This document shows, one piece after another, positions 1 through 64,000 of a stretch of DNA of 64,000 bases. The notes under the pieces were generated by a model. The model was not told the origin of the DNA and ran no database searches. It worked only from the letters and a program-made list of their open reading frames with translations. Origin of the DNA: Acidobacteriota bacterium. GTDB taxonomy: Bacteria; Acidobacteriota; Terriglobia; Terriglobales; Acidobacteriaceae. Each line of letters starts with the position of its first letter. Position 1 is the stretch's first letter. The position numbers and the translations under genes are program-made. The stretch is from positions 186,001 to 250,000 of the forward strand of contig JAJZVX010000001.1 in the NCBI GenBank assembly GCA_021846985.1, given 5' to 3'.

Positions 1-1
1 C

Positions 2-1141
2 TCCGGCGTATGGCGGTTCCGGGAACTGCTGCCGATTCTGGAAAGCTTTGGCAACGCCGTAACCCTGCGAGAAGGCAATACGCCCCTCTATCCCCTCACG
101 CGCGCGGCAAAATCCCTCGGAATCGACCAGCTCTTTGCCAAGCACCAGGGGATGAATCCGACCGGATCGTTCAAGGACACAGGAATGACCGCGGCCCTGA
201 GCGTGGCCCGCGAGCGGGGCTTCGGGTGGGTGGCCTGCGCCTCCACGGGCAATACCTCGGCCTCCATGGCGGCCTATGCCGCGCGGGCGGGACTGCGCAG
301 CCTCGTACTCATTCCCGAGGGCAAAATTGCCTGGGGCAAGCTCTCGCAGGCCATGGACTACGGCGCCCTGACCCTCCAATTGAAAACGGACTTCGACGGC
401 TGCCTGGGCATACTGACCGAAATTGTGCAACAGGCGCCGGTCTACCTGCTCAATTCGGTCAACCCCTACCGCCTGGAGGGGCAAAAGACGCCCGCCTTCG
501 AGATTGCCGAGGCCTTTGACTGGAATGTGCCCGACCACCTGATTGTGCCGGGCGGGAACCTGGGCAACAGTTCGGCGCTGGGCAAGGGGTTCCGCGAGAT
601 GAAGGAACTGGGCCTGGTGGCGCGCATGCCGCGGATCTCGGTAATCCAGGCGGCGGGCGCCAATCCGCTGGTGCAGAGCCTGGCCACGCACCATGGCGCC
701 AGGCTGGAACCGGTGGTGGCGCACACACGGGCGACCGCGATCCGCATTGGGAACCCGGCTTCGTGGCGCAAGGCGGCACGGGCCATTCAGGATACGGGCG
801 GCTGGTGCCTCGACGTGACCGAGGCCGAGATTGCCGTGGCCAAGGCCGAGCTGGGCGCGGAGGGGCTGGGCTGCGAACCGGCCTCGGCCGTAACGCTGGC
901 GGGCCTGAAGAAACTGCGCCGGCAGGGAGCAGTGAACGCGGGAGAGTCTGTGGTGCTCGTGCTCACGGGCCACACGCTCAAGGACGCCGACTACACGATC
1001 GACTTCCATCGCGGCACTCTCTTGCAGACCGAGGAGAAAACCGGGCTCGAATCCCAGATCGAGGCCCTGCGCCGCAACGCGCAGGTGCTGGAGGCAAAAC
1101 CAGAGGCCGTGCTGGCCGCGCTGAAGGATAGTGCCGGATGA
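2..1141 (+). CDS. thrC: threonine synthase, 5'-truncated by the window edge
   Basis: PLP-dependent enzyme converting O-phosphohomoserine to threonine, the last step of the threonine branch. The reading frame is open from base 2, so the gene begins before the window; 379 codons are visible. The visible N-terminus carries the substrate-loop region (LREGNTPLYPL) and the PLP-lysine motif NPTGSFKDTGM; a PLP phosphate-binding glycine stretch follows (VPGGNLGNSSALGKG). An internal ATG at base 152 would cut off the region before the PLP lysine, so it is not the true start. The stop overlaps the homoserine kinase start (ATGA), which makes a thrC-thrB operon. Family assignment is firm; the missing N-terminus cannot be described. 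Confidence 0.93.
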   Translation, partial: SGVWRFRELLPILESFGNAVTLREGNTPLYPLTRAAKSLGIDQLFAKHQGMNPTGSFKDTGMTAALSVARERGFGWVACASTGNTSASMAAYAARAGLRSLVLIPEGKIAWGKLSQAMDYGALTLQLKTDFDGCLGILTEIVQQAPVYLLNSVNPYRLEGQKTPAFEIAEAFDWNVPDHLIVPGGNLGNSSALGKGFREMKELGLVARMPRISVIQAAGANPLVQSLATHHGARLEPVVAHTRATAIRIGNPASWRKAARAIQDTGGWCLDVTEAEIAVAKAELGAEGLGCEPASAVTLAGLKKLRRQGAVNAGESVVLVLTGHTLKDADYTIDFHRGTLLQTEEKTGLESQIEALRRNAQVLEAKPEAVLAALKDSAG

Positions 1142-2079
1142 ACGGTGCGTCCCTTGCCCCCTCCGCGCCGCTGCGCTTGCGGCTTCCCGCCACCTCGGCA
1201 AACCTGGGCTCCGGGTTCGACGCGGCCGCGGTCGCCCTCGATCTCTATCTGCAAATCGAGGCGGAGCCGGCCGGCGCGTTTTCCATTGCTGCCTCCGGGC
1301 GCGACTCGGACCGCTGTTCCCGCCTCGACGACAACCTGATCCTCGAACTTTACCAGCACATCCTGCGCCAGAACGGCAAGCCCGTTGTGCCCTTGGCCAT
1401 TCGCATGCACAACCAGATCCCGCTGGGCATGGGATGCGGATCGTCGGCGGCCGGCCGGCTGGCCGCCCTCGTGCTGGCCGTGCACTTTGGCGCGCTGGAC
1501 TGGACCCACGAGCGCATCCTCGAAGAGGCCTGCGCGCTGGAGGGACATCCGGACAACGCCGCGGCGTGCTGGCTCGGCGGCTTTGTGGCCACCGCCAGCC
1601 ATGCCGGAAAACCCCATGTGGCGCAGGTGACGCCGCCCCCCGAGTGGCGGGCCATCGTGGTGCTGCCCGCCGAGCCTCTGGCCACCAGCAAGGCGCGGGC
1701 GGTGTTGCCGGCGAGCTATGCGCGAGCGGACGCGGTGGCCAACATCCAGTCGGCCAGCCTGCTGGGACTGGCGTTTGCGCAGGCGCGGGGCGACCTGCTG
1801 CGCATCGCCATGCAGGACCGCATTCACCAGCCCTACCGCGCCCCCTTCTGCCCGCTCATTCCGCTGCTGGTTCCGCTGGCCGGCGAACACGGCATCCTGG
1901 GAGCGGCGCTCAGCGGCGCGGGGCCCGCGGTGCTGGTGGTCACGGCGGCCGAGTCCTGCGTCCAGGAAGCTTCGGCGGTCATCCGCAAGGCTCTCGGCGG
2001 CGCTCTGCAGGCGGAACTCGTGGTCTGCCGGTTTGTTGCCTCGGGCGCTAAGGACCAAATGCAGTCGCCCGGCTTGTAA
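1138..2079 (+). CDS. thrB: homoserine kinase
   Basis: GHMP-family kinase that phosphorylates homoserine, providing the substrate of the threonine synthase encoded just upstream. The 313-residue length is normal for ThrB. Seen in the sequence: the N-terminal motif PATSANLGSGFD, the GHMP ATP-binding loop IPLGMGCGSSAAG at about residues 95-107, EGHPDNAAAC, and the C-terminal GHMP glycine loop GAALSGAGPAVL. The start codon overlaps the thrC stop by 4 bases, indicating translational coupling. Nothing unusual was noticed. Confidence 0.93.
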   Translation: MNGASLAPSAPLRLRLPATSANLGSGFDAAAVALDLYLQIEAEPAGAFSIAASGRDSDRCSRLDDNLILELYQHILRQNGKPVVPLAIRMHNQIPLGMGCGSSAAGRLAALVLAVHFGALDWTHERILEEACALEGHPDNAAACWLGGFVATASHAGKPHVAQVTPPPEWRAIVVLPAEPLATSKARAVLPASYARADAVANIQSASLLGLAFAQARGDLLRIAMQDRIHQPYRAPFCPLIPLLVPLAGEHGILGAALSGAGPAVLVVTAAESCVQEASAVIRKALGGALQAELVVCRFVASGAKDQMQSPGL

Positions 2080-2088
2080 GCCGCCACC

Positions 2089-2116
2089 GGCAGGTGTCGT
2101 TACAATCACGCCTGCC
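2089..2116 (+). terminator. hairpin just after thrB
   Basis: GGCAGG (2089-2094) pairs with CCTGCC (2111-2116), ten bases after the thrB stop. The stem is short and there is no T-run, so this is at best a weak terminator or 3'-end stabiliser. Confidence 0.35.
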
Positions 2117-2246
2117 GCCACGGAACGTATCTATTTGTGTAGTCACCGCTCGCGTGATTACTGCCCTTATTACCGAAGTTTGCTTGCTATTCCGCAACAG
2201 AAACCCTACAGTCGCACCGTGGGCAGTTCTGGGGGAGGGCTGCTCT

Positions 2247-2281
2247 AGCGCCTGTCATCTCTTGTAGATGCAGGCGCTTTT
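2247..2281 (+). terminator. strong rho-independent-type hairpin
   Basis: AGCGCCTG (2247-2254) pairs perfectly with CAGGCGCT (2271-2278). An inner CATCT/AGATG stem continues it around the loop CTTGT, with one bulged T. It is followed directly by TTTT then GATTT. It lies 170 bp after thrB and 270 bp before trxA, so it may end a long thrB 3' UTR or a separate small transcript. Confidence 0.7.
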
Positions 2282-2550
2282 GATTTGCGCGGCGCACGCT
2301 GCCTGCTGCGCCCCTGCCCAACCTCTGCGCACGCCGCGCGGTGGCCCCCAACGGCCCGTGAGCCCGCCCGCGCCTTGTGCGAATGGGTCATAAAACAAAG
2401 ATGGACAAACACATCCCGGTCCGTAGCGGCTGCTTCGGCCGTCCGCAGACGCGGGCCGCAACAAGGGTTGCGACTTTCCCGCCTGCTGGCGCATCCTTGA
2501 AGAGGCAGTGCATGTACACTGGGCAAAGCCCACATACAGCAAGGAGGAAC

Positions 2551-2883
2551 ATGGCAGGGTTGGGAGTATTTGAAGTAAGCGACGCGACGTTTGAACAGGA
2601 AGTGCTGCAAAGCGAGCAGCCGGTCCTGGTGGATTTCTGGGCCGTGTGGTGCGGTCCGTGCAAGGCGATCGGTCCGATCGTGGACTCCATTGCCGCGTCC
2701 TATGCGGGGAAACTGAAGGTGGCGAAGGTGAATGTGGACGAGAACGGCGCCGCGCCCTCGCGCTACGGCATTCGTGGCATTCCCACGCTGCTGTTCTTCA
2801 AGGGAGGCAAGGTGGCCGACCAGGTGGTGGGCTACGTGCCCCAGGAAGTGATTGAGGAGAAGGTGAAGCGGCTTCTGGCGTAG
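2551..2883 (+). CDS. trxA: thioredoxin
   Basis: Small thiol-disulfide oxidoreductase of 110 residues, the standard thioredoxin length, with the active-site motif WCGPC at residues 33-37 and the cis-proline segment RGIPTLLFFKGG. The start was chosen at 2551 because AAGGAGG lies at 2541-2547 with ideal spacing; an in-frame upstream ATG at 2377 would add a low-complexity arginine-rich leader with no homology to thioredoxins. Cytoplasmic general reductant; a link to the sulfur genes downstream is possible but not shown. Confidence 0.93.
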   Translation: MAGLGVFEVSDATFEQEVLQSEQPVLVDFWAVWCGPCKAIGPIVDSIAASYAGKLKVAKVNVDENGAAPSRYGIRGIPTLLFFKGGKVADQVVGYVPQEVIEEKVKRLLA

Positions 2884-2909
2884 ATCCAGAGACTGGCTGG
2901 GTGAGTGGG

Positions 2910-2939
2910 GCAAGGCCCGGCGTCCGCGCCGGGCCTTGC
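2910..2939. terminator. bidirectional hairpin between trxA and bacilliredoxin gene
   Basis: A perfect 13 bp stem: GCAAGGCCCGGCG (2910-2922) and CGCCGGGCCTTGC (2927-2939), with a four-base loop TCCG. It begins 27 bases after the trxA stop. The next gene is convergent. No long T-run follows on either strand, but stem strength and position suggest a shared terminator. Confidence 0.6.
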
Positions 2940-3122
2940 TGCATGTGCAGACGAGGGGATTGACCGGCGAAATGCGGCGAGGCGCAGCGGAGAGTTGTGC
3001 CGGAATGCGGGTTACCGCGCAACCGTGCAGAGAGACTGTCCGGGATACATGCGCCGCTTCGATGACCGGCATCAATACGCAGCGAAGGCGAGCGGCAAAC
3101 GCGCGCGGGCGCCGGAGCCGTT

Positions 3123-3551
3123 CTATGCGTTGGCCGGAGCGCAGAACTGTGCGAAGACGCGGGCTAGTTCATCGGCGATTTGCTGCGAGGTGGAAAGCTC
3201 AATGACGGAGCGCTGCATGAGATAAACCAGCTTGCCCTGCTTGAGGAGAGCGATGGCGGGCGAGGTGGGCGGATTGCCGTCGAAGTAGCTGCGCGCGCGC
3301 GCGGTGGCCTCGCGGTCCTGCCCGGCAAAGACGGTGAGCTTGTGGTCCGGCAGATGGCGGGCGATTGTAAGAGCCTGGCGCACGCCGGGACGGGCCTTGC
3401 CCGCGGCGCAGCCGCAGATGGCGTTGACCACAAGAAGAGTGACTCCGGGCCGGGCCAGCGCCGCGTCCACTTCCTCGGCGGTCCGCGCCTCTTCAAAACC
3501 TGCGCGCACCAGCTCCTGGCGCATGGGAATCACCATCAATTCGGGATACAT
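3123..3551 (-). CDS. bacilliredoxin BrxA/BrxB family protein
   Basis: 142-residue protein of the family formerly called UPF0403/DUF1094. It contains the redox motif CGC at residues 46-48 in the context VVNAICGCAAGKARPGV, and the conserved N-terminus MYPELMVIPMRQEL. Known members remove bacillithiol from proteins or act as thiol-disulfide isomerases; which low-molecular-weight thiol is used here cannot be seen. The start at 3551 is supported by GGAGG a few bases upstream on the minus strand; a longer in-frame extension runs into the murB gene and is rejected. Divergent from murB, convergent with trxA. Confidence 0.85.
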   Translation of the reverse strand: MYPELMVIPMRQELVRAGFEEARTAEEVDAALARPGVTLLVVNAICGCAAGKARPGVRQALTIARHLPDHKLTVFAGQDREATARARSYFDGNPPTSPAIALLKQGKLVYLMQRSVIELSTSQQIADELARVFAQFCAPANA

Positions 3552-3702
3552 GAATGCCTCCAGCGGGGAAGTCGCTTGATGCCATTTTAGTCTGGATTGG
3601 GGATGCGCGGGGGAATGCAGTTCCGCACGGGACGCTTTGGACGGGCGGGAAACCGCGCGCATACGCGCGGCCGCAGCGAAGCGCGTGGTGTAGCCTTGAT
3701 GG

Positions 3703-4818
3703 GTGCGCATGGAAGAGAACAAGCCGCTGGGGCCGCTGACGACCTTTGGCATTGGCGGGCCGGCGCGCTGGTTTGCCGAGGCGACCAGCGAGGATGAGGT
3801 TGTGGAGGCCGCGGCATGGGCGGCCGCGCGGAAGACGGCGTTGTTTGTTCTGGGCGGGGGCAGCAATGTGCTGATTGCCGATGCCGGATTCGACGGCCTG
3901 GTGTTGCGTGTGGGACTGCTGGGCGTGCATGTGTCGCCGGCGGGCGCGCAAGACGCCGATGCGCTCTATCAGGTTGCGGCAGGGGAACAGTGGGACAGCT
4001 TTGTGGAGCGCGCTGCGCGCGAGAACTGCGCGGGCGTGGAGTGTCTGGCGGGCATTCCCGGCACGGTGGGCGGTACGCCGGTGCAGAACGTGGGCGCCTA
4101 TGGACAGGAAGTGGCTGCGACGATTGAGCGTGTGCGCGCCTACGATCTGCTGGCGCGGGAGTTCGTGGAGTTCCCTGCGGCCGAGTGTGGATTTGGCTAT
4201 CGCCAGAGCCGGTTCAATGGCGCCGAACGCGGTCGCTACGTGGTGACACGGGTGGACTTTCGCCTGCAGCCGGGCGGCGCACCCACGCTGCGCTATGCCG
4301 ACCTGCAACGCGCGCTGGCCGGGGCCGGGCCCGAAGGCAAGCCGCCGGAACTGGTCCGGGTGACAGAAGCCGTGCGCCGCGTGCGCCGCGGCAAGGGCAT
4401 GCTGCTGGTGGAGGGCGACGCGGATTGCCGCAGTGCGGGGAGCTTCTTCAAGAATCCGGTGGTGACGGAAGACGAGGCGAGGAAGCTGGGCGCCGTATGC
4501 GGGAAAGTAGCGCCGCGCTTCCCGGCCGGCGCGGGGCCGCAGACGGAGGGAAAGACGAAGGTTCCGGCCGCGTGGCTGATGGAGCAGGCCGGCTTCAGCA
4601 AAGGATACGTCCTGGCCCGGGCCGGCATCTCCTCGCGGCACACGCTCGCGCTGGTGAATCGGGGCGACGGTGAAGGGCGCAGCGCGAGCGCGGCAGAGAT
4701 GCTGGCGCTGGCCCAGGCGATCCGCGAAGCGGTGGAGCAGCGATTTGGGTTGCGCCTGGAGATGGAGCCAGTGCTGGTTGGTTTCGAGGCGGAGAAGAAG
4801 ACGGATCCGGTGGCGTAA
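3703..4818 (+). CDS. murB: UDP-N-acetylmuramate dehydrogenase
   Basis: FAD enzyme of peptidoglycan precursor synthesis (reduction of UDP-GlcNAc-enolpyruvate with NADPH). Seen: TTFGIGGPARWF and VLGGGSNVL in the FAD-binding domain, GFGYRQSRFN as in type I (E. coli-like) MurB, and the C-terminal AGSFFKNPVV and PAAWLMEQAGFSKGY segments. 371 residues, slightly longer than E. coli MurB. Start is GTG 3703 or ATG 3709; the two cannot be separated by eye. It stands alone, divergent from the bacilliredoxin gene, and has no evident link to the sulfur genes. Confidence 0.92.
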   Translation: MRMEENKPLGPLTTFGIGGPARWFAEATSEDEVVEAAAWAAARKTALFVLGGGSNVLIADAGFDGLVLRVGLLGVHVSPAGAQDADALYQVAAGEQWDSFVERAARENCAGVECLAGIPGTVGGTPVQNVGAYGQEVAATIERVRAYDLLAREFVEFPAAECGFGYRQSRFNGAERGRYVVTRVDFRLQPGGAPTLRYADLQRALAGAGPEGKPPELVRVTEAVRRVRRGKGMLLVEGDADCRSAGSFFKNPVVTEDEARKLGAVCGKVAPRFPAGAGPQTEGKTKVPAAWLMEQAGFSKGYVLARAGISSRHTLALVNRGDGEGRSASAAEMLALAQAIREAVEQRFGLRLEMEPVLVGFEAEKKTDPVA

Positions 4819-5161
4819 CGGCACGAGGGAATGACCGCGAGCAAATCTTTCGCAGAGGCGGTTTTGCCGTGAGCATTGCACCTTTGCGCCGCGCGCGTGC
4901 GGGCGCAGATTCTTCTGCCGGCGCACGCTGTATCTCGTAAAGGTGACAGCAACATGCGCTCTGCGCGCGGCTGAAGGAGCGCGCCAATTGCCCGCGGTTG
5001 GAGATCGTGAGAGGGCTGTTATCACGCCCGAGCGTGACCACAGTCACAGCGGCAGAAGATTTCAATCAGATAGCGTGGCGCGGTTCGAGTTTAGCTCGCA
5101 GACGCAGTTTCTTGTCCTAAAGTAGAAGCGCGCTCTCAATAGAAATGAGGACATTCGAACG
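4819..5161 (+). other. 343 bp promoter region of the first SDH/FRD operon
   Basis: No gene was found. It holds a CRP/FNR-like palindrome at 5033-5048 and a second, wider inverted repeat, CGTGA (5006-5010) with TCACG (5022-5026), spaced by 11 bases. The rest shows no repeat or RNA gene. Confidence 0.6.
5033..5048 (+). promoter_or_regulatory. CRP/FNR/HcpR-like operator upstream of sdhA1
   Basis: CGTGA-CCACAG-TCACA, one mismatch to the palindrome TGTGA-N6-TCACA used by CRP/FNR-family regulators. It lies 113 bases before the sdhA1 ATG. A -10 box at class II spacing is weak (TAGCGT at 5071-5076). The same motif recurs before dsrA, dsrM2, aprB and gltA2 in this window. Confidence 0.55.
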
Positions 5162-6877
5162 ATGCGCAAAGTAGTTCACGATGTCTTGATTATGGGGTCG
5201 GGCCTGGCGGGGTTGCGCGCCGCAGTCGAAATCAGCATGCGGAGCCGCGGGGCCGCAAATATCGGGATTGTGTCGAAGGTGCAGATCATGCGCTCCCATT
5301 CGGTTTGCGCCGAAGGCGGCACGGGAGCCGTGATGCGTCCCGAGGAGGGCGACAGCCTGGAGTTGCACGCCTGGGACACGGTGAAGGGCTCTGACTTTCT
5401 GGCGGACCAGGACGTGGTGGATCGCTTTGTTCAGGCGTCGCCGAACGAAATACGGCTGCTGGAACACTGGGGCGTGCCATGGTCGCGGCGCGAGGATGGC
5501 CGTATCATGCAGCGTCCTTTCGGCGGCCACTCGTTTCCGCGCGCCTGCATGGCGGCCGACAAGACGGGCTTTTTCGAGATGCAGGCCCTTTACGACACGC
5601 TCCTCAAATACACCAACTTCAAGCGCTACGATGAGTGTTTTGTTACGTCGCTGGCGCTGGAGGGCGGGCGCGTTGCCGGACTCACGGCCTACGATCTGGG
5701 CGGCGGGGAGTTCATGCTGCTGCAGGCGAAGGCGCTGCTGATTGCTTCTGGCGGCCTGGGCAATCTCTACGGATTTACCACCTATTCGCAGACGGTAACC
5801 GGCGATGGACAGGCGATGGCGTATCGCGCGGGGCTGGCCTTGGAGGATCCGGAGTTTCTGCAGTTTCATCCGACGGGGCTGGTGCCCTCGGGTATATTGA
5901 TGACGGAAGGCTGCCGCGGCGAGGGCGGTTATCTGCGCAACCGCGACGGCGAACGCTTTATGGGCAAGTATGCGCCCAAGATGATGGAACTGGCGCCGCG
6001 GGACATTGTGTCGCGTTCGGAAACGACGGAGATTCTGGAAGGGCGCGGCTATCCAGGTCCGGGTGGCCTGGATTACGTGCATCTCGACCTGACACACCTG
6101 GGCGCGGAGCGGATCAACAAGCGTCTTCCTCTGATTCGCGAAGTATGCATGAACTTTCTCGGCATCGACCCCATCACGCAGAAGATTCCGATTCGTCCGG
6201 TGGCGCACTACTCGATGGGCGGAATCGAGGCCGATATCGATGGGCGCAGCAAGATGGAGAATCTCTGGGTGGCGGGCGAGGCTGCGTGCCACTCGCTGCA
6301 CGGGGCCAACCGGCTGGGATGCAACTCGACCGCGGAATGTCTGGTGTGGGGCGGCATTACGGGGGGCGAAATCGCGCGGTATCTACAGCTGGACCCAGCG
6401 CTGAGCGCGGCGCCGGAGGCGGCGCTGCGCGAGGAGGAAAGCCGCGTGTTTGGGGATATGCTGCAACGCTCGGGGCCGGAGAATCCGGCCAAGATCCGTC
6501 GCGAACTGCAAGTTCTCATGGACCAACACGCCGGCGTATACCGCGACGGGGAATCGCTGCAGCAGGGATTGCAGAAGGTCGGCGAACTGAAGCAGCGCTT
6601 CGGCCAGATCACGATCCACGACAAGAGCCGCGTGTATAACACGGACCTTACGCAGGCTCTGGAGACGGAGAACATGCTGGATCTGGCGGAGGCGCTGCTG
6701 GCCGCCGCGCTGGCGCGCAAGGAATCGCGTGGCGCGCACTCGCGGCTGGATTTTCCCAAGCGCGATGACGGCCATTTTCTGGGGCACACCATCGTTCATC
6801 GCACCGGAAGCGCTCCGAAGATCGAGTACAAGCCTGTGCGCATCACCAACTGGGAGCCTGTAGAGCGGAAGTATTGA
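5162..6877 (+). CDS. sdhA: succinate dehydrogenase/fumarate reductase flavoprotein subunit (set 1)
   Basis: 571-residue catalytic subunit that interconverts succinate and fumarate on the cytoplasmic face of the membrane complex. Seen: N-terminal FAD loop (MGSGLAGLRAAVE), the covalent-FAD histidine region RSHSVCAEGG, the substrate-site segment FHPTGL, and RPVAHYSMGGIEAD with the catalytic arginine region. It heads an A-C-D-B operon, unlike the second set at 44-48 kb, which is C-A-B. Sequence alone does not tell SDH from FRD; the four-subunit form with two small anchors and the adjacent citrate synthase favour TCA-cycle use, while a sulfur-respiring anaerobe could also run it as fumarate reductase. 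Confidence 0.9.
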   Translation: MRKVVHDVLIMGSGLAGLRAAVEISMRSRGAANIGIVSKVQIMRSHSVCAEGGTGAVMRPEEGDSLELHAWDTVKGSDFLADQDVVDRFVQASPNEIRLLEHWGVPWSRREDGRIMQRPFGGHSFPRACMAADKTGFFEMQALYDTLLKYTNFKRYDECFVTSLALEGGRVAGLTAYDLGGGEFMLLQAKALLIASGGLGNLYGFTTYSQTVTGDGQAMAYRAGLALEDPEFLQFHPTGLVPSGILMTEGCRGEGGYLRNRDGERFMGKYAPKMMELAPRDIVSRSETTEILEGRGYPGPGGLDYVHLDLTHLGAERINKRLPLIREVCMNFLGIDPITQKIPIRPVAHYSMGGIEADIDGRSKMENLWVAGEAACHSLHGANRLGCNSTAECLVWGGITGGEIARYLQLDPALSAAPEAALREEESRVFGDMLQRSGPENPAKIRRELQVLMDQHAGVYRDGESLQQGLQKVGELKQRFGQITIHDKSRVYNTDLTQALETENMLDLAEALLAAALARKESRGAHSRLDFPKRDDGHFLGHTIVHRTGSAPKIEYKPVRITNWEPVERKY

Positions 6878-6911
6878 CCGGAGGATGCAGGCGGGTGACA
6901 GGAAGGGCCAT

Positions 6912-7343
6912 ATGACGGTATTGGACAGACGAAGCAACCGGTTGGGCGTATGGGGATGGCTGGGCGGCGGACGTTGGGGCATGGAGCGCTATGCCTATAT
7001 CCTGCACCGCATCACGGGGCTGGCCATTCTTCTTTACCTTTTGCTGCACATTGTCGTCACCAGCTTTCGGGTGGAAGGGATTTATCTGTGGACGGGAAAT
7101 GGGTTTCTACATTCTCCGGTGTTTGAGATGGGAGAGTATCTGGTATTTGCCGCTTTTGCTTATCACGCCTGCAATGGCCTGCGGCTGGTGCTGGTGGAAC
7201 TGGGAGTGGCGGTCGGGAAGCCCACAGAGCCGGTCTTTCCCTATAAAACATCGCTGAATGTGCAGCGCCCCTTGCTGATCGGCATGATGTTTCTGGCGCT
7301 GATTCTCGTGGCCATGGGCGCATATGCCGAACTGATCGGGTAG
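6912..7343 (+). CDS. sdhC: succinate dehydrogenase/fumarate reductase membrane anchor, SdhC-like
   Basis: 143-residue membrane subunit with three predicted helices. It contains MERYAYILHRITGLAILLY, typical of the SdhC family, where a histidine near helix I and another near helix II (AYHACNGLR) are candidate heme b ligands. The start at 6912 follows GGAAGGG with a few bases of spacing; the in-frame ATG at 6885 sits directly on its own GGAGG and would be too close. Eight bases separate its stop from the next anchor gene. Role: quinone and heme binding for the sdhA product. Confidence 0.82.
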   Translation: MTVLDRRSNRLGVWGWLGGGRWGMERYAYILHRITGLAILLYLLLHIVVTSFRVEGIYLWTGNGFLHSPVFEMGEYLVFAAFAYHACNGLRLVLVELGVAVGKPTEPVFPYKTSLNVQRPLLIGMMFLALILVAMGAYAELIG

Positions 7344-7351
7344 GAGGGGGC

Positions 7352-7735
7352 ATGAACAGAACGCGATTGTGGATCTTGCATATGGCGGCTGGCGTTGTGC
7401 TCTTCCTGGTGCTCGGGATGCACATGGCCATCATGCACCTGGGCGGAGTCAGCCACCTGTTCGCTCCCTATGCGGGAACAGCCGACTCCATCCAGAACAG
7501 CCTCTTTCGCGACAGGATGCCGTTCTTCACCGTGAGCTATGTTCTGCTGCTCGGGGTTGCACTATTTCACGGGCTCTACGGATTCCGAACCATCCTGTTT
7601 GAATTGACATTGAAGCGGGCGGCCGAGCGGGCGATTACCGTTGTCCTTCTTGTTGTCGGCCTTGGATTGTTTGCCCTGGGAACATGGGCGGCCGTGGCCG
7701 CGCATGGAATGGCATTAGCCGGAGTCAAGGGGTAG
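7352..7735 (+). CDS. sdhD: succinate dehydrogenase/fumarate reductase membrane anchor, SdhD-like
   Basis: 127-residue protein with three hydrophobic segments (about residues 8-30, 55-80 and 93-118). Conserved histidines lie in LGMHMAIMHLGG and ALFHGLYGFRTI. A good ribosome-binding site (TAGGAGGGGG) precedes the ATG. It lies between the SdhC-like anchor and the iron-sulfur subunit. The call rests on position and topology as much as on sequence, because these anchors diverge quickly. Confidence 0.75.
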   Translation: MNRTRLWILHMAAGVVLFLVLGMHMAIMHLGGVSHLFAPYAGTADSIQNSLFRDRMPFFTVSYVLLLGVALFHGLYGFRTILFELTLKRAAERAITVVLLVVGLGLFALGTWAAVAAHGMALAGVKG

Positions 7736-7737
7736 TT

Positions 7738-8589
7738 ATGCAACGGACGGATGAGTCGATGCGCACCGTAACATTCCATGTTAGCCGCTATCAGCCGGAA
7801 GGAAAGCGGGGCGCTTATGTGGAGGCCTATGATGTGCCGGTCCATGAAGGGATGACCGTCCTGGAAGGGCTGCACTATATAAAGGACAATCTGGACTCCA
7901 CGCTGGTGTGGCGCTACTCCTGCAGAATGGGTGTGTGCGGCTCATGCGGCATGCTGGTGAACGGGCGTCCGCGGCTGGCCTGCACTACACAGATTCTGCA
8001 TGTGGCCGGGGGCCATCTTGCCGTGGGGCCTTTGCCGAACTTCGAGATCATCCGCGATCTGGTGCCCGATCTGACGAGCATGTTCGAGAAGCATGTTTCC
8101 ATCCAGCCGCACATCTTGCGGAAAAACGAAGAAGAAGTGAATAGCACGGAAGGAGAGTTTTATCAGTCGCCAGAACAACTGGAGCAGTATCTCCAGTTTG
8201 CCTATTGCATCAAATGCGGCTGCTGCATGGCGGCGTGCCCGACCATGGCAACGGACGCACGCTACCTGGGCCCTATGCCGCTGACGGCTGCGCAACGCTA
8301 CAATGCGGACACGCGTGACGACGGACGGCAGGAGCGGAACCTGCAGACGGGCTCGCCGGCAGGAGTGTTTCGCTGTCATTACGGGGGCGAATGCTCGCGC
8401 GTTTGTCCCAAAGGCGTCGATCCTGCCAAGGCTCTGCAACTTCTGAAGAGGCGGCTCGTGCTGGATGCGCTCCATCTTTTTCGCAAGAAGGAGCCCTGCC
8501 GGAAACTGGAGGGATCTGGATCAGGCGAGGTGCTGCCCAATATAGCTGCCGCCCCGGCGCACACCGTTCAATGCAGCGGACAATCCTGA
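7738..8589 (+). CDS. sdhB: succinate dehydrogenase/fumarate reductase iron-sulfur subunit (set 1)
   Basis: 283-residue electron-transfer subunit. Ordered cluster motifs: [2Fe-2S] in CRMGVCGSCGMLVNGRPRLAC, [4Fe-4S] in CIKCGCCMAACP and [3Fe-4S] in CHYGGECSRVCPKG. The start at 7738 is two bases after the sdhD stop; an in-frame start at 7684 would overlap sdhD heavily. The C-terminal tail after the last cluster (about 50 residues) is longer than usual and low in conservation. Confidence 0.9.
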   Translation: MQRTDESMRTVTFHVSRYQPEGKRGAYVEAYDVPVHEGMTVLEGLHYIKDNLDSTLVWRYSCRMGVCGSCGMLVNGRPRLACTTQILHVAGGHLAVGPLPNFEIIRDLVPDLTSMFEKHVSIQPHILRKNEEEVNSTEGEFYQSPEQLEQYLQFAYCIKCGCCMAACPTMATDARYLGPMPLTAAQRYNADTRDDGRQERNLQTGSPAGVFRCHYGGECSRVCPKGVDPAKALQLLKRRLVLDALHLFRKKEPCRKLEGSGSGEVLPNIAAAPAHTVQCSGQS

Positions 8590-8935
8590 AAGCATGACGA
8601 GAGGCGGGACGGGTGGAGGACGCATGGAGCAGGATGACAAATGCCGGCAGAGCGGGATGTTACAGGCACGCCCCGCGAAGCGCATCTACCGCGGGGCGCG
8701 ATTGCCCGGTTTCATCATGGGTGTGGGCATTGCCCGCGCTCACTCAGCCAGCCTCCGGCCATGACGCGATGCGCCCCGCCGGGAGCCAGATAGCGCCACG
8801 CAGAAGCAACGGCCGCCGGAACCTTTTCAACCAACAAGAGATACGCGGGAACCGGCGGGTGAGAACGATGTCCATGGCTGTCTTGTTGCCGTGGGAACCG
8901 CAGAACGGAAGATGCCGAGAGCAGGGGGTTAAGCT
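8590..8935 (+). other. 346 bp gap between sdhB1 and gltA1 with one hairpin
   Basis: No convincing coding frame. A hairpin is formed by CGCCCCGCG (8669-8677) and CGCGGGGCG (8690-8698) around a 12-base loop without a T-run; it could attenuate or process the sdh-gltA transcript. No CRP/FNR-like palindrome was seen here, so gltA1 may be read from the sdh promoter or from an unrecognised one. Confidence 0.5.
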
Positions 8936-10228
<1,293 letters not shown>

Positions 10229-10246
10229 ACCCTGGCAGGGCAGTGG

Positions 10247-10279
10247 GGCGATTGCGGTCGTGGATTGGCCGCAATCGCC
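10247..10279. terminator. bidirectional hairpin between gltA1 and the dsr operon end
   Basis: A perfect 11 bp stem, GGCGATTGCGG (10247-10257) and CCGCAATCGCC (10269-10279), starting 18 bases after the gltA1 stop. The next gene is convergent, so this hairpin may end both transcripts. No T-run. Confidence 0.6.
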
Positions 10280-10472
10280 GAACAGACCGCACGGCCGCGA
10301 TGCATGACGCAACACGGACCCGAGAGAGCGCGATTGCAGGGAAAGGCGCGAGGAGTTTCTATCGTAAGGCCGGCACCGCAGGAGCGGGCGAAGATGCATC
10401 GGCATGTGGAGGGCGCAAGAGCGCCCGGCCGACGAGAGGTTGAGGCTGTTGGACGGGGTTGCCGGCCTTCAT

Positions 10473-11114
10473 TCAGTTCGTACAGACCGGAGAGGCCAGG
10501 CTGCCGGCACCCATCGCATGCAGGATGGCGCGCACCGCGGCCTCGTCGCCATCGTGGGATGACACCATGAGATTGTAGAGGTGAGGATCGCGCCAGTCCG
10601 CGCCGAAGTGTTGTTTGAGGTAGTGGGCTCTGCCGGCCTCGACGGCCCGTATGCGCCGCTCAATATCGACATGAGGGGCCAGCCTCTCGCGCAAACGGCG
10701 TATGCGATCCTCAAGGGGCGCATAGACGAAAACATGGAAGGCCTGTGGTTTGGACTGTAGGATACACTGCGCGCCGCGGCCGACAATGACGCATTTGCAG
10801 GTGTCATACGCATGCTCGACGATCTGGCGTGTCAATTCCGTCATGCGCTTTTCGTCGAAGGCATCGCGCGCGACCACGCCGATGGCGAGGGCGGTGCTTG
10901 CGCGGACGGCAGTTTTGTTGATGCGGGTGAGGAGGGATTCGATGCACTCGTCGTAGCGGATGACTTCGGCAGGATCGACCACCGCGGCGCAAGCAATCTC
11001 TTCAATCAATTCGCGGTCGAGCAGCTTCCAGCCGAGTTGCTGCGCCAGCCTTTTTGCGACAGCCGCGCCGCCGCTGCCGAGTTCTCTTGCGACTGTAATG
11101 GCCCGGTAGTCCAC
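10473..11114 (-). CDS. cytidylate-kinase-like family protein, last gene of the dsr operon
   Basis: 213-residue member of the Cytidylate_kin2-like P-loop group: ITVARELGSGGAAVAKRLA at the N-terminus is the modified P-loop, followed by LLDRELIEEIA and a lid-like arginine-rich segment (EDRIRRLRERLA). The substrate is not known; members are NMP-kinase-like and are often annotated only by fold. It begins 10 bases after the dsrN stop and is the last gene of the dsr operon. A second, BON-fused relative follows sat at 36431-37237, so both sulfur operons carry one. Possible roles are AMP/nucleotide sensing or phosphorylation; this is inference. Confidence 0.75.
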   Translation of the reverse strand: MDYRAITVARELGSGGAAVAKRLAQQLGWKLLDRELIEEIACAAVVDPAEVIRYDECIESLLTRINKTAVRASTALAIGVVARDAFDEKRMTELTRQIVEHAYDTCKCVIVGRGAQCILQSKPQAFHVFVYAPLEDRIRRLRERLAPHVDIERRIRAVEAGRAHYLKQHFGADWRDPHLYNLMVSSHDGDEAAVRAILHAMGAGSLASPVCTN

Positions 11115-11124
11115 GATTCGCCTC

Positions 11125-12591
11125 CTAGTGGTTTTCGATGCTTGCGTGCGATGGTCCGATGCTGCGGCTCACACCGCCCTGTGGCGCGATCCGCCGATAG
11201 GCCTCTTCCAGGCCGCGGCGTCGCGCGGCTTGCACGATCCCTACCATCCATTCCGGGGTGGCAAGGGCGTGGAGGTGCGTATATCCGGCCATGGTATTGT
11301 TCTGCACAAGAAAATCCCGCCCGGCGCGGCATCCGGCGCCTCGCAGAACGGCGCAGGCGGTGGGAACAGCGCTCTCGTCATCGACGATGCGGGAGTAGTG
11401 GAATTCATGTCCGCGCAGCATGGTTCCCTGCGGGAAGAAGGGGTTGGGAGCGTCCACCCGTAGTTCGCAGTAGCCGTGGCCCTGCGGCGCGTCAAAGACC
11501 TCGACATGTAGCGGGAAGACGTCGGCCATGGGATAGAGCCTGCCCTTCCAGGTCATGTGACGCGCCAGGAGCATGAGTCCGCCGCATTCGGCATAAATAG
11601 GCAGGCCGCGCTTGCTGGCCGCGCGGAGCGATTGAAGGAATGCCTGGTTTGCGGAGAGTTTCTGCGCGTGGGTTTCGGGAAATCCGCCGCCAATATACAA
11701 CGCATCCAGGGTTTGCGGCAGGGCGTTTTCGTCAAGGGCCGAACAGGGCACCAACTCGGCCCCGGCGCGCTCGATCTCTTCGAGATTCTCCGGGTAATAA
11801 AAACTGAAAGCCGAATCGCGCACATATCCGATGCGCAGGCCGCACGCGTCGGGCGCCGCGGGTGGAGTCTGCGCGGGCAACTCGAGCGGGGGCGCATCGC
11901 GGCCAATGGTGAGCGCCATTTCAGCGTCCAGACGATTCTCGACCAGGCTCAACAACTCCTGTTCCGCACGGCGCAGATCCTGGTGCTCCTGCGGAGGAAG
12001 CAGGCCGAGGTGCCGCCCGGGAATGGGATTGCTGGCAGCTCTTGGCAGCGCGCCGAGCACGGGGATTCCACAGCGCGACTCGATGGCTGCGCGCAATACA
12101 TTCTGGTGTCTGCGGCCGTTCACGTTGTTGAGCACGACGGCGCGGATGGCGAGGCCGGGATCGAAATGCTGGCATCCGAGCACGAGCGCTGCGGCAGTAC
12201 AGGTCATCTTGGTGGCGTCGACAACCAGCACAATGGGAGCGGAGAGGACACGCGCCAAAGCGGCGCTTGAGTGTGTTCCGGCGGCGTCAAAGCCGTCGAA
12301 AAGGCCGCGATTTCCCTCGATAAAATTGACTCCGTCCGCAATGCCGTTGCGGAAAAAAGAAGAGCGCACGGTATCCGCGCCCATCAGGAAAGTATCGAGA
12401 TTGCGCGCCGGGTGAGCCGATGCGCGCGCCAGCCATGAGGGGTCGATGTAGTCTGGTCCCTTCTTGAAGGCGCGCACCGGGATTCCCGCCCGGCGCAAAA
12501 GCAAAAGCAGTCCCAAAGAGACCACGGTCTTGCCGGAGTCGCCGGAGAGGCCCGCGACAAGCAGGCGCGGCATGGCACGCATAGGATTCAC
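11125..12591 (-). CDS. dsrN: DsrN, siroheme/cobyrinate a,c-diamide synthase-like amidase
   Basis: 488-residue CbiA-type glutamine-dependent amidase. N-terminal P-loop in GLSGDSGKTVVS, a substrate region with YIDPSW, and a class I glutamine amidotransferase domain with the nucleophile cysteine in PIYAECGGLMLL. In dsr operons this protein (DsrN) is thought to amidate siroheme to the siroamide found in DsrAB. The neighbours dsrD and cobA support that reading over a cobalamin role. The start is a GTG at 12591; ATG codons at 12582 or 12573 are equally possible, and no strong ribosome-binding site decides. Confidence 0.88.
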   Translation of the reverse strand: MNPMRAMPRLLVAGLSGDSGKTVVSLGLLLLLRRAGIPVRAFKKGPDYIDPSWLARASAHPARNLDTFLMGADTVRSSFFRNGIADGVNFIEGNRGLFDGFDAAGTHSSAALARVLSAPIVLVVDATKMTCTAAALVLGCQHFDPGLAIRAVVLNNVNGRRHQNVLRAAIESRCGIPVLGALPRAASNPIPGRHLGLLPPQEHQDLRRAEQELLSLVENRLDAEMALTIGRDAPPLELPAQTPPAAPDACGLRIGYVRDSAFSFYYPENLEEIERAGAELVPCSALDENALPQTLDALYIGGGFPETHAQKLSANQAFLQSLRAASKRGLPIYAECGGLMLLARHMTWKGRLYPMADVFPLHVEVFDAPQGHGYCELRVDAPNPFFPQGTMLRGHEFHYSRIVDDESAVPTACAVLRGAGCRAGRDFLVQNNTMAGYTHLHALATPEWMVGIVQAARRRGLEEAYRRIAPQGGVSRSIGPSHASIENH

Positions 12592-12609
12592 GAACGCACG
12601 CAGCCGCGG

Positions 12610-12873
12610 CTAGGCGGAGGGCTGCGATCCTTCCTTGGGCGGTAGCTGAATGTAAGAGCCGCCGAGATAGCTGTAAATGCAGCGTCCGGAGTCGATGAGA
12701 ATCCGGATGGCCTTTTTACAGTCGTCCTTGCTGCAGGCAGCCTCGCCATGCTGGGCAATCATCGCCTTGGTAAGGTCCATGGCCTTGAGGTTCTTTTTGC
12801 CTTCGCACTCGGCAATCATCTGGTACATTTCTTCGGCCAGTTTCTCGATGGGAACAGGCGCAGTTTCGCTCAT
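12610..12873 (-). CDS. dsrD: DsrD, activator of dissimilatory sulfite reductase
   Basis: 87-residue winged-helix protein, close to the ~78 residues of Desulfovibrio DsrD. Seen: an alpha-helical N-terminus (EEMYQMIAECEGKKNLKAMD), KDDCKKAIRILIDSGRCIY and the end motif YLGGSYIQLPPKEG. DsrD is known as an allosteric activator of DsrAB during sulfite reduction and is typical of reductive-type systems. Its start overlaps the cobA stop by 4 bases (ATGA), so it is translated as part of the dsr operon. It coexists here with a DsrL, usually linked to oxidative systems. Confidence 0.88.
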   Translation of the reverse strand: MSETAPVPIEKLAEEMYQMIAECEGKKNLKAMDLTKAMIAQHGEAACSKDDCKKAIRILIDSGRCIYSYLGGSYIQLPPKEGSQPSA

Positions 12874-13643
12874 ATACTTACCTCCTGCGGCTTCAGGTTC
12901 GAAGCCATGAGTTGTTGCAGTTTATTTCGAAGGCGCACAACCTCGCCGACCACGAGCGTGGCGGGGGGGGCGATTTGCACGCGGCGCGCTTCATCGGCGA
13001 TGTTGCGAAGGGTTCCTGTTATCACGTGCTCACCATCCCAGTATGCCATTTGGATCAAAGCCGCAGGCGTGTCCGGCGAGCGGCCCGCAGCGATCAGTTT
13101 TTGGGCAATGGCTTCAATATTATGGACGCACATCAGGAAAACTGTCGTGTCAATTTTGGCCAGTGCCCCCCACTGCAGGCGATCCTCGTTGCCCATGGCG
13201 TTGTGGCCGGTGACGATGGCTACCGCGGAGGATGCGTCGCGGTGTGTGACCGCAATGCCTGCGCTGAGAGGAGCAGAAAGGCAGGAGGAGACGCCGGGAA
13301 CGACTTCGAAGGGGATGCCATGCTCGGCCAGATACTCGACTTCCTCGCCGCCGCGGCCAAAGAGAAACGGATCGCCGCCTTTGATGCGAATGACAATTTT
13401 TCCCTGGCGCGCCTTTTCAACCAGCAGCGCGTGAATTTCTTCCTGGCGCGTGTGGTGGCCCGGCTCCTTGCCTACATAGATTTTTTCCGCGGCCGGCCTG
13501 GCCAGGGTCAGCACGCCCTGCTGGATAAGCCGGTCGTATACGAGTACGTCGCCGATGCTGATGCGCTGTACGGCGCGGATAGTGAGAAGGTCCGGATCAC
13601 CCGGGCCTGCGCCCACCAGAATCACTTTTCCTAAAGTTGCCAT
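12870..13643 (-). CDS. cobA: uroporphyrinogen-III C-methyltransferase
   Basis: 257-residue SAM-dependent methylase (SUMT) making precorrin-2, the precursor of siroheme. Seen: N-terminal LVGAGPGDPDLLTIRA, the IRIKGGDPFLFGRGGEE loop, EVVPGVSS and THRDASS, all classic SUMT segments. It is a single-domain enzyme, without the CysG dehydrogenase/ferrochelatase part, so those steps must be encoded elsewhere. It sits between dsrP (84 bp gap) and dsrD (4 bp overlap), which ties siroheme supply to DsrAB synthesis. Confidence 0.92.
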   Translation of the reverse strand: MATLGKVILVGAGPGDPDLLTIRAVQRISIGDVLVYDRLIQQGVLTLARPAAEKIYVGKEPGHHTRQEEIHALLVEKARQGKIVIRIKGGDPFLFGRGGEEVEYLAEHGIPFEVVPGVSSCLSAPLSAGIAVTHRDASSAVAIVTGHNAMGNEDRLQWGALAKIDTTVFLMCVHNIEAIAQKLIAAGRSPDTPAALIQMAYWDGEHVITGTLRNIADEARRVQIAPPATLVVGEVVRLRNKLQQLMASNLKPQEVSI

Positions 13644-13727
13644 CGTGGTTTACTTTCTTCGTTGCCCGCGTAAGACCCATGGAGCGCCTTGCCGCACAAA
13701 CGGAGCACTTGCTGTAGAAAGCCCCGC

Positions 13728-14936
13728 TCAGTGCGAGGCGGTTCCGGCCACCAGGGTGCTTTCATGCACTTCCATTTCTCCAACCTCTTTGCGCACACCA
13801 AGAGCGATTTTGTAAAACACGGTGATCATGAAAGCCCCGATGGCCCATATGCCTAAGACGATGCTCCACTCCGGAAGGGTAGGCGTGTAGGTGGCAATGG
13901 TATCGAGTGGCGAGGGCACGAAGCCGCCCACGATCAGCCCCAGACCCTTATCCAGCCAGAGGGCGAGAAACACGCAGACGCACGCGACCGGCAAAAGCAG
14001 GCGGTTGCGGCGCCACGAAGGAACCAGCAGCAGGACCAGAGAGACGATGGCCAGCAGGACCGAGAGCCACATCCAGGGCACAAGATGATGGTTGCCGCGC
14101 AGTCCCCAGTAGAGATATTCGAGGTGGGCTACATCGCCCGGGATGCGGCTGTAGAGCACCGTGAATGCCTCGACCAGGATGAAGAAGACATTGATCGACA
14201 TGGCGTAGGCCACGATGACTGCGAGCGTGTCAATGGCCTTCTGGCCGGCGTCGAACCCGGCCATCTTGCGCAGAAGGAGGCAGAAGAGGATGAGCAACGC
14301 GGGACCGGAGCAGAAGGCGCCGGCCAGGAAGCGAGGCGCCATGATGGCCGTGAGCCAGAAGGAACGGCCGGGCAGTCCGCTATACAGGAACGCGGTGACT
14401 GTGTGAATGCTAACGGCCCAGGGAATGGAGAGGAGAATGACCGGCCTGATCCATGCAGGAGGGGCAACTTCCTCGCGTTCGGCGGTGAGCGTGACCAGCG
14501 TGATGACGGCGTTGAGCAGCAGGTAGCCACCGAGCGAGATCATGTCCCAGAACATCAGCGACCACGGCGTGGGATGAAGGATCATGTTGAGCATCCGCGC
14601 CGGTTGGCCCAGGTCGACGAAGATGAAGAGGATGCACATGACTACGGCGGTGATGGCCAGGAATTCGCCGAGAATCGTGATGCGGCCAAACTGCTTGTAG
14701 TCGTGCAGGTAATAGGGCAGCACCACCATGACAGCCGAGGCGGCGACGCCCACGAAGAAGGTGAACTGGGCGATATAAAGTCCCCAGCTCACATCGCGGC
14801 CCATGCCCGTGACGCCCAAGCCTACGTTGAATTGGTAGAGGTAGAAGCAAAGAGCGGCCGCGATGACGCCCAGCAGGCAGAACAGCCATATCCAGTAGCG
14901 GCGGCTTCCTACGATGGCTTTTTCGAACATGAACAT
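13728..14936 (-). CDS. dsrP: DsrP, NrfD-like membrane subunit of DsrMKJOP
   Basis: 402-residue polytopic membrane protein of the NrfD/PsrC family with about ten hydrophobic helices; it exchanges electrons between menaquinone and the periplasmic DsrO/DsrJ. The start is set at 14936 (MFMFEKAIVGSRRYW), four bases after the dsrO stop. A longer in-frame start lies inside dsrO and is not family-like. The cytoplasmic C-terminal tail is short. Last gene of the MKJOP block, followed after 84 bp by cobA. Confidence 0.9.
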   Translation of the reverse strand: MFMFEKAIVGSRRYWIWLFCLLGVIAAALCFYLYQFNVGLGVTGMGRDVSWGLYIAQFTFFVGVAASAVMVVLPYYLHDYKQFGRITILGEFLAITAVVMCILFIFVDLGQPARMLNMILHPTPWSLMFWDMISLGGYLLLNAVITLVTLTAEREEVAPPAWIRPVILLSIPWAVSIHTVTAFLYSGLPGRSFWLTAIMAPRFLAGAFCSGPALLILFCLLLRKMAGFDAGQKAIDTLAVIVAYAMSINVFFILVEAFTVLYSRIPGDVAHLEYLYWGLRGNHHLVPWMWLSVLLAIVSLVLLLVPSWRRNRLLLPVACVCVFLALWLDKGLGLIVGGFVPSPLDTIATYTPTLPEWSIVLGIWAIGAFMITVFYKIALGVRKEVGEMEVHESTLVAGTASH

Positions 14937-14940
14937 GGCG

Positions 14941-15720
14941 TCACACCAGGTAGTACACGGACGGGCCGGTACCGAGTTCGGGCTCTCGCTGAATGGCGAA
15001 GCGTTGGCGCAGCAGTTGCCGCGGTTCGGAGTTGGGGTCGGCCAGATTGCCAAAGACAAGCGCCTTTTGCGGACAGACCTCGACACAGGCAGGGCTCAAA
15101 CCCTGCGCCAGACGCTCTTCGCAGAAGTTGCACTTTTCCACCACGCCTTTGGTGCGGGTGGGGAAGTCGGGGTTGATGTGGGCGATGGCCGGGCGCGGGT
15201 CAAACCAGTTGAAGCTACGCGATCCGTAAGGACAGGCGGCCATGCAATAGCGGCAGCCGATGCAGCGGTGCCAGTCCATCATCACGATGCCGTCGTCACG
15301 CTTCCAGGTGGCCTGCGTAGGGCAAACGTGGACACACGGGGGGCTGGCACAGTGATTGCACATGAGCACGACGGGAGCCTGCGCATCGCTCTGCCCGGCA
15401 TAGCTCGATTGCGTGAAGGGAAAGACGGTCTCGAAAGGCTGAGTCCAGACCCACTTGACCTGGTGTTTCGGATCATCGAACTGGGGGACATTGTGCGCTG
15501 AGTTGCAGGCCCGGATGCAGATGTCGCAGTTCTTTTCTTTCTGGCATTTCTGCAAATCGACAACCATACCCCAGCGCACGGGCTGAGAACTTTGGGCGGC
15601 CGGGGAGGCATTCGCGGATGGGGCGCTTCCGGTGACGGCACGCGTAGTTTCGATGGCCCCGGCCGCCAGGAATGACAACCCGGTGAGCCGCAGAAAGTCC
15701 TTCCTGGTGATCTTCTTCAT
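14941..15720 (-). CDS. dsrO: DsrO, periplasmic ferredoxin-like iron-sulfur subunit
   Basis: 259-residue protein with a Tat-type signal at the N-terminus (MKKITRKDFLRLTGLSFLAA); the twin arginine is an RK variant. Four ferredoxin-type cysteine groups follow: CQKEKNCDICIRAC, CNHCASPPCVHVCP, CIGCRYCMAACP and CNFCEERLAQG...CVEVCP, the pattern of four [4Fe-4S] clusters as in DmsB/NrfC proteins. It links DsrJ hemes to DsrP in the periplasm. The ATG overlaps the dsrJ stop (ATGA) and is preceded by CCAGGAG; longer starts inside dsrJ are rejected. Confidence 0.92.
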   Translation of the reverse strand: MKKITRKDFLRLTGLSFLAAGAIETTRAVTGSAPSANASPAAQSSQPVRWGMVVDLQKCQKEKNCDICIRACNSAHNVPQFDDPKHQVKWVWTQPFETVFPFTQSSYAGQSDAQAPVVLMCNHCASPPCVHVCPTQATWKRDDGIVMMDWHRCIGCRYCMAACPYGSRSFNWFDPRPAIAHINPDFPTRTKGVVEKCNFCEERLAQGLSPACVEVCPQKALVFGNLADPNSEPRQLLRQRFAIQREPELGTGPSVYYLV

Positions 15721-16229
15721 GGCATGCTCCTGGGGAAGGACAAGGATTGTGGATGGGGCGCCTGAGCAGGGAAGCGAGAAGGCGAAGTGAACGCCAGGTG
15801 CGGCGCGGCTGCCTCCGGCTGCATGGGCGGAAGCGATGTTCCGGCCACATGGGTTTGGGGCTGGTTGTGACAATTCCAGCAATAGGGTCCGGAGACGCCG
15901 GCATAAGAGTGGCAACGATCGCAGAACTGCTCTTTGTTATGGCAGTCGAGGCAGGTTTGGGTCAGGCTTTTGTCGTAGACTTTGCCATTGAACGCGACGT
16001 AGCGCCGCTGGCCCAGCCGTACGACTTCCTCGCGCCAGCGCAGAAGCAACACCATGTGCGATGCACGCATATACTCGACCGGCGCGACACATTGCGTCTG
16101 GTTGGCAGGGAGTGCGAGGTTGGGCATCCGGGCCAGATTCTTGGTTCCCAGGTGCGCACACCAGAACGGAGCCGTCAGTGCGACGGCAAAGACAGCCAGC
16201 CCGCCGACAATCCAGACGCGGTCACGCAT
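15717..16229 (-). CDS. dsrJ: DsrJ, triheme cytochrome c
   Basis: 170-residue periplasmic protein anchored by an N-terminal signal helix (residues ~5-25). Three CxxCH heme motifs: CLDCH, CDRCH and CWNCH. In known DsrJ one heme has an unusual histidine/cysteine ligation; a candidate cysteine lies earlier in QTQCVAPVEYMR. The C-terminal ~35 residues are rich in proline, alanine and serine and look poorly conserved. It overlaps dsrK by 8 bases and dsrO by 3. Confidence 0.92.
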   Translation of the reverse strand: MRDRVWIVGGLAVFAVALTAPFWCAHLGTKNLARMPNLALPANQTQCVAPVEYMRASHMVLLLRWREEVVRLGQRRYVAFNGKVYDKSLTQTCLDCHNKEQFCDRCHSYAGVSGPYCWNCHNQPQTHVAGTSLPPMQPEAAAPHLAFTSPSRFPAQAPHPQSLSFPRSMP

Positions 16230-17844
16230 GGCGGGCCTCGCTTTCTCCGCTGGCCAGCACGGATTCGGTGGCCAAAGCCTCGCCGCGCAAGTCGGTGGTG
16301 CGCTCCTTTTCGCCGGTCATCACCAGTGCGTTGCCGACGAGTTCGTGCACGCCGCCAACCTCAACCCCCGGCACCCAGTATTCGAGGAGCGTGGGCAGCG
16401 TGGCCTTGTCGATGGCGCAGATGCATGTGAGTAGATTGACGCCGTATTTCTCTTTCACATATTTGACGGCGTTGGCGCGCGGGAACCCTCCGCGCAGGCG
16501 GATTTCCAGGTTTTCGTCGGTGCCCAGTCCGGCGCCGCTGCCACAGCAGAAGGTTTGCTCGCGAATGGTGTTTTCCGGCATCTCGTGAAAGCGGCGGGCG
16601 ACATGATTCAGGATGTAGCGCGGCTCTTCCAGCAGGCCCATGCCGCGCGCCGGGTTGCAGGAGTCGTGATAGGTCACGTTCCAATGGTCGTTGCGGCCCC
16701 GATCGAGCCGGAGCTTGCCGTGATGGATCAGGTCGGCGGTGAACTCGCAGATATGCACCATCCTGGTGGAGCGGGCATTTTCAAAGACGGTTCCCGTGAC
16801 CGGTGAAACGGGCACCTCCAGGAAATCGGCTGGGCCGTTCATGGTGTCCATATATTGATGCAGCACGCGCCACATGTGCCCGCATTCGCCGCCCAGGATC
16901 CACTTGACGCCCAGGCGTTTGGCCTCGTCGTAGATCTTGGCGTTCAGCCGCTTCATCAGTTCGTGCGAAGCGAAGGAGCCGAAGTTGCCGCCCTCGGAGG
17001 CATAGGCGCTCACGGTGTAGTCAAGGCCGATTTCATGGAACAGCATCATATAGCCGAGCAGCGTGTAGTAATGCGGCGTGGCGAAGTAATCGGCCGAGGG
17101 CATGACGAAGAGAATCTCCGCGCCCTTGCGGTTGATGGGCATCTCGATCTTGAGCCCGGTGATCTCCGAGGCTTCGTCCGCAGCGAAATCGATGCTGTCT
17201 TTGAACCCGTGAGGCTGAATGCCCAAGTGGTTGCCAGTGCGGTAGCAGTTGGCGACGGGCTCCATCACCCAGTTGATGTTGCATCCGATGAGGGTGAGCA
17301 ACTCGCGGCCCAGCAAGGTGATCTCGGCGGTGTCGATGCCATAAGGGCAGAAGACGGAGCAGCGACGGCATTGCGTGCACTGATAGAAGTAGTAGTACCA
17401 CTCCTTGATTACGTCTTCGGTGAGTTCGCGCCCACCGGCCAGAGAACCAAAGATGCGTCCGCTCAGCGTGAAGTAACGGCGGTAGACAGAGCGGATCAAC
17501 TCCGCGCGCGCCACCGGCATGTTTTTGGGATCGGCCGTGCCGAGATAGAAATGGCACTTGTCGGCGCATGCCCCGCAACGCACGCAAACATCCATGAAGA
17601 GACGGAAGGAGCGAAATTTGTCGAGCCGTTCTTTCATGCCGGCGAGGATCGTCTTCTTCCAGTCCGGAGGCAGCTTCCAGTCGCTGTCGGTGGGCTGCCA
17701 CACGCGCGGATTGGGAAGACCGAGATAGGTCAGATTTTTCGGAGCTGCGCTGTAGCACATGGAGCCCTTGCGGAACTCGACGTGCGGATCGCGCCAGTCG
17801 CCGCGAGGCGGCTTGGGCTCAATTTGTATGAGCGTTTCCTGCAT
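16222..17844 (-). CDS. dsrK: DsrK, HdrD-like catalytic subunit
   Basis: 540-residue cytoplasmic iron-sulfur protein proposed to reduce the DsrC trisulfide. Two ferredoxin-type motifs (CVRCGACADKC and CTQCRRCSVFCP) are followed by two CCG-type half-domains (HDSCNPARG and FCCGSGAG) that in HdrD-like enzymes hold the non-cubane catalytic cluster. The start at 17844 (MQETLIQIEPKPP) is supported by GAGGGCG upstream and overlaps the end of dsrM by 26 bases; an upstream in-frame start adds a non-family leader. A paralogue (dsrK2) lies at 23553-25160. Confidence 0.93.
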   Translation of the reverse strand: MQETLIQIEPKPPRGDWRDPHVEFRKGSMCYSAAPKNLTYLGLPNPRVWQPTDSDWKLPPDWKKTILAGMKERLDKFRSFRLFMDVCVRCGACADKCHFYLGTADPKNMPVARAELIRSVYRRYFTLSGRIFGSLAGGRELTEDVIKEWYYYFYQCTQCRRCSVFCPYGIDTAEITLLGRELLTLIGCNINWVMEPVANCYRTGNHLGIQPHGFKDSIDFAADEASEITGLKIEMPINRKGAEILFVMPSADYFATPHYYTLLGYMMLFHEIGLDYTVSAYASEGGNFGSFASHELMKRLNAKIYDEAKRLGVKWILGGECGHMWRVLHQYMDTMNGPADFLEVPVSPVTGTVFENARSTRMVHICEFTADLIHHGKLRLDRGRNDHWNVTYHDSCNPARGMGLLEEPRYILNHVARRFHEMPENTIREQTFCCGSGAGLGTDENLEIRLRGGFPRANAVKYVKEKYGVNLLTCICAIDKATLPTLLEYWVPGVEVGGVHELVGNALVMTGEKERTTDLRGEALATESVLASGESEARHA

Positions 17845-18832
17845 CTTCGCCCTCGAGTGGAATGCCGGCGCCCACAAGCTTGTCGCGGAACTCATTTTCC
17901 CACTCCGCGTAGGTGTGCTTTGTTACCGGATGATTCCAGGGATTGATGTGCCGCCGCCGGCGGCTGTCGTTAGCCAGGTTGCGGGTGGGGCTGAGGAACA
18001 CTCCGCCCATGTGCATGAGCTTGCTGAAAGGAAAGTAGGCAGCCAGCGCGCAGACCAGCACAAGATGAGTGAAAAAAAGCGGACTCGGCATGTTCGGGCC
18101 GAGGGGATGGAAAGCGGCCAGGCTCAGCGCAAACTGCTTGATGCCAAGAATGTCTACGCGGACGAAGTAGCGCATGAGAACGCCTGAAACGGCGATGCCC
18201 AGCAGCAGGAACAGGGCGAAGTAGTCAGTGAAGAGCGAGATAAAGCGGACGGCGGGATCGCGAAAGCGCCGTAGAAGCAGATATGCCAGCGCGCCCAGGA
18301 CAACAATGTCGGAAAGATAGAGTTGCGGAGCGCCGAGTTGAAAAAAACTGTCGAGCCGCTCCAGGCCATCGACCCAGGCCGGGATGGGCTCGATGAAGAG
18401 GCGCAGGTGCCGGAGCACGATGAGCAGCAGCGACCAGTGAAAGGCCAGAGCGCCCAGCCAGAGGTACCTGTTTTCGCTCAGGGTCAGACGTTTTCCAGCG
18501 AGGCGGGCGCGGTTGTTGCGAAACAGCGAGCGGAAAAGCAGAATCTCCATCGCCATGCGGACGAGCACGGCGCCGCGTGTCGAAGGATTATCGACGCTTG
18601 CCGGCTTGATCCAGGGGAGGGATTTCTGCTGGCCGCAAGTCGTGGGAATATGAAACGGGACTGGCGTCCATGCCCAGCGCAGAATGCGCGCGCAGAACCC
18701 GGCCAGTAATATGGCAAAGGCCGCGTAGGGAACGATGAATGTAAGAATGCCGCGTCCCGCCCCTGTGCTTCCGCCCGCAAAACCGGCAAGAACCAAGAGC
18801 AGCACCGCCAGCAGGGAGTAGAGCGCATTCAT
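17819..18832 (-). CDS. dsrM: DsrM, cytochrome b (NarI-like) subunit
   Basis: 337-residue membrane protein with about six helices and conserved histidines in LAFHWSLLLIVLRHLRLF and FFTHLVLVCALAAYFPFSKLMH, candidate heme b ligands. It oxidises menaquinol and passes electrons to DsrK on the cytoplasmic side. The start overlaps the stop of the upstream RsbRD_N gene (ATGA). First gene of dsrMKJOP. Confidence 0.92.
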   Translation of the reverse strand: MNALYSLLAVLLLVLAGFAGGSTGAGRGILTFIVPYAAFAILLAGFCARILRWAWTPVPFHIPTTCGQQKSLPWIKPASVDNPSTRGAVLVRMAMEILLFRSLFRNNRARLAGKRLTLSENRYLWLGALAFHWSLLLIVLRHLRLFIEPIPAWVDGLERLDSFFQLGAPQLYLSDIVVLGALAYLLLRRFRDPAVRFISLFTDYFALFLLLGIAVSGVLMRYFVRVDILGIKQFALSLAAFHPLGPNMPSPLFFTHLVLVCALAAYFPFSKLMHMGGVFLSPTRNLANDSRRRRHINPWNHPVTKHTYAEWENEFRDKLVGAGIPLEGEDAGNAHTN

Positions 18833-19281
18833 GGTGTTTCCCCTTCTTCGGATGCGGCGTACCGCGCTTTCAACCGCAACTCATTGATCCGCAGCGCGAA
18901 GATCTGTTCGCGGCAGCCCATGTAGTGATCGAATGCCAAGAGCGCCAGCTCGTCGATGCGGCTTTCGAGGGAGTCCGGAACGGCGCCGCCCCATTCTCGG
19001 ATGGCGGTGCGCAGGTCGAAGACAAAGCGCACCGCATCGGAAGGACCGAAGTCCTGCACCGCGCGCATCCGGATGATCGCATCGAGCGCCTGCGCGATGC
19101 GCTGCCTGTCCATCTTTCCCATCAGCTCGCCGGCCAGGATGGTCAGGCTTTCCCGAAGCGTGTGCCCAACCGGATTGCGAAAAGGATCCTGTTCACCGCG
19201 CAGGAACGGAAGGGTCTGCGCGGGGTACGATTGCAGAACCCGCTCGACCCACCGTTCAACGATGGCCCTGTCCGCGCTCAT
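18829..19281 (-). CDS. RsbRD N-terminal-domain protein in the dsr operon
   Basis: 150-residue alpha-helical protein resembling the RsbRD_N domain, which in other proteins is the sensory part of stressosome-type regulators. Recognisable segments: FLRGEQDPFRNPVGHTLRES, RMRAVQDFGPSDAVRFVF and ALLAFDHYMGCREQIFALR. No STAS domain or other output domain is present. It starts 6 bases after dsrC and overlaps dsrM by 4, so it is an integral operon member. Similar stand-alone domains occur next to dsrM in sulfate reducers, where a role with the membrane complex is assumed but not proven. Confidence 0.75.
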   Translation of the reverse strand: MSADRAIVERWVERVLQSYPAQTLPFLRGEQDPFRNPVGHTLRESLTILAGELMGKMDRQRIAQALDAIIRMRAVQDFGPSDAVRFVFDLRTAIREWGGAVPDSLESRIDELALLAFDHYMGCREQIFALRINELRLKARYAASEEGETP

Positions 19282-19287
19282 CGCCGG

Positions 19288-19605
19288 TTACACGCATCCC
19301 GTCGGTTTGGGCAGGCCGGCGAGCTTGCAGGCGCCTTTGGCGGGGCCAGAAGGAAAGAGCTGATAGATTTCGCTCAGCTTGTATCCTGTCTCCTTGCAGA
19401 CTTTGCGCACCATGGGAGCGATGCCAAACTGGAGATAATAGTTGCGGATGTAATTAATTACCTTCCAGTGCCCGTCGGTCAGCTGGTCGATCGACTCGGT
19501 TCTGGCAAAATCCTTGGCTACCGCGTCGCTCCACTTATCCGGCTCCTGCAGAAAGCCGTCCTCATCCACCTCGTACTGTCTTCCTTCCACTTCAAAGATC
19601 GACAC
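19288..19605 (-). CDS. dsrC: DsrC, sulfur-carrying partner of DsrAB
   Basis: 105-residue protein with the flexible C-terminal arm intact: the two essential cysteines lie in GACKLAGLPKPTGCV, 11 residues apart as in true DsrC (not TusE or RspA). It receives the sulfite-derived sulfur from DsrAB as a trisulfide, which DsrMKJOP then reduces. The dense dsr neighbourhood (dsrL 14 bases upstream, RsbRD_N gene 6 bases downstream) confirms the role. Confidence 0.95.
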   Translation of the reverse strand: MSIFEVEGRQYEVDEDGFLQEPDKWSDAVAKDFARTESIDQLTDGHWKVINYIRNYYLQFGIAPMVRKVCKETGYKLSEIYQLFPSGPAKGACKLAGLPKPTGCV

Positions 19606-19619
19606 CGTTCACCTCGCAG

Positions 19620-20813
19620 TCAGTTCATTTCGATGTATCCGCAGGGACATGATTCCGCGCATTTTCCGCATCCGTTGCAGAGGTCGAGCTTGATTTTGTA
19701 GTGTTCGCCCTTGGGCAGTTTGACAAAGCAGTTTTTGCTGCAGTACATCCAACACGTTTCGCAGTCCATGCACATGCCGCAGGACATGCAGCGGGTGGCT
19801 TCGGCGAGGGCCTCGGCTTCAGTGAGGGCCTCCGCTTCGCTGCTCAGCGGCGCCGCTTCTGGATACCAGTCCAGCTTCATCCGGTCCGAACGGATGACAG
19901 CTGCCGGCCAGGTCTGGGGCACCGTGCAACATTCGAATTGGGCGGCGATGACTTCCGCTACTGCGCGTCCCTGGGCGATGGCGACGCTGATGGTGTTCAA
20001 TGCCTTGCGATCGACTTCCACCGCCTCCTGAAGCGGGATCGCAGGCAATTCCGCCGGCAACTCGCCCACGGTGGCCGCCTGGCCATCCGTGCCTTCGCGC
20101 AGTTCCAGTTGCGCTGCCTTCTGCAGTCCCAAGGCAAAAAAGACCGCATCGTAGCCGCGCCGCAACTCCTCCAGTGAAAGATCGCGGCCCACCGCGCAGC
20201 CGCTGCGCATTTCGATCCCCAACTGAAGGATGTTGGCAATCTCCCCGTCCAGCACCTCGGCAGGGAGGATGGTCCGCGGAACGCGATAGCGCATCATGCC
20301 GCCGGGCCTGGGCGCGGCGTCGATGAGCGTTACCGCATAGCCTTTGCGCGCCAGGTGATAGGCTGCGGAGAGGCCGGCGGGCCCTGCGCCCACCACCGCG
20401 ATGCGCGCAGCGGCAGCACGCCTGGGGGCGGCAAGCTCCACGCGCAGCCCGTTGGCGATGGCGAAATCCCCCACAAACCGTTCCAGCTGCCGGATGGATA
20501 CGGCGCCGTCCTTGGCCTTGCGGTTACAGTTCAACTCGCACGGATGCTGGCAGACGCGCCCGCAGATGGCCGGGAAAGGGTTGGCCTCCAGAATCTTTCG
20601 CCAGGCAAGTTCGAAAGCCTGGGCGGCGGTGCGCCCGTAAGCCTGGTGCTGCGCCAGCGTCACCAGCCATGAGCGCACGTCGGCGCTGTTGACACAGCTA
20701 TGCATGCACGGCGCGGTCTTGGCAGTGTACGAGGGACGGCGCGGACTGACGTCGGCGCCGCTCGCAGTGGCATGTTTGATGACTGGCTTCTTGACTTCCT
20801 TGAACAGTCCCAT
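19620..20813 (-). CDS. dsrL: DsrL-like iron-sulfur flavoprotein lacking the NAD(P)H domain
   Basis: 397 residues, against roughly 650 in full-length DsrL. Present: the N-terminal Fer4_20-type cysteine domain (about residues 36-96), the FAD Rossmann loop VVGAGPAGLSAAYHLARKGY (140-159) with PRPGGMMRYRVP, and the C-terminal double ferredoxin segment (CMSCGMCMDCETC... and CNGCGKCAESCP, 342-390). Absent: the second Rossmann fold of the GltD family and its FAGGD motif. The chain jumps from the FAD domain end (YDAVFFALG, ~221-229) across about 35 residues to the post-domain helix VAIAQGRAVAEVIAAQ. The frame is open throughout. NAD(P)H use therefore looks impossible; electrons could come from ferredoxin or another donor. 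Lies between dsrB and dsrC. Confidence 0.85.
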   Translation of the reverse strand: MGLFKEVKKPVIKHATASGADVSPRRPSYTAKTAPCMHSCVNSADVRSWLVTLAQHQAYGRTAAQAFELAWRKILEANPFPAICGRVCQHPCELNCNRKAKDGAVSIRQLERFVGDFAIANGLRVELAAPRRAAAARIAVVGAGPAGLSAAYHLARKGYAVTLIDAAPRPGGMMRYRVPRTILPAEVLDGEIANILQLGIEMRSGCAVGRDLSLEELRRGYDAVFFALGLQKAAQLELREGTDGQAATVGELPAELPAIPLQEAVEVDRKALNTISVAIAQGRAVAEVIAAQFECCTVPQTWPAAVIRSDRMKLDWYPEAAPLSSEAEALTEAEALAEATRCMSCGMCMDCETCWMYCSKNCFVKLPKGEHYKIKLDLCNGCGKCAESCPCGYIEMN

Positions 20814-20848
20814 CCGCGCCTCACAATGCTGGGACGCCGGCGCGCGGG

Positions 20849-21934
20849 TCAGTACCGGATATGGGCCGACCGCGCGAACGTCAATCCCGCGTGTTTGAAA
20901 TCGTCAATGTGGTACCGGGTGAACTCGAAGCCGGTCAACTCGAAGAACCTGGGCCAGCCCACGCGGTCGATCCATTCGCCCACGCGCTCATACTTGCGCG
21001 CGTTCTGGCGATAGACATCGACGATCTTGACTACCGCCTCGACGACCTCCGGCCAGTGCGGAGGATTGTTGGGTAGAAACGGAATGGCGAGCTTCGAGAA
21101 TCTGGGCTCGCTGCGCGCGTTGCTCACCTTGCCGCCAACCCAGATGGAGAGGCCATCGTTCTCGGCATCGTTCAACTGCATCGCGGGGCACACGGTGTAG
21201 CAGTTGCCGCAGTACATGCACTGTTCTTCGATCACGTCCACGGAGGGCTTGCCTTCGAAGGTGGCCGAGCGGATGGCTCCGGTCGGGCACGACGAGATCA
21301 GCGTGGGCACCTCGCAGACCTTGGGGAGGATATCCTTCTGGATCTTCGGCGGACGGCGATGTACGCCCAGGATGGCAATGTCGGAGCAGTGTACCGCACC
21401 GCACATATTCAGGCAGCAGGCCAGCGCGATGCGCAGCTTGGCGGGCATATCTTCGTGCGTGAAGCGGTCGCAGAGGGCATCCATGACGGACTTGACGATG
21501 CCCGATGCGTCGGTGGCCGCAGAGTGGCAGTGCACCCATCCCTGCGTATGCACGATGTTGCTGATGGAGTTGTTGGTTCCGCCCACGGGCACGCCCATGG
21601 CCGCCAGATCCTGCTTGAGCGGCTCGATTCCGGCCGGATCTTCGAGCAGAAACTCGATATTGTTGCGGCTGGTGAAGCGCAGATGGCCTCCGCAATATTT
21701 GTCGGCCAGGTCGGCGAACTTGCGTATGGTCTGGATGCTGAGCAACCGGGGCGCACCGCCGCGCACGGTGTACAGACGGTCGCCAGATTCGGCCACGTGG
21801 CACAACACGCCCGGGGCCAGCTTCTCGTGATACTTCCACTTTCCGTAGTTCTTCCGGATGATGGGCGGAAGATACTTGTCATAGGACGGAGGGCCAATGT
21901 CGGTGAGTCGCGGCTGAAGTGGAGTTGTTGTCAT
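20849..21934 (-). CDS. dsrB: dissimilatory sulfite reductase beta subunit
   Basis: 361-residue siroheme/[4Fe-4S] subunit carrying the catalytic siroheme of the DsrAB heterotetramer. Cluster-binding cysteines are seen in [13 protein letters not shown] and CPTG, and an inserted ferredoxin domain in [12 protein letters not shown]. The start overlaps the dsrA stop by 4 bases, coupling the two subunits. 35 bases separate it from dsrL. Whether the enzyme is of the reductive or oxidative type needs a tree; DsrD in the operon favours reductive. Confidence 0.96.
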
Positions 21935-23148
21935 TGCTCGCCCTCCTTTTCGGCTTGGAAGTAAATGTAGGGATTGTCGCGGGGCGCCGAGACCATCTCC
22001 GGCGCGGGATCGAGCCCGATGCCCTCAAGAAATGCGGGCAGCCCTACGCGCTGGATCAACTCGCCGATGCGTTCGCGGTTGGTGCCATATTCGTCCCAGA
22101 AATCCCAGATGCGCGAGACCAGTTCCTTGATGGTCTCAAACAACTCGTCAGCGGGAACAAAGGGAATGAGCACGGAGGAAAGCAGCGCACCCTGGAGGAT
22201 GGGAGCCTTGGCGCCCAGCAGGATTACCGCGCCTTTCTCCTTGCCGGGGCGAAGCGCCTTGGGCATGACGTTGATGCAGTGCATGCAGCGCACGCAGTCG
22301 CGGTTGTCAATGCTGAGCTTCTTGCCGTCCCAGTCCATGCACTTGGTTGGGCAGTGGCTGCAAACGTCCTTTTGAATGTCAAGGCCGGCGGCGGCGTAAT
22401 TGGCCACCTCCGCGTGATCGACCTGCATTTCGTCCTTCCACGTTCCAATAATGGACATGTCGGCGCGGGCGATGGAGGCTACGCAGTCATTGGGGCAGGC
22501 CGAGCACTTGAACTTGAACTTGTAGGGGAAAGCAGGGCGATGCAGTTCGTCCTGGTAGTGCATGGTCAGGTCATAGCAGAGCTTCATGGAGTCATAGCAA
22601 GCCCACTCGCAACGCGCCATGCCCACGCAACTGGAAGGCGTGCGCACCGCCGATCCGGAGCCGCCCAGATCGAAGCCGGCGTGCGTAAGCTCCTGGAAAG
22701 TCGGCTCCAACTGGTCCGTGGTTGTTCCGAGGAGGATGATGTCGCCCGTGGAGCCATGCATGTTGGTCACTCCGGAGCCGCGCCGCTCCCAAATATCGCA
22801 GATGGTGCGCAGCGCCTCACTGGAGTAAAACCAGCCGGCGGGATGATTGACGCGCAGGGTATGGAAGTGGGCTACATTGGGGAACTGCTCGCCTACGTCG
22901 CTGTAGCGGCCGATCACGCCGCCGCCATAACCCAGTACGCCGACAAGCCCGCCATGCTTCCAGTGACTTTTCTTGTCCTCGTACGATAACTCCAATTGTC
23001 CCAAAAGGTCGCGGGCACTGTCGCTGGTCTTGGCGGCGGCTTTGATCTCGGACACGAAACTTGGCCACGGACCTTTCTCAAGTTCGTCGAGCAGTTTCGT
23101 CTGCGGTTGGTGGTTTGCGCGCTTCTTCTCGTCAGGAGCGTCTGCCAT
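21931..23148 (-). CDS. dsrA: dissimilatory sulfite reductase alpha subunit
   Basis: 405-residue subunit. Siroheme-coupled cluster motifs: [18 protein letters not shown] and [12 protein letters not shown]; the ferredoxin domain has CSHCPTKC and CVRCMHC. The start is ATG 23148, preceded by AAAGGAG at good spacing; a GTG three bases earlier is ignored. It is the first gene of a 14-gene minus-strand operon reaching 10473, with a CRP/FNR-like palindrome and a -10-like box about 70-110 bp upstream. Confidence 0.96.
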
Positions 23149-23218
23149 CACGCTCTCCTTTCGCCGGAATTTGTCGGGTTATAAGACTGGATCGGGCTCT
23201 CTCGTAACTGCGCTTCGG

Positions 23219-23261
23219 AGTGTAGACCCGATACTAATGCGTTGCTGTGACGACTATCACT
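23219..23261 (-). promoter_or_regulatory. candidate dsrA promoter with CRP/FNR/HcpR-like operator
   Basis: The palindrome TGTGA-CGACTA-TCACT lies at 23246-23261 (one mismatch to TGTGA-N6-TCACA). Reading on the minus strand, exactly 21 bases separate it from TACACT (23224 to 23219), a plausible -10 box. That places the operator at -41.5 from a start near 23212, the class II activator position, and leaves a ~63-base leader before the dsrA ATG. Confidence 0.6.
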
Positions 23262-23532
23262 GAAACTACCTTGTCTGTGATCGGCGTTGAGAGGATATAA
23301 GTTGGCAGGCGTAGAAGAAATCGGCAAGGTAGCGAAAGCAGAGCGCTCTGCCTGTCTATCGGGCATAAGACGATCGAGCATAGATAGAACAAGGAGCCTT
23401 AGATCGACAGAACCAATGAATTAGGCAAGAGTAGGATCCTGCTGCGAGCGCATGTCCCCGTGGAAGCGCAGAAGTCCACGTTCCGAGCGGCGAGCGAAGT
23501 CCAACACTCTGTGAGGGAAAAGCGGATTGCGT

Positions 23533-23548
23533 GCGGCTGCGCAGCCGC
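23533..23548 (-). terminator. hairpin after dsrK2
   Basis: GCGGCTGCGCAGCCGC is a perfect 16-base palindrome starting 4 bases after the dsrK2 stop (minus strand). CTTTTCCC follows some ten bases further on. Candidate terminator separating dsrM2K2 from dsrA transcription. Confidence 0.5.
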
Positions 23549-23552
23549 GACG

Positions 23553-25160
23553 CTATCGCCACTCCCACTCGATAAATCCGGGCTTTACGTCGACCATCGC
23601 GTTCACAATGAGTTCGACGAGCCCGCCGTACAGAATCCGGTTTTCCTCCCATAGGTTGTAGTAAGCGAGCATGTCGCGGAACTGGCCTTTGCAGTTACTG
23701 CACGGCGCGCACAGATACTTTTGCGTTTCCGGGCCGATGCAGTCGGCGAAAGCGTTCAATATCTGCTCCATTTTCTTGCGCCCCGCCACCTGGAAGCGCC
23801 AGTCGGTGAAGTTGTTGCCGCTCATGATGGCAAAGCCGCTGCCGCCGCCGCAGCAGTAGTTGTCCACGCCGTGCGGCTCCATCTCGCGGAACCGCGGACA
23901 AAGCTGGTGGAGAATCTCGCGCTGCGGCTCTACCACACCCATCAGGCGCACCATGTTGCAGGGGTCGTGGAGGGTGACGGGAAAATCGTTGCGCGCCGGG
24001 TCGAATTGGATCTTGCCGCTCATCACAATGTCTCGCAGCAAGGGCAGGGAGCTCATGCGGGGAATATTGAGATCGCCGGTCAAGAGGCGGTCAGCGGTGA
24101 CGCAAAGCGCTTTGTGGGCGTGGCCGCATTCGCCGAGCACGATGCGCTTGACGCCGAGCTTGCGGGCGGCTTCAACGTGCTTGATCGCCACGCGCGCAAG
24201 CTGCGCATCGTCGTACCACAGGCCATAATTGATGGAGTCGTAACCGGCCAATTCCGAGGACATGGTCCAGTTAACCCCAGCCATGGTGAGAATCAGCGCA
24301 TAAGCGCCGGGATTCTCGGGCCAGGCCATGATTTCGCCGGCGTTGTGGATGAGAAGCACGTCCGCTCCCTGCACATCCCAGGGGGTGTGAACCTCGATGC
24401 CCGTTTTTTCGCTGATGTCCTCGTCGATGAAGGCGATGTTATCTTTCACGATTTCGGCCGTCATGCCCGTCGAGGAGCCGACCTTGAGCTGCAGCATGGA
24501 TCCCTGTTCGTGGAGCTCCTTGGCGGCGATGCCCATCTCCTGGCTGAAGAGCTTGCGTAACTCACGGGCCACCAGGCCGTTGTCGCAGCCGATGGGGCAG
24601 GACTGCGCGCAGCGCCGGCAAAGGTTGCAGCGGTACGACAGCTCGACGAGCCGCGCCACCAGCGGCCAGTTGAGGCGAATGCGGCCGTGTTGCCATGCCG
24701 ACAGCAGACCGCCGTGCTTGATGTACTTGAAATAGAGACGGCGCAGGACCTCGGAGCGGAAGGTGGGCCGGTAGAGTTCGTTGCGCCCACTGGCCTCGAA
24801 GATATGGCAGGACGCGGCGCAGGTCTGGCAGCCGGTGCAGTGCTCCATGGTGAGCAGTAGGGGCTGCAGAAAGGTCCAGTTGTTTTCTTTATCGAAGAGC
24901 TTGTCGAGGCCGGAAAGGAACTGCGCGACCAGTTTTTTCTCCTCTTCCGGAGTCTTGGGCTGGGGCACGTTGACCGCGCAGGTATCGTCCAGCCCGCATT
25001 CGTAGCGGTCGACGCACTGCGCGGAAAGAGGCGGCCAGGGGTGTTGACGCTCCGCGTTGGACAGCGGCTCAGGCAGCGGCATCAACTCCTCGTTCTCGAC
25101 ATGGGTCAGGGGCATGCGATCGTTGCGGGAAAGGTCATGCAGATCGGCAGAGCGGCTCAC
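23553..25160 (-). CDS. DsrK2, second HdrD/DsrK-like iron-sulfur protein
   Basis: 535-residue paralogue of DsrK. Two ferredoxin-type motifs (CTGCQTCAASC and CNLCRRCAQSCP) precede two CCG-type half-domains (HDPCNMVRL and YCCGGGSGF), plus a CAPCSNCKGQ segment near the C-terminus. It overlaps the upstream dsrM2 by 4 bases. DsrMK pairs without JOP occur in Gram-positive and archaeal sulfate reducers; related HmeCD and TmcBC modules also match this architecture. Here it sits between dsrA and the apr operon, so a sulfur role is likely, but its substrate (DsrC trisulfide or another disulfide) cannot be read from sequence. Confidence 0.82.
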   Translation of the reverse strand: MSRSADLHDLSRNDRMPLTHVENEELMPLPEPLSNAERQHPWPPLSAQCVDRYECGLDDTCAVNVPQPKTPEEEKKLVAQFLSGLDKLFDKENNWTFLQPLLLTMEHCTGCQTCAASCHIFEASGRNELYRPTFRSEVLRRLYFKYIKHGGLLSAWQHGRIRLNWPLVARLVELSYRCNLCRRCAQSCPIGCDNGLVARELRKLFSQEMGIAAKELHEQGSMLQLKVGSSTGMTAEIVKDNIAFIDEDISEKTGIEVHTPWDVQGADVLLIHNAGEIMAWPENPGAYALILTMAGVNWTMSSELAGYDSINYGLWYDDAQLARVAIKHVEAARKLGVKRIVLGECGHAHKALCVTADRLLTGDLNIPRMSSLPLLRDIVMSGKIQFDPARNDFPVTLHDPCNMVRLMGVVEPQREILHQLCPRFREMEPHGVDNYCCGGGSGFAIMSGNNFTDWRFQVAGRKKMEQILNAFADCIGPETQKYLCAPCSNCKGQFRDMLAYYNLWEENRILYGGLVELIVNAMVDVKPGFIEWEWR

Positions 25161-26134
25161 TTCCTCACCTCCTCAGCAGGATTTGACGCGGCGATGTCCG
25201 CCCAGCTTTTCTTGCCGTCTGCGCCCATGTGCGGTGCGGCCCAGGTAGGACGCAAGCGAAGGGAGGTCGCGATCTTGTGCTCCAGAGGCCCGTTTCTTGG
25301 GTTGCGCTGGTCGTCCCATCGCACCGAGTGCCAAGTAAAGTACTTGGCAATAAAGTGGGCCATGTGCGTGAAAGGAATGTAGGCCAGCAGCAGAGAGGCG
25401 AGCACAATGCCGAGGCTGGGAACTACGGCGGCGCGGGCGCCGAGGTCGAAGTGCAGAGCGCCGCGGAGGAGGGCCTTCATTGGCGCGGGGCCTTGCAGCA
25501 GGCCGGCGCCCAGCAGGGCGAAGGCGGCAATGAAGAAGGCGAGGTTGAAGAGGTCTCCGGGACGGGTGTAGTTTTTGAGCGCCGGGTCGGCGATGCGGCG
25601 ATAGAGCAAGAGCAGCGCTCCGGCCAGGATCAGGAGGATGGCGACCAATGCGGCCCATTTGCATGCCAGCACGAGTGCGGAGAACAGAAACGCGGATGCG
25701 GGGCTGTGCATTAGGGAACCAGGCAGGGCCGAGAGGACGCCCAGCCCGATGGAGGCAATTACGAGGTAGAGGCCGAAGTGAAACAGGAATGAGGGCAGCC
25801 AGAGCGGTCGATTGAACTCCCACAATCCTCTAAGAAAGAGGATTTCGCGGAGCATGGTCGTCCATTCGCGGCGATGGTGAACGGCCTGTGGACTCAGCCA
25901 CCAGTCGCCGGATTCGAAGTACGAGCCGCCGTGCTCGACGCGGCCGGGTTCTTCGTGGGGAACAGGATACAGCTCCCAGCGCAAATGAAGCGGCGTGCGC
26001 GCATAAGTATAGATTCGCCAAAGACACCCAGCCAGGAAGAACCCCAATCCACCGTACAGGGCAAGATATACGGCCATCGTCATGCGTCTTTGCCTCCGGG
26101 ACCAGCCGTCGGGGTACGGCTGCTTGGAGGTCAA
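25157..26134 (-). CDS. DsrM2, cytochrome b partner of DsrK2
   Basis: 325-residue membrane protein with about six helices and conserved histidines in FLFHFGLYLVIAS and FTHMAHFIAKYF, the NarI-like layout of DsrM. A soluble C-terminal tail of ~50 residues follows. Start uncertain: 26134, or an in-frame ATG about 18 codons later nearer the first helix. Two CRP/FNR-like palindromes lie 27-68 bp upstream. Forms a two-gene operon with dsrK2, divergent from aprBA. Confidence 0.8.
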   Translation of the reverse strand: MTSKQPYPDGWSRRQRRMTMAVYLALYGGLGFFLAGCLWRIYTYARTPLHLRWELYPVPHEEPGRVEHGGSYFESGDWWLSPQAVHHRREWTTMLREILFLRGLWEFNRPLWLPSFLFHFGLYLVIASIGLGVLSALPGSLMHSPASAFLFSALVLACKWAALVAILLILAGALLLLYRRIADPALKNYTRPGDLFNLAFFIAAFALLGAGLLQGPAPMKALLRGALHFDLGARAAVVPSLGIVLASLLLAYIPFTHMAHFIAKYFTWHSVRWDDQRNPRNGPLEHKIATSLRLRPTWAAPHMGADGKKSWADIAASNPAEEVRK

Positions 26135-26160
26135 AGATAGGCCAGATCGAAAAGTAAAAA

Positions 26161-26176
26161 TGTGTCAAAGATCACA
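26161..26176. promoter_or_regulatory. CRP/FNR/HcpR-like operator proximal to dsrM2
   Basis: TGTGT-CAAAGA-TCACA, one mismatch to TGTGA-N6-TCACA, ending 27 bases before the dsrM2 start. This is so close to the gene that binding would more likely block than activate dsrM2, or it may serve aprB from afar. Confidence 0.5.
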
Positions 26177-26186
26177 GGAGTTACCG

Positions 26187-26202
26187 CGTGAGCCGAATCA
26201 CA
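26187..26202. promoter_or_regulatory. second CRP/FNR/HcpR-like operator near dsrM2
   Basis: CGTGA-GCCGAA-TCACA, one mismatch to the palindrome, 26 bp from the previous site. On the minus strand a weak -10-like CACATT (26164 to 26159) lies 22 bases downstream, overlapping the first site. Confidence 0.5.
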
Positions 26203-26446
26203 TGGGCAAAATCCGAATTGTCCTGTACTGTGGGCGGCATCACGCAAAAAGTTGACTTAGATGCAGAGCCAAAGAATATAGCGTAAGTCACATCACTACA
26301 ATTTGCTCCTCTATTTTCGCTATGTTCCGTCTAACGTGTTTGGAATGCGGAAGAATGCGAGAAGGGCGCGTGCGACACGGCTATATATGTAATAAACAGG
26401 TGAAAAATCGACCTATCTCCCTAAGTTATCTGGAGTACTAAGCAAG

Positions 26447-26489
26447 CGTGACCGCAGTCACAGATACCGAGGGAGTGCGAACGTAAAAT
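26447..26489 (+). promoter_or_regulatory. candidate aprB promoter with CRP/FNR/HcpR-like operator
   Basis: CGTGA-CCGCAG-TCACA (26447-26462) is followed, after exactly 21 bases, by TAAAAT (26484-26489), a good -10 box. This sets the operator at -41.5 from a start near 26496, the class II activator position and the same spacing as at dsrA. There is no recognisable -35 box, as expected for an activator-dependent promoter. Confidence 0.62.
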
Positions 26490-26803
26490 CGCCACGGTTT
26501 CAGAAGGCGAATGAAGTTATCCATGCGCCGGTGAAGCCAATCCCGCTGTTCGCAGCGCAGGTACCGTGGGCAAATCGCCGCTGTTTCTTCTGGAGACGAG
26601 CGAGCTTGCACACGCTGCGCATCGCGTATATTTCGGACCCGAAGAGAGCGCAGCTCGTAGAGGAGTAGTGTGCAGTGTTCGAGCTTCGATCACCTGATAA
26701 CCCGGACGGCACGAAAGAGGAAACTGCTCTGGGTGGCGTCTGCACGAGGAAAGAAAACCAGAACCTGTCTGTTACACCATGCGGGTTCCGCTGGAGGTGA
26801 GTA

Positions 26804-27262
26804 GTGCCGAGCTTCGTCAATCCTGAGAAGTGCGATGGCTGCAAAGCATTGGACCGAACTGCGTGTCAGTACATCTGTCCGAACGACCTGATGGTGCTGG
26901 ACAAGAACACGCAGAAGGCCTACAACCGCGATCCCGCCATGTGCTGGGAGTGCTACAACTGCGTCAAGATCTGCCCTACACAGGCTGTTCAGGTTCGCGG
27001 CTACGCGGACTTTGTGCCCCTGGGTGCATCCGTGACGCCGCTGCGGTCCACGGACTCGATCATGTGGACTGTGAAGTTCAGAAACGGGAATCTGAAGCGT
27101 TTCAAGTTCCCGATCCGCACCACGCCGGAAGGCTCGGCAGTTCCGGACGGCGGTTTCGAGTCGAAAGGCGATCTGTCCAGTACGGCGCTTTTCACCGAGC
27201 CGGCGTCTCTGGGGTTGCCCGAGGTCCACGGCCTGAACACAAGAGGAGACGCCCATGCCTAA
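26804..27262 (+). CDS. aprB: adenylylsulfate reductase beta subunit
   Basis: 152-residue iron-sulfur subunit with two [4Fe-4S] sites: CDGCKALDRTACQYICP (long-spaced first motif) and CWECYNCVKICP. The C-terminal tail wraps AprA in known structures and is present here. GTG start with a very strong ribosome-binding site (GGAGGTGA) just upstream. Overlaps aprA by 8 bases. Together they reduce APS to sulfite and AMP in the cytoplasm. Confidence 0.95.
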   Translation: MPSFVNPEKCDGCKALDRTACQYICPNDLMVLDKNTQKAYNRDPAMCWECYNCVKICPTQAVQVRGYADFVPLGASVTPLRSTDSIMWTVKFRNGNLKRFKFPIRTTPEGSAVPDGGFESKGDLSSTALFTEPASLGLPEVHGLNTRGDAHA

Positions 27263-29171
27263 TCCTGAAGTCATAGTCGTCGAAACGGATCTTTTAATTC
27301 TGGGTGGAGGCATGGCGGCCTGCGGGGCTGCTGTGGAAGCTGCTCACTGGGCCAAGCAGAATGGCTTGAAAGTCACGCTGGTGGACAAGGCCGCTGTGGA
27401 CCGCTCCGGCGCCGTGGCCATGGGGCTTTCGGCGATCAATCAGTACGTGGGGCTGAAAGACGGCGCCAATACCCTCAAGGACTACGTGGACTACGTGCGC
27501 AACGACCTGATGGGCGTGACGCGCGAGGATCTGGTGGCGAATATTGCGCGCCACGTGGACTCGAGCGTTCATCTCTTCGAGAAGTGGGGTCTTCCCATCT
27601 GGAAGGATGAAGGCGGGAAGTACGTTCACGAAGGCCGCTGGCAGTTGATGATCAACGGCGAGTCCTACAAGGTGGTGGTGGCGGAAGCAGCCAAGAACGC
27701 ACTGCTGGGAAGCGGAGTTGGCCAGATCTTCGAGCGCGTGTTCATCGTCGGTCCGCTGATGGATGGGGACCGTTGCGCCGGCGCCGTGGGCTTTTCGGTA
27801 CGCGAGAACAAGGTGTATATCTTCCGCTCCAAGGCCACGCTGACGGCCATGGGCGGCGCGGTGCACGTCTTCAAGCCGCGGAGTTCGGGCGAAGGCATGG
27901 GGCGCGCCTGGTATCCACCGTGGAACTCGGGTTCCTCCGCTTACTTCACGCTGAAGGCGGGCGCGGAGATGACCTGCCAGGAAGTCCGCTTCATTCCTGT
28001 GCGTTTCAAGGATGCGTATGGGCCGGTGGGGGCGTGGTTCCTGCTGTTCAAGTCGCGCGCCACCAACGCCATGGGCGGCAATTACATGGAGGAGCGCCGG
28101 TCGGAACTGGAGAAGTGGGGTCCGTACGGACGAGTAAAGCCGGTTCCCGCTAACCTGCGCAACTATCTCGGCATGCTGGACGTGCTCGAAGGCAAGGGTC
28201 CAATCTCCATGAGGACGGAGGAAGCCCTGACCAAGATCGCGGAGCAGTACAAGGACGATCCCAAGGCCTACCAGAAGAAGATGAAAGAGTTGGAGTCCGA
28301 GGCTTGGGAAGACTTCCTGGACATGACGATCTCTCAGGCGATTCTATGGGCTGCTTCCGACGTGCAACCCGAGCAGAAGAGCTCCGAGATTGCCGCTGCC
28401 GAGCCTTACTTCATCGGGTCGCACTCGGGAGCCTCGGGCGCGTGGTTGAGTGGTCCGGAAGACCTGCAAACTGGCGAGACCAAGTCCGAGTACTTCTGGG
28501 GCTACACGAATATGTCCACCGTCAAGGGCCTGTTCTGCGCCGGCGACGCCTCGGGCGCTTCCAGCCACAAATTCTCTTCCGGTTCGCACGCCGAAGGCCG
28601 TATCGCCGCCAAAGCGGCCGTCAAGTTCATCGTGGAGAACAACTCTCTGCCGAAGCTTGACCAAGCCGAAGCGGACAAGATTGTGGCCGAAGTTCTGAAG
28701 CCGCTGGAGACGTTTGAGCAGAACAAGAAACTGACCACTGACGAGGACGTTAATCCCAACTACATCAAGCCGCGCTCGTTCATGTTCCGGCTGCAGAAGA
28801 TCATGGACGAATACGCGGGCGGTGTGACGGCCCAGTTCAGCACCAACAAGGCCCAGTTGGAACGGGCTCTGGAGTTGCTGGCCTTCCTGAAGGAAGACGC
28901 GGAAAAGCTGGCGGCCGCCAACACCCACGAATTGATGCGGTGCTGGGAAAACGTCCATCGCATGTGGCAGGCGGAAGCCCACGTTCGCACCATGCTGTTC
29001 CGTGACGAAACGCGCTGGCCAGGCTACTACATGCGCGCCGACACGCCGCAACTGGATGAAGAGAAGTGGCATGTCTTCGCCAATTGCCGGTGCGATCCGA
29101 AGACAGGGACATGGGAGATGCTGAAGCGGCCCATCTACCGAATCTTCGAACCGCAGGCCGCGGCCAAGTAA
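27255..29171 (+). CDS. aprA: adenylylsulfate reductase alpha subunit
   Basis: 638-residue FAD-containing catalytic subunit of the fumarate-reductase superfamily. Seen: [16 protein letters not shown] at the N-terminus (FAD loop), [37 protein letters not shown] around the active site, and [17 protein letters not shown] near the FAD end. Full length; no truncation. Catalyses APS + 2e- to sulfite + AMP. Located directly before the QmoABC block that supplies its electrons. Confidence 0.96.
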
Positions 29172-29177
29172 AACGGG

Positions 29178-29209
29178 CGAGAGGTTCCGGCTTGGGCCGG
29201 AGCCTCTCG
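29178..29209 (+). terminator. strong hairpin between aprA and the zinc-ribbon gene
   Basis: CGAGAGG-T-TCCGGC (29178-29191) pairs with GCCGGA-G-CCTCTCG (29196-29209) around the loop TTGG: 13 Watson-Crick pairs and one T-G pair. It begins 7 bases after the aprA stop and lacks a T-run. Likely a partial terminator or mRNA-stabilising element that sets aprBA apart from the downstream qmo-sat genes. Confidence 0.6.
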
Positions 29210-29232
29210 TCAACAACGCGGGATGCCGAGCC

Positions 29233-29520
29233 ATGATCCAGGAATACGAAACTCGTTGCCCTTACTGCGGCATGCCCATGCAGCGCTGGGCCAATCCCCA
29301 GATCACATCCTGGGGAGGCGCGTACCAACTGGTGTGCTTCAACGACGATTGCCCGTATTTTGTGCGCGGCTGGGATTGGATGAGGAGTCACTTCAACGTG
29401 AACGCTTCCTATCGCCACAGGATGGAGCCGAATACGGGAGAGAGCGGTCCGCTGCCCGTGTGGTCGCGCGCGGCGTTGAGGAGCAGCCTCCTGAGCGAGG
29501 AGACGGAGCGACATGCCTGA
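29233..29520 (+). CDS. small zinc-ribbon protein between aprA and qmoA
   Basis: 95-residue protein with two cysteine pairs, CPYC (about residues 9-12) and CFNDDC (about 36-41), resembling an Ogr/Delta-like zinc finger, though the match is by eye only. The middle segment is tryptophan- and tyrosine-rich ([11 protein letters not shown]). No catalytic motif. It overlaps the next gene by 8 bases, as aprB/aprA and qmoA/qmoB do, so it belongs to the operon. Possible role: assembly or regulation of AprBA or Qmo; inference only. Confidence 0.65.
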
Positions 29521-30322
29521 CCTGAGCGAACAGGGAATTATCGAGAACAGCGCCCGTATGAGTCTGGATACGGCCTTCAGTTTTCGCTGCGGGCCCGACA
29601 TGCCCTGTTTCAACCGCTGCTGCAACGATGTTTCGATTCTGCTTTCGCCTTACGATGTGCTGCGCATGAAGCGCGGCCTGCACATGGATTCCTCCCAGTT
29701 CCTGGAAAAGTACACCTTTACGATGCGCTCGCGAGACAAGCGCGTTCCCGTGGTGTTTTTGCGCATGGACGAGCAGAGCCGCAACTGTCCGCTGGTTACC
29801 GGGTCAGGGTGCGGTGTTTATGCGCACCGTCCCTGGGCCTGCCGCATGTATCCGCTGGGCATGGCGGAGCCAAAGGGGCCAAACGCCGCCGCGGGCCGCT
29901 TCTACTTCCGGGTGGAGGAACCGCTTTGCAAGGGGCATGGGGAGCCTTGCGAGCATACGGTCAGGGAGTGGATCGAGAGTCAGCATCTGGATCCGTTCGA
30001 TCAGATGCAGGCCGTATTTCTCGAGTTCATGTCGCATCCGAAATGGGAGACCTCCGCACCTTTGAGCGAAAAGCAGCTGGACATGTACTTCATGTCGCTC
30101 TATGACCTGGACCGGTTCCGCAGGTTCGTCATGGATACGCGCTTTCTGGATTTATTCGAAGTGGATGAGGCGCGCGTGGAGGCTATCGCCAGGGACGACG
30201 AGGATCTGCTGGAGTTTGCCTTTGACTGGCTCGCCTTTCTTCTCTTTCACGAAAAGCGGATGAAGATGCGAGCGCCCGCGGACGCAGGCGCTACGGCCGT
30301 GGCCGCACATGAGGAAAGATAA
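29513..30322 (+). CDS. YkgJ-family cysteine-cluster protein
   Basis: 269-residue protein with the YkgJ/CxxCxxCC-type metal-binding pattern: [17 protein letters not shown] at about residues 24-40, then [20 protein letters not shown]. The C-terminal half is acidic and helical without a known domain. YkgJ proteins are thought to bind zinc or an iron-sulfur cluster and remain uncharacterised. Overlaps the zinc-ribbon gene by 8 bases; qmoA follows after 20 bases. A helper for Fe-S insertion or Qmo assembly is conceivable; not shown. Confidence 0.75.
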
Positions 30323-30342
30323 CAGCTCGCTTGGTTAGGAAT

Positions 30343-31617
30343 ATGGCTAATTTCGATGCAGAGAACGGGGCGGGTGGCGCCATCCTGGTGGTGGGCGGAG
30401 GCATTGCGGGAGTAAGTTGCGCAATCGAAGCCGCTGAGGCTGGATGCCCGGTGATTCTGGTGGAGAAGTCCGCATACCTGGGCGGACATGTAGCCGGATT
30501 CCACCGCTATTTTCCCAAGTTATGTCCACCGCCCTGCGGCCTGGAAATCGACTTCAAGCGCGTTCAGAACAATCCCCGGGTTGCGGTTTACACGCTGGCA
30601 GAGCTTGAAAGTATAAGCGGGACGCCGGGCCATTACGAGGCGACGATCCGCATCGCGCCGCGCCATGTGACCGGGGCCTGCACGCTGTGCGGCGCATGCG
30701 CGCAGGTTTGTCCTGTCGAGATTCCCGACCCATTCAACTGCGGGATGAGCAGGACCAAGGCGATCCGGCTGGCGCATCGCATGGCTTTTCCGGCGCAGTA
30801 TTTTATCGAGCGCGGCGCGTGCGCCAGCGGCTGCGACCTGTGCATGCACGCCTGCCGGTATAAGGCTATCGATCTGGAGCAGAAAGAGACAAAAAAGGTT
30901 TTGCATGTGGCTTCGGCGGTCTTCGCCACGGGATGGGCCCCTTACGACGCCGCGAAGATCGACAACCTGGGATTCGGCAAGTATCCGAACGTGATCACCA
31001 ATGTGATGCTGGAGCGCATGGTGTCGGTGGATGGGCCCACGGGCGGAAAAATCCTGAGGCCTTCCGACGGCGCGGCGCCGCGCTCCATCGCATTTGTGCA
31101 GTGCGCCGGCTCGCGCGATCAGAATCATCTTCCTTATTGCTCGGGCGTGTGCTGCACGGCTTCGCTCAAGCAGGCGACCTATCTGCGAGACAGGTATCCG
31201 GAGGCGAAGATCAGCCTGTTTTATATCGATCTGCGCACGCCCGGACGCCTGGAAGATTTTGCGGCCAGGACCATTGCGGCCAACGGCGTGGAGCTGATCA
31301 AGGGCAAAGTGGGAAAGGTCGTGGAACAGGCAGACAGCCGCGATCTGGAGGTTACGGCGGAGGACGTGCTGGACGGAAAGAAGATGACGCGCCTGTACGA
31401 CCTGGTGGTGCTGGCCGTCGGCATGGTTCCCCAAACAGGCTCGCTGCCCGCCGGCATGAGCCTGGACGACTTCGGCTTTGCTGCCAGCAGCGGGCCGGGT
31501 CTGTACGCGGCAGGCTGCGTGAAGCGGCCGGCGGAAGTTGCCGTTTCCATTCGCGACGCGACCGGTATGGCTCTGAAGGCAATGCAAAACGTGGCAAGCA
31601 GGGCAAATCATGGATAA
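30343..31617 (+). CDS. qmoA: QmoA, HdrA-like flavoprotein
   Basis: 424-residue soluble subunit of the quinone-interacting oxidoreductase that donates electrons to AprBA. Seen: FAD loop LVVGGGIAGVSCAIEA, EKSAYLGGHVAGF, cysteine motifs CTLCGACAQVCP and CASGCDLCMHAC, and the HdrA-like QCAGSRD and CSGVCC segments. The start at 30343 follows TAGGA; an upstream TTG at 30331 is rejected. Overlaps qmoB by 8 bases. Confidence 0.93.
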   Translation: MANFDAENGAGGAILVVGGGIAGVSCAIEAAEAGCPVILVEKSAYLGGHVAGFHRYFPKLCPPPCGLEIDFKRVQNNPRVAVYTLAELESISGTPGHYEATIRIAPRHVTGACTLCGACAQVCPVEIPDPFNCGMSRTKAIRLAHRMAFPAQYFIERGACASGCDLCMHACRYKAIDLEQKETKKVLHVASAVFATGWAPYDAAKIDNLGFGKYPNVITNVMLERMVSVDGPTGGKILRPSDGAAPRSIAFVQCAGSRDQNHLPYCSGVCCTASLKQATYLRDRYPEAKISLFYIDLRTPGRLEDFAARTIAANGVELIKGKVGKVVEQADSRDLEVTAEDVLDGKKMTRLYDLVVLAVGMVPQTGSLPAGMSLDDFGFAASSGPGLYAAGCVKRPAEVAVSIRDATGMALKAMQNVASRANHG

Positions 31618-33862
31618 GAAGCTTGGCGTTTACATTTGCAGCGGTTGTTCCATCGGCGAATCCCTCGATGTGGACCGGCTGGCGGAAGTGGCGAAGAAGG
31701 ATTGCAAAGTCCCGGTTTGCCGTACCCATGCGTGCTTGTGCGGCGACGAGGGCATTGCACAGATGCGCGCTGACCTGGCCGAGGGCACGGTAAACACGAT
31801 GGTAATCGCGGCTTGCTCGCCGCGGGCCAAAATGGAGTGTTTCAACTTTGGCGCGGGCCCGATTGTGGAGCGCGTGAATCTGCGCGAGCAGGTGGCGTGG
31901 TCGCATCAGCCGAAAGACGAAGACACGCAGATGCTGGCCGGGGACTACCTGCGTATGGGCATCGCCAAAGCGGAAAAGATGGAACCGCTGGAGCCGCTGA
32001 CAGAGGCCATCTCGCGCACGGTCCTGGTGGTGGGCGGAGGTGTGACCGGAATCCATGCCGCGCTCGATGGCGCCGATGCCGGGTATGACGTGCTGCTGGT
32101 GGAAAAGGAGGCTCAGTTAGGCGGATTTCTCGGCAGCCTCAAGAAGACCTTTCCCACCCGCGCTCCTTATACAAAAGCCGCAGACAATGATCTGGCAAAG
32201 AAGATCGGGGCAGTGTGCGCGCACCCGCGTGTCAGGGTGTTCTGCTCGACGCAGGTGGTGCGGACGGAAGGTCAGCCGGGCATGTTCGATGTGACCCTCC
32301 AGAACGGACATGGGACAGAGACGCATCGCGTGGGTTCGATTGTGCTGGCCACCGGCTGGAAGCCCTATGAGCGCGCCCGGCTGGCCTTGCCCGGCTGTGA
32401 GTTGCCGGATGTGGTTACCAATGTGGAGTTAGAGCGGATGGCCGCGTCAGGCCCTGTCAGACGGCCCTCGGATGGCGTCCCGGCCAAGAGCGTTCTGTTT
32501 GTGCAATGCGCCGGCTCGCGCGATCCGGCGCATCTCAGCTACTGTTCGTCGGTGTGTTGCATGAGCACGCTGAAAGAGGCGGAGATTCTGCGCGAAGAGA
32601 ATCCCGCGATCGAAATCTTCGTCATCTACCGCGACATGATTACGCCCGGTCAGTATGAGGCCTACTACCAGAGTCTGCAGAACCACCCCCGGAATTTTTT
32701 TGTAAAGGGGACAGTAAAGAGTCTGGAGCGAGAGACAAGCGGCAAAGTGATCGCGAATATCGACGACAGCCTGTTTGGCTCGCCGATCCGCGTGGCGGCG
32801 GACCTGGTGGTGCTGGCCACGGGCATGGCGCCAAACTCGGCCGACAACGATGCGATCCGGACTTTGCGCGAGGCCCGCCGGACGGTGGAGCGCAACGAAT
32901 CGGAGACGCAGCGCGTTGAGGCGGAGAAGGTTATCGCGCAGTTGCAGGACCGGGAGGGCACGGAGATTCTGCATCTCGGCTATCGCCAGGGTCCGGATCT
33001 GCCGGTGCTGCAGAATGGATTTCCGGATTCGCACTTCGTATGTTTCCCCTACGAAACGCAGCGCACAGGAATCTACGCAGCAGGTGCGGTGCGCGCGCCC
33101 ATGGACGCGGCCCTCGCCGCCGAAGACGCCAGCGGCGCCATGATGAAGGCCATTCAAAGCGTGGAGATGGCCGTCAATGGCCAGGCCGTCCATCCGCGCG
33201 CCGGCGACCTGTCCTATCCTAATTTCGCCCTGCAACGCTGCACCCAGTGCAAGCGCTGCACTGTGGAGTGCCCGTTTGGCGCAATCGACGAGGACGAAAA
33301 GGGCACTCCCAGGTTCAATCCTTACCGCTGCCGCCGCTGCGGAATCTGCATGGGAGCGTGTCCCGAGCGCATCATCTCCTTCAAAAACTATTCCGTAGAC
33401 ATGATCGCCGGGATGGTGAAGGCGATCGAGGTGCCGGACGAGTTCGAAGACAAGCCGCGCATCCTGATCTTTGCCTGTGAAAACGATGCTTATCCCGCTC
33501 TCGATCAGGCTGGCATGAGTCATGCGGCTTACGACGCTTCCGTGTGCGTCATCCCGCTGCGCTGCCTGGGTTCAATGAACGTCGTGTGGATTGCCGACGC
33601 GCTGTCACGAGGCATTGATGGTGTGATGCTGATGGGCTGCAAGTTCGGCGACGATTACCAATGCCATTTCATCCGCGGCAGCGAATTGGCCAACCGGCGG
33701 CTGGAGAACGTAAAGGATACGCTGCAGCGGCTGCAACTAGAATCGGGGCGGGTCGAACTGGTGCAGTTGGCGATCAACGAGTATGACCGCGTTCCGCAGT
33801 TGATTGACAACTTTGTTGCGCGAGTCCGTGAACTGGGCCCGAATCCATACAAGGGATTTTAA
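31610..33862 (+). CDS. qmoB: QmoB, HdrA-like flavoprotein with MvhD domain
   Basis: 750-residue subunit. Domains in order: N-terminal HdrA-like segment (ICSGCSIGESLD, CRTHACLCGDEG), FAD loop VLVVGGGVTGIHAALDGADA (~residue 141), QCAGSRDPAHLSYCSSVCC, two ferredoxin motifs (CTQCKRCTVECP, CRRCGICMGACP), and a C-terminal MvhD-type [2Fe-2S] domain (after ~residue 610, with LMGCKFGDDYQCHF). This is the full-length QmoB plan. It may also have a part in electron confurcation, as proposed for Qmo complexes. Confidence 0.94.
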   Translation: MDKKLGVYICSGCSIGESLDVDRLAEVAKKDCKVPVCRTHACLCGDEGIAQMRADLAEGTVNTMVIAACSPRAKMECFNFGAGPIVERVNLREQVAWSHQPKDEDTQMLAGDYLRMGIAKAEKMEPLEPLTEAISRTVLVVGGGVTGIHAALDGADAGYDVLLVEKEAQLGGFLGSLKKTFPTRAPYTKAADNDLAKKIGAVCAHPRVRVFCSTQVVRTEGQPGMFDVTLQNGHGTETHRVGSIVLATGWKPYERARLALPGCELPDVVTNVELERMAASGPVRRPSDGVPAKSVLFVQCAGSRDPAHLSYCSSVCCMSTLKEAEILREENPAIEIFVIYRDMITPGQYEAYYQSLQNHPRNFFVKGTVKSLERETSGKVIANIDDSLFGSPIRVAADLVVLATGMAPNSADNDAIRTLREARRTVERNESETQRVEAEKVIAQLQDREGTEILHLGYRQGPDLPVLQNGFPDSHFVCFPYETQRTGIYAAGAVRAPMDAALAAEDASGAMMKAIQSVEMAVNGQAVHPRAGDLSYPNFALQRCTQCKRCTVECPFGAIDEDEKGTPRFNPYRCRRCGICMGACPERIISFKNYSVDMIAGMVKAIEVPDEFEDKPRILIFACENDAYPALDQAGMSHAAYDASVCVIPLRCLGSMNVVWIADALSRGIDGVMLMGCKFGDDYQCHFIRGSELANRRLENVKDTLQRLQLESGRVELVQLAINEYDRVPQLIDNFVARVRELGPNPYKGF

Positions 33863-33864
33863 CC

Positions 33865-35037
33865 ATGGCTGACGCGTTGATGGTTCAACCCGACCACGCA
33901 TTCATCCGCGAAGTAATCAGGGACAGCGGAGGGGAGTTGAAGAAGTGCTTCCAGTGCGCGACCTGCAGTTCGGTCTGCGCGCATTCCACGGAGGTGCGTC
34001 CCTTTCCCCGCAAGCAAATGCTGGAAGCGCAGTGGGGCATGGGGAATCGGCTGCTCGGCGATCCGGCCATCTGGCTCTGCCACGACTGCGGCGATTGCAC
34101 GGCGCGTTGCCCGCGGGGCGCACGGCCTTCGGCGGTCATGGATGCTATTCGCCTGGCGGTGATCAAGCGCATCGCCTTTCCGCGCTTCATGGGGAGCGTG
34201 GCCAGCAACCTGGGCGGCGCGGTTCTTTTGTTCATCTTCTCCGCGCTTTTGCTGCTTTCCATAGCAGTGCTTCCCTTGGGCGGTTCCTTCGCGCGGCCGC
34301 TGATTTACGGCGAGATGTTTCCCAAGGCCAGGCTGGAGCCCATGTTCTATGTGGTGGGCGTGTATGTGGCGATGGCGTTGCTTGTGGGCATGATGCGCCT
34401 GGTCAGAGCGCTGCGCGCAACGGGGGTACAAGGCGCTATCCTGCCTGCGCTGCTGCCAGCCCTGATCGAGATCACGCTGCATCGCCGTTTTGCGAGCTGC
34501 GGCAGCGGACAAATCCGCCGCTGGGGACATCTGCTGGTGTTTTCCGCGTTCCTGGGCCTTGCCGTCATGGGTACCGCGGTTGGCGTCGGCAGCATGTTGG
34601 GCCTGATCGACACCCCCCTGCCGATGCTGCATCCGCTGAAGGTTTTTGCCAACCTGTGCGCTCTGGTTCTCGCTGTGGGTGCGGCCATTCTTGTGTGGGT
34701 GCGCTGGGCAGACCAGGAGAAGCGGGCAGGCAGTTCTTTTGGCGACTGGTATTTTCTCGTTCTTCTGGGCGGCGTTGGCTTTACCGGAATTCTTACCGAG
34801 GCCGTGCGGATGGGGCAGAACCTGGACTGGATGTTCACAATCTATTTCATCCATCTCTGTCTGGTCCTGACGCTCTTTCTTAGCACTCCCTATTCCAAAT
34901 TCGCTCACTTCCTTTACCGGACCATCGCCATGGCAGCCGCATGGCAGGAAAGCCAGTCGCCTGCCCGGGGGCAGGCGGTCGCTGGTGGCCCGGACGTTGC
35001 CTTGCCCGAAGGTCCCGGCCTTCCTCACGTCATCTGA
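33865..35037 (+). CDS. qmoC: QmoC, HdrC/HdrE-like membrane subunit
   Basis: 390 residues. An HdrC-like N-terminus with two [4Fe-4S] motifs ([23 protein letters not shown]) is fused to a six-helix cytochrome b domain with histidines in [13 protein letters not shown] and [13 protein letters not shown]. It takes electrons from menaquinol for QmoAB. Starts 2 bases after qmoB. Complete QmoABC with the membrane subunit, unlike the QmoAB-HdrBC arrangement of Gram-positive sulfate reducers. Confidence 0.94.
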
Positions 35038-35050
35038 ACGAGGTCTTGAT

Positions 35051-36322
35051 ATGCACAAGTTAGTTACTCCGCATGGCGGTTCCAGCCTGAAGCCTTTGCT
35101 GCTGGAAGGACGCGAGCGCTCGGAGGAGATGCAGCGGGCGGCCAAAATGAAGCACATTCCGCTCACCAGCCGCGAAACCGGCGATCTGATCATGATGGGC
35201 ATTGGCGCATTCACACCCCTCGATGGTTTTATGGGCCATGATGACTGGAAGGGCAGTTGCGACAGCTACACTCTGCCCAGCAAAAAGGGCGTGTTCTGGC
35301 CAATTCCCATCACCCTCTCCGCAGACGAGGAGCACGCCGAGTCCATTGCTCCGGGCGAGGAAGTCGCGCTTTGGGACGTTGAGACCGACGCCCTGATGGG
35401 CACCATGAAAGTCAAGGAGAAGTACACCATCGACAAGGAACACGAGTGCAACCAGGTGTTCCGCACCACCGATCCGAAGCATCCCGGCGTTCAGAAGGTG
35501 ATGGAGCAGGCCGCGGTGAATCTGGCCGGCCCGGTGAAGGTGCTTTCGGAGTCGTTCTTCCCCGAGGAGTTCGCGGGGATCTATCAGCGTCCTGCCGATG
35601 CCCGCAAGATCTTCGAGGAGCGCGGCTGGAGCACGGTGGCGGCACTGCAACTGCGCAATCCCATGCATAACTCGCACGCGTACCTGGCGTGGATCGCCAT
35701 TGAAGTTTGCGACGGCGTGTACGTTCACCAGCTTCTGGGCAAGCTCAAACCCGGAGATATTCCGGCCGACGTGCGCGTGAAGGCCATCGACGCGCTGGTC
35801 AACAAGTATTTCCGCAAGGAGCGCGTGCTGCAGGGCGGCTACCCGATGGAGATGCGTTATGCCGGCCCGCGGGAAGCGCTGTTGCATGCGGTCTTCCGCC
35901 AGAACTACGGCTGCTCGCACCTGATTGTGGGACGCGACCACGCCGGCGTCGGCGACTACTACGGACCCTTCGACGCGCAGAAGATCTTCAATGAAGTGCC
36001 CACGGGCGCGCTGCTCATTCAGCCCCTGTGCATGGACTGGACCTTCTACTGCTACGAGTGCGGAAGCATGGCTTCCATGAAGACTTGCCCGCACGAGAGC
36101 AAGGCGGTGATTGACGACAACGGGAACTACAAGGGCGGCGCGCGTCTGCTGCTTTCGGGAACCATGCTGCGCAAGCTGATGAGCGAAGGCAAGCCGGTGC
36201 CCCCGGAGTTCTCCAGGCCGGAGGTGGTGGCCATTCTGAAGCAGTACTACGACAGTCTCGAAGAGAAAGTGGAAGTTCAGCTCCACTCGGCGGCGACAGG
36301 CGTGGTGAATCCAAAGCGCTGA
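35051..36322 (+). CDS. sat: dissimilatory sulfate adenylyltransferase (ATP sulfurylase)
   Basis: 423-residue single-domain Sat, making APS and PPi from sulfate and ATP. Seen: [17 protein letters not shown] (the QxRNP-H-xxH nucleotide-binding motif), [19 protein letters not shown] and [14 protein letters not shown]. No APS-kinase fusion, as expected for energy metabolism. Start at 35051 ([10 protein letters not shown]) preceded by GAGGTC; a start further upstream lies inside qmoC. 13 bases after qmoC, so co-transcribed with apr-qmo. No pyrophosphatase gene was seen in the window. Confidence 0.95.
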
Positions 36323-36378
36323 CGCATCGCCATCGATGCAATCCGCTTCGCACCGGAGACGCATAAATCGGGCAAGAG

Positions 36379-36412
36379 CCTGCGCGCGCGGCCGCAGGGC
36401 AGCGCGCGCAGG
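36379..36412 (+). terminator. GC-rich hairpin after sat
   Basis: CCTGCGCGCGC (36379-36389) pairs perfectly with GCGCGCGCAGG (36402-36412) around a 12-base loop, in the 108 bp gap before the next gene. No T-run. It may partly terminate the apr-qmo-sat message and lower expression of the genes beyond. Confidence 0.45.
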
Positions 36413-36430
36413 AAGGAATGGAGCGTCACC

Positions 36431-37237
36431 ATGTCGGTCATTACGATTTCCAGGGGATCCTTTAGCGGCGGAAAGATGCTTGCCGAATGTCTGGCGCGGA
36501 AACTGGGTTATCGCGCCGTGGACCGCGACGTGATCGTGGAACGCGCGGCGGCCCATGGCGTAACGCAGGAGGAACTCCGCGACGCCCTCGAAAAACCTCC
36601 CAGATTCCTGGAGCGGTTCAGCCACAAGAGATACAAGTATCTGGCGTTGATACAGGCCGGTCTTACCGAAGAAGTGCGGACGGGAAAGGTCATCTATCAC
36701 GGCCTGGCAGGCCACCTGCTTCTGGGCAGCGGCAGGCACATCCTGCGCACGCGCCTGATCGCGCCCATGGACTTTCGCGTGCGCATGGTGCACGAACGGC
36801 TCAACTACACGGTCAGCGAGGCGGTTGCCTACATCCAGAAGATGGACGATCAGCGCCGCCGGTGGGCCATGTACCTTTATGGCGTTAATTGGGACGACCC
36901 GTCGCTTTACGACCTGGTGATCAATCTCGATCATATGACCATCGACACCGCCTGTCACATCGTCTCGGCGGCCGTACACCGCCGCTGTTTCGAGTTGACG
37001 CCCGCCTGCCGCAAGGCGCTGGAAGACTTCGCGCTCGCCAGCAAAGTGCGGGCCGCACTGGCGGTCGCGCCGGCCACCGAGGGCTTGGAGTTGGAAGCGA
37101 CCGCGAGCGACGGAGTCGTATCGCTCAAGGGCAAGCTTGCCACCGCGGGGCAACTTGCCGATGTGAGAGAGATCGCTCTGAATGTTCTGGGCGTGGCCGA
37201 CCTCAATCTCGATCAGCTTTCGCCACCCGTGCAGTAG
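36431..37237 (+). CDS. cytidylate-kinase-like protein with C-terminal BON domain
   Basis: 268 residues. N-terminal ~190: Cytidylate_kin2-like fold with a P-loop variant (ISRGSFSGGKMLAECLARKL) and an AVDRDVIVERAA segment; C-terminal ~70: BON-like domain (LEATASDGVVSLKGKL followed by VREIALNVLGVADLNL). Nucleotide substrate unknown. It is the second such kinase in the window (the other ends the dsr operon) and the only one with BON. Sitting directly behind sat, an enzyme system that yields AMP, a nucleotide-sensing or AMP-recycling role is attractive but unproven. Confidence 0.75.
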   Translation: MSVITISRGSFSGGKMLAECLARKLGYRAVDRDVIVERAAAHGVTQEELRDALEKPPRFLERFSHKRYKYLALIQAGLTEEVRTGKVIYHGLAGHLLLGSGRHILRTRLIAPMDFRVRMVHERLNYTVSEAVAYIQKMDDQRRRWAMYLYGVNWDDPSLYDLVINLDHMTIDTACHIVSAAVHRRCFELTPACRKALEDFALASKVRAALAVAPATEGLELEATASDGVVSLKGKLATAGQLADVREIALNVLGVADLNLDQLSPPVQ

Positions 37238-37276
37238 CGATTCACTTCCACAATCGACCAGGAAAGGCGGCCGGAT

Positions 37277-38191
37277 ATGGAAATGTATTTGCCGGTAGCG
37301 GGAATGAGCATCAATGTGTTCCTCGTCATGACGGTTGGAGGAATGATTGGTTTTCTCTCCGGCCTTATTGGCGTCGGAGGTGGATTTCTCCTGACTCCGA
37401 TTCTGATGATGATTGGAGTGCCTCCTACCCTTGCGGCAGCGTCAGGCGCGTGCTCTTTGGTGAGCACGTCGTCGTCGGGTACCGCGGTCCACTTCAGGTT
37501 GGGCAATGTGGATCTGAAGATGGGAAGCATTCTTCTGCTGGGCGGCCTGTCTGGTGCGGCCATCGGCGTTCATGTCATCAGAGTGCTGCGCGCGATGGGG
37601 AGCGCTGACTTTGCCATCACCATTTTCTATGTGGTGATGCTGGGCAGCGTGGGCATCTTCATGTTCATTGAGAGTCTACACGCTCTTCGGGGCGGCATGC
37701 TGGCGCAGCGGGCGCCAGGGCCTGTCCGGCAGATGAGCCTTCTGAAACGCCTGCCCTTTCAGATGAATTTTCCCCGTTCCAATGTGCGGCATTCTGTATT
37801 CCTGCCTTTCATTCTCTGCGCGGTGGTCGGCGTTTTGGCGGCCATTATGGGCGTGGGAGGGGGATTCATCATGGTGCCAATGATGGTTTACCTGCTGCGC
37901 ATGCCCATGCATGTGGCCGTGGGTACCGATCTGTTTCAAATTCTCTTTACCTGTGCGGGCGTAACGCTCATGCAGGCCGCAGCCAACCACACTGTGGACA
38001 TTGTGCTGGCTCTGGTGGTGGCGGTGGGTTCGGCGATTGGCGCGCAGGTGGGTGCACGTGTATCCCGCATGCTGCGCGGCGAACAGTTGCGGATCGTCCT
38101 TGCCAGCATTGTTTTGGCAACTACGGTGAAGATGTCGATTGGCCTACTTGTCCGTCCCGCGAGCCTGTTGTCGCTGGTAGGAACCAACTGA
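37277..38191 (+). CDS. TauE/SafE-family permease, copy 1
   Basis: 304-residue membrane protein with about eight helices in two inverted halves. Repeated family motifs: GLIGVGGGFLLTPILMMIGVP in the first half and AIMGVGGGFIMVPMMVYLLRMP in the second. The family includes sulfite, sulfonate and sulfoacetate transporters. A close paralogue lies two genes on. In this operon it is a candidate for sulfate or sulfite transport. A ribosome-binding site (AGGAAAGG) precedes the ATG. Confidence 0.85.
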   Translation: MEMYLPVAGMSINVFLVMTVGGMIGFLSGLIGVGGGFLLTPILMMIGVPPTLAAASGACSLVSTSSSGTAVHFRLGNVDLKMGSILLLGGLSGAAIGVHVIRVLRAMGSADFAITIFYVVMLGSVGIFMFIESLHALRGGMLAQRAPGPVRQMSLLKRLPFQMNFPRSNVRHSVFLPFILCAVVGVLAAIMGVGGGFIMVPMMVYLLRMPMHVAVGTDLFQILFTCAGVTLMQAAANHTVDIVLALVVAVGSAIGAQVGARVSRMLRGEQLRIVLASIVLATTVKMSIGLLVRPASLLSLVGTN

Positions 38192-38200
38192 TGAACGGCC

Positions 38201-40804
38201 ATGCGGAGTTTCAGTGGCAAAGACAGTAAGAGAGTAACGACCATGACTCCCTGGTGGCGACGGCATGAAACAGAACCTCTTTCGCCGGAACAGACAATCC
38301 GCTCCAAGTACGGAAGCTTCAGGAAGCTGCTGTCGCTCAACAACGACTGTCTGGAGATGCTTGCGGGCATCCAGGAGGATCTGCAGTTTGTTTCTGCCAG
38401 TCGCTCGGTGCTCGGCGGCCGCATTGGGGTGATGTTCGAAAAGCTTCAGGAGATCGTGAGCACGCTGGAGCGGCTGACGGGAAATCGTTTTGAGCGGCTG
38501 GCCGCGTCGGTTGACAAGCAGAGCGACGAGGTTGAGTCCTATATCGCCGCGCGGGACGAACTGGCAAGCCCCCCCCTGGCGCGGTGGCTTTCCGAGGTGG
38601 ACAGCCACGCGGAACCGGAAGTTGGTGGCAAGGCGGCCGCATTAGGTGAGATCAAAAATAAGCTGCTGCTGCCGGTTCCGGATGGTTTTGTGCTGACTGC
38701 AGAAGCGTACCGGCAGTTCTGCGGCATTCCTCTGTGGAGGGAGATACGGGACGCCACGCGGAGTCTCGATCTGAACGATCATCGTTTGATCGAGGAAGTG
38801 ACCGTGAGCCTCAGCGAGCTGGTTCGCGCCATACCCCTTCCTAGAGCGGTCGAAGTGTCGCTGATCGAGCGAGCGCAGACTCTGGAGACGCAGGGCCTGG
38901 GCCTGGCGGTTCGCTCCAGCGCGGTTGGCGAGGGTGGAGAACGGACCTTTGCCGGGCAGTTCCTGAGTCTGCTCAACGTTCCCGTGGATGAGATCGTCAC
39001 CGCATACCGCGATGTGGTTGCCAGCCGGTTCAGCGCCAAGGCGCTGTTCTACCGCCTTTCCGCGGGCTTGCCTGAGGTGGAAAGCCCGATGGCCGTTCTG
39101 TGTCTGCGCGTCTTGCGCGCGCATGCAGCCGGCGTTCTCTATACGCGCGATCCGAGGAACCCCAAGAGCGAAGTGCTCTGGATTACCTCGACGAACGGGT
39201 TGGGACTCGATGTGGCGAGCGGGCGCTCCCCGGCGGATCTTGCCGTTCTATCGCGCAAGCAGGGTCACCGCATCCTGGAGCAGAGCATTGCACGCAAGGA
39301 AGAACAGATCATGCTCCGCAAGGGTGGCGGAATTTTGCGGCAGCCTGCGCCACGCGAGCAGATGGACCTTCCGAGTCTGACACCAGAGCAGATGGGCTTG
39401 CTCTCCGAGTGGGGAATTCGGCTGGAAGATCACTTTGGCTGCCCTCAAGACGTGGAGTGGGCGCTTGACGACAAAGGCCAACTTTGGGTGGTGCAGTCAC
39501 GGCCGCTGGCGCTGGCAGATTCCAAATCGCCGCACCTTAAATCGCGCATACGCGTCGATCCGATACTCTCTGGTGGCCGTACGGTATATCCGGGGCGCGT
39601 TTCCGGAGCCGCGCATCTAGGCACCGACATCAACGCGCTAAGTGCGACTCCGCAGGGATCCATATTGTTTCTGCGCAAGGCATCCCCGGAGATTGTCGAG
39701 GTGCTTCCGCGCATCTCCGGTCTGGTGGCGGAGTGGGGCAACCTAACGGGCCATGCCGCGGCCCTCTTGCGCGAGTTTGCGATCCCGTCGGTTTTTCAGC
39801 TCGAAGGCGCCTTTGAGAAGTTGCAAGGCGGCGATCCAGTGAGCCTGGATGCCGTGCAGCCGCGCGTTTATGCAGGAAGCCTGTGGCCGGGGCGTAACTT
39901 CGAACTGCCCTTGGCGGAGTGGTCGCGCGAGAGGCCGCACGATCCGATCGGCAGCCGCCTGCTCACCCTGCATTTGCAGGATCCGGCCGCGTTCGATTTC
40001 CGCCCGTCGGGTTGCCGGTCGGCTCACGACGTTCTGCGCTTCTGCCACGAGAGAGCCATTCAGGCCATGTTTGCTCTGAACGACGCGGAGATTGGTCAGG
40101 GGCCGACCCCTGCCAAGAAGCTCCTTACGCCCGCTCCCGTCAATCTGCATGTTCTCGATCTGGGCGGCGGACTCGCAGGCGTGGACGCCTCAGCGGAAGA
40201 GGCCACACCTGAGCAAATTGTTTCGCGTCCATTTCGTGCCTTGTGGAGAGGCGTGACGCATCCCGGAGTCTCCTGGACGCGCGAAATCCCAGCCAGTCTT
40301 GGCGATCTGGCGTCGGTGATGACTACGTCGCTGACCAATTGCTCCGGGCCGATGCGCGCGCTGGGTGAAAAGAGCTATCTCCTGGTCGCGGACGAGTACA
40401 TGAATATGAACTCGCGGCTGGCCTATCACTTTACGCTGGTGGACGCGTGCGTTTCCGAGATTCCCAGCAACAACTACATCTCGTTCCGCTTCGCCGGCGG
40501 CGGTGCGGCGCGGCGACGGCGCAACCTGCGCGCGCTCTTTATTGAGCGTTGCCTCGCCTACTACGGATTTCGCGTAGACCGCCGTGGGGATCTTGTGAAT
40601 GCATGGTTCAAAAAAGCGCCTGCGGCACAGTCGGAGTTCAATCTCGACATGCTCGGGCGCCTGATGGCATGCAGCTGTCAGTTGGACATGTACATGACAA
40701 ACAACGCGGCCGTGGCCTGGTATGTGGAGCAGTTTCTTCAAGGCAACTATGCCTTTCAGTGGCCCGACCAGGCTTCGCAAGGAGTGAAGGCGGTGGCGTC
40801 ATGA
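38201..40804 (+). CDS. PEP-synthase-like protein: ATP-grasp plus phosphohistidine domain, no TIM barrel
   Basis: 867 residues. About 1-130: helical N-terminal region (LQEIVSTLERLTGNRFERLA). About 140-450: PPDK_N-type ATP-binding domain with GGKAAALGEIKN, LAVRSSAVGEGGERTFAGQF and DVEWALDDKGQLWVVQSRPL. About 460-590: swivelling domain with the expected phosphohistidine in GNLTGHAAALLREFAIPS. The remaining ~270 residues do not resemble the PEP/pyruvate TIM barrel. So it can probably autophosphorylate from ATP, but the acceptor is unknown, as in other partial PEP-utilising enzymes. Start 38201, or 38243 (MTPWWRRHE). Sits between two TauE genes in the sat operon. Confidence 0.75.
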   Translation: MRSFSGKDSKRVTTMTPWWRRHETEPLSPEQTIRSKYGSFRKLLSLNNDCLEMLAGIQEDLQFVSASRSVLGGRIGVMFEKLQEIVSTLERLTGNRFERLAASVDKQSDEVESYIAARDELASPPLARWLSEVDSHAEPEVGGKAAALGEIKNKLLLPVPDGFVLTAEAYRQFCGIPLWREIRDATRSLDLNDHRLIEEVTVSLSELVRAIPLPRAVEVSLIERAQTLETQGLGLAVRSSAVGEGGERTFAGQFLSLLNVPVDEIVTAYRDVVASRFSAKALFYRLSAGLPEVESPMAVLCLRVLRAHAAGVLYTRDPRNPKSEVLWITSTNGLGLDVASGRSPADLAVLSRKQGHRILEQSIARKEEQIMLRKGGGILRQPAPREQMDLPSLTPEQMGLLSEWGIRLEDHFGCPQDVEWALDDKGQLWVVQSRPLALADSKSPHLKSRIRVDPILSGGRTVYPGRVSGAAHLGTDINALSATPQGSILFLRKASPEIVEVLPRISGLVAEWGNLTGHAAALLREFAIPSVFQLEGAFEKLQGGDPVSLDAVQPRVYAGSLWPGRNFELPLAEWSRERPHDPIGSRLLTLHLQDPAAFDFRPSGCRSAHDVLRFCHERAIQAMFALNDAEIGQGPTPAKKLLTPAPVNLHVLDLGGGLAGVDASAEEATPEQIVSRPFRALWRGVTHPGVSWTREIPASLGDLASVMTTSLTNCSGPMRALGEKSYLLVADEYMNMNSRLAYHFTLVDACVSEIPSNNYISFRFAGGGAARRRRNLRALFIERCLAYYGFRVDRRGDLVNAWFKKAPAAQSEFNLDMLGRLMACSCQLDMYMTNNAAVAWYVEQFLQGNYAFQWPDQASQGVKAVAS

Positions 40805-40841
40805 TGGCGGCCGCCGCGACTGCACAAGGGGGAGACGTCTG

Positions 40842-41813
40842 ATGCGCATACTGCTGCCCATTGCCGGAATCAGCGTCCACATCTGGACGGTCATCGGCAT
40901 TGGTGGGGTCATAGGCCTGCTCTCCGGGTTGCTGGGGATTGGCGGCGGATTCCTGATGACGCCCATCCTCATGATGGTTGGCGTTCCGCCCACAGTGGCG
41001 GCGGCATCGGGGACGAACGCCATCGTGGCCACGTCCTCCTCTGGAGTCGCCGCGCATTTTCGCTTGCACAACGTGGATATGAGAATGGGCGCCATTCTCC
41101 TGCTGGGCGGCCTGGCGGGAGACGGCATAGGCGTGCATTTCGTTTCCATCTTGCAGCGGCTGGGGAATGCAGATTTTGTCATTACGCTCACCTACGTTGT
41201 CATGCTCGGTCTGGTGGGCAGCTTTATCGTTCACGATAGCTGGCGGAAAATGCGCAAGGGCCTGGTGGGGCGCCCCAGCCGCGATACACGGCACCGGCGT
41301 TCTTTGCTGTCGAGGCTGCCGCTGCAGATGGATTTTCCACACTCCGGCGTGCGGCACTCGTTCTTTACTCCGTTTACCTTGTGTTTTATGGTGGGGATCC
41401 TGACGGCCATCATGGGCGTGGCGGGCGGCTTCATTGTGGTGCCGATGATGGTCTACCTGCTGCGCATGCCCGCGCATGTCGCAGTGGGTACAAGCCTCTT
41501 TCAGGCGTTGTTTACCTGCGCCGGAGCCACAGTGATGCAGGCTGGGTCAAATCACATCGTGGATCTGGTGCTTGCCTTGCTCGTTGCCGTGGGATCCACA
41601 ATTGGCGCGCAAGTGGGTGCGCAGCTCAGCCGTCATTTGCGCGGCGAGCAGCTCATGATCCTGCTGGGCTTTCTAGCCCTCGGCGTCATGGTCAAGATGG
41701 TGTTTGGCCTTGTGTTGCAGCCCTCGGTGCCTATTTCGCAGATTGCCGCGCTGGATGTGGTAAAGCCCCTTCAGCACATGGCTGTTGGGCTTGTTTTCTT
41801 CTTCGGGAGGTGA
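40842..41813 (+). CDS. TauE/SafE-family permease, copy 2
   Basis: 323-residue paralogue of the permease at 37277-38191, with the same two-half plan (GLLGIGGGFLMTPILMMVGVP and AIMGVAGGFIVVPMMVYLLRMP) and similar loops, so the pair looks like a tandem duplication now split by the PEP-synthase-like gene. It ends within the ribosome-binding site of the next gene. Predicted inorganic or organic sulfur anion transporter; direction unknown. Confidence 0.85.
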   Translation: MRILLPIAGISVHIWTVIGIGGVIGLLSGLLGIGGGFLMTPILMMVGVPPTVAAASGTNAIVATSSSGVAAHFRLHNVDMRMGAILLLGGLAGDGIGVHFVSILQRLGNADFVITLTYVVMLGLVGSFIVHDSWRKMRKGLVGRPSRDTRHRRSLLSRLPLQMDFPHSGVRHSFFTPFTLCFMVGILTAIMGVAGGFIVVPMMVYLLRMPAHVAVGTSLFQALFTCAGATVMQAGSNHIVDLVLALLVAVGSTIGAQVGAQLSRHLRGEQLMILLGFLALGVMVKMVFGLVLQPSVPISQIAALDVVKPLQHMAVGLVFFFGR

Positions 41814-41821
41814 TTCATGGG

Positions 41822-42796
41822 GTGACTGGTAACAGAACATGCAGAAGCCGCGCGCGACACCGCGGGTGGCAGTTGGCGCTGGCTCTTGGCGCGGTCGTAG
41901 GCTTGGCGGCCAGCGCCGCGCCTCTACGCACAGCGCCGCTGCCGGAGAAGATGCCGCCGCCGACGCTGACGCCCGAGGCCATTGCAATGGGCGCGTTCTA
42001 CAACGGCGCACGTGTGCGCATCGAGGGAACTGCGCCGGCGGATTCGAGTGTGTTGGTCATCATCGAGGGCACGGAGCGCGACGAGTTTTTCAATCGCAAG
42101 GGGCGAATGGGGCTCATCTGGCTGACGGTCGATCGCATTCACGTCAAGCACGCGCCTTCGATTTTCCTGCGCTTCACATCCGCGCCGCTCGGTTCCATGG
42201 TGGATGAGCGGGATATACAGAAGTACGATCTCGACGAAGCCGCCATCCATGATCGGGTTCGAGTGCTCAGCCACTGTAAGTGCAGCCTTACCGCGCGACA
42301 ACAGCAGAACGGCGCACACGATGTAGTTCCTGATGCATCGTATGCCGCGCTTTTGTGTGCCGATTTCCTCAAGTTGAAGGAAGGTGAAGGAATCTACTTT
42401 GAGCAATCGGGGGCGGTCAAGGTTGTTCCGTCGGCTTCTGGCACGGCCTATGCGCTGGTGTTCGATTGGCCGAAGAAGATTCCGCCGGGAAGGTATCGCG
42501 TGGCGGCGTATGCCTGCCGCGGACAGCAGGTCATTGCGCAGTCCGCCGCTACCTTGGAGTTGGCGGAAGTTGGGTTTCCCGCGTACATGGCCGAGCTAGC
42601 CTCAACCCATCCATGGATCTACGGGATTGCTGCGGTGCTAGCGGCAATCCTCGCTGGATTCCTGACCGATCTATTTACGTCCCGTCTGCAACGCCGGCGC
42701 AAATCGAAAGCGCCAAGCGAAGCGGGGAATCCGGAAGGCGAGCCGCGAGTGATTCCAGGCATAGCCAGCCAAAGAAAGGTAGTCCATCATTCGTAG
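41822..42796 (+). CDS. TIGR02186-family membrane-anchored periplasmic protein
   Basis: 324 residues. An N-terminal signal helix (ALALGAVVGLAASAAP), a beta-rich periplasmic body with AMGAFYNGARVRIEGTAP, SVLVIIEG and FNRKGRMGLIWLTVDRI, and a C-terminal membrane helix (about 270-292) with a basic tail. This matches the TIGR02186/Alph_Pro_TM family, of unknown function. Start: GTG 41822, eight bases after GGGAGGTGA; a nearer ATG hits a stop at once. Next to TauE permeases, so it may be a periplasmic partner for anion transport. Confidence 0.75.
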   Translation: MTGNRTCRSRARHRGWQLALALGAVVGLAASAAPLRTAPLPEKMPPPTLTPEAIAMGAFYNGARVRIEGTAPADSSVLVIIEGTERDEFFNRKGRMGLIWLTVDRIHVKHAPSIFLRFTSAPLGSMVDERDIQKYDLDEAAIHDRVRVLSHCKCSLTARQQQNGAHDVVPDASYAALLCADFLKLKEGEGIYFEQSGAVKVVPSASGTAYALVFDWPKKIPPGRYRVAAYACRGQQVIAQSAATLELAEVGFPAYMAELASTHPWIYGIAAVLAAILAGFLTDLFTSRLQRRRKSKAPSEAGNPEGEPRVIPGIASQRKVVHHS

Positions 42797-42822
42797 GCTG
42801 CGCTGGTGTCTCATCGCAGCCT
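42795..42822 (+). terminator. hairpin at the end of the TIGR02186 gene
   Basis: AGGCTGCG (42795-42802) and CGCAGCCT (42815-42822), a perfect 8 bp stem overlapping the stop codon, loop of 12. No T-run. Probably a partial terminator before the porin gene, which then has its own 150 bp leader. Confidence 0.45.
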
Positions 42823-42972
42823 GCGGCTTCAGGGGCTCGTTGAAAAATGATTCGCGTTCGCTTGCCAAGCCTGCGTTTCCCTTGGGGGATAAAGCCCGTA
42901 CATGCAGGAACCACGACGCCAGAGAGTATTCAACAAGTTCCTTGACGTGTTAGGGCGGTTGGAAGGTAGGCG

Positions 42973-44286
42973 ATGTTCTTCCGAAAGATTCGCGTAACGA
43001 AGTGGACTTTGGTGTTGATTCTGTGCTGTCTGTCATGCCGGTCCATCGACTGTCAGAAGGCATCGCAGCACAAAAGCGCCGACCAGACTGCCTCCCCGGA
43101 TGCCGCGGTGACTGTCGCGAGCCAGAAGTTCACACCGGCCAAAATTACCGACGAGGGTCTTCTGCTTTCGAACCGCGATGCTTCGAGCAATATGCTCATC
43201 CACGGATACATGCAGGCAGACGGACGCTTCTTCCTTGCCAACGTGGAGGACTGCCGACAGGCCGTTCTTCTCTTCCGCCGTCTTCGGCCTCTGGCGGAGG
43301 GCAGGCTTGCCAATCGCATCGACTATCGGTTCATGCCGGATTTTGGCGAGGGAAAGAGCGTGATTCAGGAAGCGTATGTCGAATGGAGGTCTATCCCCTA
43401 TGCGCGGCTTCGCGCGGGAAAATTCAAGGCGCCGCTGGGGCTTGAGGTGCTGCGTTCCGACCGTGATCTCACCTTCGTCGAACGATCCATGGCATCTGAC
43501 CTGATTCCCTTGCGCGAACTGGGCGCGCAATTGGAAGGTTCGGTCAGGAAGGGCACGGTGACGTATGCCATGGGCTTCTTCAATGGTACAGAAGACGGGG
43601 ACAACTCGAACTTCGAGTGGCATGGCGCCAAGTCGGGGGTGGCCCGCGTCTTTCTCCATCCCTTTGCCACCGCACGCCACCCGCTGCTGCAGCCACTGGG
43701 CGTCGGACTTGCTGCTTCGATAGGGCACAATCATGGCACGCCGGCTCGCTTCAACACCATTGGGCAGGAAACCATCTTTCGGTACAACCAGGGAATCATC
43801 GCCGACGGGCAACATCGGCGTTTGTCGCCCCAGGCGAGTTATTTTTCTGGTCCTATAGGCGTGCTTGCCGAGTACATTTCCTCCGGAGGAACCCTTGCCT
43901 CGGGCAACAGCTACCGTTATCTGTCCCATCGCGGTTGGGAAGTGGCAGGATCGTTCTTCCTCACAGGAGAGAAGAATGTGTATGAGGACTTTCGGCCTGC
44001 GCACGCCTTGGGACAGGATATGGATTGCCGCCACTGGGGTGCGCTGGAACTGGCGGTTCGTCACAGCGACCTTCGTTTCGATGCCAGCGCATTTCCAAGC
44101 TACGCGAATGCCGCATCGTCTGCCCGGTCCGCCAGCGAGTCGGCGTTTGGTATCAATTGGCACCTCAACCGCCGCACAAAACTGATGCTGGATTGCGAAC
44201 GCACGGAGTTTCGGATGGCCACCGATTCAGTCCCCCGCCTTCATGCCGAGCACGTGGCGATGACAGAGATCCAGTTTGCCCTCTGA
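42973..44286 (+). CDS. outer-membrane porin, OprP/OprO-like
   Basis: 437 residues with an N-terminal signal segment (WTLVLILCCLSC) and alternating beta-strand pattern to the C-terminus (MTEIQFAL). Resembles the anion-selective porins of the OprP/OprO group: IHGYMQADGRFFL near the start, AYVEWRSIPYARLRAGKFKAPLGLE and FVERSMASDLIP. OprP-type channels pass phosphate; here, at the end of the sat operon and beside TauE genes, sulfate entry is a reasonable guess. Possibly a separate transcription unit (176 bp gap with a hairpin). Confidence 0.75.
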   Translation: MFFRKIRVTKWTLVLILCCLSCRSIDCQKASQHKSADQTASPDAAVTVASQKFTPAKITDEGLLLSNRDASSNMLIHGYMQADGRFFLANVEDCRQAVLLFRRLRPLAEGRLANRIDYRFMPDFGEGKSVIQEAYVEWRSIPYARLRAGKFKAPLGLEVLRSDRDLTFVERSMASDLIPLRELGAQLEGSVRKGTVTYAMGFFNGTEDGDNSNFEWHGAKSGVARVFLHPFATARHPLLQPLGVGLAASIGHNHGTPARFNTIGQETIFRYNQGIIADGQHRRLSPQASYFSGPIGVLAEYISSGGTLASGNSYRYLSHRGWEVAGSFFLTGEKNVYEDFRPAHALGQDMDCRHWGALELAVRHSDLRFDASAFPSYANAASSARSASESAFGINWHLNRRTKLMLDCERTEFRMATDSVPRLHAEHVAMTEIQFAL

Positions 44287-44322
44287 TCCACATGAGCCGC
44301 TGCAGAGCAGGCACAAGATGGC

Positions 44323-44376
44323 TCTGGCTCAGTCGGGGAAGGGAAGAATTATTCATCTTTCCCCGGCTGAGCCAGA
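44323..44376. terminator. bidirectional terminator between porin and sdhB2
   Basis: TCTGGCTCAG (44323-44332) pairs perfectly with CTGAGCCAGA (44367-44376); inside, CGGGGAA pairs with TTCCCCG after one mismatch. On the plus strand CTTTTTATTTC follows about 15 bases later. It separates two convergent operons and is the strongest terminator in the central part of the window. Confidence 0.75.
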
Positions 44377-44403
44377 AGGGTGCATTCTGCTTTTTATTTC
44401 GGC

Positions 44404-45153
44404 CTATTTGCGCAGGAAGTCCTTCACTTTCTGGACGGCGACCTCGCGCCCCAGATCGCTGATGGCCTCGGTAAGCGGCAGTTGCTTGGGACACGCCTCC
44501 ACGCAGTTCTGCGCAAAGCCGCACTCCTGGATGCCGCCGTCCCCGGCCAGCGCCCGCAGCCGCTCCTCTTTGAACACCTTGCCCGTGGGGTGGTTGTTGA
44601 ACAGCTTGACCTGCGCAATCGTGGCTGCTCCCACAAAGCCCGTGGACTCGTTGAACTGCGGACAAACTTCCATGCAGCAGGTGCAGGAGATGCAGTTCGA
44701 GAGCGGATAGTTTGCCTCCTGCTGCTGCGGATAGACCCGCGGTCCCTCGCCCAGGTCGTAGGTTCCGTCCACCGGTACCCACGCCTTCACCGCCTTCAGG
44801 TTTTCAAACAAGACCGAGCGATCCACCTGCAAATCGCGTACCAGCGGAAACTTCGACAGGGGTTCGACGCGGATGGGTTGCTCCAGGTTGTCGATGAGTG
44901 CTGAGCACGCCATCCTTGCCTTGCCGTTGATCCGCATGGCGCACGAGCCGCAGATCTCCTCCAGGCAGTTCGAGTCGTAGGTCACGGGTGTTGTCGGCCG
45001 TCCGTCCGCCGTTACAGGGTTGGCGGCAATATCCATCATTGCCGAAACCAGGTTCATGCCCGGCCGCCAATCCAGCTCGAAGCGTTCCCACTCCGCGGGA
45101 TCGTCGGGGCTGGCCTGGCGCTTGATCTCGAGTTGCAGTTTCTTGTCTGCCAT
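44404..45153 (-). CDS. sdhB: succinate dehydrogenase iron-sulfur subunit (set 2)
   Basis: 249 residues. [2Fe-2S] ligands in CLEEICGSCAMRINGKARMAC, [4Fe-4S] in CISCTCCMEVCP, and the last cluster region in CGFAQNCVEACPKQLP. Shorter than set 1 and clearly different in sequence. Last gene of gltA2-sdhC2-sdhA2-sdhB2; ends at the bidirectional terminator. Typical of the type B, single-anchor complex. Confidence 0.92.
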   Translation of the reverse strand: MADKKLQLEIKRQASPDDPAEWERFELDWRPGMNLVSAMMDIAANPVTADGRPTTPVTYDSNCLEEICGSCAMRINGKARMACSALIDNLEQPIRVEPLSKFPLVRDLQVDRSVLFENLKAVKAWVPVDGTYDLGEGPRVYPQQQEANYPLSNCISCTCCMEVCPQFNESTGFVGAATIAQVKLFNNHPTGKVFKEERLRALAGDGGIQECGFAQNCVEACPKQLPLTEAISDLGREVAVQKVKDFLRK

Positions 45154-45171
45154 CCGTCCGTCTCCCTCTGC

Positions 45172-46950
45172 CTACTTGGTTGCGTCGTAGCTGCGGCGGC
45201 GCGGCTTGATGTACTGAATGTCCACATCTTCAAATTCAAAGCGCGGCCCGGCCACGTCGCCGGTGAAAATAGCCTTGGTGGTTTTTAGGAACTTCTCGTC
45301 GTTGCGCTCCGGGAACTCCGGCTTGTAGTGCGCTCCGCGCGACTCGTCGCGCAGCAGCGCGCCCTGCACCACGGTTCGCGCGAGCTCCAGCATGTTTTTG
45401 AGTTGCCGCGCGAAGGCGAAGCTGGTGTTGGCCCACTGGCTGCGGTCGGCCAGGTTCACGTTCTTGTACCTCTCCAGCAGTTCCACGATCTTTGCGTCGG
45501 CCTGCTTCAGGCCTTTGTTGTAGCGGATCACGGCGGCGTGCTCGGTCATGATATTACCCAGTTCGCGCCAGATCTTGAAGGGATTCTCCGTTCCCTGGTT
45601 CTGCATCAGCCGGTTGTTGATCTCCGCCTGGCGCGCCACCTCGGCGGCTTGTCCGCCGTCGCCATCGGCGGCGGGCAGATCTTTGGCGTAAGTCAGCGCG
45701 TTCGGTCCGGCCTGGAATCCTCCGTAGATGCAGCTCATCAGGGAATTGGCGCCTAGCCGGTTGGCGCCGTGATACTGGTATTCGCACTCGCCGGCCGCAA
45801 AGATGCCGGGAATATTGGTCATCTGGTTGAAGTCCACCCACAGCCCGCCCATGGTGTAGTGCATGCCCGGGAAGATCTTCATGGGCTCAACATGCGGATC
45901 GACGCCGACGAACTTCTCGTAGATCTCGAGGATACCGCCCAGCTTGCGGTCCAGGGTGGCGCGGTCGATGTGCGTGAGGTCAAGGTAGACCATGGGCTGG
46001 CCGTCCACTCCAAGACCTTCTTCGTAAACAACGCGGTGAATGGCGCGCGTGGCCACGTCGCGCGGCACCAGGTTGCCATACTTCGGGTACCACTCTTCGA
46101 GGAAGTAGAACCGCTCCGCTTCGGGAATCTGTTTGGCCGGCCGCTTGTCTCCGGGCGCTCTCGGCACCCACACGCGCCCGCCTTCGCCGCGCGCCGACTC
46201 CGACATCAAGCGCAGCTTGTCTTCTCCGGGAATCGACGTGGGGTGCACCTGAATGAACTCGCCGTTCGCGTACCACGCGCCCTGCTGGAAGACCGCCGAC
46301 TGCGCCGAGCCCGTGCAGACCACCGAATTGGTGCTCTTGCCAAAGATGGCGCCGATGCCGCCGGTGGCCAGGATAAGGGCCTCGGCCGGGAAGGAGCGCA
46401 ACTCCATGGTGCGCAGGTTCAGCGCGGTAATGCCCCGTGCCTGTCCCTTGCCGTCGATCACCGCCGAGAGAAACTCCCAGCCTTCGAATTTGCGGACCTT
46501 GCCTTCAGCCTCATACCGCCGCACCTGCTCGTCGAGCGCGTAGAGCAGTTGCTGCCCGGTCGTGGCTCCGGCAAAGGCGGTGCGATGATACAGTGTGCCG
46601 CCGAACCGCCTGAAATCGAGCATGCCTTCCGGCGTCCGGTTGAAGGGAACGCCCATGCGGTCCAGCAGGTCGATGATGGCCGGCGCCGCCTCGCACATCG
46701 CCTTCACGGGCGTCTGATTGGCCAGAAAGTCGCCGCCGTAAATGGTGTCGTCGAAGTGCTGCCAGGTGGTGTCGCCTTCGCCCTTCAGATTCTTGGCCGC
46801 ATTGATGCCGCCCTGCGCGCAAACCGAGTGCGAACGCTTAACCGGGACAATCGAAAACAGATCGACGGCTCCGCCCGCCTCGGCGATCTTGATGACCGCG
46901 GCCAAACCGGCCAGGCCGCCGCCTACTACGATGATTCTGGGTAATGCCAT
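45172..46950 (-). CDS. sdhA: succinate dehydrogenase flavoprotein subunit (set 2)
   Basis: 592-residue catalytic subunit: FAD loop VVGGGLAGLAAVIKIAEAGG, flavinylation histidine in KRSHSVCAQGG, VHPTSIPGEDKLRLMSESA with substrate-site residues, and HYTMGGLWVDF. Fits the B. subtilis/epsilonproteobacterial type B family. 18 bases upstream of sdhB2, 36 downstream of sdhC2. Confidence 0.93.
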   Translation of the reverse strand: MALPRIIVVGGGLAGLAAVIKIAEAGGAVDLFSIVPVKRSHSVCAQGGINAAKNLKGEGDTTWQHFDDTIYGGDFLANQTPVKAMCEAAPAIIDLLDRMGVPFNRTPEGMLDFRRFGGTLYHRTAFAGATTGQQLLYALDEQVRRYEAEGKVRKFEGWEFLSAVIDGKGQARGITALNLRTMELRSFPAEALILATGGIGAIFGKSTNSVVCTGSAQSAVFQQGAWYANGEFIQVHPTSIPGEDKLRLMSESARGEGGRVWVPRAPGDKRPAKQIPEAERFYFLEEWYPKYGNLVPRDVATRAIHRVVYEEGLGVDGQPMVYLDLTHIDRATLDRKLGGILEIYEKFVGVDPHVEPMKIFPGMHYTMGGLWVDFNQMTNIPGIFAAGECEYQYHGANRLGANSLMSCIYGGFQAGPNALTYAKDLPAADGDGGQAAEVARQAEINNRLMQNQGTENPFKIWRELGNIMTEHAAVIRYNKGLKQADAKIVELLERYKNVNLADRSQWANTSFAFARQLKNMLELARTVVQGALLRDESRGAHYKPEFPERNDEKFLKTTKAIFTGDVAGPRFEFEDVDIQYIKPRRRSYDATK

Positions 46951-46986
46951 GAACCCCCCGTACCTTTCCGCCGCAAGCCCCGGCGT

Positions 46987-47769
46987 TTAGCTCAACATCG
47001 TCCTTACAGTTGCCAACGCCGCCGGTCCTGCCGGGACGGCCGTTTGGGAAACGGCGGCGGGCGGGTTCTCGGCAGCTTGCGGATACCGGCCTCCGACAAA
47101 GGCCCAGATGCCCGCCAGCCCAAGCACCGCCAGCGCCACGCCCAGCGCCGCGCACACATAGCCAAAGCGCTTGCGCGCCTGTTTGCCCGGCAGTATGCCC
47201 CACTTGGCCGCGAACAGCCAGATGCCATAGGCAAAATGCCAGCAGATGGCGATCATGGCGATGATGTAGACCGCCAGCATCCAGGGATTCGCCAGTTCGT
47301 GTTGCACCTTGGCGAAGGCCATATACGGATGCTCTGGCAGACTTACTCCCATGAAGCGCTGGCGGATCACATGCTGCGCGATGTAGAAAAAGGCGATCAC
47401 GCCGGTGTAGCGCTGCGCCGTGTACATCCAGTTGCCGGCCCACGGATAGTAAACGATGTTCGACTTGCCCCGCAGCCAGATATAGACGCCGTAAAGGCCG
47501 TGATAGGCGAGCGGAATGAAGATGAACACCCACTCCAACACCCGCACCAGCGGCAGACTGTTCAGAAAGTGCACCTGCGCCCCGTAAGCGGCTGGTCCTT
47601 TCAGCGCCTCGAAGTTCGACAACAGATGCTCCAGCAGAAAAGCCCCGAGGGGAATAATGCCCAGCAGCGAGTGCAGTTTGCGCCACAGGAAGGTTGTTCC
47701 CTCTGCGGCGCGCAACGGCTGGACACCGCGCCGCACAACGTGCGCGGTTGTATTTTGAGCAGTTGCCAT
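46987..47769 (-). CDS. sdhC: succinate dehydrogenase cytochrome b subunit, type B (set 2)
   Basis: 260-residue membrane anchor with five main helices, the size and plan of the diheme SdhC of B. subtilis-type complexes. Histidines in WRKLHSLLGIIPLGAFLLEH, LAYHGLYGVYIWL, FYIAQHVIRQRF and CWHFAYGIWLF are candidate ligands of two hemes b. The C-terminal ~25 residues are proline/alanine-rich. First gene after gltA2 (140 bp gap), which contains only a degenerate operator-like sequence (GGTGT-CCTGCA-TCACA at 47860-47875, two mismatches). Confidence 0.9.
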   Translation of the reverse strand: MATAQNTTAHVVRRGVQPLRAAEGTTFLWRKLHSLLGIIPLGAFLLEHLLSNFEALKGPAAYGAQVHFLNSLPLVRVLEWVFIFIPLAYHGLYGVYIWLRGKSNIVYYPWAGNWMYTAQRYTGVIAFFYIAQHVIRQRFMGVSLPEHPYMAFAKVQHELANPWMLAVYIIAMIAICWHFAYGIWLFAAKWGILPGKQARKRFGYVCAALGVALAVLGLAGIWAFVGGRYPQAAENPPAAVSQTAVPAGPAALATVRTMLS

Positions 47770-47909
47770 GGGTTGTTCAGCTCCTAATCAAGCTACGGTT
47801 CCAGAAGATACACGAATCTACTGAGTATGCGGGACCGCGTGGGTTTCTCCTGCATTATTGGTGTCCTGCATCACATCCGTCAAGGCGCGGCCGTGGCGAG
47901 GAGCTCTGG

Positions 47910-49220
47910 CTAGAGCTTCGGTTCACCGTCCACCGCGCGCTCCGCGATGGGCACAAAACTGCGCTTGCGCTGCCCTGTATAGATCTGCCGCGGCCGCGCG
48001 ATTTTCTGTTCGGTGTCCTGCACCAGTTCCTGCCACTGCGCCAGCCAGCCCACTGTGCGCGGAATGGCGAAGAGCACGGTAAACATCTCCGGCTTGAATC
48101 CCATTGCCTGGTAGATCAGTCCCGAATAGAAGTCCACGTTGGGATAGAGCTTGCGTTTGACGAAGTACTCGTCCTCCAGCGCGATCCGCTCCAGTTCCAT
48201 GGCGATTTCGAGTTTTGGGTTTTGCCGCGTCACGCCGAACACTTCCATGGCCGTCCGCTTGATGATCTTCGCGCGCGGATCATGATTCTTGTATACGCGG
48301 TGGCCGAAGCCCATCAGCTTTCCGTGACCGTCCTTGATCTTGCGAATATAGTCGGGAATTGCGGCCGTGCTACCGATCTCGTCCAGCATGCGTATCACCT
48401 GCTCGTTGGCGCCGCCGTGCAGCGGTCCCGACAGTGCGCTGGCCGCGGACGCCGCGGCCAGATAAGGATCGGCCTGCGCGCTGCCCACCGAGCGCATCAC
48501 ATTGGTGCTGCAATTCTGCTCGTGGTCGGCATGAAGGATGAACAGAATGTCCAGAGCCCGCGCCAGCACGGGATTGGCCGCGTACTTGGGCTCCACCATC
48601 TTCCACAGCATGTTCATGAAGTTTTCGGTGTAATTCAGGTCGTTGTCCGGGTACACATAGGGGAAGCCCAGGTTATGCCGGTACGACATGGCCGCCATCG
48701 ACGGCATTTTGGCGATCAACCGCTTCATCTGCAGCAGCCGGTTCTGCGGATCGCGCACGTCGCGTGCGTCCGGATACACCGTGGAAAGCGCCGCCATGGT
48801 GCTCACCAGCATCGGCATGGGATGCGAATCGTAGCGGAAGCCCTCCATGAACTTCTTGGTCGTTTCGTTCAGCATGGTGCGGTGCGTGATCTCGTAAACC
48901 CACCGATCGAGCTGCTGCGCGCTGGGCAACTCACCAAAAAGAATCAGGTAAGCCACTTCGAGGAACGTGCATTTCTCCGCCAGGACTTCAATCGGATAGC
49001 CCCGGTACTCGAGAATGCCGCGGTCGCCATCAATGTATGTGATGCTGCTGCGGCACGAAGCCGTATTCATGAATGCCGGATCGTACAACATCAACCCGAA
49101 ATCCTCTTCTCCATTCCGCATCTGCCGGAAATCCATAGCCCGCACGGTCCCATCCTCGATGGGCAGGGTGAAGGTGCGATCGGTGCGATTGTCGGTAACG
49201 GTAAGAGTGTTTTGTGCCAT
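47910..49220 (-). CDS. gltA: citrate synthase, copy 2
   Basis: 436-residue paralogue of gltA1 with the same catalytic segments (GPLHGGANEQV, GFGHRVYKNHDPRA, NVDFYSGL) and the same N-terminal domain (LTVTDNRTDRTFTLPIEDG). The two copies are highly similar over their full length. It heads the sdhCAB set 2 operon and has a perfect CRP/FNR-like palindrome 156-171 bp upstream. Confidence 0.93.
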   Translation of the reverse strand: MAQNTLTVTDNRTDRTFTLPIEDGTVRAMDFRQMRNGEEDFGLMLYDPAFMNTASCRSSITYIDGDRGILEYRGYPIEVLAEKCTFLEVAYLILFGELPSAQQLDRWVYEITHRTMLNETTKKFMEGFRYDSHPMPMLVSTMAALSTVYPDARDVRDPQNRLLQMKRLIAKMPSMAAMSYRHNLGFPYVYPDNDLNYTENFMNMLWKMVEPKYAANPVLARALDILFILHADHEQNCSTNVMRSVGSAQADPYLAAASAASALSGPLHGGANEQVIRMLDEIGSTAAIPDYIRKIKDGHGKLMGFGHRVYKNHDPRAKIIKRTAMEVFGVTRQNPKLEIAMELERIALEDEYFVKRKLYPNVDFYSGLIYQAMGFKPEMFTVLFAIPRTVGWLAQWQELVQDTEQKIARPRQIYTGQRKRSFVPIAERAVDGEPKL

Positions 49221-49602
49221 GAAGAATTCTCCTGGGGTTACGAAGCCTGATTTTGGTTGGAATGCACACTTATACCCGGACTGCTGCCTTCTCTATTCCT
49301 CGATCCTTTCGGTGCGCGCGAGAGAGGCAAACAATCGTGCTTTTTTGACCCTGCTTTGTTGCACATCTGCGAGTCTGTGACTGGAATCACACATGAGGAA
49401 TCGCCACATCTATTTTATGTGCGGAAAGACACTTCGTGATGTGGAGCGCAAAGAGGCGTCTCCTTTCCCTTCTCTTCTCTGCCTCGGCGCGGATGTCTGG
49501 GCCGTGGTAAACGCAGTTACCGCTTCCCGTCAACATGCGTCGCATCTGAGGCTTATGGAAAACTCTGTGGGCGGTTCTTGCAGTCGAGCCCTCTTTTCTG
49601 GT
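49221..49602. other. 382 bp region between rdgB end and gltA2 start
   Basis: Promoter region of gltA2; no gene. Besides the palindrome at 49376-49391 it holds a -10-like TATAAG on the minus strand (49274 to 49269), which would put a transcript start near 49262. The part 49400-49600, next to the convergent side of rdgB, shows no clear element. Confidence 0.55.
49376..49391. promoter_or_regulatory. perfect CRP/FNR/HcpR-like operator upstream of gltA2
   Basis: TGTGA-CTGGAA-TCACA matches the TGTGA-N6-TCACA palindrome exactly. No -10 box lies at class II spacing. The best -10 (TATAAG, 49269-49274) would put the operator at about -121.5, in line with a class I, helically phased position, or another promoter is used. 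Confidence 0.6.
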
Positions 49603-50226
49603 TCAAACGCCCAGCGCCGGGAGCAAGGCGGCGATCGCCCGGCCACGATGGCTGAGCGTGAGCTTGGTCTCAAGGCTGATTTCGGCCATTGTCTGCTGCA
49701 ACTCGGGCAAATAGAACAGTGGATCGTACCCAAAGCCTCCGGTTCCGCGCGGAGCTTCCAGAATCACTCCGCTGACCGAGCCCTCGGCCTTGTGCAGCAC
49801 GACCCCGTCGCGGGCCGTGACCAGCACACAACGGTAGCGCGCCGTCCGTTTTTCCGCTGGTATGCCCGCCAGCTTCTCCAGCAGCATGATGTTGTTCCAC
49901 ACATCGGTATTGTCGTTGGCGCCCGGCAGGTCCACGAGGCCGGCGTCTGCCGCGTAACGCGCCGAACGCACCCCCGGCGCTCCGTCCAGCGCGTCCACTT
50001 CCAGCCCCGAGTCGTCTGCCAGTACCAGTTCTCCCGGGGCGAAGCGCGAATAATACTCGGCCTTGAGCGTTGCGTTGGCCTCAAAGGTAGCGCCGTTTTC
50101 TTCCGGCGCGGCAACGGCGTCGAGGCCGGGCAGCGGCTCCAAGGCGATGGCATGGGCCAGTGCAGCCGTGCGAAAGTCGCGCAGCTTGCCCTGGCTGGAG
50201 GTGGCGACGTACAAGCGAAGGGCCAT
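49603..50226 (-). CDS. rdgB: non-canonical purine NTP pyrophosphatase (RdgB/HAM1)
   Basis: 207-residue house-cleaning enzyme hydrolysing dITP/XTP. Seen: LYVATSSQGKLRDF at the N-terminus, TFEANATLKAEYYSRF, LADDSGLEVDALDGAPGVRS, GFGYDPLF and SHRGRA near the end. Start at 50226 (MALRLYVATS); a longer in-frame start is arginine/alanine-rich and non-family. 120 bp after the UPF0182 gene. Confidence 0.92.
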   Translation of the reverse strand: MALRLYVATSSQGKLRDFRTAALAHAIALEPLPGLDAVAAPEENGATFEANATLKAEYYSRFAPGELVLADDSGLEVDALDGAPGVRSARYAADAGLVDLPGANDNTDVWNNIMLLEKLAGIPAEKRTARYRCVLVTARDGVVLHKAEGSVSGVILEAPRGTGGFGYDPLFYLPELQQTMAEISLETKLTLSHRGRAIAALLPALGV

Positions 50227-50346
50227 AAGAGGAGTGTAACGACTCCGGCGCCGCCGCTGAAGAGGGCCGGGAATGTGCGCCGCACCGCTCTCGCCCGCCG
50301 TCAAGGCCGTTCGCCGCGCAGCCGCGTGGTTCGGCCCCGGCATCGA

Positions 50347-53154
50347 TCAGCGATGCTGGCTTAGCTTCTGCAGCACCTGTTTGAGCGCGTCCAGCTTTTG
50401 CCCGGCCTCGCCCAGCTTGCCTTCCGCCGTCAGCCGCTGATAATCGTCGAAATCTCTAGCCGCTTCGGAGATGAGCCCGTGCAGGTCGGCCGCTGCCGGC
50501 GCGGCCGCGGCATTCTCCGCATTAGATGGTGTCCCCGGCGCTGCGCTTAATTGCGGAGCGCTCCCGCCAAAGAGCGCGGTTAACGCTGACTCGAAGGTCG
50601 GCCCATAGGCCAGCTTATCCTGCAGCGCCAGTACCACCAGCCGCAGTTCCGGCATCGGGCTTCGCTCCGCCTGCAGATAGATGGGCTCGGCGTAGAGCAG
50701 CGCCTTGCCCGAAGGAATTACCAGCAGGCTTCCGCGCCGCACGTGCGATCCCTGCTGATTCCACAGGCTGAGCTGTCCGGAGAGCTGGGCGTTCTGGTCG
50801 ATGCGCGCCTCAATCTGCAGCGGTCCATCCACCAGCTTGGTCTTGGGGAAGTCGTAGACCATGGTGGTCCCGTAGTGTTCGCCGTCTGACCGGCCTGCGA
50901 TCCATCCAATCAAGTTGTTGCGGTTTACCGGAGTGAAGGGCAGAATCTCCACGAACTCCACCCCTGTTTCGCCGGGCAGCCGCATCAGGATGAAGTTCGG
51001 CTGCATGGGTTGCGTGGTCTGCTCTCCGCCTTCGCCCATGCCCACCTGGCTGGCAACCGTCCACTGGTCTTCGCGGTTATAGAAAACCTCCGGGTCGGTC
51101 ATGTGATACAGCCCGTACACTTGCGCCTGCAGTTGCAGCAGCAACTCCGGGTAGCGCGTGTGCCGGCGCAGCCCCGCCGGCATCTCGGATGCGTCCCGGA
51201 ACAGGCTGGGGAAAACGCGCCGGTAGGCGGCCAGGATGGGATCGTGCTCGTCAAAGACGTAAAACGTGATGGTTCCGTTGTAGGCGTCGATCACGGCCTT
51301 TACGCTGTTGCGCATATAGTTGATGTTGTCGTCGCCAAACGGGTAATGCGTCGAATCGGGATACTCGTCGGAAGTGGTGAAGCCGTCGATGATCCACGAC
51401 AGATGTCCGTCGTCGTCCAGTACGATGTACGGGTCCTGTTCAAAGGTCAGGAACGGCGCCAGCTTGGTGACGCGGCTGCGCACGCTTCGCCGCATCAGCA
51501 GCCGGCTTTCCGGCGTTACGTCGTCGCTGAACGGCAGCTTGGCCAGGTCGCCGCGGTCGAAGGCGATCAGCAGACGGCGCAGGAATCCTCCCAACACAAT
51601 GCCGCCGCTGCCGTCATAGCGCGTCAGGTTGTTGGTGTCGCCCTGCGGATAATTGAACTCCTTTTGCCGCGTCTTTACGTAGACATCAGTGTTGGTCAAC
51701 TCGCCGAAATAAATTTCCGGCTGCTTCACATCGAGGCCGGGCACTGTGCTTTGCACAGGCATGTTCGAAAGAGTAAGGGTTGGCAGCCCTTCCGGCGTGA
51801 AGCCATTCACCGGATTCATGGTGATTCCGTAGCCGTGCGTATAGATCAATTTCTCGTTGATCCAGTTCTGGCTGCTCTCCGGAAGCTTGTCCACGTTCAG
51901 CTCGCGCGCCGCCAGCATCACCTCACGCATCTCGCCGCCTATCTGGTAGCGGTCGATGTCGATGTCGGGAAAATCGTAATAAGTGCGGATTTCCTGAATC
52001 TGCCGGAGCGTGTCCTGCAGAGCCCGCCAGTCCCACAGCCGGATGTTTTTAAAGGTGGCCTGGTTGTTGGCTGGATCGGTCGCGTCCACAGTCGTTTCCG
52101 CGGGAAACTTCCGCTGCAGGAAATGGTCCAGTCCAAAGGCCTTGCGCGTCATTGCAATATTGTTTGCGATGTAGGGCCGCTCGCGATCCAGCTCGTTCGG
52201 CTTCACAATGAAGCTGGTCACGTACCAGCCTGCCGCGCCAAAGGCCAGATAGCACGCCGCCGTCGGAACCATGGCTGCCAGCAGCCAACGGCCGCGCGGC
52301 CTGCGCGCCGCGTTCGCTCCTGCGATCGCGGCTCCCAGCACGAGCGCGGCGCACACCGCCCACTTGCCTGCCAGCGTCACATGTGCGTCGGTGTAGGTGA
52401 CTCCGTCGAAGATGGTGTGGTGCGCAAAGAGCAGATCGAAGCGGCTCAGCCACACGCGGAAGGCCGCCACAAGCAGCAGAAACACAGCCGACAGCGACAG
52501 TCCGCGCCAGGGCAGTTGCAGGCCGCTCAGCCGCCGCTCGTCCAGCGCCCGCGCCCCGCCGCTCACCAGAAGAAATAATCCCGCGGTCAGGCACGACAGG
52601 ATCGCCAGTGTCAGCAGCCAGCCGGCAATCAACTGCAATCCCGGCAGGGTAAAGAGAAAGAAGCTCACCGGTTTGTGGAAGATCGGGTCCAGCGTTCCGT
52701 CGTCCGCCCGCGGCGCAAACCAGAAGAGAGCCAGCGTTGGCCATTCGGCGGCCATGGCGCCACCCGTGACCAGCGCCACCAGTCCCGCGCCGGCAATTCC
52801 GATTCCGTTCAACACCGGCCGGACCGATAGCGTGACTTCCCGCCCGCCGAACAGCAGGGTGTGGTCCAGCGGCAGGTCCGCGCGATGCGACCGCTTCAGC
52901 AGCGAGAAGACGCTGTACAGAACGGCGAACGTGACGGCTGCAAAGAACGCGAAGATGGCCCATTGCAGCCCCAGCATCTTCACAAACACGTTCCCGTATC
53001 CGAGCGAGCGGAACCACAACAGGTTCACCCAATAGGAAACCGCGGTCCGGCTTCCGAGAAAAACAAGCGCGACGATCGCAATCAGGATAAGAAGTCCGCG
53101 GTTCTGCCGCCGCCGTGGCGTTGCCTGCCGCGGCCAATCAATCCATTCGGGCAT
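50347..53154 (-). CDS. UPF0182-family large membrane protein
   Basis: 935-residue protein with about seven N-terminal helices (residues ~20-340) and a large soluble domain with WDWRALQDTLRQIQEIRTYY, YTHGYGITMNPVNGF and FVDPVL-like UPF0182 segments such as VFPSLFRDASEMPAGLRRHTRYPE. The C-terminal ~80 residues form an alanine-rich linker and a charged helix. Function unknown in all bacteria; length is normal for the family. Divergent from the pfkB gene. Confidence 0.88.
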   Translation of the reverse strand: MPEWIDWPRQATPRRRQNRGLLILIAIVALVFLGSRTAVSYWVNLLWFRSLGYGNVFVKMLGLQWAIFAFFAAVTFAVLYSVFSLLKRSHRADLPLDHTLLFGGREVTLSVRPVLNGIGIAGAGLVALVTGGAMAAEWPTLALFWFAPRADDGTLDPIFHKPVSFFLFTLPGLQLIAGWLLTLAILSCLTAGLFLLVSGGARALDERRLSGLQLPWRGLSLSAVFLLLVAAFRVWLSRFDLLFAHHTIFDGVTYTDAHVTLAGKWAVCAALVLGAAIAGANAARRPRGRWLLAAMVPTAACYLAFGAAGWYVTSFIVKPNELDRERPYIANNIAMTRKAFGLDHFLQRKFPAETTVDATDPANNQATFKNIRLWDWRALQDTLRQIQEIRTYYDFPDIDIDRYQIGGEMREVMLAARELNVDKLPESSQNWINEKLIYTHGYGITMNPVNGFTPEGLPTLTLSNMPVQSTVPGLDVKQPEIYFGELTNTDVYVKTRQKEFNYPQGDTNNLTRYDGSGGIVLGGFLRRLLIAFDRGDLAKLPFSDDVTPESRLLMRRSVRSRVTKLAPFLTFEQDPYIVLDDDGHLSWIIDGFTTSDEYPDSTHYPFGDDNINYMRNSVKAVIDAYNGTITFYVFDEHDPILAAYRRVFPSLFRDASEMPAGLRRHTRYPELLLQLQAQVYGLYHMTDPEVFYNREDQWTVASQVGMGEGGEQTTQPMQPNFILMRLPGETGVEFVEILPFTPVNRNNLIGWIAGRSDGEHYGTTMVYDFPKTKLVDGPLQIEARIDQNAQLSGQLSLWNQQGSHVRRGSLLVIPSGKALLYAEPIYLQAERSPMPELRLVVLALQDKLAYGPTFESALTALFGGSAPQLSAAPGTPSNAENAAAAPAAADLHGLISEAARDFDDYQRLTAEGKLGEAGQKLDALKQVLQKLSQHR

Positions 53155-53403
53155 GGTGCTGCTCCGTTCTGTTAGTCGTTCCAGCCCGCGCTCCGCGCAA
53201 TTCAGCGGCAGCCCGCGCGAACGGCCACTTCCACTTTAGTCTTCTTCGGCCCACTTTGCAGCGATTCCCGTCTTTCGCGTGTTTTTTGCCGGTGTACGCG
53301 TTCCGGCGGCGCCGCTTTGTTGCTGCTGTTGACTGCGGAGGCAAGCTCCGCCCACCGACACGCTGGAGCGAGTTCCCAGGCTGGCGTTCATCTTGCCGCC
53401 CTC

Positions 53404-53409
53404 TATAAT
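53404..53409 (+). promoter_or_regulatory. -10 box suggesting a leaderless pfkB transcript
   Basis: A consensus TATAAT ends 6 bases before the pfkB ATG (53416), so transcription would start at or next to the start codon. No ribosome-binding site precedes the ATG and no clear -35 box was seen (CTGGCG at 17-bp spacing). Confidence 0.5.
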
Positions 53410-53415
53410 CGCCGT

Positions 53416-54363
53416 ATGCCTGAGTTGCCGCTGGTTGATCTCGTGGGCGTTGGGTTGAACGCCATCGACATTCTCATCCCCCTCTCCGAATTCCCGGCGC
53501 GAGGTTCCAAGTCCTGGTATCGCGGCGATTCCATTCTGCCCGGGGGCCAGGCTGCCAGCACCGTTATTGCCTGCCGGCAGTGGGGACTCAGCACGCGCTA
53601 TGTCGGCAAGGTCGGCGAGGACGAAGGCGGCCGCCTGCACCAGAAAACCTTCGCTCAGGCCGGCGTCGATGCGCGGCTGGTTGTCTCTCCGGAAGGAGCC
53701 AGTCCGCAGTCGCTCATCCTTGTGGATGCGGGCGGCGAGCGCACCGTGCTTTGCCGCAGCGATGAGCGCGTCCAGCTCCAGCCCGCCGATCTGCAGCGCG
53801 ACTGGATCGTTCGCGCGCGCGCCCTCCACCTCGACGGCTGTGAGATTGCCGCTGCTACTCAGGCTGCCTTGTGGGCGCGCGCCGCGGGCATTCCCGTCAT
53901 CGCCGATCTCGACGAAATCTATCCCGGCGTCCACCGGCTCATTGAAAACATCGACTATCTTATCGTCAGCCGCGACTTTCCCGGCCGGCTTACCGGCGAG
54001 GCCGATCTGGAAACCGCCTTGCAGCGCATTCAAACCCGCTATGGCTGCAAACTCACCGCCGCCACGCTGGGCTGCGATGGCGTGGTGGCCTGGGATGGCG
54101 CTTGCTTCCAACATCGCTGCGCCTATCGTGTGCCTGTGGTCGATACCACTGGCGCCGGTGATATCTTCCATGCCGGTTTCATTTATGCCCTTTTTCAGGG
54201 CTGGCCGCTTCCGCGCCAACTCGACTTTGCCTGCGCGGCCGCGGCGCTCAACTGTACCGCCTCCGGGGCGCGCGGCGGCATACGGCCTGTGGAGGCCATT
54301 GAACAGTTGATGGCTGCCGGCGACCGGTACGATCCGGCCGGCTTCCTCTCCTGTGTCCGCTGA
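53416..54363 (+). CDS. PfkB/ribokinase-family sugar kinase
   Basis: 315 residues with both PfkB signatures: the N-terminal LPGGQAASTVIACRQWG region and the C-terminal DTTGAGDIFHAGF anion-hole/catalytic-base motif. Substrate not predictable (ribokinase, fructokinase or nucleoside kinase-like). Start at 53416 (MPELPLVDLVGVGLN) because it begins the Rossmann-like fold; an earlier in-frame start is non-family. Ends 5 bases before the convergent DHA2 gene. Confidence 0.85.
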   Translation: MPELPLVDLVGVGLNAIDILIPLSEFPARGSKSWYRGDSILPGGQAASTVIACRQWGLSTRYVGKVGEDEGGRLHQKTFAQAGVDARLVVSPEGASPQSLILVDAGGERTVLCRSDERVQLQPADLQRDWIVRARALHLDGCEIAAATQAALWARAAGIPVIADLDEIYPGVHRLIENIDYLIVSRDFPGRLTGEADLETALQRIQTRYGCKLTAATLGCDGVVAWDGACFQHRCAYRVPVVDTTGAGDIFHAGFIYALFQGWPLPRQLDFACAAAALNCTASGARGGIRPVEAIEQLMAAGDRYDPAGFLSCVR

Positions 54364-54368
54364 CCGCC

Positions 54369-55964
54369 TCACTCTCCCATGATTTCCGTGCGGCGCACGC
54401 CCTTCCGCGCCCGGTGGAAGAGCAAAACCATGGGAATGCACACCAGGCAAAGATAGCCGAGCAGCCTGAAGTTGTCGGTATACGCCAGCAACGCCGCCTG
54501 CTGTTGGATTCCGCGGTAGAGCGTGCCGGCCGCCTTGGCCAGCGCCGTGCTTGCGCTCGACCCGCCCATCAGATACTTGCTCTGCAATCCGAAAATCGAT
54601 TCCTGCACCAGGGGATTTGTAGAGGTGAGATGCGCGCCCAGGTAGTTCTGGTGAACCTGCGCGCCCCGCACCAGCAGGGTGGTGACGCAGGCAATCCCGA
54701 TGCTGCCGCCAACGTTGCGCATCAGGTTGAAGATGCCGGCTGCGTTCCCGATCTCCTGTTTGCGCAGACGGCTCATGGTCAGCGTGGTCATGGGCACAAA
54801 GACAAAGCCGCTCGCAAGGCCGTTAACCACATTTGGAATCACGATCGACGCAAAGCCGATATTCAGGTTGATGGCGCTCAGCATGAACGTGGAATAGGCC
54901 ATGATGCCCAGCCCGCAAGCCAGCATCAGACGCTCGTCCACATAGCGCCCCAGCACCCCGGCAAGCGCCATGGAGATGATGGCCCCAATGCCGCGCGGGC
55001 TTACTGCCAGCCCGCTGTCAAACGCCGAATAGCCCATCTGCGTCTGCAGAAACAGAGGCAGAAGCGCCGTGATGCCGTAAAGCGCAAAGCCATAGAGCGT
55101 GGCGATTGCCGTTCCGGACAGAAAATCGCGGTTGCCCAGAATGCGCAGTTGCACAATCGGGTCCGTGTGGCGGAACTCCCACACGATGAAGCCCACCATG
55201 GCGGCCACCGAGGCCGCCGTCAGCCACCGGATCCAATCTGCTTCAAACCAGTCCGCCTCCTGCCCTTTGTCCAGCAACAGTTGCAGCGTGCCCAGCCACA
55301 CCGCCATCATCCCAAAGCCCAATGCATCGATGGCCGTCTTCAGAGTATGACGCAGATAAGGTGGATCCTCGATGTACAGATTGGCCATGAACAGAGCCAA
55401 TACGCCCACCGGCACATTGATATAGAAAATCCATCGCCATGAGTAGCTGTCGGTAATCCAACCGCCCAGCGTGGGGCCCACCACCGGCGCCACCACCACG
55501 CCCACGCCATAAACTGCCATTGCCGTGCCGTGTTTTACAGGCGGAAAGCTCTCCAGCAAGATGGACTGCGCCAAGGGCTGCATGCCGCCGCCGCCAAGTC
55601 CCTGCAGCACCCGCGACACAATCAGCATCGGCATCGACAGCGCCATCCCGCACAGCACCGAGGCGCCGGTAAACAGGAGGATGGAAAGCATCAGCAGCCG
55701 CTTGCGGCCGATGCGCCGCGCCACCCATCCCGAAGCTGGCAGCATGATCGCGTTGGCCACTAGATAGCTGGTGAGGACCCACGTGGACTCATCCGTCGAA
55801 GCCGACAGACTTCCCGCCATATGCGGCAGCGCCACGTTGGCCACCGACGAGTCGAGAACCACCATGAAGGTTGAGAGCATTACCGACGCGGCCACCAGCC
55901 ACGGATTCACAGAGGGCTTCCAGTTGCTGTGGTCGATCTCCTGGACTTCCGGCTCTGCCTTCAT
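54369..55964 (-). CDS. DHA2-family (EmrB-like) multidrug exporter
   Basis: 531-residue MFS protein with 14 predicted helices. Family segments: LDSSVANVALPHMAGSL in helix 1, GWVARRIGRKRLLMLS (motif A) and WRWIFYINVPVGVLALF. Proton-driven drug or metabolite export across the inner membrane. Start at ATG 55964; an upstream TTG is less likely. No HlyD/EmrA partner adjoins it, but a TolC/HlyD pair lies 2 kb away. Confidence 0.87.
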   Translation of the reverse strand: MKAEPEVQEIDHSNWKPSVNPWLVAASVMLSTFMVVLDSSVANVALPHMAGSLSASTDESTWVLTSYLVANAIMLPASGWVARRIGRKRLLMLSILLFTGASVLCGMALSMPMLIVSRVLQGLGGGGMQPLAQSILLESFPPVKHGTAMAVYGVGVVVAPVVGPTLGGWITDSYSWRWIFYINVPVGVLALFMANLYIEDPPYLRHTLKTAIDALGFGMMAVWLGTLQLLLDKGQEADWFEADWIRWLTAASVAAMVGFIVWEFRHTDPIVQLRILGNRDFLSGTAIATLYGFALYGITALLPLFLQTQMGYSAFDSGLAVSPRGIGAIISMALAGVLGRYVDERLMLACGLGIMAYSTFMLSAINLNIGFASIVIPNVVNGLASGFVFVPMTTLTMSRLRKQEIGNAAGIFNLMRNVGGSIGIACVTTLLVRGAQVHQNYLGAHLTSTNPLVQESIFGLQSKYLMGGSSASTALAKAAGTLYRGIQQQAALLAYTDNFRLLGYLCLVCIPMVLLFHRARKGVRRTEIMGE

Positions 55965-56243
55965 GCCTCGGGATGCCTCAACGGCTAAGGATGGCAATCG
56001 GATGCAAGCGCTCCCGTGCCGTGGCTGGCAGTTGTGGAGCTCACCTTTGGAACCGATGCTTCAATCTAAGTCTATCTGGGATGCGAAGCGTGTGTGCGTC
56101 TCCCGTGGAACTTCCGCTGCCCGCGCCGCAAGGCCGCTTCCGTGCGCGCCCGCTTTCACATGGTCGAGCAGGGAAGAGGCGCGTCTTTCGATGCTGCGTT
56201 CACAGCCCTGCCGCATGCCCGGGTGAGGGGCCTGCTCCGGCTC

Positions 56244-57230
56244 CTATCGGCCGGGGATCGATTGCTTGCCGTAGTCCTTACTCAGAAACACATCGCTGGT
56301 GTTCGAGCCATGCATCTGCCTGTGGCAGGAGGTGCACGGCGGAGCGGGATTGGTCCGGTCAAGCGCGGTCCTGATGTGGACGCCGGTCGCGTAATTGGGC
56401 ACAGGCTTGTGGCATAGTTCGCACATGGTGTCTACGTTTGCTTTGATCAGCAAGTGCGGATTCGAGCCGCCGTGCGGAAAGTGACAGGCCGTGCATCCCT
56501 CAAGCGTCACAGCGGCGTGCTGATACACAAAAGGCCCGGCCATTTGCGTGTGGCAGTTTGTGCAGACCCGGTTCTGTTGTACCGCCGTGCTGGCCAGCCG
56601 CTCGTCCGGCTTGCCGTGCGGATCGTGGCAGTCCGAACAGCGCAGCAGGCCTTCTTTCACCGGGTGATGATGGGGCAGGGCAAACTGCGGTTTCACGTCT
56701 CCGTGGCACTGGTAGCAAAGCCCGGGCTCGGCGGTGAGCAGAAGGTGTTTCTTCGCGCCGGCGCTGTGTATGCTGTGGCAACTGACGCAGCTCAGGTTTC
56801 CCCTGCCATGGGTCGATCGCTCAAAGCTCGCGTGCTTGCCCGCGTGGCACGTCAGACACATTGCGTCCACCTGCTGCGCGCTGGCCTTTGCCGTGTCAAA
56901 AATCTTTGCAGGGTCTCCGCTTGGAATGTGCGCTTTCGCGTCTCCGTGACAGCTCGCGCAGGTCATCGGTTTGCCGCCCATCTCATGAGCGTGTGGATTG
57001 TCCGCGAAATCCTTTACCGGCGCCGCGTGACATGTGGCGCAGGAGCGGGCTTCCGTCATGTATCCCGCAGTGCGGGTCTGGCTCTGGCTGCCAGTTCCCT
57101 GTGCGGCCGCTATGGCGGTAGCCATCAGCATGCAGAAGCTGAGCATCGTCCGCCGCCAGAGCTGTATGGCCAGTTTTTGCTGCGTTTCCGCTTTCTCGGG
57201 CGAAACTGTGGCTCGCCCTCTTCGACCCAT
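56244..57230 (-). CDS. DmsE/MtrA-like decaheme c-type cytochrome
   Basis: About 328 residues with ten CxxCH heme motifs in order: CATCH, CASCH, CLTCH, CVSCH, CYQCH, CSDCH, CTNCH, CTACH, CELCH and CTSCH. The signal segment is LSFCMLMATAIAAAQG. Resembles the DmsE/MtrA group of periplasmic decahemes that carry electrons to or from the outer membrane. The usual porin partner (MtrB/DmsF type) is not adjacent. Start uncertain: 57230, or 57146 at the signal peptide. Divergent from tetR. Confidence 0.85.
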   Translation of the reverse strand: MGRRGRATVSPEKAETQQKLAIQLWRRTMLSFCMLMATAIAAAQGTGSQSQTRTAGYMTEARSCATCHAAPVKDFADNPHAHEMGGKPMTCASCHGDAKAHIPSGDPAKIFDTAKASAQQVDAMCLTCHAGKHASFERSTHGRGNLSCVSCHSIHSAGAKKHLLLTAEPGLCYQCHGDVKPQFALPHHHPVKEGLLRCSDCHDPHGKPDERLASTAVQQNRVCTNCHTQMAGPFVYQHAAVTLEGCTACHFPHGGSNPHLLIKANVDTMCELCHKPVPNYATGVHIRTALDRTNPAPPCTSCHRQMHGSNTSDVFLSKDYGKQSIPGR

Positions 57231-57472
57231 CGATTCACGTTCCACGAGCACGGCTTGCGCCCCCCAAAAAGTCAGTATAGACACCGTCATGTCCATGCGG
57301 CCTCCGCATTTCGGATGAGGCCGTTCATCTGCGAAGCGCGCTTCGAGCCGCGGCCATTTCCTTGCCGCAGGCGGTAAACCAGTCTGTCCGGCTGGGTCCA
57401 GTGCTTCGGCGGCGCGCAAATTCCAGTTGACAATCAGGCTCGCAGTGTCCACAATGTGACCATCACTCAGAA

Positions 57473-57487
57473 ATGACCAAAAGTCAT
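57473..57487. promoter_or_regulatory. candidate TetR operator
   Basis: ATGAC-CAAAA-GTCAT, a perfect 5+5 inverted repeat with a 5-base spacer, ending 2 bases before the tetR ATG. Placement fits autorepression and possible control of the divergent cytochrome gene. It differs from the GTGA-N6-TCAC sites. Confidence 0.5.
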
Positions 57488-57489
57488 AT

Positions 57490-58176
57490 ATGGCCTCAAG
57501 TCAAAAAGACGAACCGCCTACTGCCAGTTCCGGCCCGCGCCGCCAGCGCCGCGCCGCCGAAACCCGGCTTCGCCTCTTCCGCTGCGCCCTCGATCTATTT
57601 GCCCGGCGCGGTTTCTTCAAAGTCACCGTCGAAGACATTACCGAAGCTGCCGATGTGGGCAAGGGCACTTTCTTCAACTACTTCGAGAGCAAGGATCACG
57701 TGCTTGGCGTGATGGCCGAAATTCAGGCGGCCCGCATGCTGGAGGCCGCTCCCGAGGTGGAGGCGGGCAAGCGCTCGATTCGCGAGGTGCTGCGCCACCT
57801 GGCCCTCAAGCTCTCTGAGGAGCCCGGCAAAACGCCGCAGTTGGCGCGCACCCTCATCTCCTCGTTCCTGACCAGCGAGGTGGTACGCAACCTTATCTAC
57901 GCGCGCTTCGAGGGCATCCGGAAGCTCTTTGCCGCCTATATCGAGCAGGGTCAGAAGCGCGGCGAAATCGATTCGCGCCTGGACAAGGATGCTGTCGCGG
58001 TGCAATTCCAGCAGGCTGTGATGGGAACCATTCTGCTCTGGTCGTTGCATGGGAGCTCGCCGCTCGCGGCGCGGATTGACGAAAGTTTTCAGCACTTCTG
58101 GAGGGCAGTGGCGGCGCCCGCTCCGGAGACGTCGCCCAGGCACCGCCGGGAGGCAAGCGGAGGAAGAACACGATGA
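57490..58176 (+). CDS. TetR-family regulator
   Basis: 228 residues. HTH at about 25-70 (LFARRGFFKVTVEDITEAAD, VGKGTFFNYFESKDHVLG); C-terminal ligand-binding helices follow. It overlaps the tolC gene by 4 bases and heads the exporter operon, so it is the likely local repressor. Ligand unknown. Confidence 0.87.
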   Translation: MASSQKDEPPTASSGPRRQRRAAETRLRLFRCALDLFARRGFFKVTVEDITEAADVGKGTFFNYFESKDHVLGVMAEIQAARMLEAAPEVEAGKRSIREVLRHLALKLSEEPGKTPQLARTLISSFLTSEVVRNLIYARFEGIRKLFAAYIEQGQKRGEIDSRLDKDAVAVQFQQAVMGTILLWSLHGSSPLAARIDESFQHFWRAVAAPAPETSPRHRREASGGRTR

Positions 58177-59513
58177 ACCTCAGATCCGGCCTTCTTGCCG
58201 TGGCAACGAGCGCGGTCCTGCTTGGCGGCCATGGAGTCTTTGCGCAGCAGGCCGCGCCTTACCGCCTCACCCTGCAGGACGCCATTCAAAAGGCCCTTCA
58301 GGCTAACCTCGGCGTCCTGCTTGCCTCCACCAGCGTGGACGAAGCCCAGGGCACGCGCCTGCGGCGCCTTTCCGCCGCGCTGCTGCCCCGCGTCAATGCC
58401 CAAACCTACGCCAACTACCAGAATCGCGATCTACGCGCCTTTGGTCTTACACTGCCCGGCATGCCTGAAGTGGTGGGTCCGTTTTCCAACTACGATTTTC
58501 GCGTCTATGCACAGCAGAACGTGGTCGATCTGCAAAGTTACCGTTCCTACAAGGCCAGCCAACAGGCCCTTGCCGCCGGCAAGCTCAGCTACCAGGATGC
58601 GCGCGATCTCGTCGTCCGCTCCATTGCGGCGCTTTACCTCGATGCGCAGTCGGCCGGCGCACGCGTGCAGGCGGCTCGTTCCCGCGTGACCGACTCCGAA
58701 GCACTTGAGAAGCTTGCCAGAGACAAGCACGCTGCCGGAACCGCAACCGGCGTCGATGTGCTGCGCGCCCAGGTTCAGCTTGCCAACGACCGGCAGACAT
58801 TGCTCGTGGAGCAGACTCTTTATAAACAGGCGCTGCTGGCTCTGGCGCGTAATCTTGGCATGGCGCCGGACACGCCTCTCGAACTTGCCCAGTCGCTCGT
58901 CTACCAGCCGCTGGATGAATCCCAGCCCGCCTCCCTGATCTCGTCCGCGCTGCTCGAACGCGCCGATTACCGCTCGCTGGCCGTCCAGCGCCAGAGCCTG
59001 GTGGAACAGCAGAGCGCCAACCGCGCCCGCAGATATCCGAAGTTGAGCCTCAACGGCAATTTCGGCGGCATTGGCCGCAGCGTGGGTGGCGTGCAGGGCA
59101 CGGGCATTCTTCAGGGGCAGATCGACTACACCATTTTTGACCGCGATCGCGACGGGGAAGCGCTGGAGCTGGCCAGCCGGGTGCGCCGCGTCGATGACCA
59201 GATTGCCGATCTGCGCCGCGGCATCGACGAAGATATTCGCGCTGCCCTGCTCAATCTCGATTCCGCCGCCCAGCAGGTCACTGTGGCCCGCGACGGCCAG
59301 GCTCTTGCCGAGCGCGAGCTGCAGATGACGCGCGACCGCTTCCAGGCCGGCACCGCCAACAACGTCGAGGTGGTCACTGCGCAGGACGAACTGGCCCGCG
59401 CGCAGGAAAACTACATTCTCGCCGTCTCCAATCACGTGGATGCTAAGTTCGCCCTGGCCCGCGCCATGGGCGATACCGAGAAGAACATTGTGCAGTTCAT
59501 GGGAAATCCTTAG
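58173..59513 (+). CDS. TolC-like outer-membrane efflux protein
   Basis: 446 residues with a signal peptide (LLAVATSAVLLGGHGVFAQQ) and the two OEP-type repeats of coiled-coil helices (LRRLSAALLPRVNAQTYAN in the first, REL-rich helices near 370-420 in the second). Forms the outer-membrane channel for the HlyD/ABC exporter encoded next. 53 bases before hlyD. Confidence 0.87.
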   Translation: MNLRSGLLAVATSAVLLGGHGVFAQQAAPYRLTLQDAIQKALQANLGVLLASTSVDEAQGTRLRRLSAALLPRVNAQTYANYQNRDLRAFGLTLPGMPEVVGPFSNYDFRVYAQQNVVDLQSYRSYKASQQALAAGKLSYQDARDLVVRSIAALYLDAQSAGARVQAARSRVTDSEALEKLARDKHAAGTATGVDVLRAQVQLANDRQTLLVEQTLYKQALLALARNLGMAPDTPLELAQSLVYQPLDESQPASLISSALLERADYRSLAVQRQSLVEQQSANRARRYPKLSLNGNFGGIGRSVGGVQGTGILQGQIDYTIFDRDRDGEALELASRVRRVDDQIADLRRGIDEDIRAALLNLDSAAQQVTVARDGQALAERELQMTRDRFQAGTANNVEVVTAQDELARAQENYILAVSNHVDAKFALARAMGDTEKNIVQFMGNP

Positions 59514-59566
59514 CCCGCGCTTTTACCCAAGCCGTGCTCCCGATTTCCATGTGCGAGGTTCCTGCC

Positions 59567-60580
59567 ATGAAGCGACTGATTCCTCTTCTGATTCTGCTGG
59601 CCGCGGCCGTTGCCGCCGGGGTCTATTTTTACCCGCGCCTGCGTCCAAAGCCGCTGCCGGTTAACCAGCTCACGTTCTCCGGCAACATTGAGGCCCATGA
59701 AAGTCTGGTAGGTTTCAAAGTCCCTGGCCGCATCGTAGATCTGCCCATTGAAGAAGGCCAGCAGGTGACGGCAGGCGCTCTTCTGGCGCGACTGGAGAAT
59801 GCCGACTACCGGCAGAAGGTCCGCATCGACGAGGCCTCGGTGCGCGTGCGCCAGTCCGATCTTGCCCTCGCCCTTGCCGGCACCCGCGAGCAGGAGGTAA
59901 AGGCCTCGCAGCAGGCCATGCTCGACGCCCGTGCCGACCTCGCCCAGAAAAGGCTCGATGCCGATCGCGCGCGGCAGCTCTTTGCCAAAGACGAAGTCTC
60001 CGCGCAGGATCGCGATCTGGCCGTCACCGCGCTGACGCGCGCCCAGGCCGCATACAAAGCATCTCAGGAGCGCTACAGCGAGGCCGTCGAGGGCAGCCGC
60101 AAGGAAGATATCGCCATTGCCCGCGCCAATCTGGCTCAGGCCGATGCCAATCTCGGCCTCTCGCGCATCGATTTTGGCTACACCACGTTGAACGCGCCTA
60201 TGAGCGGCGTGATCACGGTTCGCCAGGCGGAGTTGGGCGAGGTTCTCCAGCCTGGTTCACCGGTCGTCAGCCTCGCCGATCTCGACCACATCTGGCTCCG
60301 CGCCTACGTTGCGGAAACCGATCTGGGCCGCATTCGCTGGGGCCAGTCCGCCGTCATCACCACCGATACCTATCCTGGCAGGCTGTACCACGGACGCATC
60401 TCGTTTATCTCGCCCGACGCCGAGTTCACTCCCAAGAGCGTGCAGACGTTCAAGGAGCGCGTCACCCTGGTCTACCGCATCAAGATCGACATCGACAATC
60501 CCAGCCACGAACTGAAGCCCGGCATGCCCGCCGATGCGCGCATCGAACTGGCCCCGGCCGCTGCCATGCCTGCCAGGTAA
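59567..60580 (+). CDS. HlyD/YbhG-type membrane-fusion protein
   Basis: 337 residues: N-terminal membrane anchor (LIPLLILLAAAVAAGVYFY), lipoyl halves around GNIEAHESLVGFKVPGRIVD and NAPMSGVITVRQAELG, and a long coiled-coil hairpin between them (about 85-185). Start ATG 59567; two in-frame starts up to 59534 are possible. The stop overlaps the first ABC gene by 1 base. Confidence 0.87.
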   Translation: MKRLIPLLILLAAAVAAGVYFYPRLRPKPLPVNQLTFSGNIEAHESLVGFKVPGRIVDLPIEEGQQVTAGALLARLENADYRQKVRIDEASVRVRQSDLALALAGTREQEVKASQQAMLDARADLAQKRLDADRARQLFAKDEVSAQDRDLAVTALTRAQAAYKASQERYSEAVEGSRKEDIAIARANLAQADANLGLSRIDFGYTTLNAPMSGVITVRQAELGEVLQPGSPVVSLADLDHIWLRAYVAETDLGRIRWGQSAVITTDTYPGRLYHGRISFISPDAEFTPKSVQTFKERVTLVYRIKIDIDNPSHELKPGMPADARIELAPAAAMPAR

Positions 60581-61524
60581 TGACGGAAAAGCTCCAATCC
60601 GCGATCGTCGTCGATGGGCTCACCCGCAGTTTTCCCGGTGTCCGCGCCGTCGAGGCTCTCAGTTTCGAGGTCGGCCCCGGCGAAATCTTCGGCCTGGTCG
60701 GACCCGACGGAGCAGGGAAGACCACCACGCTGCGCATGTTGGCCGGTGTACTGTCGCCTGATGAGGGCAGCGTGTTGGTGGCTGGGGTGGATGTTGTTCG
60801 CGATCCCGAAGCGGCCAAACACGCGCTCAGTTACATGCCGCAGCGCTTTGGCCTCTATGAAGATCTCACCGTGGACGAGAACATCCGCTTCTATGCCGAT
60901 CTCTTCGGCGTGCGTGGGGCGGAGCGCAACACGCGATCCGCGCAGTTGCTGCAGGCCGCGGGCATGAGCGAATTCCGCCGCCGCCTTGCCGGCAAGCTTT
61001 CGGGCGGCATGAAGCAGAAGCTTGGCCTGGTGTGCGCGCTTATTCATCGCCCCAGGGTGATCCTTCTCGACGAGCCCACCACCGGCGTCGATCCGGTCTC
61101 ACGGCGCGACTTCTGGCGCATTCTCTATGAACTGGTCGCCGAAGGCGTGGCCATCCTCACCTCTACCGCCTATCTCGATGAGGCCGAGCGCTGCCATCGC
61201 GTGGCGCTGCTCCATCAGGGCAAGCTTCTTTTCTGCGATACGCCCGCCAACCTGAAATCCCGCCTCGGCAAAGACGTTCTCTCCGTGACTTCGTCCGATC
61301 CGCGTCGCGTACGCGGCGTGCTCGAACAGGCCGCGGGCATCTCCAGCCTCGTACTCACCGGCGACAGGGTTCATGCTGTGGTTGATCGCGCCATGCGCCG
61401 CATTCCGGAGTTCCAGGCCCTTCTGGCTGCCGCAGGCGTTTCATTCGACGCCATGCAGCAGGTGGCGCCCACCATCGAAGATCTGTTTGTCGATGCCGTC
61501 AGCGGAGGTGCGCCCCATGCCTGA
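60580..61524 (+). CDS. ABC transporter ATPase, YbhF-like (first)
   Basis: 314 residues with Walker A GPDGAGKTTTLRML, signature LSGGMKQKLGLVCALIHRP and Walker B VILLDEPTTGVDP. With the next gene it forms the two halves that are fused in E. coli YbhF. Overlaps its neighbours by 1 and 8 bases. Confidence 0.9.
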   Translation: MTEKLQSAIVVDGLTRSFPGVRAVEALSFEVGPGEIFGLVGPDGAGKTTTLRMLAGVLSPDEGSVLVAGVDVVRDPEAAKHALSYMPQRFGLYEDLTVDENIRFYADLFGVRGAERNTRSAQLLQAAGMSEFRRRLAGKLSGGMKQKLGLVCALIHRPRVILLDEPTTGVDPVSRRDFWRILYELVAEGVAILTSTAYLDEAERCHRVALLHQGKLLFCDTPANLKSRLGKDVLSVTSSDPRRVRGVLEQAAGISSLVLTGDRVHAVVDRAMRRIPEFQALLAAAGVSFDAMQQVAPTIEDLFVDAVSGGAPHA

Positions 61525-62473
61525 GCCCCCCTGCTCTGTCGTCATTGAAAACCTCGTCAAGCGCTTCGGCAGCTTTGTAGCTGTGGACCACATTAATCTG
61601 GCCGTCCGCAAGGGCGAGGTCTTTGGCTTCCTTGGTCCCAACGGGGCGGGCAAGTCTACCACCATTCGCATGCTCTGCGGCCTGTTGCGGCCAACCTCCG
61701 GCCGCGCCCTGGTGGCTGGCATCGACGTAGCCCGCAAGCCCGAGGCGGTGCGCCAGAAGATCGGCTACATGTCGCAAAAGTTTTCGCTCTATAACGACCT
61801 CAAGGTGATCGAAAACCTGCGTCTCTTTGCTGGCCTCTACAGCGTGCCTGCCGGAGAATTGCGCGGCCGCATCGACTGGGCTCTGGAAATGGCTAATCTC
61901 AAAGGCCAGGAGAATCTCATCACAGGCACGTTACCGGGAGGATGGAAGCAGCGTCTTGCTCTCGGCAGCGCCGTCCTCCACCGCCCGCCCATCCTCTTCC
62001 TCGACGAGCCTACATCGGGCGTCGATCCGATCTCCCGCCGCCAGTTCTGGGATCTGATTCACGAGATGGCGCAGGAGGGCGTGACGGTTTTCGTAACCAC
62101 TCACTATATGGAAGAGGCTGAGTATTGCAATCGTCTTGCCCTCATCTTTCGCGGCAAGATGGTGACGCTTGGCACGCCCACCGAGCTCAAGCGCGATTCG
62201 ATGAAGGGAGATCTGCTCCTTGTGGAGTGCGACTCGCTTGGTCGTGCCGTTGAAGCTCTCCAGTCCGCACCGGGCGTTCTCGATGCCGCTGTCTTCGGCA
62301 GCGCGCTCCATCTCGTCGTCGCCGGCGCAGCCGAGGCCTCGCCGCGGATTCGTTCCTATCTTGCGGAGCGCGGCATTGCCGTTCGGCGCATCGAGCAGAT
62401 CCGCCCCAGCCTGGAGGATGTCTTTGTCTCCCTCACCGCCGGGCACGGAGCCCGCCAGGAGGCCACAGCATGA
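61517..62473 (+). CDS. ABC transporter ATPase, YbhF-like (second)
   Basis: 318 residues: Walker A GPNGAGKSTTIRMLCG, Walker B ILFLDEPTSGVDP. The signature region LPGGWKQRLALGSAVLH differs from LSGGQ (PGGW). Start at ATG 61517, inside the end of the previous gene; a longer start is an alternative frame over that gene. Overlaps the permease gene by 4 bases. Confidence 0.9.
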   Translation: MPEPPCSVVIENLVKRFGSFVAVDHINLAVRKGEVFGFLGPNGAGKSTTIRMLCGLLRPTSGRALVAGIDVARKPEAVRQKIGYMSQKFSLYNDLKVIENLRLFAGLYSVPAGELRGRIDWALEMANLKGQENLITGTLPGGWKQRLALGSAVLHRPPILFLDEPTSGVDPISRRQFWDLIHEMAQEGVTVFVTTHYMEEAEYCNRLALIFRGKMVTLGTPTELKRDSMKGDLLLVECDSLGRAVEALQSAPGVLDAAVFGSALHLVVAGAAEASPRIRSYLAERGIAVRRIEQIRPSLEDVFVSLTAGHGARQEATA

Positions 62474-63603
62474 GTCTCATCCGCCTGCTCGCCGTTGCCA
62501 GAAAGGAGATCATCCACATCCGCCGCGATGTGCGCAGCCTCTTTATTGTCGTTATCATGCCGGTTACGCTTATGCTTCTCTTCGGCTACGGCGTCAGCCT
62601 CGACCTCAAGCATCTTCCCATCTGCGTCTACGATCAAGACGGCAGCCAGCAAAGCCAGGATATGCTCAAGCGTTTCCAGGCCAGCGAATACTTCCACATT
62701 GAACGCGCCGTCAACAGTTACTCCGCCGTTTCGCGTGCCCTCGACGACGGCAGCGCCAAGATGGCCCTCGTCATTCCCTGGGATTTCTCCCGCCGCCTGC
62801 GCGATGGCGCTCCCGTTTCCGTGCAGGCGCTTGTGGACGCTACTGACGACAACACCGCCAACATCCTCATCGGCTACACGCAGGCCGTGCTACAGAGCTA
62901 CTCGGCGCGGCTGCAGACGGACTGGCTTCAGCAGCGCGGTCAGCTTCTGCAGCCCGCCACGGTCAGCGTGGAAACACGTACCTGGTACAACGAAGACCTG
63001 GAAAGCAGCGACTTCATTGTTCCCGGCGTGCTGGCCCTGGTCATGTCTGTCATTGGTACGTTCCTTACCTCGCTCACCATTGCCCGCGAGTGGGAGCGCG
63101 GCTCGATGGAGCAGCTCATCTCCACCCCCGTCACCGCCATGGAGATCATGCTCGGAAAGCTCATCCCCTATTTCGTCCTGGGCATGTTCGATGTTGCCGT
63201 CTGCGCCGTCATTGCCATTGTCTGGTTCCAAGTTCCGTTCCGCGGCTCATTTCTCACGCTTGCTGTCAGCTCCGCGCTCTTTCTTACCGTCGTGCTCGCC
63301 CTGGGATTTTTCATCTCCGTGGCTGCAAAAAATCAGTTTGCCGCCAGCCAGATCGCGCTGCTGGTCACGTTTCTTCCCGCGTTTCTGCTCTCCGGCTTCC
63401 TGTTTTCTATTGAGCAGATGCCGGTTTTCCTGCAGTGGTTCACGTACATCATTCCCGCGCGCTACTTTGTTTCGGTGCTGAAGGATGTTTTCCTCAAGGA
63501 CACCCCCATGGCCATGCTTTCCGCTCAGTTGATTCCTCTGGCCGCTTTTGCCTGCGTGCTCGCTTTGGTTGCCGCTCGAACCTTCCACAAGAGGCTGGAA
63601 TAA
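62470..63603 (+). CDS. ABC-2 type permease, YbhS/YbhR-like (first)
   Basis: 377 residues: a helix at ~25-45, a large periplasmic loop (~50-175), then five helices from ~180. N-terminal ARKEIIHIRRDVRSL is typical of YbhS/YbhR-type exporters of drugs or lipids. Pairs with the permease that begins 12 bases later. Confidence 0.87.
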   Translation: MSLIRLLAVARKEIIHIRRDVRSLFIVVIMPVTLMLLFGYGVSLDLKHLPICVYDQDGSQQSQDMLKRFQASEYFHIERAVNSYSAVSRALDDGSAKMALVIPWDFSRRLRDGAPVSVQALVDATDDNTANILIGYTQAVLQSYSARLQTDWLQQRGQLLQPATVSVETRTWYNEDLESSDFIVPGVLALVMSVIGTFLTSLTIAREWERGSMEQLISTPVTAMEIMLGKLIPYFVLGMFDVAVCAVIAIVWFQVPFRGSFLTLAVSSALFLTVVLALGFFISVAAKNQFAASQIALLVTFLPAFLLSGFLFSIEQMPVFLQWFTYIIPARYFVSVLKDVFLKDTPMAMLSAQLIPLAAFACVLALVAARTFHKRLE

Positions 63604-63615
63604 AGGAGAATCCGC

Positions 63616-64000
63616 ATGTTTGCGCGCCTCAAACAGATGCTCATCAAAGAGTTCATTCAGGTTCTCCGCGACAAGCGCACGCGCTTTATTCTGATCATTC
63701 CTCCCATCGTTCAAATGCTGGTTTTCGGCTATGCCGCCAACTTCGAGGTCCACCTCGTCCCCACGGCGGTAGTCGATTTCGATCACAGTCAGCAAAGCCG
63801 CGACCTTATCTCCCGCTTCACGTCCAGTCCCTATTTCGACGTCCGGCGCCAACTCGACAACTCCCGCCAGCTTCGCGACGCGATCGACAGTGGCGATGCC
63901 GCCATAGGCCTTGAGATTGATGCCGGCTTTGCGCAGAAGCTCCTCAAAGGCCAGGCTGCGCCTCTCCAGGTCATCGTGGACGCCACTAACTCCAACACGG
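63616..64000 (+). CDS. ABC-2 type permease, YbhR-like (second), 3'-truncated by the window edge
   Basis: The first ~128 codons are visible, starting at an ATG preceded by AAAGGAG. N-terminus LKQMLIKEFIQVLRDKRTRF and the first helix, then the beginning of the periplasmic loop, match the preceding permease, so this is the second half of a heterodimeric exporter. The stop lies beyond base 64000. Confidence 0.87.
   Translation, partial: MFARLKQMLIKEFIQVLRDKRTRFILIIPPIVQMLVFGYAANFEVHLVPTAVVDFDHSQQSRDLISRFTSSPYFDVRRQLDNSRQLRDAIDSGDAAIGLEIDAGFAQKLLKGQAAPLQVIVDATNSNT

Follow-up and report, generated by a model that had tools for sequence, protein, structure and literature searches.

We report here that a DsrL encoded in a dsr operon of an acidobacterial genome has lost the whole of its NAD(P)H-binding domain. 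The same short form recurs in related genomes, and its sequence evolution resembles that of full-length DsrL. We consider it rather probable, on the strength of sequence comparisons, that this protein is a derived DsrL-2 which would relay electrons to the sulfite reductase DsrAB independently of NAD(P)H.

In the main text of Loeffler et al. 2020 (PMC7596348), an NAD(P) domain is a criterion for inclusion in DsrL, the YRR motif is ascribed to all DsrL-2 proteins except those of two Candidatus genera, and DsrL-2 is presented as the entry point of NADPH electrons to DsrAB in reductive organisms. Otherwise, the text of PMC10591310 names the donor to DsrAB as a yet unknown oxidoreductase. Hausmann et al. 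2018 describe acidobacterial DsrL as shorter.

Results

The gene lies in a 64,000-nucleotide stretch of DNA (the window), which belongs to contig 48 of a genome of 3.79 Mb with a completeness rating of 100%. It is an open reading frame of 397 codons on the minus strand, running from ATG to TGA, while the plus-strand frame of the same interval contains stops. The minus-strand order is dsrM2, dsrK2, dsrA, dsrB, short dsrL, dsrC, an RsbRD_N-domain gene, dsrM, dsrK, dsrJ, dsrO, dsrP, a methyltransferase-like gene, and the dsrD-like and dsrN-like genes, and beyond the dsr genes the plus strand carries aprBA, qmoABC and sat (Table 1). The first-pass annotation had placed the gene between dsrB and dsrC in a reductive-looking operon, and the presence of sat, aprBA and qmoABC in the same window bears this out. 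The locus thus holds the set sat, aprBA, qmoABC, dsrABC, dsrMKJOP and dsrD of reductive-type sulfate reduction, with qmoA, qmoB, dsrJ and dsrD as presumed assignments that follow in part from gene position. The products of qmoA and qmoB are HdrA-like, score below the cut-offs of the HdrA-like models and are named by position; dsrJ has no Pfam match, and the dsrD-like protein has no match in Pfam or NCBIfam. The names of the dsrMKJOP genes, and those of the dsrD-like (from sequence and position), dsrN-like and dsrM2 (from position) genes, are our presumed assignments.

Table 1. Features of the window and of two sets of comparison loci; positions refer to the window unless a locus label is given.
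Feature	Position	Strand	Evidence
dsrN-like gene (CbiA/CobQ type)	11125..12591	minus	PF01656, PF07685
dsrD-like small protein	12610..12873	minus	sequence and position
dsrMKJOP block	13728..18832	minus	PF02665, Fer4_8, Fer4_11 and NrfD matches; same order in other loci
dsrP	about 15086-13728	minus	
dsrO	about 15915-14941	minus	
dsrJ	16229-15717	minus	
dsrK	17895-16222	minus	
dsrM	18832-17819	minus	
RsbRD_N-domain gene, dsrC/dsrM interval	18829..19281	minus	PF14361 1.8e-15
dsrC	19288..19605	minus	PF04358 6.2e-39
Short DsrL without NAD(P)H domain, 397 aa	20813..19620	minus	ORF, Pfam, full-length relatives
C-terminal two-[4Fe-4S] ferredoxin, residues 338-397	19623..19802	minus	conserved cysteines
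Post-domain helix, residues 269-293, AIAQGR	19935..20009	minus	AF2 model, alignment
Junction stub replacing NAD(P)H domain and GGD strand, residues 239-274	19992..20099	minus	alignment
FAD Rossmann half, residues 136-238, GxGxxG present	20100..20408	minus	Pfam, alignment
Remodelled flavin loop, residues 173-184, long-form GIPxYRLP to RVPRTILP	20262..20297	minus	alignment
N-terminal two-[4Fe-4S] domain, residues 30-122	20448..20726	minus	Fer4_20 and cysteines
dsrB	20849..21934	minus	NIR_SIR 2.9e-37 and position
dsrA	21931..23151	minus	TIGR02064 601 bits (cut-off 392.85)
dsrK2 (DsrK paralog), candidate electron source	23553..25160	minus	NF045796 DsrK 321.7 bits (below the cut-off of 400); distribution
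dsrM2 (membrane cytochrome-like), dsrK2 partner	25157..26134	minus	PF02665 9e-8
aprBA	26804..29171	plus	aprB PF12139 2.9e-36; aprA TIGR02061 886.5 bits (cut-off 641.75)
qmoABC	30331..35037	plus	qmoC NF038018 336.5 bits (cut-off 300)
sat (ATP sulfurylase)	35051..36319	plus	PF01747 2.6e-80
L027 dsr operon, L072 (long-form) type with short-type dsrL	L027 2021-13115		
Ca. Sulfotelmatobacter SbA1-type DsrL	L048 6001-7653; L049 6001-7602; L050 6001-7644; L051 6001-7644		

Some further features of the window can be recorded here. The RsbRD_N-domain gene recurs in 11/11 short-form and 13/13 long-form or eroded dsr neighbourhoods compared (the eroded form is described below). Two cytidylate-kinase-like genes (PF13189; 10473-11114 and 36323-37234), one of them with a BON domain, flank the dsr/apr/sat region. 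Shortly past sat, at 37277-41813, two TauE/SafE-type exporter genes surround one for a PPDK_N/PEP-utiliser protein; a sulfite or sulfate transport unit is a possible reading of the exporter genes.

Pfam recognizes in the short DsrL a Fer4_20 domain (residues 30-121), a Pyr_redox_2 match (residues 137-229) that covers the FAD Rossmann half and extends to position 108 in a profile of 291, and a Fer4_21 match (347-396) below its cut-off, and it finds no second Rossmann stretch in this protein. The nearest NCBIfam model is PRK12771, with a score of 319.9 against a cut-off of 516. The profile of 12 short rows aligns to that of 28 full-length rows with a probability of 100% and 53% identity. By hand count, about 174 residues of the acidobacterial DsrL-2 reference (553 residues) lie there opposite about 33 in the short form, in agreement with the first-pass estimate that some 170-200 residues, including the FAGGD motif, were gone. 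The absent segment is the NAD(P)H domain with its GGGDTA and YRR motifs and the C-terminal GGD flavin motif. Four motifs, namely GGGxTA, YRR, GIPx[YF]R and the C-terminal GD, each occur in 50/50 long rows and in 0/18 short ones. In the stub that remains, G250, E255, P257 and N273 are invariant in all 12 aligned short forms, and its ATVGEL stretch was considered as a possible diverged GGD strand.

A structure prediction, which had been suggested at the outset as a check, gave an AF2 model that likewise has no NAD(P)H domain (pLDDT 80.9, pTM 0.82, compared to 86.2 and 0.86 for the long DsrL of CO124). On NfnI (5jfc_L) the short model superimposes over 232 residues at 2.0 Å, spanning chain residues 48 to 472, and the long model over 395 residues at 1.7 Å. 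The best structural matches of the short model are 9bov_A (Z 31.6, 6.6 Å over 318 residues) and 9n5u_A (Z 30.6, 3.0 Å over 299), with 8oh5_C as a further one (Z 30.2, 2.3 Å over 281). The predicted protein would thus retain an Nfn-like core, with the C-terminal ferredoxin in a region of low confidence. Both the alignment and the model support the earlier observation that the join is in frame and that a helix resumes after the lost domain.

The conserved Fe-S cysteines are kept. At the N-terminus, C36, C40, C88, C92 and C96 occur in 13/13 short rows examined, and in the ferredoxin C342, C345, C348, C351, C354 and C358 in 13/13, and C379, C382, C385 and C389 in 12/12. The stretch between the end of the helix (293) and the first ferredoxin cysteine (342) is about 50 residues long, and the alignment to the long form shows a gap of 13 residues. 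Of the positions shared by at least 93% of 48 relatives (long, GltD-type and Nfn-type), GxGxxG, a GG pair, G229, G282 and 11 cysteines are also conserved in 13/13 short rows.

It is important to point out that the flavin site has undergone a second change, beyond what the first-pass annotation had described. GIPx[YF]R, which is also present in 4/4 eroded rows, is absent from every short form; in the GIPxYRL stretch of the 13 short rows, G is replaced by R, A, Q or F, and R by V, T, L or I, while the short row L141 has the G and has lost the R. In this fold, we take GIPxxR and GGD to line the part of the FAD with the isoalloxazine ring and the ribityl chain; remodelling would then concern the catalytic side, and the adenine side would be preserved. 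The earlier statement that the Fe-S, FAD and ferredoxin domains are all retained consequently holds for the Fe-S cysteines and GxGxxG, but the FAD domain is not intact, as GGD and GIPx[YF]R are lost. Because of these alterations, a redox-active FAD in the short DsrL is doubtful.

The search of relatives for the same short form, another of the checks proposed initially, was successful and yielded 18 distinct short sequences after removal of duplicates. Public assemblies hold 11 short loci, among them those of SbA5, a peat genome (MAG of Hausmann et al. 2018; its short dsrL is L023), and Terracidiphilus BA147. Of 398 sampled genomes from the family, 26 have a DsrL match at E ≤ 1e-60, one match in each, of which 17 are short and 9 long. 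The class sample (399 genomes) gave 18 matches, 6 of them short and one of the non-short ones cut by a contig end, and the phylum sample (396 genomes) gave 34 at the looser threshold of 1e-50, with 4 short and the other 30 not all confirmed as DsrL. The Acidobacteria with the short form come from soil and peat. In the genome studied here there is no second, full-length DsrL, the other matches being of GltD/Nfn type. At 15/15 short loci compared, the short dsrL sits between dsrB and dsrC, with dsrD in place of dsrB in L027 and its copy L098.

In a tree of 353 columns with the junction excluded, the short forms make up a single clade with 100/100 support (the trees exclude the partial loci L054, L088 and L097 and the fragment L173). 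They branch inside the acidobacterial DsrL rows that carry YRR, in a tree without DsrL-1 sequences. The nearest group consists of four long and four SbA1-type rows, the union having support of 80/73 in one tree and 93/81 in another. The SbA1-type DsrL (L048-L051), which we call eroded, keeps the domain, GGD and GIPxxR; its YRR loop is deleted and GGGDTA is changed to GAGxTA. Since the YRR loop of long DsrL presumably binds the NADPH phosphate, and both it and GGGDTA are lost, the use of NADPH by these long proteins is doubtful as well. L145, a long form with YRR intact, nests among the four eroded rows. GxGxxG reads IIGAGPAG in L051, and a motif count of 3 of 4 eroded rows is a fault of the search pattern.

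We now turn to selection, measured as dN/dS by the Nei-Gojobori method on unsaturated pairs. The values are 0.08-0.23 for short dsrL (9 unsaturated of 91 pairs) and 0.06-0.22 for 12 long and 3 eroded rows together (22 of 105), which shows that the short gene is under purifying selection much like that on long DsrL. In the five pairs examined, dsrA and dsrB have lower values (0.015-0.09), and the omega of 0.32 for dsrC in L028/L100 is a value underlain by few changes. The dsrK row of L021/L022 was dropped, since K was there aligned against K2 owing to contig ends. At the junction, pN reaches about 0.34-0.35 in 2/5 pairs tabulated, which is fast change.

The DsrL and DsrAB trees mostly agree, with L027 and, less surely, L029 as exceptions; in both, the short dsrL accompanies a DsrAB from a different branch. 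With concatenated DsrAB (32 rows; 8 loci with dsrA or dsrB missing or cut were left out, and L055 was left out of the clade tests), a single clade of the 10 short rows is rejected with p-AU 8.6e-7. The value is 1.2e-6 without L029, 0.0012 without L027 and 0.345 without both, and the conflict therefore comes from these two rows. Among 19 rows, the closest counterparts of the L027 genes dsrA, dsrB, dsrC, dsrM, dsrK, dsrJ, dsrO and dsrP are those of the long-form locus L072 (for example 88% for dsrA and 86% for dsrC), and that of dsrD is in L035. The dsrL of L027, by contrast, shares 64-68% identity with four of the short forms but 51% with that of L072. It is the N-terminal and FAD regions that carry the short-like signal; the ferredoxin at the C-terminus is not discriminating. 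Judging from these identities, a short gene probably replaced a long one in L027 and was kept, which is unlike the behaviour of a merely decaying gene, although this is one low-coverage contig of a single genome (coverage 2.3 according to the record title). L027 also suggests that dsrL alone can be exchanged between dsr operons.

Discussion

Several explanations other than a relay have to be weighed. The simplest, namely that assembly or binning removed about 500 bp, deserves practically no credence. The public short-form genomes are indeed metagenome bins by their record titles, but the same cut is found in several projects (including SbA5, BA147, AM-2014 and SRVP_22), and the substitutions shared in the GIPxxR loop lie away from the junction. 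An assembly deletion is refuted by the 18 distinct sequences with the same cut, which exclude both coincidence and a fault of the present assembly as its cause. It is also very unlikely that the gene is decaying on its way to loss. In the pairs examined dsrL evolves faster than dsrA and dsrB, which would fit such a decay, but a dN/dS like that of long DsrL, 18 distinct open copies and the apparent replacement in L027 speak against it.

The alternatives in which the protein still has a function are somewhat harder to dismiss. It could be a structural or regulatory subunit that holds DsrAB, DsrC or DsrMK together, without a working redox flavin and with little electron flow. It would fit this that two motifs of the long rows (50/50), GD and GIPx[YF]R, are missing from all 18 short ones, and that the junction changes rapidly in 2/5 pairs; a mere scaffold, on the other hand, would have no need for the Fe-S cysteines conserved throughout, and we regard this as unlikely. 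Less likely still is a split enzyme, in which the NAD(P)H-binding half is supplied in trans by another flavoprotein docking on the exposed face. Three GltD/Nfn-type proteins with 33-40% identity to the matched part (L002-L004) are encoded elsewhere in the genome and could be candidates, but they lie outside the window, and at 15/15 loci the short dsrL is adjoined only by dsrB or dsrD and by dsrC (a weak argument, as other genes there are not annotated singly).

We therefore return to the relay. As the NAD(P)H domain is lost and the gene is nevertheless kept by selection, these bacteria probably supply electrons to DsrAB in another way. The short DsrL would have no NAD(P)H half-reaction, and its electrons would come from another protein, which could be reduced ferredoxin, or else DsrM2K2 or DsrMK, which are membrane-bound and would take their electrons from quinol. 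Entry would be at an Fe-S domain or at the altered flavin site, and the [4Fe-4S] clusters that remain would conduct the electrons on to DsrAB, for the reduction of sulfite. We infer the docking on DsrAB and the carriage of electrons, and likewise the identity of the donor. The first-pass annotation had already proposed an alternative electron route. Its reductive setting stands, and NAD(P)H does seem unlikely as a direct donor, but a retained FAD with merely a changed donor is just one option, because GIPxxR and GGD are gone too.

As to the donor, K2 is present in 12/12 short-form, 2/4 eroded and 21/23 long-form genomes. It is thus compatible with a role as donor, yet, being present in most long-form genomes too, it does not explain the short form, and K2 as a donor specific to that form was rejected. 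Among the window ORFs of at least 100 aa between 8 and 45 kb, no neighbour specific to the short form was found, a comparison that covers the genes of the window against flanks often cut by contig ends. An antisense ORF in the neighbour table (18323-18709) is not a gene.

A bolder and rather doubtful extension of the relay would be that acidobacterial sulfite reduction was rewired off NADPH more than once, one clade having deleted the domain and a related group having lost the loop that binds the phosphate. Short DsrL would then be a four-cluster adaptor connecting DsrAB to the quinol pool via DsrM2K2 and, in minimal form, a naturally occurring case of the electron input other than NAD(P)H that has long been sought for DsrAB.

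A clade of sulfate and sulfite reducers that keeps a DsrL without an NADPH site uncouples the presence of DsrL from the conclusion that NADPH drives sulfite reduction. The short form is a warning against that annotation, and also a small protein with which to find the real donor of DsrAB. The SbA5 genome of 2018 carries this form, with the loss unremarked in the papers found. No paper noting the missing domain was found among the main texts covered: the string "truncat" is absent from those of PMC7596348, PMC10591310, PMC8528874, PMC10564751, PMC11406059 and PMC10504309, and SbA5 and SbA1 are absent from that of PMC7596348.

Compared with the features by which the main text of PMC7596348 recognizes DsrL, the gene is complete, in an organism with dsrAB, and the N-terminal two-[4Fe-4S] domain is present (Fer4_20, conserved cysteines). 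The FAD Rossmann fold keeps GxGxxG and has lost GD and GIPx[YF]R in 18/18, and the embedded NAD(P)-binding Rossmann domain is absent. The C-terminal two-[4Fe-4S] ferredoxin has its cysteines, the first of them about 50 residues past the helix end, where the description gives a linker of about 100, and the immediate neighbours are dsrB and dsrC, not pyruvate/ketoisovalerate:ferredoxin oxidoreductase genes. The YRR that marks DsrL-2 occurs in none of the 18 short rows. Because the NAD(P) domain is missing, we file the gene as a derived variant and not as a standard DsrL; by descent and position, as far as sequences tell, it is a DsrL-2.

Among known systems, GltD, the small subunit of glutamate synthase, has homologous N-terminal Fe-S and FAD regions; it keeps its NADPH domain and acts on GltB. 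The bifurcating transhydrogenases NfnB/NfnL and StnABC/NfnABC, which provide the best structural matches, keep the NAD(P)H domain, unlike the short DsrL. DsrL-1A of Allochromatium vinosum, compared here by the papers' descriptions, has the same overall plan of an Fe-S flavoprotein, but it is full length, uses NAD(H) and belongs to a sulfur oxidizer. The SbA1-type DsrL is related and has lost the YRR loop and GGGDTA, with the domain still present. The closest likeness is to the DsrL-2 of subcluster 2C (Diao et al. 2023; Ca. Sulfopaludibacter SbA3, CO124), which shares the place with dsrAB and dsrC, both [4Fe-4S] domains, the FAD half and the position in the tree; the short form differs from it in having 397 instead of about 553 residues and in being without the NAD(P)H domain, YRR, GGD and GIPxxR.
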